DNA of 64,000 nt from the NCBI RefSeq assembly GCF_023159225.1, contig NC_063171.1:62001-126000 (forward strand). Direction: 5' to 3'. Numbering within the stretch: position 1 is the first letter of the stretch; the number at the start of each line of letters is the position of its first letter. This DNA is from Perognathus longimembris pacificus (Eukaryota; Chordata; Mammalia; Rodentia; Heteromyidae). Under the pieces are notes generated by a model. That model was not told where the DNA came from, ran no database searches, and worked only from the letters and a program-made list of their open reading frames with translations. Of this stretch, positions 1 through 64,000 are shown piece by piece. The position numbers were made by a program, and so were the translations under genes.

Positions 1-4
1 AATT

Positions 5-846
5 AACCATAAACCTTACCTTTAAGCCATCAAATCATTCCTGGGCATTTATGAAAATGACCACAAACCAGGTTACATAAAGCCACCAGCAAAACGCAAT
101 CCACTACAGCATTTTTTACCCTACCTGGGATGTGGAATCAACCCTATCCTATCCTATCCCAACCTAGAAAATTATAATTATTGTATTCTCTTTCTCACTG
201 ACACCAAATCACATCCAGTTAGATCAAAGATCTGAATGGAAAATCAGACACGCTGAAAATGTTACAGGAAGGGATAGAGGAAACTTTAGGGCTCCTTAGC
301 ACAGGTCACAATTCTGTATCTAATGATTTGGAATTACAACAAATCATAGGAAATCTACATCAATGGGATTGCATAAAACTGAAACATTTCTCAGTGGCAA
401 TAGAGACGACGAGCAAGATCAATAGAATGCCCCCCAAATGGGATAAGATCTTTATTAGCTATGCCTCAGACAAGAGCCACACATCTAAAATGTGCATAGA
501 GGTCAAAAAATTAAACCCACCAAAATGAAATCCTCACAAAAACTACAACCCGAATATTGAAGGAACTAGAAACTTCAAGAGAGTCTTCTCCAAAGAAAAA
601 ATGAGAATGGCCAATAGACAAATGAAATTTTCACCATGTCTGCCCATAAAGGTAAGGCAAATAAAAAATACACAGATCCACTTCACCCAAGTTAGTATAG
701 CCATTAGAAAAACAAAAACCTAAACTAACAACAGATAACCACAGATGCTGGTGGGCATGTGGCCAAAAGGGAATTCTACTACAGTATTTGTGAGAATATA
801 AACTTGTTCAACTACTCAGAAAAGCGGTATGTGGGTTCCCCAAATG
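5..846 (+). repeat. Macrosatellite unit 1 (long type, ~840 bp)
   Basis: Long-type unit. It keeps about 170 bp of extra upstream ORF2-like sequence (about 219-360) that the shorter units lack. The pentamer run TATCC lies at 143-159. The best surviving ORF2p-like frame is 259-528. Confidence 0.8.
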
Positions 847-1687
847 ATTAACCACAAAACTTACCTCTGAGCCAGCAAATCACTCCTGGGCATTGATGAA
901 AATGACCACAGTGCAGGTCACATAAAGCCTAAAAACAGTATGCTCTACAGCATTGTTTACCCTACCTGAGATGTGGAATCAACCCTATCCTATCCTATCC
1001 TATCCTATCCTATCCTAGAAAATTATACTTATTGCATGCTTTAGCACACTGTAACCAATTCAAATCCAGTTAGATCAAAGATCTCAGTGGACAATCCGAC
1101 ACCCAGAAAATGTTACAGGAAAGGATAGAGGAAACAGGGGTCCTTGGCTAGGTCACAATTTCGTATCTAATGATTTGAAATTACAACAAATCAAAGGAAA
1201 TCTATATCAATGGGACTGAATTAAACAAACATTTCTCAGTGGCAAAGGTCACGACAAAAAAGATCAATAGAATTCCCCCAAATGGGATAAGATTTTTACT
1301 AGCTATGCCTCAGAGAAGAGCCGCATATCTAAAATGTACATAGAGGTCAAAAAAGTAAACCCACCTAAAAGAAATCCTCACAAATATTTCAACCCGATTA
1401 ATAAATGAAGTTGGTTCTAGTTGGTCTTCTCCAAGGAGGAAATAAGAATGTCCAATAGACAAATGAAATGTTCACCATCTCTGCCCATATAGGTATGCAA
1501 ATCAAAAATACACTGAGATCCACTTCTCCCTAGTTAGAATGGCCATTAGAAAAACAAAACCCTAACTATCCACAGATAACCACAGATGCTGGTGGGGATG
1601 TGGTCAAATGGATTTTTCCTACAATATTGGTGGGAATATAAACTTGTTCAACTACTCAGAAAAGCGCTAAGTGTGTTCCCCAAATAA
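847..1687 (+). repeat. Macrosatellite unit 2 (long type, ~840 bp)
   Basis: Second long-type unit, same layout as unit 1. It has the longest TATCC run of the array, seven steps at about 983-1016. ORF2-like frames are broken by small indels. Confidence 0.8.
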
Positions 1688-2246
1688 ATATTCATAAAAC
1701 ATACCTCTGAGCCAGAAAATTATTCCTGGGCATTGATGAAAATGACCACAAATCTGGTCACAGAAATTCACCAGCAGAACAATATCCACTACAGCATTGT
1801 TTACCCTACCTTAGATGTGAAATCAACCTATCCTGTCCTATCCTATCTTTTTTTAGCTACTCCTCAGACAAGAACCTCATATCAAAAATGTACTTAGAGG
1901 TCAAAAAATTAAACCCACCAAAAAGAAATCCTCAAGGAACCACCACCCGATTATTAAATAAACTAGAATCTTCAAGTGAGTCTTCTCCAAAGAAGAAATA
2001 AGAATGGCCAAAAGAAAAATGAAATGTTCTCCGTCTCAGCCCATATAAGTAATGCAAATCAAAACTGCAGTGAGATCCACTTCACCCCAGTTGGAATGGC
2101 CATTAGAAAAACTAAAAGCTAAAGTAACAACAGATAACCACAGATGCTGGTGGGGATGTGGTCAAAAGGGAATTCTACTACAATATTGGTGGGAATATAA
2201 ACCTGTTCAACTACTCAGATTAGAGGTATTTCTGTTCCCCAAATAA
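1688..2246 (+). repeat. Macrosatellite unit 3 (short type, ~560 bp)
   Basis: Short unit. The TATCC run (about 1827-1848) is followed directly by a T run and then by sequence that in other units lies about 100 bp further on, so this unit lost the WDCIKLKH-encoding part. Confidence 0.8.
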
Positions 2247-2908
2247 TTACCCAAAATACTTACCTCTGAGGCAGCAAATCATTCCTGGGCATTGATGAAA
2301 ATGACCACAAACGAGGTCACATAAAGCCACCAGCAAAACAATGTCCACTACAGCATTGTTTACCCTAACCGAGATATGGAATCAGGGGTATTCTATAGAA
2401 ACCTTATCAAATCTCGACCGTTGGGATTGCATTAAACTGAAACATTTATCAGTGGGAAAGGATATGACAAGCAAGATCAATAGAATTCCCCTCAAATGTG
2501 ATAAGATCTTTACTAGCTATGCCTCAGATAAGAGCCTCATACATAAAATGTACTTAGAGGTCAAAAAATTAAACCCACCAAAAAGAAATCCTCACAGAAA
2601 CTACAACCTGATTATTAAATGAACTACAAATTTCAAGTGAGTCTTCTCCAAAGTGGAAATAAGAATGGCCAACAGACAAATGAAATGTTCACCATGTCTG
2701 CCCATATAGGTAACGCAAATCAAAAATACACTGAGATCCACTTCACCCCGGTTCGAATGCCCATTAGAAAAACAAAAACTTAAACTACCAACAGATAACC
2801 ACAGATGCTGGTGGGGATGTGTTCAAAACAGAATTCTACTACAATATTGGTGGGAATATAAACTAGTTCAACTACTCAAAAGAGCGGTATGTAGGTTCCC
2901 CAAATAAT
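2247..2908 (+). repeat. Macrosatellite unit 4 (~660 bp, no TATCC run)
   Basis: Intermediate-length unit without the TATCC run. At about 2380-2420 a different sequence leads into the ORF2-like part. The frame 2341-2622 (93 codons) is the longest C-terminal ORF2p-like remnant of the array; it is not expected to encode a working protein. Confidence 0.8.
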
Positions 2909-3577
2909 TAACCATAAGACTTAACTCTGAGCCAGCAAACCAATCCTGGGCATTGATGAAAATGACTACAAACCAGGTCAGAAGAAGCCACCGGCAAAAA
3001 ACAATCCACTACAGCACAGTTTACCCTACCTGAGATTTGGATTCAACCCTATCCTATCTTATTCTATCCTATCCTATCAAATATACAACCATGTGATTGC
3101 ATAAAACTGAAACATTTCTCAGTGGTAAAGGACAGGACAAGCAACATCAATAGAATGCCTCCCAAATGCGGTATTATCTTTACTAGCTATGCCTCAGTCA
3201 AGAGCCTCATATCTAAAATGTACTTAGAGGTAAAAAAATTAAACCCATCAAAATGAAATCCACACAGGAACAACAACACGATTATTAAATGAACTAGAAA
3301 CTTCAAGTGAGTCTTCTCCAAAGAAGTAATAAAAATAGCCAGTAGACAAATGAAATGGTCATCATCTCTGCCCATAAAGGAAATGCAAATCGAAAATACA
3401 CTGAGATCCACTTCACCCCAGTTAGAATGGCCATTAGAAAAACAAAAACCGAAACTAACAACAGAAAAGCACAGATGCTGGTGGGGATGAGGTCAAAAGG
3501 GAATTCTACTATAATATTGGTGGGAATATAAACTCGTTCAACTACTCAGAAAAGCGGTATATGGGTTCCTGAAATAA
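2909..3577 (+). repeat. Macrosatellite unit 5 (~670 bp)
   Basis: Intermediate unit lacking the extra 170 bp of units 1 and 2. The TATCC-type run is imperfect and lies at about 3047-3079. Confidence 0.8.
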
Positions 3578-4249
3578 TTGACCATAAAACTTATCTCTGA
3601 GCCAGCAAATCATTCCTGCGCATTGATGAAAATGACCACAAACCAGGTCACATAAAGCCACCAGGACAAGGGAATTCACTACACAATGTTTTCCATACCT
3701 GATATGTTGAATCAACCCTATCCTATCCTATCCTATCCTATGCTACCATATGCATTGTAGAACAATTGGATTGCATAAAACTGAAACATTTCTCAGTGGC
3801 AAAGGACCCGACAAGCAAGATCAATAGAATGCCTCCCGAATGGGATAAGATCTTTACTAGCTATGCCCCAAACAAGAGCCTCAAATCTCAAATGTACTTA
3901 GAGGTCAAAAAATTAAACCCACCAAAAAGAAATCCTCACAGAAACTTCCACTCGATTATTAAATAAAATAGTAACTTCAAGTGAGTTTTCTCCAAACTGG
4001 AAATAAGAATGGCCAATAGACAAATGAAATGTTCACCATCTCTGCCCATAAAGGGAATACAAATAAAAAATACAGTGAGATCCACTTCATCCCAGTTTGA
4101 GTGGCTATTAGGAAAATAAAACTTAAACTAACAACACATAAACACAGATGCTGGTGGGGATGTGGTCAAAAGGGAATTCTACTACTATATTGGTGGGAAT
4201 ATAAACTAGTTCAACTGCTCAGAAAAGCGGTATGTGGGTTCCCCAAATA
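3578..4249 (+). repeat. Macrosatellite unit 6 (~670 bp)
   Basis: Intermediate unit close in structure to unit 5, with TATCC repeats at about 3715-3742. An ORF2p-like frame of 66 codons survives at 3766-3966. Confidence 0.8.
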
Positions 4250-4809
4250 ATTAACCCTAAAACTTACCTCTGAGCCAGGAAATCATTCCTGGACATTGAT
4301 GAAAATTACTACAAACCAGGTCACATAAAGCCACAAGCACAACACAATCCACCACAGCATTCTGTACCCTACATGAGATATGGTATCAACCCTATCCTAT
4401 CAAATCTAGAACAATGGGATTGCATAAAACTGAAACATTTCTCAGTGGCAAAAGACACCACAAGCAAGATTAATAGAATCCCTCCACATGGGATAAGATC
4501 TTTACTAGCTATGCCTCAGAGATGGGCTTCATATCTAAAATGTACTTAGAGGTCAAAAAATTAAATCCACCAAAAAGAAATCCTCACAGAAACTACAACC
4601 CGATTACTAAATTCAATAGAAAGTTCAAGTGAGTCTTTTCCAAAGATGAAATAAGAATGGCCAATAGACAAATGAAATGCATCATCTCTGGCCATATAGG
4701 TAATGCAAATCAAAAGTACACTGAGATCCACTTCACCCCAGTTAGAATGGCCGTTAAGAAAACTAAAAGCTAAACTAACAACAGATTACCACAGATGCTG
4801 CTGGGGATG
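4250..4809 (+). repeat. Macrosatellite unit 7, truncated by LTR
   Basis: Last visible unit, with a minimal TATCC run (about 4390-4400). It stops inside the phrase that reads GGTGGGGATGTGG elsewhere, exactly where the LTR begins at 4810. Confidence 0.8.
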
Positions 4810-5247
4810 TGTTGGGAGGGGTTCCAGCAGCTAATCTCATTCTGATCTCTGGCTGGGTTGTTATCACAAGCATATGCTAACTGAAATTACATTTGTTTAC
4901 TAGTAACTCAGCCCCTACCTGGAATTGCTTTACTATGTCCACTAGAGTATATTCCTATGTTAATCAACCTCATCCTGTCTTTACTGCCATCAGATGTTGT
5001 GAACTTCAAAGCCCTTTTGTGTTCTTGTACTTTAATAACCCTATGCTATTCCCTGGTTCCTAAACTGCATATAAGCTGGAAGTTAAGAATAAAGGTGGCT
5101 GCAGTCTTGAGCTACTATCTTGAGGTTCAGACCTCCCGAACCCCATCTTTTGTCTCTTGTCTTTTTTTCTTGTCTTGTATCTTTCTTTTACTTTAATCCT
5201 CACCCCCTCAATCAGGATTCCCTTTTCACTGCTGGCTGGCTCTGGCA
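4810..5247 (+). repeat. 5' LTR, class II ERV family 1
   Basis: Begins TGTTGGGAGG and ends CTGGCA, so it has TG...CA ends. It aligns along its length with the reverse complement of the solo LTR at 27805-28316, sharing for example TGCATATAAGCTGGAAGTT. It is about 75 bp shorter because of internal deletions. Confidence 0.9.
5069..5093 (+). promoter_or_regulatory. LTR core promoter and poly-A signal
   Basis: TATAAG at 5070-5075 is followed by AATAAA at 5088-5093. Such close spacing means the poly-A signal lies in U3 and R is short, as is usual for IAP/MMTV-type LTRs. Promoter activity is inferred only from the motifs. Confidence 0.6.
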
Positions 5248-5249
5248 AG

Positions 5250-5267
5250 TGGCGCCCTGACAAGGAC
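5250..5267 (+). other. Primer binding site, tRNA-Lys type
   Basis: TGGCGCCC begins two bases after the LTR end. The 18 bases match the tRNA-Lys3 complement at 15 positions by eye. A lysine-tRNA site is typical of betaretrovirus-like elements. Confidence 0.75.
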
Positions 5268-5370
5268 TTGAACACCTAGGATGAAATGGACCCCGCTTTG
5301 GCAAGGACGTTCGATCACTTGGGAAAAAGAGGGAGAGAGTATGGAAAAGAATCATCGGGAGTGAAATACA

Positions 5371-7242
5371 ATGGGACAAGGTAACAGTCGCATGCTATAC
5401 GTGCAAGCCCTCAAAGGGATGCTTCATGCCCGGTGAGTGCAAGTTGGCCAAAGTCAGTTAGAACTTTTCTTTCACTTTATTGAAGAAGCATGCCCCTCAT
5501 TCCTGGAAGAAGGAACCATTAACTTAGAAATTTGGCAGAAATTTGGAATAAAGATTCAGGAACATTATGACTCAAATGTCCCTGAGAAAATCCCAGTGGA
5601 CGCTATTACTCTTGGGAATCTGCTCTGAGATTGTTTGGATCCTAGACATGAACAGATTAGATTCAATCAGTCGATCAGACAAACTGAACAAGGACCTGAT
5701 GAGCGTTGCCCAGCCCTGGGAGCGTATGCAGCTGCCCAGGAAGAGCTGAGAAAATTAATAAAATCTGAACCCACTGGGCTAGATATTAAGGAAGACTCAG
5801 ATGGCTCAGACACTGAGGAAAAAATACACAATGAACCTACTAAAGATAGATTGACCCATGTTGCAAATATGTTGGAATCAGTTATAGCCCTATTGTCACA
5901 GCTTCATCCAAAACAACAAACTCCTTTAAAGGTAGAGACTTGTGGACCCCCCCCCAATCCTGGCTGACTTTGATCCTTTCCCGCCACCCCCTCTGCCTGT
6001 TATTGTCTCACAGCCAGTACCATATCAGCCTGTGCTGTTAAAGGCACCTGGCCCTCCTATTGGTGAACTCCATTTTGGGACAAGTCCTAATGTTACCCCT
6101 AAGCATAGCGCCCTGCAACTCTCCTTGGCACAGGCTGCTCAAAGAGTGGAGAACATTTCTGGTTTTCACTTATTCCCTGTAAGGGAGGATGAAGATAATG
6201 AAAGATTTCATCAGCCTTTGCCATTTAAAAAGTAAGAGATCTAAAGAATGCTTGTGCTGAATACGGCCCTCCAGTGCCATTTACTCAAGTCATTCTTGAA
6301 ACATTGGTTGCTGAAGCTTTATGCCCAAATGATTGGAAACAGTTGGCTAGGGCTTGTCTTAGTGGAGAAGATTACTTATTGTGGAAGTCTGAATTTGTGG
6401 AATAGTGTCAGGCCACAGCAGAGGCCAACAAGGCTAATAATGTACCTGCTACATTTTCAGACCTCACTGGGGAAGCTGCTTACAATGACACCCAGACTCA
6501 GTTTAGTTACACTCCAGATGTTTATGCTCAGATCAGTGCTGCTGCTAAACGTGCCTGGAATAGACTCCCTAACTCTAGTAAGACTGAAGACCTTTCCAAA
6601 ATTAGACAGGGACCAGATGAAACTTATCAAGATTTTGTCTCTAGATTATTGGAAGCGACAGGCTGTCTGATCCAAGATGGGGATACTGGCAAGGTTCTTG
6701 CACAACAATTGGCATATGAAAATGATAATGCAGTTTGCCAAGCGGCCATCAGGCCTTTTAAGAAAAAGGGAGAAATAACTTATTATATTCGGCTTTGTGT
6801 AGACATTAGTCCATCCTATATGCAGGGCCTCATGCTGGCTGCAGTGCTCCAAGGGCAGACAGTAACTGAGTTCTTATGCACCCTCCATTCAGGGGGAAAG
6901 GGGAGGGGATATCTACGTACTGCTTGGTCTCCTGGCAGCTGTTTTTCTTGCGGACAAATGGGCCACTTAATGGCTCATTGCCCTAATCAGAAAAGAAGAG
7001 TTATGCCTGGAATTTGACCCCATTGTAAAAAGGAAGAGCATTGGGCTAAGAATTGCAGATCTACTTTGAATAACTCAGGCCACCCGATTTGGGGAAACTG
7101 GAAGAGCCCCTGGCCCCACGGAAAAATTTTGGGGTGGCTTCTTCCTTCCCCCATCTTCAAGCCTATCCTCTGGCAACCCACAACAACAATCAGTTTCCAG
7201 TCTCTGAGCAATGCCAGGGAGTGCAGGACTGGACGTCTGTTG
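5371..7242 (+). pseudogene. ERV gag pseudogene (matrix, capsid, nucleocapsid)
   Basis: Gag encodes the internal structural polyprotein of the particle. The start chosen is the ATG at 5371, whose first codons read MGQGN as in related matrix domains. Visible in order: a matrix-like region (5371-5940), a proline-rich stretch (about 5942-6010), capsid (about 6241-6660) with the major homology region at 6607-6648 (Q-G-x2-E-x5-F-x2-R-L pattern), and nucleocapsid with a complete CCHC knuckle at 6940-6981. Breaks: TGA at 5434, TGA at 5626, a frame change at the C run near 5946, a return to the first frame near 6236, TAG at 6403, and TGA at 7015. The last stop sits exactly where the first cysteine of the second knuckle is expected; the remaining Cys, His and Cys at 7024-7056 are intact. 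Coding ends at the satellite junction just after the start of pro. It cannot make a full Gag. Confidence 0.85.
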
Positions 7243-8338
7243 TAAATCAGAAAATATCTCCGCGGTGATTGAGAACAGCTGTAGCTAGTTCAGGTAAGTA
7301 GTTCGGAGAATTGATAATGTACTGTCAACTCCTCAAAAGAACCTGGTTTGTGGTGATGCAAGACAGAAAGGCTCATTTAGGATCTATACGTATGAACTGG
7401 GAAAGTAGATGTATATCAGGGAGTATCTCAGGGGTGACTGAGAACAGATGTAGCTCGTTAAGGTAAGTAGTTCAGGGAATTTATAATGTACTCGAAACTC
7501 CTCAAAATATTCTGCTTTTTTGTGATGGAAGAGAGATAAATGCTCAATTAGGAACTATATCAACGAACGGGGGTGGTAGTTGTATATCAGGGAATATATT
7601 TGCGGTGATTGAGAACAGCAGTAGCTTGTTAAGGTATGTACTTCAGGCAGTTGATAATATACACGAAACTCCTAAAAAGACTCTGCTTTGTGGTGATGGA
7701 AGAGAGATAATGGCTCATATATTGTCTATATATGAATATGTTAAATAGCTCTATATCAGGGAATATCTCCACAGTGATTTAGAGCAGCTGTTCCTTGTTA
7801 AGATAAGTAATTCGAGCAATGGATAACATACTCGAAACTCCTCAAAAGAACCTGCTTTGTGGTGATGGGAGAGAGATATAGGCTCATTTAGGAACTATAC
7901 GTACAAATGGGGGAGGTAGCTGTAAATCAGGGAGTATGTCCACATTGTTTGAAAAGAGATGTAGCTTGTTAAGGTACGTAGTTCAGGGAATTGATAATGT
8001 CCATGAAACTCCTTAAGAGAATCTACTTTGTGGTGATAGAAGAGAGATAAAGGCTCATTTAGCAACTATACGTACGAACAGGGTACGTAGCTATATATCA
8101 GGGAACATTTCCATTGTGAAGTTGGGGGGATTGATAATGTACTCGAAACTCCTCAACAGAATCTGCTTTGTGGAGATGGAAAGGAGATAAAGGCTCATTT
8201 GCGAACAATACATACAAACGGGGTAAGTAGCTGTATATCAGGGAATATCTCCACGGTGAGAGAGAACAGCTGTAGCTGGTTAAGGTGAGTAGTTCGAAGA
8301 AATGATAATGTACTCGAAATACCTCAAAAGAATTGCTG

Positions 8339-8543
8339 GGGCTGGGAATATGGCCTAGTGGCAAGAGTGCTTGCCTCCTACACATGAAGCTCTTGGTTCA
8401 ATTCCCCAGCACCACATATATGGAAAAAAGCCAGAAGGGGCGCTGTGGCTCAGGTGGCAGAGTGCTCGCCTTGAGCGGGAAGAAGTCAGGGACAGTGCTC
8501 AGGCCCTGAGTCCAAGGCCCAGGACTGGCCCCCCAAAAAAAGT
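8339..8543 (+). mobile_element. Dimeric tRNA-related SINE, copy 1
   Basis: Starts GGGCTGGGAATATGGCC, has the A-box-like GGCCTAGTGGCAAGAGTGC and a B-box-like GGTTCAATTCC, then a second tRNA-like half (GCGCTGTGGCTCAGGTGGC) and a short A-rich tail. The duplicated ATTGCTG(GG) at 8332-8340 and 8544-8552 is a short target duplication. It lies inside a domain A monomer. Confidence 0.88.
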
Positions 8544-8632
8544 ATTGCTGGGTCATGATGAAAAAGCGATAAAGGCTCATTTAGAAACTATACATACGAA
8601 CAGGGTTAGTAGCTGTATATCAGGGAATATCT

Positions 8633-8697
8633 CCCAATTCCCCGAACTACTTACCTTAACAAACTACAGCTGTTTTCAATCACCGTGGAGATATTTC
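8633..8697 (-). repeat. Inverted satellite A fragment
   Basis: About 65 bp read as the reverse complement of a domain A monomer (reverse reading runs from GGAGATATTTC-like sequence through the core box to TTCGGGGAATTGG). This is the only satellite piece I see in the opposite orientation. Its right end shares ATTTC with the L1 that follows, a likely microhomology junction. Confidence 0.8.
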
Positions 8698-10428
8698 ATT
8701 AAAGAATGGTGTTGGAATATTAATGGGTATTGCATTGAATTTGTAGATAGCCTTTGGCAATATTGCCATTTTGATTATATTAATCTTCCCAATCCAGGAG
8801 CATGGGAGGTTTTTCCATTTTCTTAGTTCTGACTTAATTTCATTTTTCAAGCTTTTAAAGTTCTCATCAAAGAGGTCTTTCACTTCTTTGGTTAAGGTTA
8901 TTCCTAGGTATTTTATGTTTTGGGGGGCTATTGCAAAAGGAGTTGCTTTCCTGATTTCAGCCTCAGTCTTCGGGTTGTTAGCATAGAGAAAGGCCATTGA
9001 TTTTTGAAGGTTTATTTCATATCCTGCAACTTTGCCAAAATTTTGGATCAGCTCTAGTAGCTTGGGGGTAGAGTCTATGGGATTCTTTAGGTATAGGATC
9101 ATGTCATCTGCGAAGAGAGAAAGTTTTACTTCATCTTTTCCTATTTGGATCCCCTTTATATTTTTTCTTGCCTAATTGCTCTGGCTAGGAATTCTAGTAC
9201 TATGTTGAAGAGCAGGGGAGAGAGTGGACATCCCTGCCTTGTTCCTGATTTTAAAGGAAATGGCTTTAGTTTTTCACCATTTAGAGTTATGCTTGCTGTT
9301 AGTTTGTCATAAACTGCCTTGATTATATTCAGGAATGTTCCCTGGAATCCCAGTTTTTCCAGGGCTTTTAGAATAAATGGGTGCTGGATTTTATCGAACA
9401 CTTTTTCCACATCCAGAGATAAAACCATGTGGTTCTTTACCTTGCTCCGGTTGATGTGGTGGATTACATTAATTGACTTGCGTATATTAAACCAGCTTTG
9501 CATCCCTGGGATGAATCCAGTTTGATCGTGGTGTATGATTTTTTTTTGATGACCTGTTGAAATCGATTGGCCAGAATTTTGTTGAGAATTTTTGCATCTA
9601 TGTTCATCAGGAAGATTGGTCTGTAGTTCTCTTTCCATGATGAGTCTCTGCCTGGTTTTGGGATGAGGGTTATACTGGCTTCATAAAATGAGTCTGGTAG
9701 TGAACGTTCTCTTTCAATTTCATTGAAGAGTTTGAGAAATATTGGAGTGAGTTCTGTTTTGAAGGCCTTGTAGAATTCTGCGGTGAATCCGTCTGGACCT
9801 GGGCTTTTCTTGGATGGGAGATCATTTATTGCCGATTCTATTTCAATACTGGATATGGGTCTGTTTAGAAGGTTTAAATCTTCATGGTTGAGTTTGGGGG
9901 TATCAATTTTTTCTAGGAAATCATCCATTTCTTCCAAGTTCTCGAATTTGTTGGCATAAAGGTTTGCAAAATAGTCCCTTATTATTTTCTGAATTTCGGT
10001 TATTTCTGTGGTGATGTTACCTGTTTCATCTCTTATCTTGTTTATTTGGGTGTGCTGCCTTCGTTTTTTGGTCAGGTTTTCCAGGGGTCTGTCTATCTTG
10101 TTGATTTTTTCAAAGAACCAACTCTTTGTTTTGTTGATTCTTTCGTGGTTTTTTTCGTCTCTAATTGATTTAATTCAGATTTGATTTTAATTATTTGCTT
10201 CCGTCTATTGACTTGGGGTTTGGCTTGCTGTTCTCTCTCCAGAAAATTAAGGTGCTTCCTTAAATTACTGAGTTGCTGTTTCTCCAGTTTGTTGATGTAT
10301 GCACTCAGAGATATAAATTTTCCTCTGAGTACTGCCTTTGCTGTGTCCCAAAGGAGCTGGTACTTTGTGTCCTCAACTTGGTTGAAGTCCATAAACATTT
10401 GAATTTCCGTTTTAATTTCTTCAATGAT
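8692..10428 (-). mobile_element. Internal L1 ORF2 fragment (reverse transcriptase region)
   Basis: Minus-strand L1 ORF2 pieces: 10398-10093 (between the endonuclease and reverse transcriptase regions), 9937-9464, 9638-9156 and 9102-8680. Recognisable reverse transcriptase words are [40 protein letters not shown] and, just before 9102, an intact FADD catalytic motif. The fragment lacks the endonuclease start, the C-terminus, the 3' UTR and a poly-A tail, and has no target duplication. It is therefore a displaced internal piece and not a simple insertion. The GT-to-stop frames overlap in different phases, showing frameshifts. It is non-functional. Confidence 0.9.
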
Positions 10429-13059
10429 CGGTAAGTAGCTGTATATCAGGAAAAATCTACGCGGTGATTGAGAAGAGTTGTATCTTGTTAAGGTAAGTAG
10501 TTCAGGAAAGTGAAATTGTACTCGAAACTACTCAAAAGACTCTGTTTCATGGTGATGGAAGAGAGAGAAAGGCTCATTTAGGAACTATACATGCAAACGG
10601 GTTAAGTAGCTGTATACCATGGGATATCTCCGCAATGATTGAGATCAGCTATAGATTGTTAAGGTAAGTAGTTCAGGGAATTGATAATGGACTCGAAACT
10701 CCACAAAAGAATCTGCATTGTGGTCATGGAAGAGAGATAAAGTCTCATTTAGGAACTATACGTACGAACGGGGGAGGTAGTTGTGTATCAGAGAATATCA
10801 CTGCGGTGAATGAGAGAAGCTTATGCTGGTTAAGTAAGTAGTTCGGGAAATTGATAATGTATTTGAAACTCCTCAAGAGAATCTACTTTGTGGTGGTGGA
10901 AGAGAGATAAAGACTCATTTAGCAACTATATGTACGAATGGGGTAAGTAGGTGTATATCACGGTTAATCTCCGCAGTGAATGAGAACAGGTAAAGCTTGT
11001 TAAGGTATGTAGTTCTGGAAATTGATAACGTACTCGAAACTCCTCAAAAGATTCTGCTTTGTGGGGATGGAAGGGAGATAGAGGCTCATTTAACAACTAT
11101 ACCTACGATAGGGGCAAGTAGCTGTATATCAAGAAATATCTCCGCGGTGATTGACGACAGCTGTATCTTGTTAAGGTAAGTAGTTCGGGGAACTGATAAT
11201 GTACTGGAAACTCCTTGAAACAATCTGCTTTTTGGTGATGGCAGAGAGATAAAAGCTCCTTTCGGAACTATACATACAAACAGGGGAGGTAGCTGTGTTT
11301 CAGGGAATATCTCCGCGATGTTGGAGAACAGTTGTAGCTTGTTAAGGTAAGTATTTCGGGGATTTGATAATGTACTGGAAACTCCTAGAAAGAATCTGCT
11401 TTGTGGTAATGGAAGAAAGATAAAGGCTCATTTAGGATCTATACGTACAAACTGGGCATGTAGCTGTATATCAGGGAATATCTCCGCGGAGATTGAGAAC
11501 AGCTGTATCTTGGTAAGGTAAGTAGTTCGGGGAATATATAATGTACTCGAAATTCCTGAAAAGAATCAGCTTTGTTTGATGGAAGAGAGATTAGGCTCAT
11601 TTAGAAACTATACGTACAAACGGGGCAGGTAGCTGTATATCAGGGAATATTTCGGCAGTGATTGAGAACAGCTGTACCTTGTTAAGGTAAGTGGTTCAGA
11701 GAATTGATAATGTACTCGAAACTACTCAAAAGAATATGCTTTGTATTGATGGAAGAGATAAAAAAAAAGGCTCATTTAGTATCTATACATATGAACGGGT
11801 TAAGTAGCTGTATATCAGGGAAGATCTCTGCAGTGATTGAGAACACCTGAAGCTTGTTAAGATATGTAGTTTGGGAAATTGATAATGTACTCGAAACTTC
11901 TCAAAAGAATCTGTGGTGAAGGAAGAGAGATTAAGTCTCATTTAGGAACTATAAGTAAGAATGTGGGAGGTAGCTGTATATCAGTGATTATTCCCGGGGC
12001 GATTGAAAACAGCTGTAGATTGTTAAGGTCAGAAATTTGGGGAATTGACAATGAACTAGAAACACCTCAAGATCTACTTTGTGGTGATGGAAGAGAGATA
12101 AAGGCTTATTTAGGAACTATACGTATGAAAGGGGGAGCTTGCAGTATATCAGGGAATATCTCTGCGGTGATTGAGAATAGCTGAAGCTTGTTAAGGTCAG
12201 AAGTTCGGAGAATTGACAATGAACTCGAAACACCTCAAAAGAATCTGCTTTTTGGTGATGGAGGAGAGATAAAGGCTCAATTAGGAACTGTACATACGAA
12301 CGGGGGTGGTAGCTGTATATCAGGGAATACCACCGCAGTGATTGAGAACAGCTGTAGCTTGTTAAGATAAGTACTTCTGGGAATTGATAGTGCACTCGAC
12401 ACTCAAAAGGAGAATCGGCTTTGTGGTGATGGAAGAGAGATAGAAGTTCCTTTAAGAACTACACCTACAAACAGGGTAAGTAGCTGTATATCAGGGAATA
12501 TCTCCGCGGTGATTGAGAGCAGCTGTAGCTTGTTAAGGGAAGTAGTTCAGGGAATTGATAATGTACTCGAAACTCCTCAAAAGATTCTGCTTTGTGGTGA
12601 TGGAAGAGAGGTAATGACACATTTAGCAACTATCCATATGAACGGGGTAAGTAGCTGTATATTAGGGAATTGCTCCGCAGAAATTGTGAACAGCTGAAGC
12701 TTGCTAAGGTATGTAGTTCGGGAAATTGATAATGAACTCGAAACTCCTCCAAAGAATCTGCTTTGTGGGGATGGAAGAGAGATAAAGGCTCATTTAGTAA
12801 CTATACGTATGAACGAGGCATATAGCTGTATATCAGGGAATACCTCCGCGGTGTTTGAGAACACCTATATCTTGTCATGGTAAGTAGTTCAGGGAATTGA
12901 TAATGTACTTGAAACTCCTCAAAAGAATCTGCTTTGTGGTGACGGAAGAGACATAAAGGATCATTTAGGAACTATATGAACGAACAAGGGAGTTAGCTGT
13001 ATAACAGGGAATATCTCCTCGGTGATTGAGAACAGCTGTAGCTTGTTAAGGTAATTAGC

Positions 13060-16000
13060 TCGGGGAAATGACGAACTACTCTAAAAAAGTCAAAAGAATT
13101 GTCTTTGTGATGATTAAAGACAGAAAAAGGTTCTGTAAGAAAGTATTCCCGTGAAAGTGGTAAATAGTTTTATATAAGGTAATATACTGGTAGTGAATGA
13201 GAACAGTTGTTGCTTGTTAAGGTAATTAGTTAGGAGAATCGATAATGTACTCTTAGGAAGTCAAAAGAATTGTGTATGTGGTAATTGAAGACAATAATTT
13301 TCCTTAAGGAAGTATAATCTATAAAGTGGTAAGTAGTTATATATAAGGGAATATCCTAGCAGGGATTAACAACAGCTATAGCTTGTTAACGTAATTACTT
13401 TAGGGAATCGATAAACTACTCGAAAAAAGTCATAAGAATTGTTTTTGTGATGATTAAATACAGATAAAGCTTCTTTAAGGAAGTGTAAGAGAGAACGAGG
13501 TAAGGTGTTCTGTATAAGGCAATATCCCTGCGGTGATTGAGAACAGCTGTAGCTTGTTAAAGTAATTAGTTCAGGGATTTAAAAACTACTCTAAAAAGTC
13601 AAAAGAATTGTCTTTGTGGTGATCAAAGATAGATAAACTTTTTTTAAGAAAGTATACATGAGAATGTGGTAAGTAGTTCTACATAAGTGAATATCTCGGC
13701 GGTGATTGGGAAAAGCTGTAGTTTGATAAATTAATTAGTGCATGGAATTGATTACCTACTTCAAAAATTTCAACCCAATTGTTTTTGTGGTGATTAAATA
13801 GAGACAAAGCTTCTTTAAGGAAGTATACCCAAGAACGTGCTAAGTTCTTCTATATAAGGGAATATCATGGCGGTGATTGAGAACACTTGTACATAGTTCT
13901 GGGAATTGATAAATTACTCTAAATAGTGAAAAGAATTGTCTTTGTGGTCATTAAAGACAAATAAAGATTCTTTAAGGAAGTATAACCAAGTACGTGGTAA
14001 GTAGTATTCTATCAGGGAATACCCCTGCTGTGATTGAGAACAGCTGTAGCTTCTTAAGGTAATTAGTTGGTAGTATTGATAAAGTAAGAAAGTCAAAAGA
14101 ATTGTCTTTCTGGTGATTAAAGACTCTTAGTTTCTTTAAGGAACTTTACCTGAGAACGTGGTAAGTAGTTCTATATAAGGAAATATCCTAGCGGTGATTG
14201 AGAAGAGCTGTAACTTGTTAAGGTAATTAGTTCGGGGAATGGAAAACTACTCTAAAAAAGTCAAAAGAAATGTCTTTGTGGTGATGAAAGACAGATAAAA
14301 CCTCTTTAAAGAAGTATATCCGAGAACATGGTATGTAGTTCTATATAAGGGAATACCCCGGCTGTGATTGAGAACAGCTGTAGCTGTAGCTCTGTAAAAG
14401 TAAAAAGAATTGTCTTTCTGCTAATTAAAGACACAAAAAGCTTCCTTAAGAAACTTTACACGAAAACGTGGTAAATAGTTTTATATAAGGGAATGTCCTT
14501 GCGCTGATTGAGAACAAATGGAGCCTCTTAAGGTGATTAGTTCAGGGAATTGACAAACTACTCTAAAAAAATGAAAAGAATTATCTTTGTGGTGATTAAA
14601 AACAGATACCACTTCTTTAAGGAAGTATAAGCGAGAAGGTGTTAAATTATTGTATATAATAATCCCTGGGGTGATTGAGAACAGTTGAAGCTTGTTAATG
14701 TAATTAGTTCCTTGAATTGATTACCTACATTAAGAAAGTCAAAAGAATTGTCTTTGCGGTGATTAAATACAGATAAAGCTTCTTTAAGGATGTACGTGGT
14801 AAGTAATTCTATATAAAGAAATATCCTGGAGGGGGATTGAGAACAGCTGTAACTTATTAAAAATTAGTTCGGGGAATTGACAAACTACTCTAAAAAACTC
14901 AAAAGAATTGACATTTTGCTGATTAAGACAGATAAAGTTCATTTAAGGTAGTATACCAAGAACGTGGTAAGTAATTCTATATAAGGGAATGTTCTGCCGG
15001 CGATTGAGAACAGCTGTAGCTTGTTAAGGTGATTAATCGGGGGAAATGATAAACTACTCTATAAAAGTCAAACAAATTGTCTTTGGGAGATTAAAGAAAG
15101 AGAAACTTCTTTAAGGAAGTATACCCGAGAACTTGGTAAGTAGTTCTCTATAAGGGCATATCCCGGCTGTGATTGAGAACAGCTGTAGCTTGTTAAGGTA
15201 CTTAGTTCGAGGAATTGATGAATCACTCTAAAAAAGGCAAAAGAATTGTTTTTGTGGTGATTAAAGACCAATAAAGCTTCTTTAAGGAAGTATATCCGAG
15301 AACATGGTAAGTAGTTTTATGTAAGTGAAAATACTTGCGATGATTGAGAACAGCTGCAGCTTGTTAAGGTAATTATTTCGGGGAATTGATAAACTCCTCT
15401 AAAAAAGTCAAAGAATTGTCTTCCTGCTGATTAAAGACAGAAAAAGCTTCTTTAAGGAAGTATACACGAGAATGTGGTAAACAGATCTATATAAGGGAAG
15501 ATCAGGCGCTTGTTGAGAACAGCTGTACCATTTAAAGGGAATTAGTTTGGGGAATTGAGAAACTACTCTGAAAAATTCAAAAGAATTTTCTTTGTGGTGA
15601 TTAAAGAAAGATAAAGCTTCTTTAAGGAAGTATACCCAAGAAAGTGGTAAGTAGTTCTATAAAAGGGAATATAAAGGCGGTGATTGAGAACAGCTGTACC
15701 TTGTTAACGTAATTAGTTCGGGGAATTCACAAACTACTCGACAAAAGTTAAAAGAATTGTCTTTGTGGTGATTTAACGAAGATAAAGCTTCTTTAAAGAA
15801 GTAACACAAGAAAGTGGTAAGTAGTTCTATATAAGGGAATATCCCAGCGGTTATTGAGACCATCAATAACTTGTTAAGGAAATTAGTTCGGGGAATTGAC
15901 AAACTACTCTAAAAAAAATGAAAAGCATTCTCTTTGTGGTGATTAAAGACAGATAAATTTTCTTTAAGGCAGTATGCCTGAGAACATGGTAAGCAGTTCT

Positions 16001-19000
16001 ATATAATGGAATATCCCAGAGGTGATTGAGAACAGGTGTACCTTGTTAAGGTAAATAGTTCGAGGAATAGACAAACTAGTCTAAAAATTGAAAAGAATTC
16101 TCTTAATGGTGAGTAAAGACTGATAAATCATCTTTAAGGAAGTACACTCAAAAAAGTGGTGAGTAGTTTTATATAAGGGAATATCCCGACAGTGATTGAG
16201 AACAGCTGTAACTTGTTAAGGTAATTAGTTCGGGGAATTGATAAACTACCCTAAAAAAGTCAAAAGAATTGTCCTTGTGCTGATTAAAGACACATAAAGC
16301 TTCTTTAAGTAAGTATACACGAGACCGTGGTAAGTAGTTCTATGTAGGAGAATATCAGAAGGGGAATATCAATGCGATTATTGAGAACAGCTGTAGCTTG
16401 TTAAGTTAATTAGTTCAGAGAATTGATAAACTACTCTAAATAAGTCATGATAATTGTTGTTTTTGTGATTAAAGACAGATAATGCTTCTTAAGGAAGTAC
16501 ACCTGAGAACGTGGTTAATAGTTTTGTATAAGGGAATGTCCAGTCGGTGATTGAGAACAGCTGTAGCTTGTTAAGGTAATTAGTTCGGAGAATTGATAAA
16601 CTCTTCTAAAGAAGTCAAAAGAATTGTCTTTGTGGTGATTACAGACAGAAAAAGCTTCTTTAAGGAAGTATACCTTAGAATGTGGTAAGTAGTTCTATAT
16701 AAGGGAATATCCCGGGGGTGACTCAGAACAGCTGTAGCTTTTTAAGGTAATTAGTTTGGGGAATTGAGAAACTACTCTAAAAAAGTCAAAAGAATTGACT
16801 TTGTGGTGATTATAAAAAGGTAAAACTTCTTTATGGAAGTATACTTGATAACGTGGTGAGTAGTTCTATATAAGGGAATATCCTGGCGGTGACTGAGAAC
16901 AGATGTAGCTTGTTAAGGTAATTATTTTGCGGAATTTACAATCAACTCTAAAAACGAGAAAAAATTCTTTTTGTGATTACTACAGACTGATAAACCTTCT
17001 TTAAGGAAATGTACCCAAGAACGTGGTAAGTAGTTCTCTACAAGGGAATATCCTATTGGTGATTGAGAACAGTTGTAGCTTCTTAAGGTAATTAGGTCGG
17101 GGAATTGATAGACTACTCTAAAAAGCAAAAAGTATTGTCCTTGAGGTGATCAAAGACTGATAAATCTTCTTTAAGGAAGTATACACGAGAACTGGGTAAG
17201 TAGTTCTATATAAGAAATATCAAGCCAGTTATTGAGAACAGCATTAGCTTGTTAAGGTAATTAGTTTGGGGAATTGATAAACTTCTCTAAAAAGTCAAAA
17301 GAATTGTCTTCCTGCCAATTAAAGACAGAAAAACTTCTTCAAGGAAGTATACCTGAGGAAGTGGTAAGTAGATATTAATAAGGGAATATACCAGCGGTGA
17401 TTGAGAAGAACTGTAGCGTGTTACAGTAATTAGTTCGAGGAATGATAAACTACTCTAAGAAAGTAAAAAGAATTGTCTTTGTTTTGATCAAATACAGATA
17501 AAGCTTCTTTAAGTATACCTGAGAACATGGGAAGTAGTTCTATACAAGGGAATATACCGGCGGTGATTGTGAACTGCTGTGGCTTTTTAAGATAATTAGT
17601 TCTGGGAATTAATCAACTACTCCAAAAAGTCAAAAGAATTGTCTTTGTGGTGATCAAGTACAGACAAAGCTTCTTTACGTAATTATACCCCAGAACGTGG
17701 TAAGTAGTTCTTTGTAAGGAAATATGCCGGCAGTGATTGAGAATGGCTGTAAATTTTTAAGTTAATTAATTTGAGGAATTGACAAACTACTCTAAAAAAG
17801 TCAAAAGAATTGTCTTTGTGATGATTAAGGACAGATAAAGCTTCTTTAAGGAAGTATACCTGAGAACGTGGCAAGTACTTTATATAAGGTAGTATGCTGG
17901 CGAAGATGGAGATCAGTGGTAGCTTCTTAAGGTAATTAGTTCTGAGAATTGATAAACTACTGAAACAAAGCCAAAATAACTGTCATTGTGGTGATTAAAG
18001 ACAGATAAAGCTTCTTTAAGGAAGTATACTCATGAACATGGTAAATAATTCTTTATAAGGGAATATCCCAGCGGTGATTGAGAACAGCTGTACCTCGAAA
18101 TGGTAATTATTTCAGGGAATTGTTCAACTACTCTAGAAAAGTCAAAAGAATTGTCTTTGTCGTGGTTAAAGACAAATAAGCTTCTTTAAGAAAGTATACA
18201 CGAGAACGTGGGAAGTAGTTCTATATAAGGGAATATCCCGGCAGTGATTGAGAACAGCTGTAGCTTGTTAAGGTAATTAGTATGTGGAATTGATAAACTA
18301 CTCTAAAAAATTCAAAAGAATTGTCTTTGTAGTGATTAAAGAGAGATAATATTTCTTTAAGGTAGTATAGAGAGAACGTGGGAAGTACTTCTATATAAGG
18401 GAATATCCTAGCGGTGTTTGAGAACAGCTGTAATTTGTGAAGCTAATTAGTCGGGGAATTGATAAACTAGTCTACAAAAGTGAAAAGAATTGTCTTTGCG
18501 GTGACTAAAGACAGATAAACCTTCTTAAAAGGAAGCATACCCGAGAACGTGGCAAGTAGTTTATATAAGGAAATATATGGGCGGAGATTGAGATGAGTGT
18601 TAACTTTTTAAGGTAATTCATTCTGGGAATTGATAACCTACTCAAAAAAGCCAAAAGAATTGTCCTTTTGGTGATTATACTCCTGGCGGTGATTGAGAAG
18701 AGCTTTAGCTTGTTAAGGTAAGTAGTTTGGGGAATTGTTGAAATACACTAGAAAGTCAAAAGAATTTTCTTTGTGGTGTTTAAAGACCGATAAAGCTTCT
18801 TTAAGGAAATATACCCGAGAACGTGGTACGTAGTTCTATATAAGGGAATATCCTGGCGCTTATTGAGAACAGCTGTAGGTTTTTAAGGTAACTAGTTCGG
18901 GGAAATGATAAATTGCTCTAAAATGTCAAAAGAATTGTCTTTGTGGTGATTAAAGACATATAATGCTTCTTTAACAAAGTATACTTGAGAACGTGGTAAA

Positions 19001-19282
19001 TAGTTCTTTATAAGGAAATATCCCAGCATTGATTGAGGACAGATGCAGCTTGCTAAGGAAATTAGTTTGGGGAATTGAGCTACTGCTCGAAAAAGTCAAA
19101 AGAATTGTATTTGTGGTGATTAAAGACAGATAAATCTTCCTTAAGGAAGTATACCTGAGAAATTGGTAAGTAGTTCTATATAAGGGAATATCCCGGCGGT
19201 GACTGAGAACATTTGTAGCTTGTTAAGGTCATTAATTCCAGGAGTTGATAAACTACTCTAAACAAGTCTAAAGAATTGTCTT
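13060..19282 (+). repeat. Satellite domain B (~171-bp monomers)
   Basis: About 36 same-strand monomers, for example cores at 18241, 18411 and 18581 (170-bp steps). They share the core box with A but carry GGTAATTAGTTCGGGG, ACTACTCTAAAAAAGTC, GATTAAAGACAGATAAAGC, CTTCTTTAAGGAAGTATAC and CTATATAAGGGAATATCCC. Register with domain A is kept through the A/B change near 13060. Minus-strand frames such as 15657-15902 are chance frames. Module lengths are about 45, 44, 45 and 37 bp. Confidence 0.93.
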
Positions 19283-20746
19283 CTTGGAGACCTCCAGGAA
19301 GAAGGCAGAGGAGCAACAGAGCACAAGCTAAGCTCCCTCTGACATCGCAATTTTCCCACTCCAGGAAAAATTTGATTCCTAGAAAGACAACCCAAGTAAG
19401 TTATAACAGTATAGGGATTCTGGCCAGAAAGGAAAAATCAATTTTGCTGGCCTGAAAACACAGATTTGACCTCCGGGCAGTGACCCGCCACCATGTCATT
19501 GCCAGCATTGGCACAGTACTCCACACTCCGTGCACTTAAAGCACATCCCAGGGACCAGGGAGAAATCCTCCAGGTGGCAACAGACACACGTGGATCGCAG
19601 GCTGAACACGGACTGGCCAAAATCGCAGAGAAAGTGTGACTACCCCACGAAAGACATTCACACTCATGCCCACAGAGCAGCTCCTTGAAGGTAGCCCTTC
19701 CCCCACTGCAAGAGCAAAGCGCCATCTTTGACACTGGCATAGGGTCATACCAGACTGGAACTATAGTGGGCCTGGGGAAAGCGAGGACAAAAAAGCCACC
19801 TTTGACAAGGGCAAGAGGGACCTACCAGTGAGAGCCAGCTCCACCCAGAAGAACCCCCCCTTGCCCAGGAGGAAGGCTCATCCTGGGCTGTGGCTCACAC
19901 ACTTGTGTGAACTCAGCCAGAGATGCCCAGGCCTTCCCACCAGAATTTCTCAATTAAAACTGAAAGCGGCGAGCTGCTACCAGTGGCAAGGAACAACCTG
20001 ACGGGAGAATAAAGAGTACCCGAGACAGATAAATGGTCCCATCTCGGAGGAAGCCCAATACCCAGCCTGAAACAGAGCTGAATTCCAAAGCCAGCTCTGC
20101 CCAGGAGGCTTCCCAACCCAGGAGGTAGGAACCTCCCTGAGGCAAGTGATTCTCAGCCAGGTAAACCAGGCCAGAGGTGCCCCACTCTGCTGAGTCCACA
20201 GCATATTCAAAGCCAGGCGTTAAAGGAAGTAGCCCCAGAGCAGACGGGAGGAGCCAGGGTTCCCATGACTGTTCACATCCCCATCTACAGTGGACACCCA
20301 AGGCCTACTTGCAAGCCCTGTGAACCACAGAGCCCCAGGATTTCACTAACAGGGGAGGAGGGTCTAAGCAGATCCACCACCTGCAAACTGAAAGCAAGTC
20401 AAACCAGCCAAGCAGCAAAATAGACTGCAGACCATCACAAGGACACCAGAGACTGTAGAAAGCCCACCCAAACAAGGAAGACTCAATTTTTTTTTTCAAA
20501 ACATTTTTAAACGTTTTCTTTTTTTTTTTAAATTCAAAACGTCATTTTTTTTTTGTTTAACATATTTACTTGTTTCTTTTATCAAGTTTTTTTTTTGGCT
20601 GTTCATTTTTCAATTTTATTTCTTTTTTTAATAATGTTTCTCTGTTTTGTGTATTTGTCTTCCACTAATTTTTCTTTATCTCTCACTTCATATTCTCTTT
20701 CTTTAAAAATGTACTTTCCTATGAATAACGCCTCCACTCTTTTCTT
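19283..20746 (+). mobile_element. L1 5' UTR fragment without the rest of the element
   Basis: Matches the 5' UTR of the L1 at 38693 (shared phrases GGGATTCTGGCCAG, GGAAAAATCAA, GGCCTGAAAACACAGATTT, GACCATCACAAGGACACCAGA-like sequence) and also the antisense L1 at 59730-61670. It ends about 30 bp before the point where the 38693 copy continues with CTAATTCTCC. ORF1, ORF2 and the 3' end are missing. It contains about 475 bp (about 19890-20363) that the 38693 copy lacks. It exactly separates satellite domains B and C. Confidence 0.88.
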
Positions 20747-23700
20747 TGGTAAACTACTTTTAAATTGTCAAAAGGAATGTCTCGGGCTGATTTAAGACTG
20801 ATCTAGCTTCTTTATGGGATTATACCGGTAAATATTTAAACAGTCGTACATAAGGGAGTATGGTGATGGTGATGGTGACTGAGAACAGCTGTGGCTTGTT
20901 AATGTAGTTATATTGGAAAATTGCTAAACTACTCGTAAATTATCAATGGAATGTTTGCATGCTGATTTTGGACAGATCTAGCTTCTTTAATGGATTATAA
21001 CACTTAAGAATTTACACAGTCCTTTATAAGGGAACATCCAGGTGGTGATTGAGAAGTGCTGTAGCTTGTTAATATAAGTATGTCAGGAAGTATAGAACTT
21101 CTCTTAAATGGTCAAGAGGAATGTCTAGGTTCTGACTTAAAACAGACCTAGCTCCTTTAAGGGATTGTAAACAGTAAGAATTAAAACAGTCCTATATAAG
21201 GAAATATCCAGTTGGTGATTGAGAACAGCTGTAGTTTGTTAACATAATTATATAGAGGAATTGGTAAACTACTGATAAATTGTCAATAGGAATGTCTGCA
21301 TGCTAATGTAAGACATATCTGGCTTCTTTAAAGGATTATAATCTGTAAGTTTTTTAACAGTCATAAATAAGGAAACATCTGGGTGTTGACTGAGACAGCT
21401 GTAGCTTATGAATGTAGTTATATTGGGAAATTGATAAAGTATTCATAAATTGTCAATAGGAATGTTTGCATGTTGATTTAAGACAGATGTAGCTTCTTTA
21501 AGGAATTATAACTGGTAAGAATAAAAGCAGTATTATATAAGGGAATATCTGGGTGGTGAATGAGAATAGCTGTAGCTTGTTGATATAATTATTTGGGAAT
21601 TTGTAAACTACTCGTAAATTGTGAAAAAGGATGTCTGTGTGAAAATTAAAGACAAATCTATCTTCTTAAAGGGATTATAATCAGTAAGGATTTAAACAAT
21701 CCTATAAAAGGGAATATCCGGGTGGTGATTGAGAATAGCTGTAGCTTGTTAATGTAACTATATCGGGGAATAGGTAAACTACTCATAAATTGTCAAAAGA
21801 ATGTTTGTGTGCTGATTTAAAACAGATCTAGCTTCTTTAAGAGATTAAAAACGGTAAGGATTAAAACAGATATATACAAAGGACATCCAAGAGGTGATTA
21901 AGAACAGCTGTGGCTTGTTAATGTAATTATATTGTGGAATTGGTAAACTTCTTGTAATTGTCAAAAGGAATGTCTCCATGCTGATTTAAGACAGATCTAG
22001 CTTCTTTAAGGGATTATAACCGGTAAGTACTTACACAGTCCTATAAAAGGGAATATCTGGGTGGTGGATGAGAACAGCTGTAGCTTGTTAATGTAATGAT
22101 ATAGGGAAATAGGTATTCTACTTGTAAAGTGTCAAAAGGAATGTCTGTGTGTTGATTTAAGAAAGATGTAGCTGATTTAAAGAATTATAACCAGTAAGCA
22201 TTAAACAGTCCTATATAATCAATATTCCAGAGCTGATAGAGAGCACCTGTAGCCATATCTGGAGAGATCAACATTCTAAGGAATTTCTGTGTGCTGATTT
22301 AAGACAGATTTAGCCTCTTTAATGTATTACAAATGGTCAGGATTTAAACAGTCCTATATAAGGGAATATCTTTGTAGTGATTGAGAACAGCTGTAGCTTG
22401 TTAATATAGATATATTGGGGAATTTTAAACTACTTATAATTGTCCAAAAATGTCTCTGTGCAAATTTAAGACAAATCTAGCTTCTTAAAGGAATTATAAC
22501 CGGTAAGGATTTAAACAATCCCATATAAGGTAATACCACAGAGGTGATTAAGAACACCTGTACCTTGTTAATGTAACCATATCGGGGAATTGGTAAGCTT
22601 CTTGTAAATTGTCAAAAGGAATGCCTCCGGGCTGATTTAAGACAGATCGAGCTTCTTTAAGAGATTATAACCAGTCAGTACTTACACAGTCCTATACAAG
22701 GGAATATCCAGGTGGTGACTGAGAAGAGCTGTAGCTTGTTAATGTAATGATATAGGGAAATTGGTATTCTACTTGTAAAGTGTCAAAAGGAATGTCTGTG
22801 TGTTGATTTAAGAAAGATGTAGCTGATTCAAAGAATTATAACCAGTAAGGATTAAATAGGCCTATATAATATCCCAGTGCTGATAGAGAACACCTGTTGC
22901 CATATCTGGAGAGATCTACATTCTTCAGGGATTATATCCGGTAATATTTAAACAGTCCTCTTTAAGGGAATATCTGGGTGTTGGTTGAGAACAGCAGTTG
23001 CTTGTTAATGTAACCATAAGGGGGAATTGGTAAACTACTTGGAAATTGTCAAAAGGAATGTCTGAGTGATGATTCAAGACAGATCTTGCTTCTTTAAGTG
23101 AATATCCAGTAAGGATTTAAACAGTCCTTTATAGGGTGATATCGGGCAATTGCTAAACTTCTTGTAAATTGTCAAAAGGGATGTCTCCAGGCTTATTTAA
23201 GACAGATCTATCTCCTTTAAGGGATTATAACCGGTAAGTAATCACACAGTCCTATATAAGGGAATATCTGGGTGGTGGTTGAGAACAGCTACAGCTTGTT
23301 GATGTAAAGATATCGGGGATTTGGTAATCTACTCGTAAATTGTCAATATGAAAGTCTGCATGCTATTTAAGACAGATCTAGCTTCTTTAAGGAATTGTAA
23401 CCTGTAAGGATTAAAATACTTCTATATAAGGGAATATCCTGGTGGTGATTGTGAACAGGTGTACCTTGTTAATGTAGTTATATTGGGGAATTGGCAAACT
23501 AATCCTAAATTGTCAAAAGAATGTCTCCATGCAAATTCACGACAGATCTAGCTTCTTCAAGGCATTGTAACCGGTAAGTATTTAAACAGTACTATATAAG
23601 GGAATATCCGGGTGGTTATTAAGAACATGTGTAGCTTGTTAATATAACTATATCAGAGAATTGATAAACTACTCGTAAATTGTCAAAAGGAATGTCTGCA

Positions 23701-26289
23701 TGCTGATTTAAGATGGATCTAGATTCTTTAAAGGATTATAACCTGTAAGGATTTAACAGTCCTACATAAGGGAAAATCTGTGTGGTGACAGAGAGCAGCT
23801 GTAGCTTGGTAATATTATTATATTGGTGAAATAGCAAACTACTTTTCTGCTTGCTGATTCTTTTTTTTTTTTTTTTTTGCCGGTTCTGGGTCTTGGACTC
23901 AGGGCCTGAGCACTGTCCCTGGCTTCTTTTTGCTCAAGGCTAGCACTCTGCCACTTGAGTCACAGCGCCACTTCTGGCCATTTTCTGTATATGTGGTGCT
24001 GGGGAATTGAACCCAGGGCTTCAAGTATACGAGGCAAGCACTCTTGCCACTAGGCCATATCCCCAGCCCATCTGAGTGCTGATTTAAGACAGATCTAGCT
24101 TCTTTAAGGGATTATAAACTGTAAGGATTAAAACATTTCTATATAATGTAATATCCAGGTGGTGAATGAGAAAAGCTGTAACTCGTTAATGTAATTATGT
24201 TGGAAAATTGGTAAACAACTCATAAATTGTCAAAAGTATTGTCTGTGTGCTTATTTAAAACAGATATAGCATCTTTAACGGATTGTAACCGGTAACGATT
24301 CAAACAATCCTATATAAGGGAATATCTTTGTGGTGATTGAGAACAGCTGCAGCTTGTTAATATAACTATATAGAGGAATTGTTAAACAACTCGTAATTTG
24401 GCAAAAGGAATGTCTGTGTGCTGATTTAAGACAGATCTAGCTTTTTTAAGGGATTATATCCAGCAAGGATTTAAACAGTCCTACATAAGGGAATATACAC
24501 GCGGTGATTGAGATCAGCTATAGCTTGTTAACCTAATTCTAACAGGGAATTGGTAAACTACTTGTAAGTTGTCAATAGGAATGTCTGTATGCTCATTTAT
24601 GACAGATGGAGCTTCTTTAAGGGATTTTAACCAGTAAGTATTTAAACAGTCATATATCTGGGAATATCCGGGTTTTGATTGAGAACAGCTGTAGCTTGTT
24701 AATGTATCCATATCGAGGATTGGTAAGCTACTCATAAATTGTCAAAAGGAATGTCTGCGTGATGATTCAAGGCAGATCTAGCTTCCTTAAGGGATTAAAA
24801 CCGATAAGTATTTAAACAGTCCTTTATAAGGGAAAATCCGGGTGGTGATTGAGAACAAATGTATCCGCTTAATATAACTATATCGGGGAATTGTTAAACT
24901 ACTCGAAATTTTTCAAAAAGAATGTCTGTGTTGATTTAAGACAGATCTAGCTTCTTTAAAGGATTATTACCAGTAAGGAATAAAACAGTTATATATAAGT
25001 GAATATCTGGGTGGTGATTGAGAACAGTTGTGGCTTGTGAATGTAATTACATTGGGGATTGAGTAAACTACTCGTAAACTGTCAAAAGGAAGGTCTGCGT
25101 GCTGATTTAAGAGAGATCTAGCTTCTTTAAAGGATTAAAACTGTAAGTATACAAACAGTAATTTATAAGGGAATATCCGGGTTGTGATTGAGACCAGCTG
25201 TAGCTTGTTAATATAACTATATCGGGGAATTGTTAAACTACACGTAAATTGTTAAAAAGAATGTCTGTGTGTGCTGATTTAGGAGACATCTACCTTCTTT
25301 AAGGGAAGATATCTGGTATGTATTTTAAAAATCATATACAAGTGAATATCCAGATGTTGATTGAGAACAGCTGTAGATTGTTAATGTTACCATAATGGAG
25401 AATTGGTAAACTACTCTTGAAACAAAAGGAATGTTTGCGTGCTTATTTAAGACATATCTTTCTTCTTTAAGGCCTTATAACAAGTAAGTACTTACTCAGT
25501 CTTACATAAGGGAATATCCGGGTGGTGATTGAGAATAGCTCTTGCTTGTTAATGTAATTATTTCGGGGAATTTGTAAACTGCTCGTAAATTGTCAATAGG
25601 CAACCGGTAAGGATTAAAACAGTCCTATATAAGAGAATATCTGGGTGGTGATTGCAAACAGCTGTAGCTTTTTAATGTAACCATATTGGGAATTGGTAAA
25701 CTACTCATAAATTGTCCAAAGGAATGTCTGCGTGCTCATTTAAGACAGATCTAGCTTCTTTAAAGGATTAGAACTGGTAAGAATTTAAACAGTCCTATAT
25801 AAGGGAATATTCGCGTGCTGTTTGAGAAGTGCTATAGCTTATTAATGTAATTATGTCGAGGAATTGGTAATCTACTCGAGAATTGTCAAAAGGAATGTCT
25901 GCATGGTGATGTATGACAAATCTAGCTTCTTTAAGGGATAATAACTGGTAAGTATATAAACAGTACTATATATGCAGATATCCGGGTGGTGATTGAGAAA
26001 AGCTGTAGCTTCTTTACATCAGTATATTGGGGAATTGTTAAACTACCTGTAAAATGTCAAAAAGAATGTCTGTGTGCTGATTTATGATAGATCTAACTTG
26101 TTTAAAGATTATAACCCCTAAGGATTAAAACAGTTCTATATAAGGTAATATCCTCATGGTGATTGAGAACAGCTTTAGATTATTAATGTAATTTTATCGG
26201 GGAATTGGTAAACTACTCGTAAATTGTCATTAGGAATGTCTGAATTGTGATTTAAGACAGATCTAGCTTCTTTAAGGAATTTTAACCGG
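20747..26289 (+). repeat. Satellite domain C (~171-bp monomers)
   Basis: About 31 same-strand monomers with the same core box followed by TGTAATTATATCGGGG, ACTACTCGTAAATTGTC, GTGCTGATTTAAGACAG, ATCTAGCTTCTTTAAGG, GATTATAACCGGTAAGG and CAGTCCTATATAAGGG. Modules are about 45, 44, 45 and 37 bp. Several monomers are internally deleted (for example around 22200-22280, 22860-22930, 23130 and 25600). No gene is visible. Confidence 0.93.
23860..24070 (-). mobile_element. Dimeric tRNA-related SINE, copy 2 (antisense)
   Basis: Reverse complement of the same SINE: poly-T at 23861-23878, then the antisense body ending CATATCCCCAGCCC. The flanks TCTGCTTGCTGATT (23846-23859) and TCTGAGTGCTGATT (24071-24084) are a slightly diverged target duplication in a domain C monomer. 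Confidence 0.9.
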
Positions 26290-27798
26290 GACATTGTTAA
26301 AGACTTTTATAGTTGTTTAAGGGAATATCCGGGTGGCGGTTGAGAACAGCTGTAGCTTATTAACTTAATTATATTGTAGAATTGGTAAACTACTGGTAAA
26401 TTTTCAAAAGGAAATCCTGGTGCTTATATAAGACAGATCTAGCTTCTTTAAGGTATAATAGCCAGAGACTTCTTAAACAGTTCTATAGCTGTATAAGTGA
26501 ATATCCAGGTGGAGATTGGAACAGCTGTAGCTTATCAGTGTAATTATATTTGGGAATTGGCACAATACTCCTAAATTGTCAAAAGAAATGTCTGCGTGTT
26601 TATCTAAGACAGATCTAACTTCTCTAAGGGATTATCATGCCGAACTCGGTAAACAATTTTATATAAGGGAATGTCCAGTTGGTGATTGAGAAGAGCTGTA
26701 TTTTGTTAATGTAATTATATTGAGCAATTGGTAAAACTACTCAAAAATTGTCAAAAGGAATTTCTGTGTGCTGATGAAAGAGACATCTAGCATATTTAAG
26801 TGATAATAACCAGAATCTTGGTGAACAATTCTACTGTTATATAAGTGAATATTCCTGTGGTGATTGGAACAGCTATAGCTTGTTAATGTAATTATATCCA
26901 GAAAGTGGAACAATACTCGTAAATTATCAAAAGGAATATCTGCAAGTTCATGTAAGACAGATCTAGCTTCATTTAGGGTTTATAACTGGGAACTTGGTAA
27001 ACAATTCTGTGTAAGGGATAACCGTATAGTGATTAGAACAGCTGTACCTTGTTAATGTAATTATATCACAGATTTGATAAAATACTCGAAATTTATCGAA
27101 AGGAAGGTGTGCTTGCTGGTTTATACAGATCTATAACTGGACCTCTTTAAACAATTTTATAGTTGTATAAGGGAATGTCCGGGTGATGATTGAGAACAGC
27201 TATAGCTTGTTAATTTAATTACATCGGGGAATTTTTAAATTACTCATAAATTGTCAAAGGGAATATTTGGGTGCTGATTTAAGAGACATCTACCTTCTTT
27301 CAGGGATTATAATAGGGAATTTGGTAAACAATTTTTATAAGGGAATATCTGGGTCGTGATTGAAAACAAATGTAGTGTGTTAATGTAATTATATTGGGGA
27401 ATTGTGAAAATACTCGTGAATTTTCAAAAGAAAATTCTGCGTGCTGATTTAAGACAGATCTAGCTTTTTTAATGGATTATGAACGTGAATTTGGTAAAGA
27501 ATTCAATAGTTGTATAAGGGAATTCCAGGTGGTGATTTAGAATAGCTGTAGCTTGTTAATGTAATTATATTGGGGAATTGGTAAACTACTCAGAAATTGT
27601 AAAAAGGAAAGTATGGGTACTGTCTAAGAGAGATGTCACTTCCTTAAGAAATTAAAACCTGGAATTTGGTAAAAAAAAAAAAAAATTCTATACAAGGGAA
27701 TATGCAGGTGGTGATTGAGAACAGCCATAGCTTGTTAATGTGATTATATTGGGGAATTGATAAAATACTTGTAAATTGTCAGAAGGAAAATCTGTGTG

Positions 27799-28322
27799 GT
27801 GATTCCTGCCGGGCTAGCCGGCAGGGGAACAGGAATCCTGACTGAGGGGAGGCGGGGATAAGGAAAAGGAAAAATAAGGCAAGAGAAAAAAGACAAGAGA
27901 CAAAGATGGGGTACGGGAGGTCTGCAGCCTTAAGGTTGAACCTCAAGACTACAGCAACAGTTTATTCTTAACTTCCAGCTTATATGCAGTTTTGGAACCA
28001 GAGAATAGCATAGGGTTGTTAAAATTTAAGAACACACAGGGGCTTTGAAGTTCGCAAACATTTGATTATAGTAAACACAGGAAAAGGTAGATTAACATAG
28101 GAATCTACTCCAGCGGACATAGCAAGGTGCAGACAATGGCAAAGAAATTCCAGATAGTGGCTGTGAGCAAAGGTCCTTGCATCTGGTACATGCTAGTGAT
28201 AACAGCACAGCCCGTGGTAAGGATGAATCTAGCTGCAAGTTTGGCTCCCGACATTCTGGCGACATCAGCACAGCCAGAGGTCAGGATGAGCTTAGCTGCT
28301 CGCTCAGCTCCCTACAGTGATT
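27799..28322 (-). mobile_element. Solo LTR, class II ERV family 1, with 6-bp target duplication
   Basis: The LTR occupies 27805-28316 and reads in minus orientation (TGTAGGGAGC... to ...GGCAGG). GTGATT flanks it at 27799-27804 and 28317-28322; this 6-bp duplication is typical of class II ERVs. It shares the TATA region (TGCATATAAGC) with the LTR at 4810-5247. The U5 end carries the perfect inverted repeat CCTGCCGG/CCGGCAGG, and two bases lie between the terminal CA and the duplication. No internal sequence remains, so it most likely arose by LTR-LTR recombination. The frame at 28127-28354 is fortuitous. Confidence 0.9.
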
Positions 28323-31300
28323 TTAGACAGATCTATCTTTTTCATGGATTATAAAAGGAAATTTGGTAAACAATTCTATAGTTGTATAAGGGAATGTCCA
28401 TGTGGAGATTGAGAACAGCTGTGGCTTGTTAATTTAACTATATTTGGGAATTGGTAAGCTACTCTTATATTGTCGAAAGAATTGTCTGTGTGCTGATTTC
28501 AGATAGACCTAGCTACTTTAAGGGATAATAAGCGGAAACTTGGTAAATAATTCTACAGTTGCATAAGTGAATATCCGGGTTGTGATTGGAACAGCTGTAG
28601 CTTGTGAATATGATTATATTGGGAAATTGATGAAATACTCGTCAATTGTCAAAAGGAAAATCTGCGTGCTGATTTAAGATAGATCTAGCTTTTTGAAGGG
28701 ATTATAAAAGGGAAATTGGTAAACAAATCTATAATTGTATAAGTGAATATCCAGGTTGTGATTGGAACAGCCGTAGCTTGTTAATGTAATTATATTGGGG
28801 AAGTGTTAAAGTACTCATAAATTGGAAAAAAGAATGCCTGCATTCTGATTTAAGACAGATCTAGCCTTTTTGCTTGATTATAACCGGTAACGTGGTAAAC
28901 CGTTCTATATAAGGGAATATCCGAGTGGTGATTAAGAACAGTTTTCGCTTGCTAATGTAACTATATCAGGGAATTGGAAAAATACTCGTAAGTTGTCAAC
29001 AGGAATGTCTGCCTGCTGACGTAAAAGACATCTATTTCTTTAAGTGATTATAACTGGGAACTTGGTAAACAATTCTGTAGTTTTATAAGGGAATGTCCCG
29101 GTGGTGATTGAAAACAAACTGTAGCTTGTTCAGGTAATTATATCGGGAAATTGGTAAAATTTTCATAAATAGTCCAAAGCAATATCTGCATGTTGAATTA
29201 AGTGAGACATACCTTCTTTGACGGATTATAACTGGGACCTTGTTAATCAATTTTATAGATTTGTAAGGGAATGTCCGAGTAAGGGAATGACTGAGAACAG
29301 CTGTAGCTTTTTAATATAATTATATCAGGAAATTGATACAATACTACTAATTCCCAAAAGGCATGTCTGTGTGCTGATTTAAGAGACATCTAGCTTCTTT
29401 AAGGGATTGTAACAGGGAACTTGGTAAACAATTCTATATAAGGGAATAACAAGGTGGTGATGGAGAACAGCTGTAGCTTGTTAATATGATTATATCGGGG
29501 AATTGGTAAAGTAACCATAAATTGTCAAAAGGATTTTGTGCGTGTTGATTTAAGACAGATCTGGCTTCATTCAGGGATAATAACTGGAAACTTGGTGAAC
29601 CATTCTATGGTTGTATAAGTAAGTATCCGAACAGTAATTGAAACAGCTGTTGCTTGTTAATGTAATTGCATTGGGAGATTCTAAAATACTCGTAAATTTT
29701 CAAAAAGAGTGTCTGCTTTCTGATTTAAGAAAGACCTAGCATTTTTAAGGGATTATAACCGGGAACTTGGTAAACAATTTTATAAGGGAATATCTGAGTG
29801 TGATTCTGAATAGCTGTAGCTTGTTAATATAATTATATCGGGAAATTGGTAAATTACTCATGTCAAAAGGAATATCTGCATGCTGACTTAAGAGAGATCG
29901 AGCTTCTTTAAGGGATTATAACCAGGATCTTGGTAAACAATTATATATAAGTGAATATCTGGTTGCTGATTGAGAACAGCTGTAGATTGTGAAAGTGATT
30001 AAATCGGAAATTGGTAAAGTACTCCTAAATTGTCAAAAGGATTGTCTGTGTCCTGATTTAAGACTGATCTAGCTTCTTTGAGGGATTAAAAACTGGGAAA
30101 TTGGTAAACAATTATATAAAAGGGAATATCCAGGCGGTGACTGAAAATAGCTGTGGTTTGTTAATATAAGTATATTGGGTAATTGGAAAAATACTTGTAA
30201 ATAGTCAAAAGAAATGTCTGCGTGCTTATTTAAGACAGATATAGCTTATTTAAAGGATTATATACAGGAATTTGGCAACCAATTCTATAGTTGTATAAGG
30301 GAATGTTCGTTAGGTGATTGAAAAAAGCTGTAGCTTGTTAATGTAATTATATCAGGAAATTGGAAAACTAATCAGGAACTGTCAAAAGGAATGACTGAGT
30401 ACTGATTTGAGATATCTAGCTTATTTAAGGGATTATAACTGAGAACGTTGTATATAATTCTATATAAGAGAATATCCTGTTGGTAATTGAGAACAGCTGT
30501 AGCTAGTTATTGTAATTATACCATGCAATTGGTAAAATACTCATAAATTGTCAAAAGGAATGTCTGCATGATGATTTATGACAAATCTTGCTTCTGTAAG
30601 TGATTATAATTGGGATCTTGGTACCCAATTCTGTAGTTGTATAAGGGAATGTCTGTGTTGTGATTGAGTATAGCAATAGCTTGTTAATGTAATTATACCG
30701 GATAATTGGTATAATCCTTTTAAATTGTCAAAATGAATTTCTGCGTGCTGATTTAAGACTAATCTAGCTTATTTATAACCGGGACTTTGGTAAACAATTC
30801 TATAGTCGTGAGAGGGAATGTCCGTGTGGTGATTAAGAACAGCTGTAGGTTGGCAATGTGATTATATCGGGGAATTGGTAAACTACTCACAAATTGTCAA
30901 AGGAATGTCTGCGAGCTGATTTAAGAGACATCTAGCTTCCGAAAGGGATTTTAACCAGAAACTTGGTGAAAAAAAATTCTATATAAGGGAATAACTGGGT
31001 GGTGATTGAGAACAGCTGCTTCCTGCTAATGTAATTATATCAGATAATTGGTAAATTACTCGAAAAGTGTCAAAAGGAATGTGTGCAGGCTTATTTAATT
31101 GAGATCTAGTTACTTTAAGATATTATAACTGAGAACTTGGTAAACAATTCTGTATAAGGGAATATCCGGGTTGTGATTGAGTACAGCCATAGCCTGTTCA
31201 TGTAATTATATCTGGGAACTGGTAAACTCGTAATTGTCAAAAGACACGTCTATGAGTTGATTTAACCGGGAACTTGGTAAACGAATCTACATAAGGAAAT

Positions 31301-33177
31301 ATCTCCGTGGTGATTGAAAACAGCTGTAGCTTGTTAATGTAATTTTATTGGGGAATTGGAAAAAATACTTGTAAATTGTCAAAAGGAATGTCTGCCTGTT
31401 GATTTAAGAAAGATTTAGCTTTTTTACAGGATTATTAATGGGAATTGTTAAACAATCTTATAGTTGTATAAGGGAATGTTCTTGAGGTGATTGAGAACAT
31501 CTGTAGGTTGTTCATGTAATTATATTGTAGTATTAGTAAACGTTTTGTAATTTGTCAATAGGAGTGACTGCTTGCTGATTTAAGATATATATAGCTTCTT
31601 AAGGGAGTATAACTGTGAAATTTGTATATAATTCTATATAAGAAAATATCCCGTTAGAAATTGAGAACAGCTGTAGCTTGTTAAAGTAATTATATCATGG
31701 AATTGGTTAAATACTAGTAAATTGTCAAAAGGAATGTCTGTGTGCTGATTTAAGACAGATCCAGCTTCTTTAAAGATTATAACTGGGAATTTGGTAAACA
31801 GTTCTGTAGTTATATACGGGAATGTCCTTGAGGTGATTGAGAAAAGCTTTGGCGTCTTAATGGAATTATATCGAAGAACTGGTTAAATACTTATAAATTG
31901 TCAATCAGAATGTTTGGATGCTGATTAAGACATATCTAGCTTTTTTAAGGATTATAACTGGGAGGTTGATAAGCAATTCTGTAGTTGTGTAGGAGAATGT
32001 CGGGGTTGTGATTGTGAGACGCAATAGCTTATTAATGTAATTATATCAGGGAACTGATAAAATACTGGCAAATTGTCAAAAGGAATGTCTGCATGCTAAT
32101 TTAAGACCGATGTAGCTTCTTTGTAACCAGGACCTTGGTAAATGATTCTGTAGTTGTATGAGGGTGGTAATTGAGAATAGCTGTATTTATGAATGTAATT
32201 ATATGAAGGAACTGGTAAAAAAAATACATATAAATTTGCAAAAGAAATATCTGGGTGCTGATTTAAGACAGATCTAGTTTCTATAAGGAATTATAACAGG
32301 GAAGATGGTGAACAATTCTAAAGTTATATAAGGGAATGTAATGACTGAGAATAGCTCTAGCTTGTTAATGTAATTATATCGGGGAATTGGTAAAATACTC
32401 GTAAATTTTCAAAAGGAATCTATGCGTGCAGATTTAAGATAGATCTAGCTTCTTTAAGGGATTTTAACCGCGAACTTGGTAAACAATTCTATAGTTGTAA
32501 CAGGGAATGACCAGGTGGTGATTGAGAACAGCTGTGCCTTGTTAATATAATTATACCTGGTAATTGGTAAACTACTTGTAATATGTCAAAAAGAATGTCT
32601 GCGTGATGATTTAAGAGAGATCTAGCTTCTTTAAGGGATTAAAACCCGAAACTTGGTAATCAATTCTATGGTTGCATAACGGATTGTCCTGTTGCTGATT
32701 GAAAACAGCTGTAAGTGTTAATGTAATTTTATCATGGAATTGGTAAACTATTGGTAAATTATCCAAAGGAATGCCTAGGTGCTGATTTAAGACAGATGCA
32801 GCTTCTTTATATTTGGGGACTTTGTAAACACTTCTATAGTTGTATAAGGGAATGTCTGTGTTGTGATTGAGAACAGCTGTACCTTTTAAATGTAATTATA
32901 TCAGGGAATTGGTAAAATAGTCGTAATTGTCCAAAGGAATGTCTGCGTACTGATTTAAGACAAATCTAGCTTCTTAAGGGATTATGACTGGGACCTTGGT
33001 AATCAATTCTATAGTTATATAAGGGAATGTCCAAGTAATGATAAAAAAACAGCTGTAGCTGGTTAATGTAATTATAATGGAGAATTGGTAAAATACTCAT
33101 AATTTATCAAAACGAATGTCTGGGTGCTGATTAAAGACAGATCTAGGTTTTTTAAGGGATTAAAACCGGGAACTTGG

Positions 33178-33409
33178 GGCTGGGGATATGGCCTAGTGGC
33201 AAGAGTGCTTGCGTTGTATACATGAGGCCCTAGGTTAGATTCCCCAGCACCACATATACAGAAAACGGCCAGAAGTGGCGCTGTGGCTCAAGTGGCAGAG
33301 TGCTAGCCTTGAGCAAAAAGAAGCCAGGGACAGTGTTCAGGCCCTGAGTTTAAGGCCCAGGACTGGCCAAAAAAAAAACAAAAAAAAAACAAAAAAAAAA
33401 AAAAAAAAA
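33178..33409 (+). mobile_element. Dimeric tRNA-related SINE, copy 3
   Basis: Body begins GGCTGGGGATATGGCC and ends with a long A-rich tail (33368-33409, with two C interruptions). The target duplication CGGGAACTTGG is perfect at 33167-33177 and 33410-33420 and is part of a domain D monomer. Perfect flanks and a long tail suggest this is among the younger insertions. Confidence 0.93.
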
Positions 33410-33849
33410 CGGGAACTTGGTAAACATTTATATAGTTGTATAAAGGAATGTCTGGGTGGTGATTGACAAGAGCTGTAGCTCAATAATGTAACTATATTAG
33501 GGAATGGTAAAGTACTCGAAAATGTCAAGAGGAATGTCTGCGTGCTTATTTAGGACAGATCTTTCTTATTAAGGGATTATAACCTGAAACTTAGTAAAGA
33601 ATACCATAGTTTCATAAGGTAATGTCCAAGTGGTGATTGAGAACAGCTGTAGCTTGTTAAAGTAATTAGATTGGGGAATTGGTAAAATACTTGCAAATTT
33701 TCAAAGGAATGCCTGGGGGCAGATTTAAGACATATCTATATTCTTTAAGGGGTTATAATTGAGAACTTGGTTAAAAAAAACTCGATAGTTGTACAAGGGA
33801 ATGTATGGGTAGTGATTGAGAACTGCTGTATCTTTTTAAAGCTATCATC

Positions 33850-36800
33850 GCTGGGAAGTTTGTCAACAACTCACTTTGTTAAAGGAATATATGCGTGCTG
33901 TTTGACAACAGCTATAGCTTGTTAAAGGGAGTATCTCCAGGAAATTGGTAAACAACTGTTACTTTGGTAAAGGGAATGTCCACCTGCTGATTTCGGAGAG
34001 CTCTAGTTAGCTAAATGAATTATCTACTGGACTGTGGTGAAAAATACTTGTAAAATGTAAAAAAGAATGATAGGTGCTGATTTACCACCCATTTATCCTT
34101 TTTAGGGATTATAACAGCTGTATCTTGTTGTAATTATATCAGAAAATTGTTAAAATACTTGTAAATTTTCAAAAGGAATATCTGTGTGCTGATTTAAGAC
34201 AGATCTATCTTCTTTAAGGGAATATAACTGGGAACTTGGTAAACAATTTTGAAGTTCTATAATGGAACTTCCTAGTGGTGATTGAGAGCAGCTGTAGCTT
34301 GTTAACGCAATGATATAGAGGAATTGGTAAATACTTATAAATTGTCAAAAGGAATGTATGCGTGCTGATTTACAAGCAATTGTTCCTGTTTTCCAGAATG
34401 CAAGTAGAGGGTTATGTAAACAACTAGTAAATTGTTAAAGGGAATGTGCTGGTTATGATTGTAAACAGCTGTAGGGTGCTAAATCGGTTATCTCTCCCAG
34501 GAAGGAAACAACTCTTAAGATGATAATAAACAGTTCTAGGTTGTTTAAAGGAATTACCTAGTGCATAAGGCTATCAAGTGTGGAGATCTTAACGCATTCA
34601 CCTGGGGGATGTTAGGATGCATCACTTAAGTTTCTAAAGGGATTCCATCGCTAACGAGGTCAATAACTGTTCAGTTTTTCCAGGATTTCCCTAAGAGATG
34701 GTGTTAAACTACTGTGAAATTTTTTAAGGGATAATTGCAGGGAACTTGCTAAACAACTCTAAATTTTTAAAGAAATTATCTTGGTGATATTCGTGAACAG
34801 CTGTAGGTTTTTAAGAGGAGTATCTCAGGGATGAGGTAAAGAAGTGTTAAGTTTTTACACAATGTACCTAGAGGAACCCTAACGTTAACACTAAAAGTAA
34901 GCCTAACCCTAACCCTAACTTTTCTCTCAAGATGGTTGTGAACAAATGTAGCTTGCTAAATGGATTATCTTGGCAAAGTTCTAATCAGCTGTACCATGTT
35001 AAAAGGATTATCTTGGTGATGATTGAACACAGCTCTAGTTCCTTAAATGGATTGTCTGGGGGATGTGGTAAGGAACTGTCCCTCTTTTCCAGAAGTAAGT
35101 AGAGGGTTAAGTTAACAACTTGGAAATTGTTATTGTGTTGTTTATGATTGTAAACAGCTGTAGGCCCTTATAGGCATTACCTCAGGGAGGAGGGAGAAAA
35201 ACTGTTAAGAAAATAATAAATAGTTGTAGGTTTATTCATGCGATTACAACGGGGATCAGGATATCAAGTGTTGAGATCTTAACGGATTAATCTAGGGGAT
35301 GTTGGGTTCAACTCTTATGGTTCTAAAGGAATTATATCAGGAAAAAGGTCAATAACTGCTCAGGTTTTACAGGAATTTCCTAAAAAGATGGTGTTAAACA
35401 ACTCTGAAGATGTTAAAGAGATTATCGCAGGGGAATTGGTAAACAACTCTAAATTTTTTTAAAAGATTATCTGGGTGATACTAGCTATAGGTTGTTAAAG
35501 GGAGAATCTCGGGGATGAGGTAAAGAATTGTTAAGATTTTACACAACATACCTAGAGGTGCTCTAACAGAAACCCTAATGTTGAAAGGAAATGTAACCCT
35601 ACCCCTAACTGTAGATGATTGTGAACAGCAATAGGTTGTTAAAGGGTTTATCTCGGCCATGTTCTAAACAGCTGCAGCTAGTTTAAGGGATTATATTGGT
35701 GATAATTGTACACAGCACTAGTTCTTAAATGTGTTTTCTGGGGAATGGGGTAAGCATCTGTTCATCTTTTCCAAAACGCGAATAGAGGTTTATGTAAACA
35801 ACTGGTAAATTGCTAAAGAAAATGTGTTGGCTATGATTGTGAACAGCTGTAGGTCATTATATTGGTTATCAAAGGGAGAAGGGAAACAACTAATAAACAG
35901 TTGTAAGTTATTAAAAGGGACTACCTTATGGATCAGCTTGTCAAGTGATGAGATCTTAAGGGATTCACTTGGGGGATGTTAGGATGCCACTCTTACGTTT
36001 CTAAAGGGATTCTCTCATGAAAGAGGTCAATAACTTCAGTTTTTACAGGAATTCCCTAAGAAGTGGTGTTAAACAACTGTGAAGAGGTTAAAGAGATTAT
36101 CGCAGGTGACATGGTAAACTCTCAAGTTTTAAAAAGATTATCTGGGTGATATTTGTGAACAGCTGTATGGTCTTACAGAGAGTATTTCGGGGATAAGGTA
36201 AAGAACTGTTAAGATTTTACGCAATGCACCTAGAGGTGCCCTAACATTAACTCTAAATGTAAGCCTAACCCCATCCCTAAATCTTATCTGGGGATGATGG
36301 TAAACAGCTGTAGTTTTTAAAGGGATTATCTCCACAAGTTTCTGAACAGCTGTATCTTATCAGTGATAATTGTACACAGCTGTAGCTCTTAAATGGATTA
36401 TCTAGTGGAAGCAGTAAGCATCTGTTCACCTTTTCCAGAATGTACATAGAGGCTATTGTAAACAACTGGTAAATGGGTAAAGGGAATGTGTAAACCACTG
36501 TAGGTCATTCAACAGGATTTATCAGGGAGGAGGGAAATCAGTGTTTGGATGATAATAAACAGTTGCAGATTGTTTAAAGGGATTACCTCCCAGATAAGGT
36601 TATCAAGTGTACACATCTTAACAGATTCACCTTGGGGATGTTAGGATTCAATCCTTAACTTTCTATCTGGAAAGAGGTCAATGAATGTTCAGTTTTTACA
36701 GGATTTACCTAAGAGATTGTGTTGAACAACTGTGAAGATGTTAAGGGATTATTGCACGGGACTTGGCGAACAACTCTAAAGTTATTAAAGAGATTATCTG

Positions 36801-37784
36801 GGTGCTATTTGTCAACAGCTGTAGGTTGTTAAAGGGAGTATCTAACAGATCATGTAAAGAACTGTTAAGATTTTTCACAATGTCCCTAGGTACTGAATGG
36901 TAGCCCTAATGTTATGCCTAAATGTAAGCCTAACCAAATCCTACCCCTTACCCTTATCTGAGGATGATTGTGAACAGCTATATCTCATTAAAGACATTTT
37001 CTCAGCAAGGTTCTAAACAGCATAGCTTGTAAAGGGGATTATCTCAGTGATGATTGTACACAGCTCTAGCTCACTAAAAGGATTATCTGAGGGATCTAGT
37101 AGGCAGCCGTTCTTCTTTTGCAGAATCTAAATATAGGGTTATATAAACAGCTGGAAAATTGTTAAAGGGAATGTGTTGGTTATTATTGTAAATAGCTGTA
37201 GGGCATTAAACGTGTTATCTCGTGGAAGATGGAAACAATTGTTAAGATGATAAATGGTTGTAGGTTGTTTAAAGGGATTACCTCGGGGATAAGTTTATGT
37301 AGTTTTGCAATCTGAACGGATTCACCTGGGGAGTGTTATGATGGAACTCTTGAGTTTATCAAGGGATTCTATCAGGAAATAGGTCAATAACAGTTTCCTT
37401 TTTACAGAAATTTCTTAAGAGATGGTGTTAAACAACCGTGAAGATATTAAAGAGATTATCGAAGGGGACATGGTAAACCAGTCTCAAGTTTTTAAAGAGA
37501 TTATCTGGGTGACAATTGTGAACAGCTGTAGGTTTTTAAAGGGAGTATCTTGGGGATGAGGTAAAGAATTTTTAAGATTTTTCCCAATTGACCTAGAGGA
37601 ACCATAACTTTAACCCTAAATGTCACCCTAAAGCTAATCCTACCCATAACTCATCCCTAGAGATGATTGTGAACAGCTGTAGCTTGTTAAAGGGATTGTC
37701 TCGGCATGGTTCTAAAGAGCTGTACCTTGTTAAAGGGATTATCTTGTTGATGGTTGTACACAGCTCACTCTAGCTCATTAAAAC
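33850..37784 (+). repeat. Satellite domain E (~680-bp higher unit of ~44-bp modules, CCCTAA-bearing)
   Basis: The 170-bp order fades (some D-like monomers persist at about 34080-34380). The sequence becomes a run of about 44-bp modules of the form AACAGCTGTAG-TTGTTAAAGGGATTATCTCGG. Consecutive module starts can be read at 34706, 34751, 34795 and 34838. A higher period of about 665-700 bp is marked by CCCTAA-rich stretches near 34890, 35575, 36245, 36910 and 37610. No gene is visible. Confidence 0.88.
34878..34919 (+). repeat. Interstitial telomere-like CCCTAA tract
   Basis: Within a domain E unit, a perfect CCTAACCCTAACCCTAAC stretch lies at 34902-34919, preceded by degenerate copies. Related tracts recur at about 35575-35609, 36240-36283, 36899-36955 and 37600-37655. 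Confidence 0.85.
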
Positions 37785-38062
37785 AAGTGTGCATTCCCAC
37801 CAACAATATAGTAGAGTTCCCTTTTGGCTACACCCTCTCCAGCATTTGTTATTATTAGATTTCCTGATAACAGACATTCTTACTGTGGTGAGGTGGAATC
37901 TCAATGTTGTTTTGATTTGCATCTCTCATACGGCCAGTGATGTAGAGCACTTTTTCATATGTCTCTTGGCCATTCTAGTTTCTGCTTTAGAACTGTCTCT
38001 TTTTAGGTGTTTAGCCCATTTGTTGAGAGGGCTGTTGGTTCTTTGATTGTTTGGCTTGGCGG
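37783..38062 (-). mobile_element. L1 ORF2 C-terminal scrap (antisense)
   Basis: Begins GCATTCCCACCAACAAT and matches the antisense sequence at about 47449-47690, including TAGAGCACTTTTTCATATG and CTCTTGGCCATTCT. It holds only the C-terminal ORF2 part, without a tail. It marks the point where satellite E is interrupted. Confidence 0.85.
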
Positions 38063-38069
38063 AATTTAA

Positions 38070-38692
38070 CCCTATGATGAGAACTTTAAAAACCTATAAA
38101 AAGAAATTAATGCAGAACTAAGCAAATGGAAAAACCTTCCATGCTCCCGGATTGGGAGGATTAACATGTGAAAATGGCAATATTACCAAAAGCTATCTAC
38201 AAATTCAATGCAATACCCATAAATATCCCAATATCATTCTTCAATTAAATAGAGGAAGCAATTCAGAAATTCATATGGAACAATAAAAAAACACGAATAG
38301 CAAAAACATTTCTAAGTAGAAAGAACAGTGCTGGAGGAATTACTACACCAAACTTCAAGCTGAATTACAAAGCTATAGTAATAAAAGCAGCTTGTTACTG
38401 GAACAAGTACAGGCCTGAGTACCAGTGGAACAGAACTGAAAATACAGAAATGAAACCACAAACCTACAGCTACCTAATCTTTGACAAAGAAGCTAAAAAT
38501 ATAGCTTGGAAAAAAGACAGCCTGTTCAACAAATGGTCCTGGCAAAATTGAGTCAACAACTGCAAAAAAAAAAAAAAAAAAAAAGAGAGAGACCCCCTAT
38601 ATATCACCCTGGACCAAAATCAACTCCAAATAGATCTAAGACCTGGGAATGAAATCAGAAACCCTGAAAACTCTACAAGAAGAAATAAGAGA
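38070..38692 (+). mobile_element. Older L1 ORF2 fragment, left part
   Basis: Sense ORF2 sequence corresponding to about 43897-44490 of the younger L1 (words KWKNLPC, FNAIP and IWNNK can be read with frameshifts). An A run at about 38562-38584 expands a short A stretch of the normal sequence. It stops at ACAAGAAGAAATAAGAGA, where the younger L1 starts; its continuation is at 45916-46143. Confidence 0.85.
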
Positions 38693-40174
38693 GGTCCTGA
38701 AGATGGCAGAGGAGCAGCAGAGCCCTAACTAAGCTCCCTCCAACACCCCAGATTTACCACTCCAAGGAAAATTTTACTCTTAGAAAGAAAGCCAAGTAAG
38801 TTATAACAGTAAAGGGATTCTGGCCAGGAAGGAAAAATCAACTTTACAGGCCTGAAAACACAGATTTCAGTTCCAGGCGGCATCCCGTCGCCATGCCAGT
38901 GCCGGTGCCAGCGCCTGCAAAACACCACGCACTCCGCGTGCCTAAAGCACACAACAGCAACCAGGAAGAAATCCTCCAGACAGCGGCAGACAGATGCAGA
39001 TTGCAGGCTGCAAACAGACAGGCTGAAATCACAGAGAAAGCATAAGTACCCCACAAAAGACATTCTCATTTGCGCCCACAGAGCAGCTTCTGGAAGCTAG
39101 CTCTTCCCCCACTGCCAGAGCAAAGCGACATCTTTAACACTATCATAGGGTCAGACCAGATTGGAACTAAAGGGGGCCTGGGGAAAGCGAGGAGAAAGGA
39201 GTCAACTTTGAAAAGGAAAAGAGCAACCGACCAGTGAGAGCCAGCTCCGCCAAGGAGAACGACCCCTGCCCAGGCAGGAGGCACATCCCGGGCCATGGTA
39301 AAAGCAGATCCGCCCCCTGCAAACTGAAAGCAAGTCAAACCAGCCAAGCAGCAAAATAGACTGCAGAACATCCAAAGAAACCAGAGACTGGAGAAAGCCC
39401 ACCCAAACAAGGAAGACTCCATTTTTTTTAACTTTTTTAAAACTTTGTTGTTTTCATTTCTGAGACATCATTGGTTTTTTGTTTTCCATTTTTATTTCTT
39501 TGTTTTATCGGGGGGTATTTTGTTGTTGTTTTCTGCGTATTTTTTATTTTTTTGTGTTTTGTGCATTTGTCTTTCAGTATTTTTCTTTGTTTCTCTCTTC
39601 ACATTCTCTTTCTTTAAAAATTACTTTCCTATGACTAACACCTTCACTCTTTTCTGCTAATTCTCCATTCTCTATCATTTCAACCTGGTTCTTTCTACTG
39701 ATTCTACTCTACACCACATTTCCACATCACTGAAACTAAACCAAAAGCATCAACCCCCATCCCCCATACATCTACTCTATTCTCTTCATTACCTCTCCCT
39801 TAACCTCCTGATTTACTTCCAGGACTTATAGATTCCATTGACCCCTTATTATTGGATAGAATGTATCCCTGTTCAATCTAAGTGAACCAAATGGGTTCAT
39901 AGAGAGAGCCAGCCAAAAAGAAGTTAATATAAGAACAAAAATTGCTCATAGGGTTGTAACTGTAAATAAGTAACTATGAATACATGGCTCAGGATTGGTG
40001 ATTGTATTGAAATTGAATTCTTTAGGAACACCAAATATTATTTTATATACAGGTATACAAGTTATCTGTATATAATTGTGAACTTCTAAGATTTATACAA
40101 GAGTGCTTGGTAAGATCTGCTTTGGGACTTAAACGGTGCTCACAGGTGCTTGTAGATTGACATTCCCAGTCCAA
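38693..40174 (+). promoter_or_regulatory. L1 5' UTR (internal promoter region), copy 1
   Basis: Shares the start ...GAAGATGGCAGAGGAGCA and body with the L1 5' UTR at 19283, but lacks about 475 bp (junction near 39296). L1 5' UTRs normally hold the RNA polymerase II promoter; activity here is not shown by the sequence. It contains short T-rich stretches (39420-39620) and no protein-coding frame that I can support. Confidence 0.75.
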
Positions 40175-41392
40175 ATAGGAAGAAGAAGCACAAGAAAGAT
40201 GATTTTAAAAAAAAGGAATCTCATCTCCCACTCAAAAGAAACAAGAAGCAGAGCAGTCAATCAAAGACATAGAAGAGAACCCTCAAAATGCTCTACAAAG
40301 TCTACCAAAAAATTGTTCAATAAAAGGTTTGAATCAATACATCAATCCTTCCATAAAGTAATAGACAATTTCATGGTCTTGACAAATAGAAAGATAAATG
40401 AACTCCAAGAGTCGAATGCAAAGAGAGATAACCAGCTAAAAGATTAGAGAGACAACACTCAAAAGCAAATTAATGAAGTAAGGAAGTCCATGCAGGACCT
40501 AAGAGAAAATTATAGCAAGGACATGGAAAACATCAGGAAAGACCAGCCAGAAGGAAAAGAGATTCGAAATCAAGTAGTGAGCCTACAGGCCCAACTAGAT
40601 GAACCAGAGGATCAAACCTCTGGAGCTGAAGATTCCCGAGAATCTATGAAGAAAGATAAAAAAACAACACAAAACCAATTGATAAACAGATAACTCCAGG
40701 AGCTCCAAGACACAATCAGGAAGCACGATGTAAGGCTAATAGGTATTGAGGAAAACCTAGAGAAAGAAGTTAATAAAAATAGGCATCCTATTTAACAGAA
40801 TACTAGCCAAGAACTTCCCAAAAACCCAGAAGGATAGGCCTATACTGATACAAGAAGCATTTAGAACCCCAAACCGACCAGACCAGAATTGGACATCCCA
40901 CCAACACATTGTGATCAAAGCAGGATCAATAGAGTCCAAGGAAAGAATCCTTAGAACTGTTAGGGAGAAGAAAATGATCACATATAAAGGAAAAGCAATC
41001 AGAATTACTCCAGACTTCTCAGCAGAGACCATGAAAGCAAGGAGAGCCTAGAATGAGATATAGCAAATCCTAAAAATAAATAACTACCAACCAAGAATAC
41101 TATACCCCTCTAAACTCTCATTCATAGCAGAAGGTCAAATAAATGTCTTCCACAGTAAGGAAAAACTGTAACAATATACCTGCACCAAAACAGAACTACA
41201 GGGCTGGGGATATAGCCTAGTGGCAAGAGTGCCTGCCTTGGTATACCCGAGGCCCTAGGTTCGATTCCCCAGCACCACATAAACAGAAAACGGCCAGAAG
41301 CGGCGCTGTGGCTCAAGTGGCAGAGTGCTAGCCTTGAGCGGGAAGAAGCCAGGGACAGTGCTTAGGCCCCGAGTCCAAGGCCCAAGACTGGC

Positions 41393-41424
<32 letters not shown>

Positions 41425-41509
41425 AGAACTACAGAAAATACTCACAGATGTACTATGTTAGAAAAATAATCAAGATCACAATGAAGACAGAGAAATGAAC
41501 CCTAAATAG
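40175..41509 (+). pseudogene. L1 ORF1 pseudogene, copy 1
   Basis: ORF1p is the L1 RNA-binding chaperone (coiled coil, RRM, C-terminal domain). The reading position corresponds to ATG at 59686 on the minus strand of copy 2, but here the start codon is ATA at 40175. Coiled-coil-like sequence with heptad-type repeats can be read at about 40300-40690 (FESIHQSFHKVIDNF, NQVVSLQAQLDE). Stops at 40445 and 40691 and frameshifts follow. A SINE is inserted at 41204-41425. The RRM and C-terminal part (about 40700-41150) is recognisable only in patches. The final stop corresponds to TAG at 41507. It is dead. Confidence 0.8.
41204..41425 (+). mobile_element. Dimeric tRNA-related SINE, copy 4 (inside L1 ORF1)
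   Basis: Starts GGCTGGGGATATAGCC, has GGTTCGATTCCCC as B box, the second half GCGCTGTGGCTCAAGTGGC, and a pure A tail of about 26 bases. The flanks AAAACAGAACTACA before the body and after the tail form a perfect target duplication. This copy interrupts the ORF1 remnant and is younger than the L1. Confidence 0.93.
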
Positions 41510-41567
41510 AAAACCAGAATATTAGATCAAGAATTGGGAAGACACAGCCCTTAACAAGATAGCTATA

Positions 41568-44500
41568 ATGAAAGGAACAAATGATCAACTCTCAATCGTC
41601 TCAACATTAATGGATTTAATTCTCCAATCAAACGACATAGGCTCATAAGTTAGATCAAATATCAAGATCCATCTTTCTGCTGCCTCCAACACAAACATCT
41701 ATCCAGCAAAAATAAACATCTTCTAAAAGTGAAAAGCAGGAATATAATCTACTGAGCAAAAAGCACCCATAAGCAAGCTGGAATTGCAAAACTAGTAAGA
41801 GATAAAATTCATTTCAAATTAAAAATGATAAGAAGAGACAAAGAAGGTTACTACATACTAAGAAAAGGGATCTTATTTAGAGGAGGATTTAACCATCCTA
41901 AATATCTGCACACCAAATACAGGAGCACCCAACTTCATCAAAAACATTACTAACTCTAAAAGTACTCATAGACCCAAACACATTGATAGTTGGAGACTTT
42001 AACAGTCCACTGTCACCTCTGGACAGATCAACATGCCAAAAACTGAACAAAGAAACCACAGAACTAAGCAACTGCATAGACCAGACTGAACCTACATCTA
42101 CAGAATATTCCATCCAGCAACACCAGAATACACATTCTTTTCAGCAGCACATGGAACATTCTACAAAATAGATCACATCTTAGGGCACAAAGAAAATCTG
42201 GACAAATTCAGAAGTATCAAATCATTCGTACTTTCTCTCAGACCACAAAGGAATAAAATTAGAGCTCAACTCAACAGCCACCGCAGAAAATCCTACAATA
42301 CATGGAGACTAAACAAAACACTGCTGAACTATCACTGGGCCATTGAAGAAATTAGAACAGATATTTAATTGACTATGGAATTCTACCAAGATGAGTACAC
42401 AAAGTACCAGCTCCTTTGGGACAGAGCAAAGTCAATACTCCCAGGAAAATTTATATCTCTGAGTTCCTACACCAACAAACTGGAGAAACAGCAAATCAGC
42501 AACTTAAGGAAGCACCTTAATCTCCTTGAAAGAGAACAACAAGCCAAACCCCAAGTCAATAGACGGAAGCAAATAATTAAAATCAAATCCGAATTAAATG
42601 AATTAGAGACTAAAGAAAACACCATTGAAAGAATCAACAAAACAAAGATTTGGTTCTTTGAAAAAATCAACAAGATAGACAGACCCCTGTCAAACCTGAC
42701 CAAAAAACGAAGGCAGCACACCCAAATAAACAAGATCAGAGATGAAACAGGTAACATCACCACAGAATGAACCAAAATTCAGGACACAATAAGGGTCTAT
42801 TTTGAAAAACTTTAAGCCAACAAATTCAAGAATAAGGAAGATTAGACGATTTTCTAGAAAAAATTCATGTCCCCAAACTGAACGATGAAGATTTAAACCT
42901 TCTAAACAGACACATCCAGCATTGAAATAGAAATGGCAAAAAGTAGTAGCCCATCCAAGAAAAGCCCAGGTCCCGACGGATTTACAGCAGAATTCTTCAA
43001 GGCCTTCAAAACAGAACTGATACCAATATTTCTCAAACTCTTCAATGAAATTGAAAGAGAAAGTTCACTACCAGAAACATTCTATGAAGCCAGCATAACC
43101 CTCATCCCAAAACCAGGCAGGGACTCATCACGGAAAGAGGACTATAGATCGATTTCCCTGATGAACATAGATGCAAAAATTCTCAACAAAATTCTGGTAA
43201 ATCAACTTCAACAGGTCATCAAAAAAATCATACACCAGGACCAAACTGGATTCATCCCTGGGATGCAAAGTTGGTTCAATATACGCAAATCAATTAATGT
43301 AATCTACCACATCAACCAGAGCAAGGTAAAAATCCACACGGTTATATCTCTGGATTCAGAAAAGGCGTTCGATAAAATCCAGCACCCATTTATGATAAAA
43401 GCCCTGGAGAAATTGGGATTCCAGGGAACACCCATGAATATAATAAAGGCAGTTTACGTCAAACAAACAGCACGCATAATTCTAAACGGTGAAAAACGAA
43501 AGCCATTCCCTTGGAAATCAGAAATAAGACAAGGATGTCTGCTCTTTCCCATTCTCTTCAACATAGTGCTAAAATTCCTAGTCAGAGCAATTGGGCAAGA
43601 AGAATATATGAAGGGGATCCAAATAGGAAAAGCTGAAGTTAAACTGTCTCTCTCTTCACAGATTACATGATATCCTATACCTAAAGAACCACATAGACTA
43701 TTCCCAAGCTACTTGAGCTGATCGAAAACTCTGGCAAAGTAGCAGGATATAAAATAAACCCTCAAAAATCAATGGCCTTTCTATATGCTAATGACCCGAA
43801 GACTGAGGCTGAAATCAGGAAAGCAACTCCTTTTGCAATAGCATCAAAAAACATAAAATACCTAAGAATAACCTTAACCAAAGAAGTGAAAGACCTCTAT
43901 GATGAGGACATTAAGAACATGAAAAATGAAATTAAGGCAGACCTAAGGAAATGGAAAAACCTCCCATGCTCCTGTATTGGGAAGATTAATATAGTCAAAA
44001 TGGCAATATTGCCAATGGCTATGTACAGATTTAATGCAATACCCAATAATATCCTAACACCATTTTTAATGATAAAGAGGAAGCAGTCCAGAAATTCATG
44101 TGGAACAATAAAAGACCCAGAATAGCAAAAACAATCCTAAGCAGAAAAAAAGAGTGCTGGAAGAATTACAGTACCAACCTCAATCTGTATAACAAAGCTA
44201 TAGTAATAAAAAAAAAATCTATTATTAGCACAGCAACAGATCTGAAGACCAATGGAACTGATCAGAAGACCCAGATATGTACCCACAGAACCGTGCCCAC
44301 TTAATCTTTGATAAAAGAGCTAAAAAATTTGGGTGGAAGAAAGATACCTCTTTAACAAATGGTGCTGGCAAAGCTGGTTCAACACATGCAACAAACTAAA
44401 ACTAGATCCTAATATATCACCCTGCACCACAATCAATTCCAAATGGATTAACGACCTCGAAATTAAAACAGATAGCGTGAAAACTCTAAAAGAAGGAGTA

Positions 44501-45323
44501 GGAGAAACACTTGGGCTCCTTGGCACAGGACAGAACTTCATTAACAAAGACCCAGAAAGACTACAAATCAAAGAAAGGTTAGACAAATGGGACTGCATCA
44601 AACTGCAGAGCTTCTGCACGCAAAAGACATAGCTCGCAAGTTAAACAGAAATCCCACAGATTGGGAAAAGATGTGTGCCGGCCATACAATGGAAAAAGGC
44701 CTCATATCTAAAATATATGCAGAACTAAAAAAATTACCTTCCTCCAAAACAAAACCGCAAAAAAACAATAGCCCCCTCACCAAGTGGGCTAAAGACTTAA
44801 AAAGAAACTTCTCTGATGAGGAAATGAGAATGGCCAAGAGACAAATGAACTACATCACTGGCCATGAGAGAAATGCAAATCAAAACAACATTGAGATTCC
44901 ATCTCACCCCAGTAAGAATGTCCTATATCAAGAAAAGTAAAAATAACAATTGTTGGAGGGGATGTGGCGAAAAGGGAACCCTACTTCATTGATGGTGGGA
45001 ATGTAAACTTGTTCAGCCACTCTAGCAACCTGTAAGGAGATTCCTCAGAAGGCTAAACATAGAGCTCCTCTATGTCTGAGCAGCCCCACTTTTGGGCATC
45101 TTCCCAAAAGACCAAAAACAAGAACACACTAAAGCCACCAGCACAACAATGTTCATCACAGCACAATTTGTCATAGGTTAAATACGGAACCAACCCAGAA
45201 GCCCCTCAGTAGACGAAAGGATAATGTGCTATATATACACAATGGAATTTTATGCCTCTATTAGAAATAATGACATTGCCCCATTCGTAAGGAAATGGAA
45301 GGACTTGGAAAAAATTATACTAA
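41568..45323 (+). pseudogene. L1 ORF2 pseudogene, copy 1
   Basis: ORF2p carries endonuclease and reverse transcriptase for target-primed reverse transcription. ATAATG at 41565-41570 matches the ORF2 start in copy 2. Endonuclease: patchy, 41568-42300. Region between: 42369-42770. Reverse transcriptase: 42933-43670, with [29 protein letters not shown] and DSEKAFD. The catalytic FADD motif is altered to F-T-D-Y near 43655-43670, so one catalytic aspartate is lost. C-terminal part in shifted frames at 43772-44125, 44333-44632 and 44587-44940; the stop corresponds to 45321-45323. Many stops and frameshifts. The longest frame (245 codons) is only a piece of the polymerase domain. This C-terminal part is the source type of the 1-4809 macrosatellite. 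Confidence 0.88.
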
Positions 45324-45915
45324 GTGAAGTGAGCAAGCCCCAAAGAAACACTGACTCTATGGTCCCCCACATTGGGAATAATTAGCACAGGTTCAGGTTA
45401 GTTACAGCAGAGGATCACAAGAGCCCAATAGCTATACCCTTATGCACACAAGATCACGCTAAGTGAAATGAACTCCATGTTATGGAAACAACTGTTATAC
45501 CACTGTTGTAATTATTTTCAACAAGACATGTGAAACCGTAGCTGCTATTGTTGATGATCCTCTGGTATCCCCTTCTTTTGGTTGTACCTGCACACTCACT
45601 GTATCTTATCTCAGTACATTGGAAACTGTGCATACTGGTATTAGAACTAGGAAAGTGAAAGGGAATGCCAACATTGAGAGAAACAGGATAAAAGACAAAC
45701 GACTGCAAAAGCAATACTTGTAAAACTGTTTGGTTATACCAACTAAACAACTCATGGGGGGATATGGAATGGGGGAGGGGAAGGTGGGAATGAGGGAGGA
45801 GGTAACAAACAGTATATGAAATGTATCCAATGCCTAACGTTTGAAACTGTAACCTCCCTGTACATTACTTTGACAATAAAAAAAATTAAAAAATAAATAA
45901 ATAAAAATAAAAAAG
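45324..45915 (+). other. L1 3' UTR and tail, copy 1
   Basis: Contains a G-rich stretch near 45755-45800 (GGGGGGATATGGAATGGGGG and following), the end phrase CTGTACATTACTTTGACAATAAA and an A-rich tail. A G-rich 3' UTR is common in mammalian L1s. The same end is seen antisense at 46544-46800. Confidence 0.85.
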
Positions 45916-46143
45916 AACCAGGAGAAACTCTGGAACTCTTTGGCACTGGAAGAAACTTCCTCAACAAAGGCCCAGAAATCCAAAAAATCAGAGAAAGGCT
46001 GGACAAGTGGGACTGTATCAAACTGCAGAGCTTCTGCAGGGCAAAGGATATAGCTCCCAAGATAAATAGAAAGCCCACTGATTTGGAAAAGATCTTTACC
46101 AGCAATACAAGGGACAAAGGCCTGATATCTAAAAATATACACC
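45916..46143 (+). mobile_element. Older L1 ORF2 fragment, right part
   Basis: Continues the L1 of 38070-38692 after the inserted young L1 (GGAGAAACTCTGGAACTC..., then WDCIKLQSFC-encoding sequence). It ends in the ELKK-encoding region, where satellite E resumes with CTGTTAAGATTTTACACAATG. Confidence 0.85.
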
Positions 46144-46536
46144 GAACTGTTAAGATTTTACACAATGTACATATTGGCACCCTGATTGGCACCCTAAATG
46201 AAACTGTAACCCAATAACTAACTCATATCTGGAGATGATTGGGAACAGCTGTAGCTTGTTAAAGGCATTATCTCGGTGGTGACTGTACACAGCTCAAACA
46301 AGTTAAGGGGATTTTCTGGGGGATGGGGTAAGCAACTGTTCATTCTTTCCAGAGTGTAAGTAGAGGGTTATGTAAACAATTGGTAAATTGTTAAAGGGAA
46401 TGTGTTGGTTATGATGGTAAACAGCTGTAGGTCATTATAGGGGTTATCTTTGGGAGGAGGGAAACAACTGTTAGGATGATAATAAACAGTTTTAGGTTGT
46501 TTAAAGGGATTACCTCGGGGATCAGGTTATTAAGTT
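46144..46536 (+). repeat. Satellite domain E, resumed
   Basis: Same modules as 33850-37784 (GGGAACAGCTGTAGCTTG, GTTAAAGGCATTATCTCGG, AGAGTGTAAGTAGAGGG). It includes the degenerate CCCTAA part at about 46180-46220. It resumes at a different point of the unit from where it stopped at 37784, so some satellite was lost or the insertions came in more than one step. Confidence 0.88.
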
Positions 46537-47123
46537 TTGAGATTTTTTTTTAATAATAATTACCTATTGATTGTCACAGTGATGTACAGAGGGGTTACAG
46601 ATTCATATGTAAGTCCACGGGTACCTTTCTTGTACTATTTGTTAACTCCTTCCTCACTCCCCCCTCCCCACTTCCCCATCCCCTCTCCCCTCATGTGTTG
46701 TTCAGTTGCTTTACACCAAATGGTTCAGCAAGTATTACTTTTGGATTCATTTGTCTTTTTATCATTTGTTTATCGATTTTGATATTCCCTTTCACTGACC
46801 TAGTTCTAATACCAGTATATACAGTATCCAGGGTGCTCAGAGGAGATACAGTGGTAGCACCAGGACAACCACAGGAAGGGGATACAAGAGGATCATCGAC
46901 AAAAGAAGCTACAGTTTTTCATGATATGTTGAATGTAATTCCATCAGTGATATAGCACTAGTTTCCATAAAATGGAGTTCATTTCACTTACCATCATCTT
47001 ATGTGTTTATAGGGGTAGACCTATTGGGCTCCTGTGGTCCTCTACTGTGACTAGCCTAAACCTGTGCTAATTATTCCCTATGAGGGAAACCATAGAGTCC
47101 ATGTTTCTTAGGGTCTGGCTCAC
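46537..47123 (-). other. L1 3' UTR, copy 2
   Basis: Antisense of the L1 end, starting with T9AATAATAATT and TTGTCACAGTGATGTACAGAG. The C-rich stretch near 46650-46690 is the complement of the G-rich 3' UTR tract. Confidence 0.85.
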
Positions 47124-47794
47124 TTAGTGTAATTTTATTTTCAAATTCTTCCATTTACTTATGAATGGGGCAATGCCAATTTTTCTGATAGAAGCATAAA
47201 ATTTCATTGTGTGTATGTACCACATTTTCCTGATCCATTCCTCTACTGAGGGGCATCTGGGTTGGTTCCAGATTTTAGCTATGACAAATTGTGCTGTGAT
47301 GAACATTGTTGTGCTGGTGGCTTTAGTGTGTTCTTGTTTGTAGTTTTTTGGAAGATGTAAAAAATGTGGGGCTGCTGGGTCATAGGGAAGCTCTAAGTTT
47401 AGCCTTCTGAGGAATTTCCATACCATTTTCCAGAGGGGCTCAACCAGTTTACATTCCCACCAACAATTAAGTAGGGGTCCCTTTTGGCCACATCCCCTCC
47501 AACATTTGTCATTGTTAATTTTCTTGATGTAGGACATTCTTACTGGGGTGAGATGGAATCTCAATGTTGTTTTGATTTGCATTTCTTTTATGGCCAGTGA
47601 TGTAGAGCACTTTTTCATATGTCTCTTGGCCATTCTCATTTCATCAGAGAAGTCTCTTTTTAAGTCTTTAGCCCATTAGTTGAGAGGCCCGTTCGTGCTT
47701 GGAAGTTTGTTTTTGAGTACTTTAATTTGTTTAGTTCTCCACAAATTTTAGAATCTTTTATATGTTTTATGGCAGGTAAAGATCTTTTCCCAAT

Positions 47795-48399
47795 TGTTGT
47801 ACAGGTGTAACTGCAACTGTAGACAGGACATGGGGGATGAAGAGGTGAGTGGACCAATGTACACTTTATTTCAGGAAGGCCAGGGTTGATATAGGGTTAG
47901 AAATCAATTCACAACTTCAAGGGTAAAAATTAATACAGCATGATATCTATTTCAATACGAAAGTTGTGGATGGATGTTGCTACTTCAAGGGAGTAGGCTA
48001 TTACAAAAGTTTTCCCTACTACAAAGGGTGGCTACTACAATGATTGGTGATATCAAAACAAAGGGTTAAACCAGTCAATGCAGAACTCTATCACCTAGCT
48101 ACTATTTCCTGGAGACTCATTATCTTTGACCATGACTTCTCTATTTCCTGTGAAGAGACTTCCCTATTTACTGTGAAAAGCTTTGGCTAAAGCAGCTGGG
48201 CAAGCAAGTCTCCCCAGGGAGGCTTTGTACAGGGGGAAGGAGGGAATTCTCATGATAAAGTTGGCTTCCTTTGGCCATCAAACACAGGAGACCCTTAATG
48301 GAGATTTTCCGCAACAGGCCTATTAGTTTGCTAATAAGGCATCAGAACTTCTGTGAGAAGGCTAAGTTTCCCACTGGTCAGAGAAGTTATTCTCCCACA
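47795..48399 (-). repeat. 3' LTR of provirus
   Basis: 605 bp with TG...CA ends (TGTGGGAG at the U3 start, ...CAACA-like U5 end in minus reading). The poly-A signal AATAAA is at 47870-47865. It pairs with 54559-55157. It belongs to a different family from the LTRs at 4810 and 27805. Confidence 0.92.
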
Positions 48400-48400
48400 A

Positions 48401-48412
48401 TTCCCCTTTTAT
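48401..48412 (-). other. Polypurine tract
   Basis: Minus strand reads AAAAGGGGAA one base before the 3' LTR start. It is the usual plus-strand primer site in its usual place. Confidence 0.8.
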
Positions 48413-48439
48413 TTATTATTTTTCTACAGCTGCTTCTCT

Positions 48440-50456
48440 AGTAAGCTTAAGGGCAGTGAATAAAATATCAGAAGATTTATTCTTAGCAAAACGCTTCATT
48501 ACTGCTATGGTAGAAGAGTATCCTAAGGTAAAAACACCTAACATAAGTATTAAGGTAATAGAAGCGCTTCCAACACTATGGGTAATACTTGGTCACCACC
48601 CCCTGGGGTCAAATCCTTCCAAGGTCTGGGCTAGTCCCTGGGAAATTTCATCAATAGAAGAGGCATTTGGTAATTCCTTTTGAAAAGCTTCAAAAACCTC
48701 CTGGTATAAACTCTGCTCACTTAAAGAACCATTTACTATGGCTCCATCTGTTAGCATTTGTATATCATTCCATTCACATCCAGAGGCATTATATTTATAA
48801 GGTGTTACACAGACATGACTAGAATTCCAATCACAGGTTAAAAACAATCATTGCTTGAAAGCCAGATATTTCTGTCTCAGCCAAAACACCCTTCCTTTGA
48901 CGGCTTCTATCTCATCTTGAAGGTGGGTGTTTACTTTCAGCCGATGTTGCCATAAATTGTGGGAGTCCTGGTGGCAATTCACCATAATGTCATGAGTTTG
49001 TACAGATTGTCCCAATGCGGCTACGGATATCGCTGTGTTAGTACCAATGGCAATCAGTCCGACAAGTCCTGCGATAATGAGTCCAACTGTACAATGACTC
49101 CTTTTTAAGAGCTGCTTGAAAAAGCGTATTAGTAGTCCTTGTACAGGTCCTCTGGCCCAGGGACAATGCATGTGAACAGGCACCCAAAGTGAGTGGCACT
49201 GGGTCAAAATCATGATGCTATCCTGACACGGTAGGGGTGCACAGGGTGAAGATGTAGATTCTTCCAGATGACTGTCAGGCTGTCTGTCCTCCATCTTAAC
49301 CCAAATGGGAAGAACAGGGGCCCTGGTGGCAGCAGGCAGCAGTGTCTCCCAGTGGTTTTAATAGAATGTTACACCTCCTGTAGGGCAGCCTGCAACGTTC
49401 AGAATAGACTGGTTAAAGAAGCTAGGTTATAAAGCCTAACTTGAGCAAAATCTAATATTTTCCTGGTTGCTTTTTAATACACTCGCTTTTGCAAGCTGGT
49501 GTCCCACTGAATTTCAAAATAGCTTTAGGCAATCAATGGCTCTTGGGCAATTGTGCCAGGTCTGTAAGTTTTAGTAATCAGACATTTGTAATAAGGCTAG
49601 GATTTTCTAGGCTAACAATACAGGGGCCAGAGAAGCGGATAATTTCCACAAATGATGCTGGGGAGGAAATAGCCTGTTTGCATGGGCAAGGGCAGTCCAG
49701 GGGTCACTAAAGCCTGCTCCAAACCATCCTAAAAGCTATTTAGCAGACATGGCATTGGACATGTTCATAGATAAAGCAGGGTTACAAGATGGGTTAGTTT
49801 TGTATCCACACAACAAAAGGTACCAAATCATACAAAATATGTTGGGATGTATTCCATATACTTGGAAAAATTCCTTGACAAGTTTCCCAATGCCTTTCAG
49901 TAAAATTCAAGTTCAGATAAGCACAAGTATCACATTTAGGCAGGCCAGCAGGACTAGAATAATTGTCTATCTTATAGGTGTGAGATCCCACAGACCAAGA
50001 AGACAGTCTAACCAGCCGAGTTTTACTGGAATTATATGAACCTCCATGTTGAATCCAGTATTAATATCTAAAAGGATAACCTGGAGAACAGCCTAGACAG
50101 ATAGCTTTAGAGAACTAATAGTAAGAGAAGTTAAAAGATCGTCCTTCTTCCATAGGAAAGACTGGAATGCCAGACCCATAATTGGGAGAGAGTATGTCAG
50201 GAATAGATGTAGAAACAGAGACGGGGCTTCTGTCCATAAATATGGATGCAATAAAGGAGGGTTAGAAATATAGGCCCAATACATTACCTCTGATGTAGCC
50301 CCTACAGGTTATCAGTGCAAACCTGTCCATTAAAATGGACTTATGACTTAGATGAGGATGTCTCACCCAGGTCTTGATGCAAGGGGGGTGTTTATTGCTG
50401 GATCCACTGGAGCAGGTGCTAGAAAGATGGGCTTTCTTCTGTAGAAACATAAGCAT
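48440..50456 (-). pseudogene. ERV env pseudogene (surface and transmembrane subunits)
   Basis: Env is the envelope glycoprotein of the virus. Minus frames in order: 50456-50262, 50284-50093 (surface part, YWAYISNPPLL resembling MMTV-type surface protein), 49991-49794 (surface part), and 49294-48848 with a hydrophobic stretch (about 49170-49080) in the position of the transmembrane-subunit N-terminus, then the heptad-like helix. The frame is closed by TGA at 48850-48848 but continues in phase to 48593 with the cysteine region CDWNSSHVCVTP. Another TGA follows, then a hydrophobic membrane anchor at about 48590-48480. At least two in-frame stops and several frameshifts make it non-coding. Confidence 0.75.
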
Positions 50457-53050
50457 ACCCTGTCCTCTCAGTTATTTTTTCCCCTGGAACACAATCTAGC
50501 CCCACACCCAATCAAGTCCAGACAGCCTATGGCTTGTTTAACAAAGGTGGGGCTAAGAGGTGGTGCTCTGCTCTGGCCATTATAACTCCTAGAGGCAAAT
50601 TTTAAAAAATTAAGAACAAATAAATTAAGAACAAATATTGCTTCCTCAATAAAGGTTCGGGCTTTTTCATAAAGACTTTTCATAGAAGTCTCATACCACT
50701 CGGCACTATCCATATTCCCCCTTTTTTATTTTTTTGAGCTTGTTTTACTACACCTTGACCTTGAGGATTATATTTAATTCATGTAAGATATTATGAAATT
50801 TTAAAGATAGCATGTTCTTCTTTTGCAGTAGCAAAAGAGACTAAAGCATCTACTTGAGAATTATCATATGTCATAGGACCTGGCAAATTAGAATGAGCAT
50901 GAATGTGAACTGCACACAGGGAGTGCTGTCTTTGGCGTAACAGGCTTTGTAAATATTTAAATAGTGAATCGAGTGGGGGTTTTATTTGGGAAATATTAGC
51001 AGAATATACATTGCATAATACATGTGCTGTATAGGCAGAGCCAGTGATTAAATTAAAAGGTATTAACAAATTCTGTAAAGCATATATAACAGCCTGTAAC
51101 TTGTTGTGCCAATTGCTAAGGTGTGAGAAAAACTTGATATTTATCTTTTATCCAAAATGTACATTTGTTATATTTACTACCATTTACAAAGACATTTGTA
51201 GTATTTAGAATGGGTTGATAAAGTAAAATATTATCAATAATATAAATTTGTTTTTGAGAGAATTGTCATAAAGGGCTAGAAGGTAAATGGTATAAAATTT
51301 CTCCAGTAAAGCCATTGAAGGCCAAAGGGAGGATATTAGAGGTTTGTAATGTAAATTCGAATTGTTTGTTTAGGTATAGGGATGATCATGAAGTATGTGT
51401 CTTGCCCGCTGATTTGTAGGCACCTTTCATGACCAAGTATAATAATAAAACCAATCATTTTTAGATATGTGGTTAGCATTTTAGAGAATGTGTGCCTGGA
51501 ATATATCCATTCCAAAGGCTTGTTGTACTGTACTAGCACCCCTGTGGGGTAGTTTTTGGTAAGTAGAGTTAATAACCCAATAGGGGCAGATAAATCTACC
51601 CGAGATAAGAAATTTTTAGTCAGGGCTTTTTCTACTAAAAGTAATTTCTGACGTGCCTCATTAGTTAATTTACGAAGGCAATTTAAAGCTGAATCTCTTT
51701 GAAAAATGGAGAATAGATTATGTAAAGCATGGGTAGGAATCAGTTAATATCTCCCAGTAACTTTCAAAAATCATTAAGTGTTTAATTCTCTAGTCCAAAT
51801 CTTTATTAATTGGGGGGTAACTGCTTGTCTTCTAACTAAATATCCTAGATACTTAAATGGCTCTTCTGTTTAAATGAATTTTATCAGGGGCAATCATTAA
51901 ACCATACTGTTGCAAGTACAAAGGCAAAATTTACAACAACTCTGATACAATATTTTTATCAGATGCAGCAAATAATAAATCATTTTATTGAAAACCTGCA
52001 AGGCAAACTGGAGTAGCAATTAAACAATCAACTTGGTAGCCATAATTTTCCTATATCCAACTTAAAACAAACTTTGAGGACAGGTCTGTTTTTCAAATCT
52101 CAAATCTAGAGATCCATTTTTAATCTCTCAAGTCTTTTACCAAGCCTGGATGTATTTGGAGAAATCTGGAGCATAGGTACCACCAATTGCTTCAGTCTGC
52201 TTGTTTTCACTTCCAGATTTCTTATCTAGAAAAGCATTCTAAAGCCTTTTAAAGTAGAGGCTTTCACACCTTCACCTCAGCCTTTATTTTGCATCTGAAA
52301 AAATGAAGCCCATGGGGCACATTGCCTCCTGGCTGGCTGTATTAAAAGAGCAATTTTTTTACATAAAGAGTGTTAATGAGAGTTGTGTACTTTCATCCCC
52401 ATTAGTTTATGTACTTTAAAATATTTACCTGATTATATGCAACTTTAGATAGTCTTACTAGTACATCACAGTTTACCCTTATAAAATTTAGTACCTGAAT
52501 CATTAAACTGATACCCAAAACAATCATAACAGGAGTACATTTAGCAGTGTGTCCCAAAATATAAACATGAGATTCCAGACTTAGCACCTTTGCCCTTTTA
52601 ATACATCCAAATTGTAAAACTGTACAGAAATCAAATTATATCAAGTAAATAAACTTTTAACTCTCCTTTAAGATATTCCAACTTTAATCCATCCTAAGGG
52701 GCAGTTTTATAAATATCAGTCAAATCATTCATTATTACCACCAGGTTTCCAATGTTCACCTGAAAACAAAAAAAAGGGTCTCCATTGGCCTGTCCTATAG
52801 AATGGGCCTATCTCCATACTATGCCTTAGAGCTTGCTGAACTGCCTTGGTGCCAGATTGCATTCTTGCACCATGAATGGACGCCCCGTATGGCAGTCCAA
52901 CAGTGTGGACTGGCTAAGCTGCGCCTTTGTCAGTTTACCCCTCACTCCTGAGGATAGGCTCACTGGCCCATGCCAGGTTCTTATTTATTTATAACCATGA
53001 ATTAAAGAGATTTTTAATTACAGTTCCTCTTTAAAATAAAGCAATAATCC
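50457..53050 (-). pseudogene. ERV pol remnant (reverse transcriptase, RNase H, partial integrase)
   Basis: Pol copies viral RNA and integrates the DNA. Integrase C-terminal sequence is readable at 50713-50468 (LFVLNFLKF) and a core phrase YNPQGQGVV at about 50775-50745, where the usual catalytic glutamate codon position reads lysine. Just before it, 51069-50791 holds the RNase H end (HSNLPGPMTYDNSQVDALVSFA). The integrase N-terminus and most of its core are missing between these two. Reverse transcriptase patches lie at about 51750-52930 (YGLMIAPDKI near 51880, complement). The catalytic motif of the reverse transcriptase could not be found. Boundaries are approximate. Confidence 0.6.
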
Positions 53051-53269
53051 TTTAAAAACTTTTGGTAATGACCAAGCTTGATGACCTTTTGAAGTTTAAA
53101 GTTAAACTAACCCATTTTTACATCATACAGTTTCAAACTTGAACACATTCACACCCATATACGGGTGTGCACGCACACACACACATACATACATTCATGT
53201 GTAAGTGTATTTATGAAAAAGAACTTAAAAGCTCTCAAAACAACTATAGGCCATTCATTTTTTATTGGC

Positions 53270-53665
53270 AAAATGTATTTTTTGTCAATCTTACTCTTGC
53301 AATGACCAAAACCTAAGACAAAACCTTTAATGAATGATTTTAGCCTTTTTTAGTCTCATTCACCAGGGCCTGCTAGTTTTAGCAAGACATTTTAGCATAC
53401 TAAATACTTTTCAGCTGAAGATAACTGGGTTGGGGTCCCCTGGAGTATAACCTATGCATGAAACGTACTGCCGGCGCAAATTTAAAGTGCAATTACAGTA
53501 AAAATTATCTTGAGAGGTAAACAAAAATCACTAGTCCTTACACAATTCCAAGCTGATGGACATAAACAGGGAGTGGCGGCTCCCCTGCTACTGCCTGGTT
53601 GTAAGGAAAAGATGATGGGGAAGCCTTGTTCATTGGAATGGAGCCATGAGTTGGCCCCTTATTAC
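53270..53665 (-). pseudogene. Probable dUTPase/protease remnant
   Basis: Between matrix-like gag and reverse transcriptase, the minus strand carries a patchy sequence around 53600-53300 whose spacing and glycine-rich words (near 53590) suggest the dUTPase region that precedes protease in betaretroviruses. Stops are frequent. This is a weak call from position more than from motifs. Confidence 0.35.
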
Positions 53666-53672
53666 AGCTGTC

Positions 53673-54420
53673 CTAAGTTAAGTGAATCTGATCAATATCT
53701 TCATAATGAGGGGCCTGAGCTACACCTCTGATTGGAGGGGATTGAATGACAGGAAAAGTTTGATAGCAAGGGAGAGAAACAGAATGATAGGAATTAAAAT
53801 AAGAACAGTAAAAGCAGGCCCGCGGTGGCAATATTTTGTTTTTCACTTTCACCTTCCTGACAGCCCCTGGCAGATCAGGAGAGCATCTGTAGCACTCCAA
53901 CTGTGCTGCTGAGCTGCTTAAATTAGCGTCATTCTCTGAAGGAGCATATGTAGAGGCTGAAGGCTTATTTGATGTTAATTTTTCTTCAACAGAACTGACA
54001 GGAGATTGTTCAGGTGTAGCCATCTCTTTTAGCTCCTGCCCAATTTGAGTTTTTGCCTCCTCTGGCAGGTTATTGGCCTTCTTGGCTTTCTCCATGTCAG
54101 CCTCTAGCTCAGCAGCTGAAGTTATGATAGCATCGGGAGACATCATACTCAGAGCTGCATGCTTTAATGCCCAAACAGACCAATATGTAACTGGAAACTT
54201 GTCACCACACTAATATTCCTTTTCCACATTATTCTTTACTCATTCCCAGACTTTTAAGTCTAAAGTACCTCCCTCCGGGAACCAAGGATTATGCTCCACT
54301 ACCACCTGCATGCACTCATCTCTTTGTGAACATGAGAACATAGCTCTGTTCCGTTTCAGTACATGGTGGATAAGATTAGAAAAAGGAGTAGATTTAGCTT
54401 GTCCTGTAACCCCGTAACTT
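53673..54420 (-). pseudogene. ERV gag remnant (matrix-like, capsid and nucleocapsid absent)
   Basis: The minus frame 54146-53673 (157 codons) is the longest viral frame. It reads acidic and alanine-rich sequence of the matrix/p21-like region and then proline-containing spacer. Upstream, frames without a usable ATG run to about 54420 (PWFPEGGTLDL-like words near 54280). After 53673 no major homology region and no CCHC knuckle appear before the pro/pol-like region, so capsid and nucleocapsid seem deleted. Confidence 0.65.
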
Positions 54421-54537
54421 TTTAATTATTAGGAGCTCACCACAGAGTTCCCTTATATCCTGTGAATTAAAATATCTCTCACCTCCATTTGAGAGCGTGA
54501 ACGCAGTTCCACAATCTCCTATGGATCAAATATCAGG

Positions 54538-54556
54538 TCCCTAGATCCGGACGCCA
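54538..54556 (-). other. Primer binding site of provirus
   Basis: Minus strand reads TGGCGTCC two bases after the LTR end, then a degenerate GGATCTAGGGAC. It is a decayed lysine-tRNA-type site. Confidence 0.6.
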
Positions 54557-54558
54557 GT

Positions 54559-55157
54559 TGTTGGACCCGGGTACCTGCAACCGTAGTCAGGACATGGGGG
54601 ATGCAGAGGCAAGTGGACCAATGTACACTTTATTTCAGGAGGGCCAGGGTTGATATAGGGTTAGAAATCAATTCACAACTTCAAGGTAAAAATTAATACA
54701 GCATGATATCCATTTCAATACAAAAGTTGCAGATGTTGCTACTGCAAGGGAGTAGGCTGTTACAAAAGTTTTCCCTACTACAAAGGGTGGCTACTACAAT
54801 GATTGGTGATATCAAAACAAAGGGTTAAACCAGTCAAGGCAAAACTCTATCACCTAGCTACTATTTCCTGGAGACTCATTATCTTTGACCATGACTTCTC
54901 TATTTATTGTGAAGAGACTTCCCTATTTACTGTGAGAAGCTTTTGCTAAAGTAGCTGGGCAAGCAAGTCTCCCCAGGGAGGCTCCATGTGTGTGGGGTAG
55001 GAATTCTCATGACAAAGTTGGTTTCCTTTGGCCATCAAACACAGGAGACCCTTAATGGAGATTTTTTCCCCATAGGCCTATTAGTTTGCTAATAAGGCAT
55101 CAGAACTTCTGTGCCAAGGTTAAGTTTCTCACTGGTCAGAAAAGCTATTTTTCCACA
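54559..55157 (-). repeat. 5' LTR of provirus
   Basis: 599 bp with TG...CA ends. Poly-A signal AATAAA at 54634-54629. Differences from the 3' LTR include small indels near 54575, 54755 and 54985 and scattered substitutions. Confidence 0.92.
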
Positions 55158-58100
55158 CCCAATCTGAGGGCTTTCTGTTTATCTTGTAAGCTATGTCCTT
55201 TGCCCTGCAGAAGCTCTGCAGTTTGTTGCAGTCCCATTTGGCAAACCTTTCTTTGACTTATACCATTTCTGGGCCTTTATTAAGGAAGTTTCATCTTGTG
55301 CCAAGGAACCCAAGGGCTTGTCCTACTCCTTCAGGGTATCTGTTTTGATTTCGAGGCATTGATGCATTTGGAATTGATATATAAGGATCTAATTTTAGTT
55401 TGTTGCAGGTATTGAACCAGTTTTCCAGGACCATTTGTTAAAGAGGCTATCTTTCTTCCATCCTATTTTTCTAGGCTCCTTTATCAACAGTTAAGTAGGC
55501 ATAGTTCTGTAGGTTCATTTCTGGGTCTTCAATTCTGTTCCATTGGTCTTCAGGCCTGTTCCGGTGCCAATACCAAGCTGTTTTTATTACTATAGCTTTG
55601 TAATACAGCTTGAAGTTGGGTATTGTAATTCCTCCAGCACTGTTCTTTCTGATTAAGATTGTTTTTGCTATTCTGGATCTTTTATTGTTCCATATAAATT
55701 TCTGGACTGCTTCCTCTATTTCATTAAAAAATGGTGTTGGGATATTAATAGGTATTGCATTGAATTTGTAGCTAGCCTTTGGCAATATTGCCATTTGACT
55801 ATATTAATCCTCCCAATCCAGGAGCATGGGAGCTTTGTCCATTTCCTCAGTTATGCCTTAATTTCATTTTTCATGTTTTCATAGTTCTCATCATAGAGGT
55901 CTTTCACTTCTTTGGTTAAGGTTTTGCCTAGGTATTTTGGTTTTTGATGCTATTGCAAAAGGAGTTGCTTTCCTGATTTCAGCCTCAGTCTTTGGTTCAT
56001 TAGCATGTAGAAAGACCATTAATTTTTGAGGTTTTATTTTATATCCTTCAACTTTGCCAAAGTTTTGGATCAGCTCAAGTTGCTTGCGAGTAGATTATAT
56101 GGGGTTCTTTACATGTAGGATCATGTCATCTGCGAAGAGAGAGAGTTTGACTTCATCTTTTCCTATTTGGATCTCCTTAATGTTTTTTGCATGCCTAATT
56201 GCTCTGGCTAGGAATTCTAGGAATATGTTGAAGAGGATAGGAGAGAGCAGACCTCCCTGTCTTGTTGCAAATTTTAAAAGGAATGCTTTAGCATTTCACC
56301 ATTTAGAATTATGCTTACAGCTGCTTTGTCATAGACTGCCTTTATTATATTCAGAAATGTTCCCTGGAATCCCAGTTTTTCCAGGGTTTTTATCACGAAT
56401 GGGTGCTGGATTTTAACGAACACCTTTTCCACACCTAGACACATGAACATATGAATCTTTACCTTGCTTCGGTTGATTTGGTGGATTACATTAATTTACT
56501 TGCATATATTGAACCAACTTTGCATCCCTGAGATGAATCCAGTGTGGTCATGCTGGTTTTTTTCTTTGTGGGTTTGGTTTTTTTGTTTTTGTTTTTGTTT
56601 TTTATGACTTTTTGAAGTCGATTGGCCAGAATTTTGTTGAGAATGTTTGAATAAATGTTCATCAGAGAAATCAGTCCATGGTTCTCATTCTTTGATGAGT
56701 CCCTGCCTCGTTTGGGGATGAGAGTTATACTAGCAACAGAGATGTGTTTGGTAGCGAACTTTCCCTTTCTATTTCATTAAAGAGTTTGAGAAATGTTGGT
56801 GTGTGTTCTGTTTTGAAGGCCTTGTAGAATTCTTCTGTGAATACGTCTGGAGCAGTGCTTTTCTTGGATGGGTTACCACTTATTGCTGTTTCTATTTCAA
56901 TACTGGATATGGGTCTATTTAGAAGGTTTAAGTCTTCATGGTTGAGTTTGTGGATATCAAATATCCTAGGAAATCGTCCATTTTTTCTAGGTTCTGGAAT
57001 ATGTTGGCTTAAAGGTTTGCAAAATAGTCCCTTATTTTATTCTGAATTTTGGTTGTTTCTGTGGGTGATGTTACCTGTTTCATCCATGATCCTGTTTTTT
57101 TGGGGGGTGTTGCCTTCATTTTTTGGTCAGATTTGCTAGGGGTCTGTCTATCTTGTTAATTTTTTCGAAGAACAAACTCTTCATTTTGTTGATTCTTTTG
57201 AGGTTTTTTTTTTTTTAACTCTAAGTCACTTAATTCTATAAATATTTTCTTCTGCCTATTGGCCTGGGGTTTGGTTTGTTGTTCTCTTTCAAAGGGCTTA
57301 AGGTGCTTATTTAAGTTGTTGAGTTTCTGTTTATACAGATTGTTGATGTAGGCATTCAGAGATATAAATTTTCCTCTGAGTACTGCCTTTCCTGTGTCTC
57401 AAAGGAGCTGGTACTTTGTTTTCTCATCTTGGTTTATTTCCATAAAGATTTAAATTTCTGTTATAATTTTTCAATGACCCACTGATGGTTCAGCAATGTG
57501 TTGTTTATTCTCCACGAACTGTAGGATTTTCTGTGGTGGCTGTTTGAGTTGAGCTCCATTTTTTATTCCATTGTGGTCTGAGAGGAGCAGGGAATGATTT
57601 TGATACTTCTGAATTTGTCCAGATTTTCTTTGTGCCCTAAGATGTGATCTATTTTGGAGAATGTTCCATGTGCTGCTGAAAAGAATGTATATTCTGGTGT
57701 TGCTGGATGGAATATTCTGTAGATGTAAGTTAAGTCTAGTTGGTCTATGCAGTTATTTAATTCTGAGGTTTCTTTGCTCATTTCTTGGCATGTTGATCTT
57801 TCCAGAGGTGACAGTGGAGTGTTAAAGTTTTCAACTGTGAATGTGTTTGGGTCTATGTGCTTTTAACATCAGTAGTGTTTGTTTGATGAAGTTGGATGCT
57901 CCTGTATTTGGGTTGTAGATATTTAGGATGGTTATATCTTTCTTTAGGAGAGATCCTTTCCTTAGTATGTAGTAACCTTCTCTGTCTCTTCTTACTATTT
58001 TTAACTTGAAGTCAATTTTATCTGATCCTACGATTGCAACTCCATTCTGCTTATGGAGGCCATTTTCTTGGTAGATTATATTCCATCCTTTAACTTTTAG

Positions 58101-58326
58101 AAGATGTTTGCTTTTCCTTCATTCCCACCTCCCCTCTACCCTTTCCCTTTCCCCCCATGAGTGCTTCAGTTGATTTACACCAAACAGTTTTGCAAGTATT
58201 GAGGTAACAATCAGTATAAGAAATGTATACAATGCCTAACATATGTAACTGTAACCTCTCTGTACATCAATTTGACAGTAAAAAGGAAAAAAAAAGAAAA
58301 AGAAGGAAAAAAAGATGTTTGCTTTT
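58101..58326 (+). mobile_element. Short 5'-inverted L1 (twin-primed) insertion
   Basis: Insertion 58116-58311, with a perfect target duplication AAGATGTTTGCTTTT at 58101-58115 and 58312-58326. The right part (58201-58311) is the sense L1 3' end with A-rich tail. The left part (58116-58200) is the adjoining upstream 3' UTR segment, inverted. This is the expected product of twin priming. It lies in the endonuclease region of L1 copy 2 and is younger than it. Confidence 0.93.
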
Positions 58327-58528
58327 GAGGGAAAGATGTGTCTCTTGGAGGCAGCAGCACAATGGATCTTGATTCTTAATCCAATTTATGAGCCTATGTC
58401 GTTTGATTGAAGAATTAAGTCCATTAATGTTGAGCTTTAGCATTGAGAGATGATTGTTTGTTCCTTTCATTATAGCTATCTTGTTAAGCACTGTTTCTTC
58501 CCAATTCTGGATCTAATGTCATGTTTTT

Positions 58529-59686
58529 CTATTTAGGGTTCATTTCTCTGTCTATATTGCAATCTTGATTATTTTCCATGTGTAGTACATCCTTGAGGAT
58601 TTTCTGTAAAGCTGGTTTGATGGAGATATATTGTTTCAATTCTTCCTTACTGAGGAAGACTCTTATTTGACCTTTGGCTATGAATGAGTGTTCAGCTGGG
58701 TACAGTATTCTTGGTTGATTGTTCTTTTTATTTAGGTTTTGGCATACCTCATTCCAGGCTCTCCTTGCTTTCATGGTCTCTGCTGAGAAGTCTGGGGTAA
58801 TTCTGATTGGTTTTTTTTTTTTTTTTTTGTAAGTAATTCTTTTCATCTCCCTAGCAGCTTTAAGGATTCTTTCCTTGGATTCTATTGATCCGGTTTTGAT
58901 TACAATATTTCGGTGGGATGCCCTATTATGGTCTTGTCAGTTTGGGGTTCTGAATGCTTCTTGTATCTGGAAAAGACTATCCTTCTGTATATTGAGGAAT
59001 TTCTCAGCTAATATTCTATTAAATATGTTACTTAATCCATTGAATTTTTTTTCTAGATTTTCCGCAATACCTATTAGACTTAAACTGAGCTTCCTGGTTG
59101 TATCTTGAAGCTCCTGGAGTGATCTGTTTTGCCGATTGGATTGGTTTTGTGTTGTTTTTTGTTTTTTCTCTGTATATTCCAGGGAATTTTTAGTTCCTGA
59201 GATTCAGTCTTCTGCTTCAGCTAGTCTCTTCTGTAGGCTAGCTACTTGATTTTGAATCTCGCTTCCTTCTGACTGGTCTTTCTTGATGGCTTCCATGTCT
59301 TTGCTGTAATTTTCTCCTAGGTCCTGTATGGACTTCTTTACTTCATTAATTTGTTTCTGAGTGCTGTCTCTCAAATCTTTTAGCAGGGTAGCTATCTTTT
59401 CATAGGTCCCCTGAAGTTAATTTTTCTTTCTATTTGTGGAGGCCATGTAATCCTCTATTACTTTTTGGACGGATGGATGTATTAATCTTTGGTTTGCCTC
59501 CTCACGCTCTAGAATAGTTGTCTGAAGAGATTCAAACTTTTCATTTAACATTTTTATCAGTAGATTTGGTAGAACATTTTGAGGATTCTCTTCTAGCTCT
59601 TTGATTGACTGCTCTCCTTCCTGCTTGTTTTGAATGGGAGATGAGAGTCCCTTGTTTGCCAACTTTCTTCTGCTTCTTCTGCCCAT
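58529..59686 (-). pseudogene. L1 ORF1 pseudogene, copy 2
   Basis: Starts at ATG 59686-59684 (MGRRSRRK). N-terminal part and coiled coil are at about 59680-59000, with the frame broken near 59417 and later. The RRM and C-terminal region lies at about 58990-58530; the frame 58846-58529 contains RRAWNEVCQNL and ends NPK at the stop. A T run at 58810-58830 disrupts the C-terminal part. Frameshifts make it non-functional, but it is better preserved than the copy 1 ORF1 and keeps its start codon. Confidence 0.82.
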
Positions 59687-59689
59687 TTG

Positions 59690-61670
59690 GATTGGAAATG
59701 CCAATCTATAAACACCTGTGAGCACCATTTAAGACACAAAGCAGACCTTACCAAGCACTGTTGTATAAATCTTACCAGTTCACAATTATATATAGATAAC
59801 ATAAAATCAAATTTGGTGTCCCCAAAGAATACTATTTTAATATAACAACCAACCCTGCCCTCTGTATTCAGTCATTACTTATTTACCATTATAACCTTAT
59901 GAGCAATTTTTGTTCTTATATTTAGTTATGTTTGCACTGGTGGGATTTCTCTATGAACCCCTTTGACTCACTCGGATTGAACATGGATACCCTCTATCTG
60001 ATAACCAGGGATCAATGGAGTCTGAAGATCCTGGAAGTAAATTTAGTAGGGTAAGTTAGGGTTAGTGGAGAGAATAGAGTAAAATGACTGGGGGGGGGGG
60101 TGATGATTCTGGTTTAGTTTCAGTGAAGTGGAATGGTGGAGAAGAGTTTAATCAGTATAAAGAAGGAGGTTAAGATAATAGACAATGGAGTGTCAGCAGA
60201 AAAGAATAAAGGAGTTAGTCAAAGGAAAGTAATTTTAAAGAAAGAAAATGTGAAAGGAGAAACAAAGAAAAAAATGCCGGAAAACAAACACACAAATCAC
60301 AAAAAAAATTACCGAAAAAACTCCAATAAAACAACAAATAAAAACAGAAAACAAATGACAACTCAAAAATGAAAGATTAAACAAAAGTTTTAAAAAATGC
60401 TTAAAAATGGAGTCTTCCTTATTTGGGTGGGTTCTTTCTAGTCTCTTGTTTCCTTGCAATGGTGTACCGTCTATTTTCCTGCTGCTTGTCTGGTTTGATT
60501 TGGTTTTCAGTGGGTGGATCTCCTCTGATCCCCCTCCCCTGATAGTTAAATCCTGGGGCTCTGTGGTTCACACAGTTTGCAACTAGGACTCGGGTGTTCT
60601 CTGTATGTGGGGGATGCTGAACAGTCTCAGAAACATTGGCTCCTCCCATCTGCTGTGGAGCTGCTGCCTTTAATGCCTAGTCCTGAATTGGTTGTGGACT
60701 CAGCAGGGTGTGGCACATAGGGCCTGGTTTACCTGGCTTAGAGTTGCTTGCCACGGGGGCGTTTCCTCCTTCCTGGGTGGAGCGACCTTCTCCTGGGTGG
60801 AACTCCTGTGGAATTCAGCTTGGTTTGCTAGTGGGAGTTGGGAGTTGGGCATCCTTGGTAAACGGGATGTTTATCTGTCTTGGGAATTGTTTACTCTCCT
60901 GTCTGATTGTTCCGTGGTGCCACTAGCTGCTTGATGCTTTCAGCTTGATTTTAGAAGTTCTGGCTGCTGGAGATTCTGCAGCCGCAGCTTCGGTGGGGCT
61001 GGGTGGGGTACCTCTGGCTGAGTTTACCTGAGTCTGTGAGCCTCAGTCCAGGGAGAGATCCTCCCACTTGGGGGTGGGGGGAGGGAACCTTCTTCTGGGC
61101 ATAGCTGGCTCTCACTGCTCAGTCACTCTTGCCCTTTTCAAAGATGGCCCCTTTGTTCTCGCTTTCCCCAGGCCCACTTTAGTTCCAGTCTGCTCTGACC
61201 AGGTCTATGCCAGAATCAAAGATGGCACTTTGCTCTGGCAGTGAGTGAAGGGCTAGTTCCCAGAATCTTCTCTGTGGGCACTAGTGAGAATGTCTTTCTT
61301 GGGGTACTCAAGTTGTCTCTGCAGTTTCAGACTTTCCATGCTTGGCCTGTGATCTGGGTCTGTCTGCTGCCATCTGGAGCATTTCTTCCTGGTCACCATT
61401 GTGTGCTTTAGGTGCGTGGAGTGCTGAGTGCTGTGACAGCGCTGGCACTGGAGGGGTGGTGGAATTGCTCCCGGAGCTCTAGTCTGTGTTTTCAGGCCCA
61501 CAAAGTTGATTTTTTCCTTTCTGGCCAGAATCCCTATACTGTTATAACTTACTTAGGCTCTCTTTCTAGGAGTAAAAGTTTCTCTGGAGTGGTAAAACTG
61601 GGATATTGGAGAGAGCTTAGCTATGGCTCTGTTGCTGCTCTGACAGCTTCCTGGAAGTTCCTCCTACTTC
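59690..61670 (-). promoter_or_regulatory. L1 5' UTR, copy 2
   Basis: Antisense of the L1 5' UTR, including the segment missing from copy 1 (about 60480-61040). The end at 61670 reads, on the minus strand, GGAACTTCCAGGAAGCTG. A run of 10 G lies at 60091-60100. Short frames here are not supported as genes. Confidence 0.78.
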
Positions 61671-62283
61671 TTCTTGTAATGTTTTCAGTGTATCTGTTTT
61701 TATTTCAAGATATGTGATCCATTTGGAATTGATTTTGGTGCAGGATGATATATAAGGGCCTACTTATAGTTTTTTGCAGGTGTTGAACCAGTTTTGCCAG
61801 CACCATTTTTTAAAGAGGCTATCTTTCTTGCATCCTATTATTTTAGCTCCTTTATCAAAAATTAAGTAGGCATAGTTCTGTGGGTTCATTTCCGGGTCTT
61901 AAGTTCTGTTTCATTGGTCTTCAGGCTTGTTCCTGTGCAAACACCAAGCTGTTTTTTTAACTATAGCTTTATAATACAGCTTGAAGGTTGGTACAGCAGT
62001 TCCTCCACCACTCTTCTTTCTACTTAGGATTATTTTTGCTATTCTGGGTCTTCTATTGTTCCATATGAGTTTCTGGATTGCTTCATCTATTTCATTAAAA
62101 AATGGTGTTGGGATATTAATGGGTGTAGCGTTGAATTTGTAGATAGCCTTTGGAAATATTGCCATTTTGACAATATTAATCCTCCCAATCCAGGAACATG
62201 GGAGGTTTTTCCATTCCCTTAGTTCTGCCTTAATTTCGTTTTCCATGTTTATAAAGTTCTCATCATAGAGGTCTTTCACTTCT
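61671..62283 (-). mobile_element. L1 ORF2 fragment outside the 5' end of copy 2
   Basis: Minus-strand ORF2 sequence ([17 protein letters not shown]-like, [24 protein letters not shown]). It covers the same ORF2 interval as 38070-38692 and stops at ACAAGAAGAAGTAGG, the same point at which the 38070 fragment stops before L1 copy 1. Confidence 0.88.
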
Positions 62284-63142
62284 TTGGTCCCAGATACATA
62301 ATGTAAGGTCGCTGAACCAAACCTGTGGAAATACCATTTGAAAAGAAGTTTTTGTTTTGCATACCCAGTCTCTACTGTCCCACACTCCCCCTCACCATAA
62401 CAGTCATATATCAAGGAGACCATGTCTCTTTGTTCTCTATGTTCTAGGCTTGTCTCGCTCAACAATATTTGTTCAAGTTCTGACCATTTCCCTATGAATA
62501 CCAATATTTTTCATTTCTAATCACTATGTGGTATTCCATTGTATATAGTTACCACATGTTTTGGATCCATTCATCTGCAGACAGGCATCTGGGTTGTTTC
62601 CATATTTTGGCTATTTTGAATTGTGCAACGATAAACATGGATGTGCAGATGTCTTTTTGATATACTGAGACCTGTTGTTCAGGATAGATGCCTAGGAGTG
62701 GTATGGTAATAGGGTATGTTGAGCTTTTTGAGGAACCTCCATACTGTTCTCCAAAGTGATTGCACTAACTTGCACTCCCACCAACAGTGGAGAGGGGTTC
62801 CTATTTCCCTGCATCCCCTCCAGCATTTGTTCTTGCCTGAGTTCAGAGTATAGGCCATTCTCACTGGAGTGAGGTGGTATCTCAGGGTTGTTTTTCTTTG
62901 CATTTCCTTTACTGCCAGGGATGTTGAACATTTCCTCATATGTTTCATTGCCAATTTTCTCTCTTCTCCTGTGAAGTCTCTCTTTAGCTCCTTTGCCTGT
63001 TTAATAATTGGTTTACTGGGCTTAGAGGAGGGTAGTTTTTTGAGTTTTCTGTAGATTACAGATATTAGGCCTTTTTCTGTTGCTGTGCTAATGAAGATTC
63101 ATTCCTCTGTTGTTGGCTGTCTTTCTAGTTTGGTAATAGTGT
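62284..63142 (-). mobile_element. Older L1, ORF2 C-terminus and 3' UTR (different subfamily)
   Basis: Minus strand reads an ORF2 C-terminus (62954-62679, KEMQRKTTLRYHLTPVRM, CWRGC) and a 3' part at 62284-62560 that differs from the 3' UTR of copies 1 and 2. No T run marks the end at 62284; it joins directly to the fragment 61671-62283. A 197-codon frame (62504-61911) crosses that joint and is therefore an artefact of fusion. Confidence 0.8.
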
Positions 63143-64000
63143 GTGATTGTTTTGATGACCTGTTGAAGTCAATTTGTCAGAATTTTGTTGAGAATTTTTG
63201 CATCTATGTTCGTCAGAGAAATTGATCTATATACTTCTCTTTACTTGATGAGTCTCTGCCTGGTTTTGGAATGAGGTTTATACTGGCATCATAAAATGTG
63301 ATTGGTAGCGATCTTTCTCTTTTAATTTCATTGGAGAGTATGAGAAATATTGGTGTGAATTCTGTTTTGAAGGCATTGTCGAATTCTTTTGTGAGTCCAT
63401 CTGGACCGGGTCTTTTCTAAGATTGGAGACCTCTTACTGCAGTTTCTATTTCAATGATGGATATGGGTCTGTTTAGAAGGTTTAAATCTTCATGGATGAG
63501 TTTGGTGATATCAATTTTTTGTTAGAAAACCATCTATTTCTTCCATATTCTCAAAATTTTTGGCATAACGTTTGAAAAATATTCCCCTATGGTGTTTTAA
63601 ATTTTGGTTCATTCTGTGGTGATGTTACCTTTTTCATCTATGATCCTGTTAATTTGGGTGTGCTGCCTTCGTTTTTTGGTCAGGTTTGCTAGGGGTCTAT
63701 CTATCTCATTGATATTTTTCAAAGAACCAACTCTTTGTTTTGTTGATCCTTTCGATGGTTTTTTTTTGTCTCTAATTCATTTAATTCTGATTTGATTTTA
63801 ATTATTTGCTTCCATCTATTGACTTGAGGTTTGGCTTGTTGTTCTCTTTTGAGGGGATTAAGGTGCTTCCTTAAGTTGTTGAGTTGCTGTTTCTCCAGTT
63901 TGTTGGTGAAGCTACTCAGAGATATAAATTTTCCTCTGAGTACTGCCTTTCCTGTATCCCAAAGGATCTGGTACTTTGAGTACTCATTTGGTTGTATTCC
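63143..64000 (-). mobile_element. L1 ORF2 reverse transcriptase fragment (antisense)
   Basis: After a deletion joint near 63143, the minus strand reads reverse transcriptase sequence (antisense of the SPGPDGF region at about 63380-63420) back towards the region after the endonuclease (63604-63990). Frames are broken. It continues off the right edge. Confidence 0.85.

Follow-up and report, generated by a model that had tools for sequence, protein, structure and literature searches.

Arrays of 44-, 88-, 176- and 171-bp units of one satellite family in a single pocket-mouse genome

One satellite family of the pocket mouse occurs within a single genome as four kinds of arrays, with units of 44, 88, 176 and 171 bp, and the module consensuses of these arrays are related in the nested order that doubling predicts. 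The 176/171-bp unit very probably grew stepwise, from 44 to 88 to 176 bp, with a later loss of 6 bp giving the 171-bp form; we infer that the 44-bp stage came first. The analysed window is a stretch of 64,000 nucleotides (C11:62001-126000 of the 2.21-Gb genome, 6180 contigs). The arrays are likely pericentromeric, and the role claimed for them is that of an amplified, homogenised satellite and nothing beyond; no tRNA genes were found in the window and no Rfam families at gathering score. The idea that satellites lengthen stepwise has long relied on traces left within completed units. In this genome, every step is available for sampling as a separate array, and successive stages meet within one 64-kb window, so that the order, tempo and module boundaries of each doubling become measurable instead of being assumed.

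Modules of the monomer and layout of the window

The window satellite is a head-to-tail tandem array whose 171-177 bp monomer can be split into four related modules (M1 to M4), two in each 88-bp half. A cyclic 44-column profile trained on domain E alone cuts the 177-bp consensus of domain D into exactly four pieces of 43, 44, 45 and 45 bp with no gaps between modules, confirming the four pieces of a preliminary description of this DNA; the 176-bp version of the consensus yields 43, 44, 45 and 44 bp. With the same profile, the consensuses of domains A, B, C and D each beat all 200 dinucleotide shuffles, part of module 3 or 4 staying unmatched in A and C. Single modules of the D consensus were equalled by 0/500 (M1), 1/500 (M2), 0/500 (M3) and 0/500 (M4) shuffles. 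Pieces 1 and 3, and 2 and 4, had been described as alike, and none of 2000 shuffles aligns as well as either M1-M3 or M2-M4. The shuffle-tested alignment of all four modules that had been proposed as a check gives a mixed outcome, since M3-M4 (9/2000 shuffles) and M1-M4 (23/2000) are weak and direct similarity is absent for M1-M2 (989/2000 as good) and M2-M3 (726/2000). Thus, the subrepeats are related above shuffle controls, adjacent ones only via the profile. The 88-bp level inside the monomer is plain; as M1-M2 and M2-M3 are not directly alignable, the 44-bp level rests on domain E and on arrays elsewhere.

Modules of domains A to D receive labels 1 to 4 only, in the order 1-2-3-4 save for a few skips, and one module of domain D is also labelled odd-dimer once dimer references are added. 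Compared with dinucleotide shuffles, autocorrelation is strongest at 88 bp (z 14.6) for the main part of D and at 170/171 bp for B, for C and for the main part of A, with 170 bp (z 11.2) about level with 88 bp (z 11.1) in the first part of D. Raw lags in window D (z 18 and 11) do not separate 88 from 176 bp. Domain D starts near 25650; domain C is interrupted by a SINE at about 23860-24069.

Table 1. Features of the window (positions counted from its first nucleotide; GTTGTA, segment of M4 present in the long form, as x/y classified monomers).
Feature	Position	Strand	Remarks
Domain A	7236..8340	+	171-bp tetramer monomers; 340-bp lag stronger than 171 (first part of A); GTTGTA in 1/7 monomers, that one at array edge
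Domain A continued (A2)	10433..13800	+	171-bp monomers; short M4 16/16 classified (GTTGTA 0/16)
Domain B	13800..19290	+	170/171-bp monomers; short M4 22/22 classified (GTTGTA 0/22)
Domain C	20745..25650	+	170/171-bp monomers; M4 short 18, intermediate 2, long 0 (GTTGTA 0/20)
Domain D, first part	25650..27804	+	mixed 170- and 176-bp monomers; M4 long 5, short 5 (GTTGTA 5/10)
Solo LTR-like insertion inside domain D	27805..28316	.	6-bp flanking duplication GTGATT
Domain D, main part	28317..33177	+	176/177-bp tetramer, 1-2-3-4 with one skip; M4 long 17, short 8 (GTTGTA 17/25)
ID-derived SINE	33178..33409	+	flanking duplication CGGGAACTTGG
Tetramer block joining D and E	33412..33820	+	module labels
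Six-module island, 88-bp type	33821..34085	+	5/6 modules hardly prefer M1 over M3 or M2 over M4
Tetramer block 1-2-3-4-1-2 ahead of domain E	34113..34374	+	module labels
Domain E	34375..37782	+	662-695 bp higher-order unit, about 14-16 modules of 44 bp; last copy cut off at 37782
Telomere-like CCCTAA insert, E copy 1	34877..34918	+	
Telomere-like CCCTAA insert, E copy 2	35561..35608	+	
Telomere-like CCCTAA insert, E copy 3	36239..36280	+	
Telomere-like insert, E copy 4	36904..36950	+	
Telomere-like insert, E copy 5	37601..37643	+	
Domain E continuation	46144..46540	+	344/394 positions identical to E unit consensus; beyond inserted interspersed repeats

Monomer lengths form two classes, 176-177 and 170-171 bp, set apart chiefly by a single 6-bp indel of module 4; the earlier figure of 171-177 bp covers both classes and left unseparated the 171-bp form, probably a later 6-bp deletion. 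M4 length classes were taken from a 177-column parse, which replaced a pattern-based count that was too coarse. The GTTGTA segment of M4 is kept in 5/5 classified monomers of the D/E transition (other domains in Table 1). Arrays of 176-bp units elsewhere keep it as well: 16/19 on C13 (2 short, 1 intermediate), 11/11 on C5, 8/8 on C19 and 10/12 at C6:36.18 (2 intermediate). The 171-bp loci C1:64.25 (0/2) and C1:64.27 (0/9) lack it, and L004, a poorly parsed locus in a 171-bp region, gives contradictory counts (M4 long 6, short 2). Since the longer form is also found in the 44-bp consensus and in the even half of the 88-bp consensus, the short M4 form is likely derived.

Domain E had been read as a surviving simple 44-bp repeat. 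The period itself stands: 44 bp has the highest z (11.7) among lags to 800, and the modules of E copy 1 lie within about 1 bp of the starts given earlier (34706, 34751, 34795 and 34838). E is not a plain array, but a higher-order repeat of ~690 bp in five copies (690, 677, 662 and 695 bp, and one cut off), which are 76-82% identical to each other versus 64% on average for the modules of the unit. The telomere-like insert occupies the same place in each of the five copies; of 12 occurrences of CCCTAA in E, 10 are inside inserts, and 1000 shuffles give at most 5. Being a multi-copy ~690-bp unit with inserts, E is a separately reorganised 44-bp array and not a plain ancestral stage. Its supposed end at 37784 has to be corrected, since the domain resumes behind inserted interspersed repeats (Table 1), and more E-type arrays lie past the window at C11:145-152 kb. 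Among the matches listed for one E copy, those covering most of the unit are on the window's own contig, the best on other contigs being on C8 (residues 121-622 of 677, 65%). Under a 44-bp profile built from arrays elsewhere, domain E reaches 0.62, barely higher than shuffles (0.60).

At the D/E junction, 5/6 modules of the island have an own-minus-partner score of at most 4, versus 0/515 among the remaining modules from domains A-D and the D/E transition. In the columns that distinguish M1 from M3, the odd modules of the island show the E state (9:2 and 1:9; Fisher tests against D copies, 1.9e-5 and 4.1e-5). The even modules are less clear (p 0.0034 and 0.085): their difference from M2 copies is not significant (p 0.085), and the last of them clearly resembles M2. 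Island modules two apart align in 4/4 pairs (0/1000 shuffles), and those one apart in 3/5 pairs (5, 1 and 0 of 1000 shuffles; the other two, 69 and 646). Between the first and third odd modules, at 33821 and 33996, there is no such alignment (415/1000 shuffles). A hybrid origin of the island modules is possible.

Arrays elsewhere in the genome and the module tree

Sequence similarity to E and to the island, plus an exact M1 motif, served to collect loci outside the window; lag structure was not used for their choice. To set the register, window sequence was taken as the seed for the 44- and 88-bp profiles. Modules below a cut-off of 24-34 bases or columns, modules of unusual length and monomers of fewer than 150 columns were dropped before counting. 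Labels were given to 23/73 loci, ten of which were left out of the lag comparison as overlapping, mixed, E-type or with few modules (L004, L012, L016, L024, L047, L051, L055, L060, L066 and L072). L055, L060 and L066 look 88-type, and L047 and L072 mixed.

The lag comparison covers 18 arrays, 13 of them outside the window, and separates four kinds. Identities are given as odd lags / lags 2 and 6 / lags 4 and 8; because shuffles reach 0.59-0.64 under the forced parse, only differences between lags count. Flat profiles mark 44-bp arrays (C6, 0.69/0.69/0.68; C8, 0.68/0.68/0.68; C7, 0.64/0.66/0.64; C22, 0.63/0.63/0.62). In 88-bp arrays, lags 2 and 4 give equal values and odd lags give low ones (C3, 0.60/0.73/0.71; C1:68.03, 0.59/0.73/0.73; C2, 0.55/0.68/0.67; C19, 0.57/0.68/0.67; C24, 0.56/0.68/0.68). 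Lag 4 exceeds lag 2 in 176-bp arrays (C13, 0.57/0.68/0.73; C5, 0.57/0.65/0.73) and in the 176-bp class of the window (D, 0.58/0.65/0.74; domain C, 0.58/0.63/0.73). Finally, lag 2 is at the level of odd lags and lag 4 is high in 171-bp arrays (window B, 0.57/0.57/0.75; window A2, 0.59/0.59/0.74; C1:64.25, 0.58/0.58/0.70; C1:64.27, 0.59/0.57/0.68), of which the C1 array is diverged. The values of 0.64 for C7 and 0.63 for C22 are only a little above shuffles (0.60 and 0.59); with flanks excluded, these arrays give 0.66-0.77.

Raw autocorrelation without a profile, computed for ten loci or window stretches, gives 45 bp (z 22) for C6, 89 bp (z 37, versus 17 at 178 bp and 16 at 44 bp) for C3 and 171 bp (z 29.5) for C1:64.25. 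The C3 array is nearly all odd-even alternation (45 odd, 47 even, 1 other and 7 modules too short to label), and the 88-bp arrays of C19 and C24 contain some M2- or M3-like modules too. The map of the 171-bp stage is based on the exact M1 motif matches listed, which are clustered at a few places per contig, and on loci L001, L004 and L006.

We built a tree from 26 module consensuses of 44-, 88- and 176-bp arrays, rooted on the 44-bp sequences by choice. Odd modules of the 88-bp arrays group with M1 and M3 (support 99) and even ones with M2 and M4 (97). The 44-bp consensus sits between the odd and even clades, and this mid-way position in the unrooted tree speaks for 44 first. Approximately unbiased (AU) tests reject monophyly of all M modules (2e-5) and of the 88-bp odd and even modules together (5.7e-7), as well as the pairings M1M2/M3M4 (2.6e-6) and M1M4/M2M3 (4.9e-4). 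A window-only tree points weakly in the same direction (M1M2/M3M4, p 0.085; M1M4/M2M3, p 0.0485). The intermediate periodicities of 44, 88 and 176 bp are all present in the genome and nested in the tree; the order 44 to 88 to 176 proposed in the preliminary description fits both, its direction still being the inferred part. The 88-odd consensus is identical to M1 at 35/42 and to M3 at 37/42 positions, and M1 and M3 agree at only 31/40; 88-even is identical to M2 at 32/40 and to M4 at 37/41, and M2 and M4 agree at 29/39. Where M1 and M3 differ, 88-odd carries the 44-bp state in 8/9 columns; at the polarised columns, 88-even does so in only 6/9.

Order of the steps and alternative readings

The engine of this growth would most likely be out-of-register (unequal) exchange or segment amplification, acting on two and then on four neighbouring modules. 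After each amplification, modules may have diverged within the new unit while the unit was homogenised, and successive rounds may have displaced older arrays outward. Read from left to right, the window would then pass from the most derived 171-bp arrays through 176 bp and a relic of the 88-bp stage to a 44-bp-module array remade as the 690-bp unit. The score of the E-only profile per 44 bases rises from domain A to the D/E transition (5.4, 6.0, 9.9, 11.0, 13.6, 13.5 and 16.2), which fits such displacement. Per monomer, the trend along the window (Spearman 0.61, n=109) arises between domains: within A2 the value is +0.58, and within B it is -0.48.

Tetramer and dimer modules lie side by side, as parsed, in the window, on C19 and at C6:36.18. 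The 176-type matches on C5, C16 and C22 have unparsed matches to the 44-bp or island queries next to them or at most about 11 kb away. C1 carries 171-bp loci at 64.25-64.28 Mb, 88-bp loci at 68.02-68.03 Mb and unparsed 44-bp query matches at 68.20 Mb. Matches of 44-type are also dispersed, some of them near contig ends (C5 87.70/88.06 Mb, C7 84.27/84.69 Mb, C22 37.14/38.12 Mb).

The 88-bp array of C19 has an M2-like module followed by an M3-like one at 11 places, with 7/10 intervals of 177-182 or 424-433 bp, and the M2-M3 pair spans the dimer boundary. Six of the nine pairs listed are clear-cut; in 3/9, the M2 score is within 2 of the next class. Modules before the pairs are no more M1-like than the rest of the array (n=11, p 0.14) and those after them no more M4-like (n=5, p 0.98), even modules of C19 overall leaning towards M4. 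The C19 array suggests, without proving it, that the tetramer was cut out of an 88-bp array as odd-M2-M3-even, amplification of which would yield the tetramer register. Alternatively, the neighbouring 176-bp array of C19 may have produced these pairs by conversion. That the genome keeps the full record, namely 44, 88, 176 and 171 bp together with the second doubling preserved as odd-M2-M3-even in the ~600-bp dimer unit of C19, is a tentative reading to which we give slightly less than an even chance.

In the reverse order, the 88- and 44-bp arrays would be late contractions or hybrids of the tetramer, produced by unequal exchange between M1M2 and M3M4. Two of the three odd island modules roughly fit a single switch from M1 to M3, the M state outnumbers the E state by 8 to 1 in the odd island modules where M1 and M3 agree against E, and tetramer and dimer modules are mixed within one array on C19 and at C6:36.18. 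However, no single switch accounts for the odd module at 33996 or for the even modules at 33865 and 33951, all three being mosaics, 88-bp arrays are found on five large contigs with an odd consensus that has the 44-bp state in 8/9 columns, and the 44-bp consensus is positioned inside neither the odd nor the even clade, all of which makes the reverse order unlikely.

Stepwise growth is also to be weighed against an origin in one step, by joint amplification of four 44-bp neighbours that had already diverged, with no 88-bp stage. Such an origin would suit the window-only tree, where the tetramer modules do not form a clade separate from E modules (AU p 0.024), but it is at odds with the M1-M3 and M2-M4 pairing, with the existence of 88-bp arrays and with the rejection of the other pairings. 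The tetramer as a direct slice of the E unit was rejected too, since 274/300 shuffles of the module order equal or exceed its alignment to the tetramer. We therefore regard a one-step origin as very improbable. The remaining explanation, that the modules reflect A+T-rich low complexity and not shared ancestry, can be set aside almost entirely: M1-M2 and M2-M3 taken alone do look like chance, but the explanation is refuted by the dinucleotide-shuffle controls and by the separate 44- and 88-bp arrays.

Comparison with known satellites

The stepwise-periodicity model for the mouse major satellite is reportedly due to Southern in 1975. Stepwise-lengthened satellites are already known as a kind, and the unusual part here is the completeness of the surviving series. 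According to PMC8122249, the 234-bp unit of the mouse major satellite consists of four different simple repeats of 58-60 bp, an architecture similar to that of the present unit with its four related subrepeats. The pocket-mouse family differs in having separate extended arrays of one, two and four modules in one genome. Primate alpha satellite (171 bp) is comparable in unit length and in its ordered series of domains; by contrast, the unit described here is divisible into four modules. PMC7767330 mentions monomeric arrays in pericentromeres and an age gradient; such a gradient in human alpha satellite is a parallel for the putative outward displacement. Domain E resembles higher-order repeats with telomere-like segments in that its 690-bp unit bears a CCCTAA-rich insert in every copy, and differs from them in that near-full-length matches among those listed are confined to its own contig.

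In open-licence literature, no paper on a 44/88/176-bp satellite series was found, and no account of this family was found among the titles listed for pocket mice, kangaroo rats and pocket gophers. The 15-bp core of the CENP-B box has 0 matches with at most one mismatch on either strand of the window; at two mismatches, there are 31 and 23 matches on the two strands, many of them far from the satellite. We take the interspersed repeats of the window to be L1-like elements, ID-derived SINEs and LTR pieces, a set that would suit a rodent, perhaps one from the beaver, gopher and kangaroo-rat group; the solo LTR-like insertion and the ID-derived SINE of Table 1 are presumably of these kinds.

Arrays of 44-bp and 88-bp units on other contigs

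Three loci of the same genome (L071, L032 and L026) are 44-bp arrays located at a distance from the tetramer matches seen, the last two lying 0.4-1 Mb or less from contig ends. In the 88-bp dimer array on C19, the M2-M3-like pairs, whose members resemble the second and third of the four related modules, recur about every 600 bp (424+178). The second 88-bp island, on C6, shares 85% identity over 286 bases with the island of six modules in the window, and a possible explanation of this likeness is an old exchange between chromosomes.

Organization of the arrays in the window

Over the initial stretch of domain A, autocorrelation is stronger at a lag of 340 bp (0.589) than at 171 bp (0.526), which hints at a further doubling. 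The degenerate CCCTAA insert occupies the identical place in every copy of the E unit, the higher-order unit of 44-bp modules. Among the matches listed, those spanning most of this unit are found only on the window's own contig.

Features of the dimer loci and the window
Location	Feature
L069 (C19), 1-6600	88-bp dimer array with M2-M3-like pairs
L072 (C6), 36.181-36.184 Mb	Second 88-bp island, flanked by tetramers
Window, 1-4810	Tandem array of ~670-bp period, with CCTAT clusters
Window, 4810-7235	Presumed endogenous retrovirus piece (LTR and gag-like stretch)
Window, 7236-8340	First part of domain A
Window, 8634-8700	Fragment of a domain A monomer in inverted orientation
Window, 34877-37643	Degenerate CCCTAA insert of the E unit

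Sequences bordering the satellite

The array at the left edge of the window, which we take to consist of L1-like 3' sequence, has pieces that are 81-87% identical to one unit. The presumed retroviral piece directly abuts the first satellite monomer, and the inverted monomer piece borders an inserted L1-like element.
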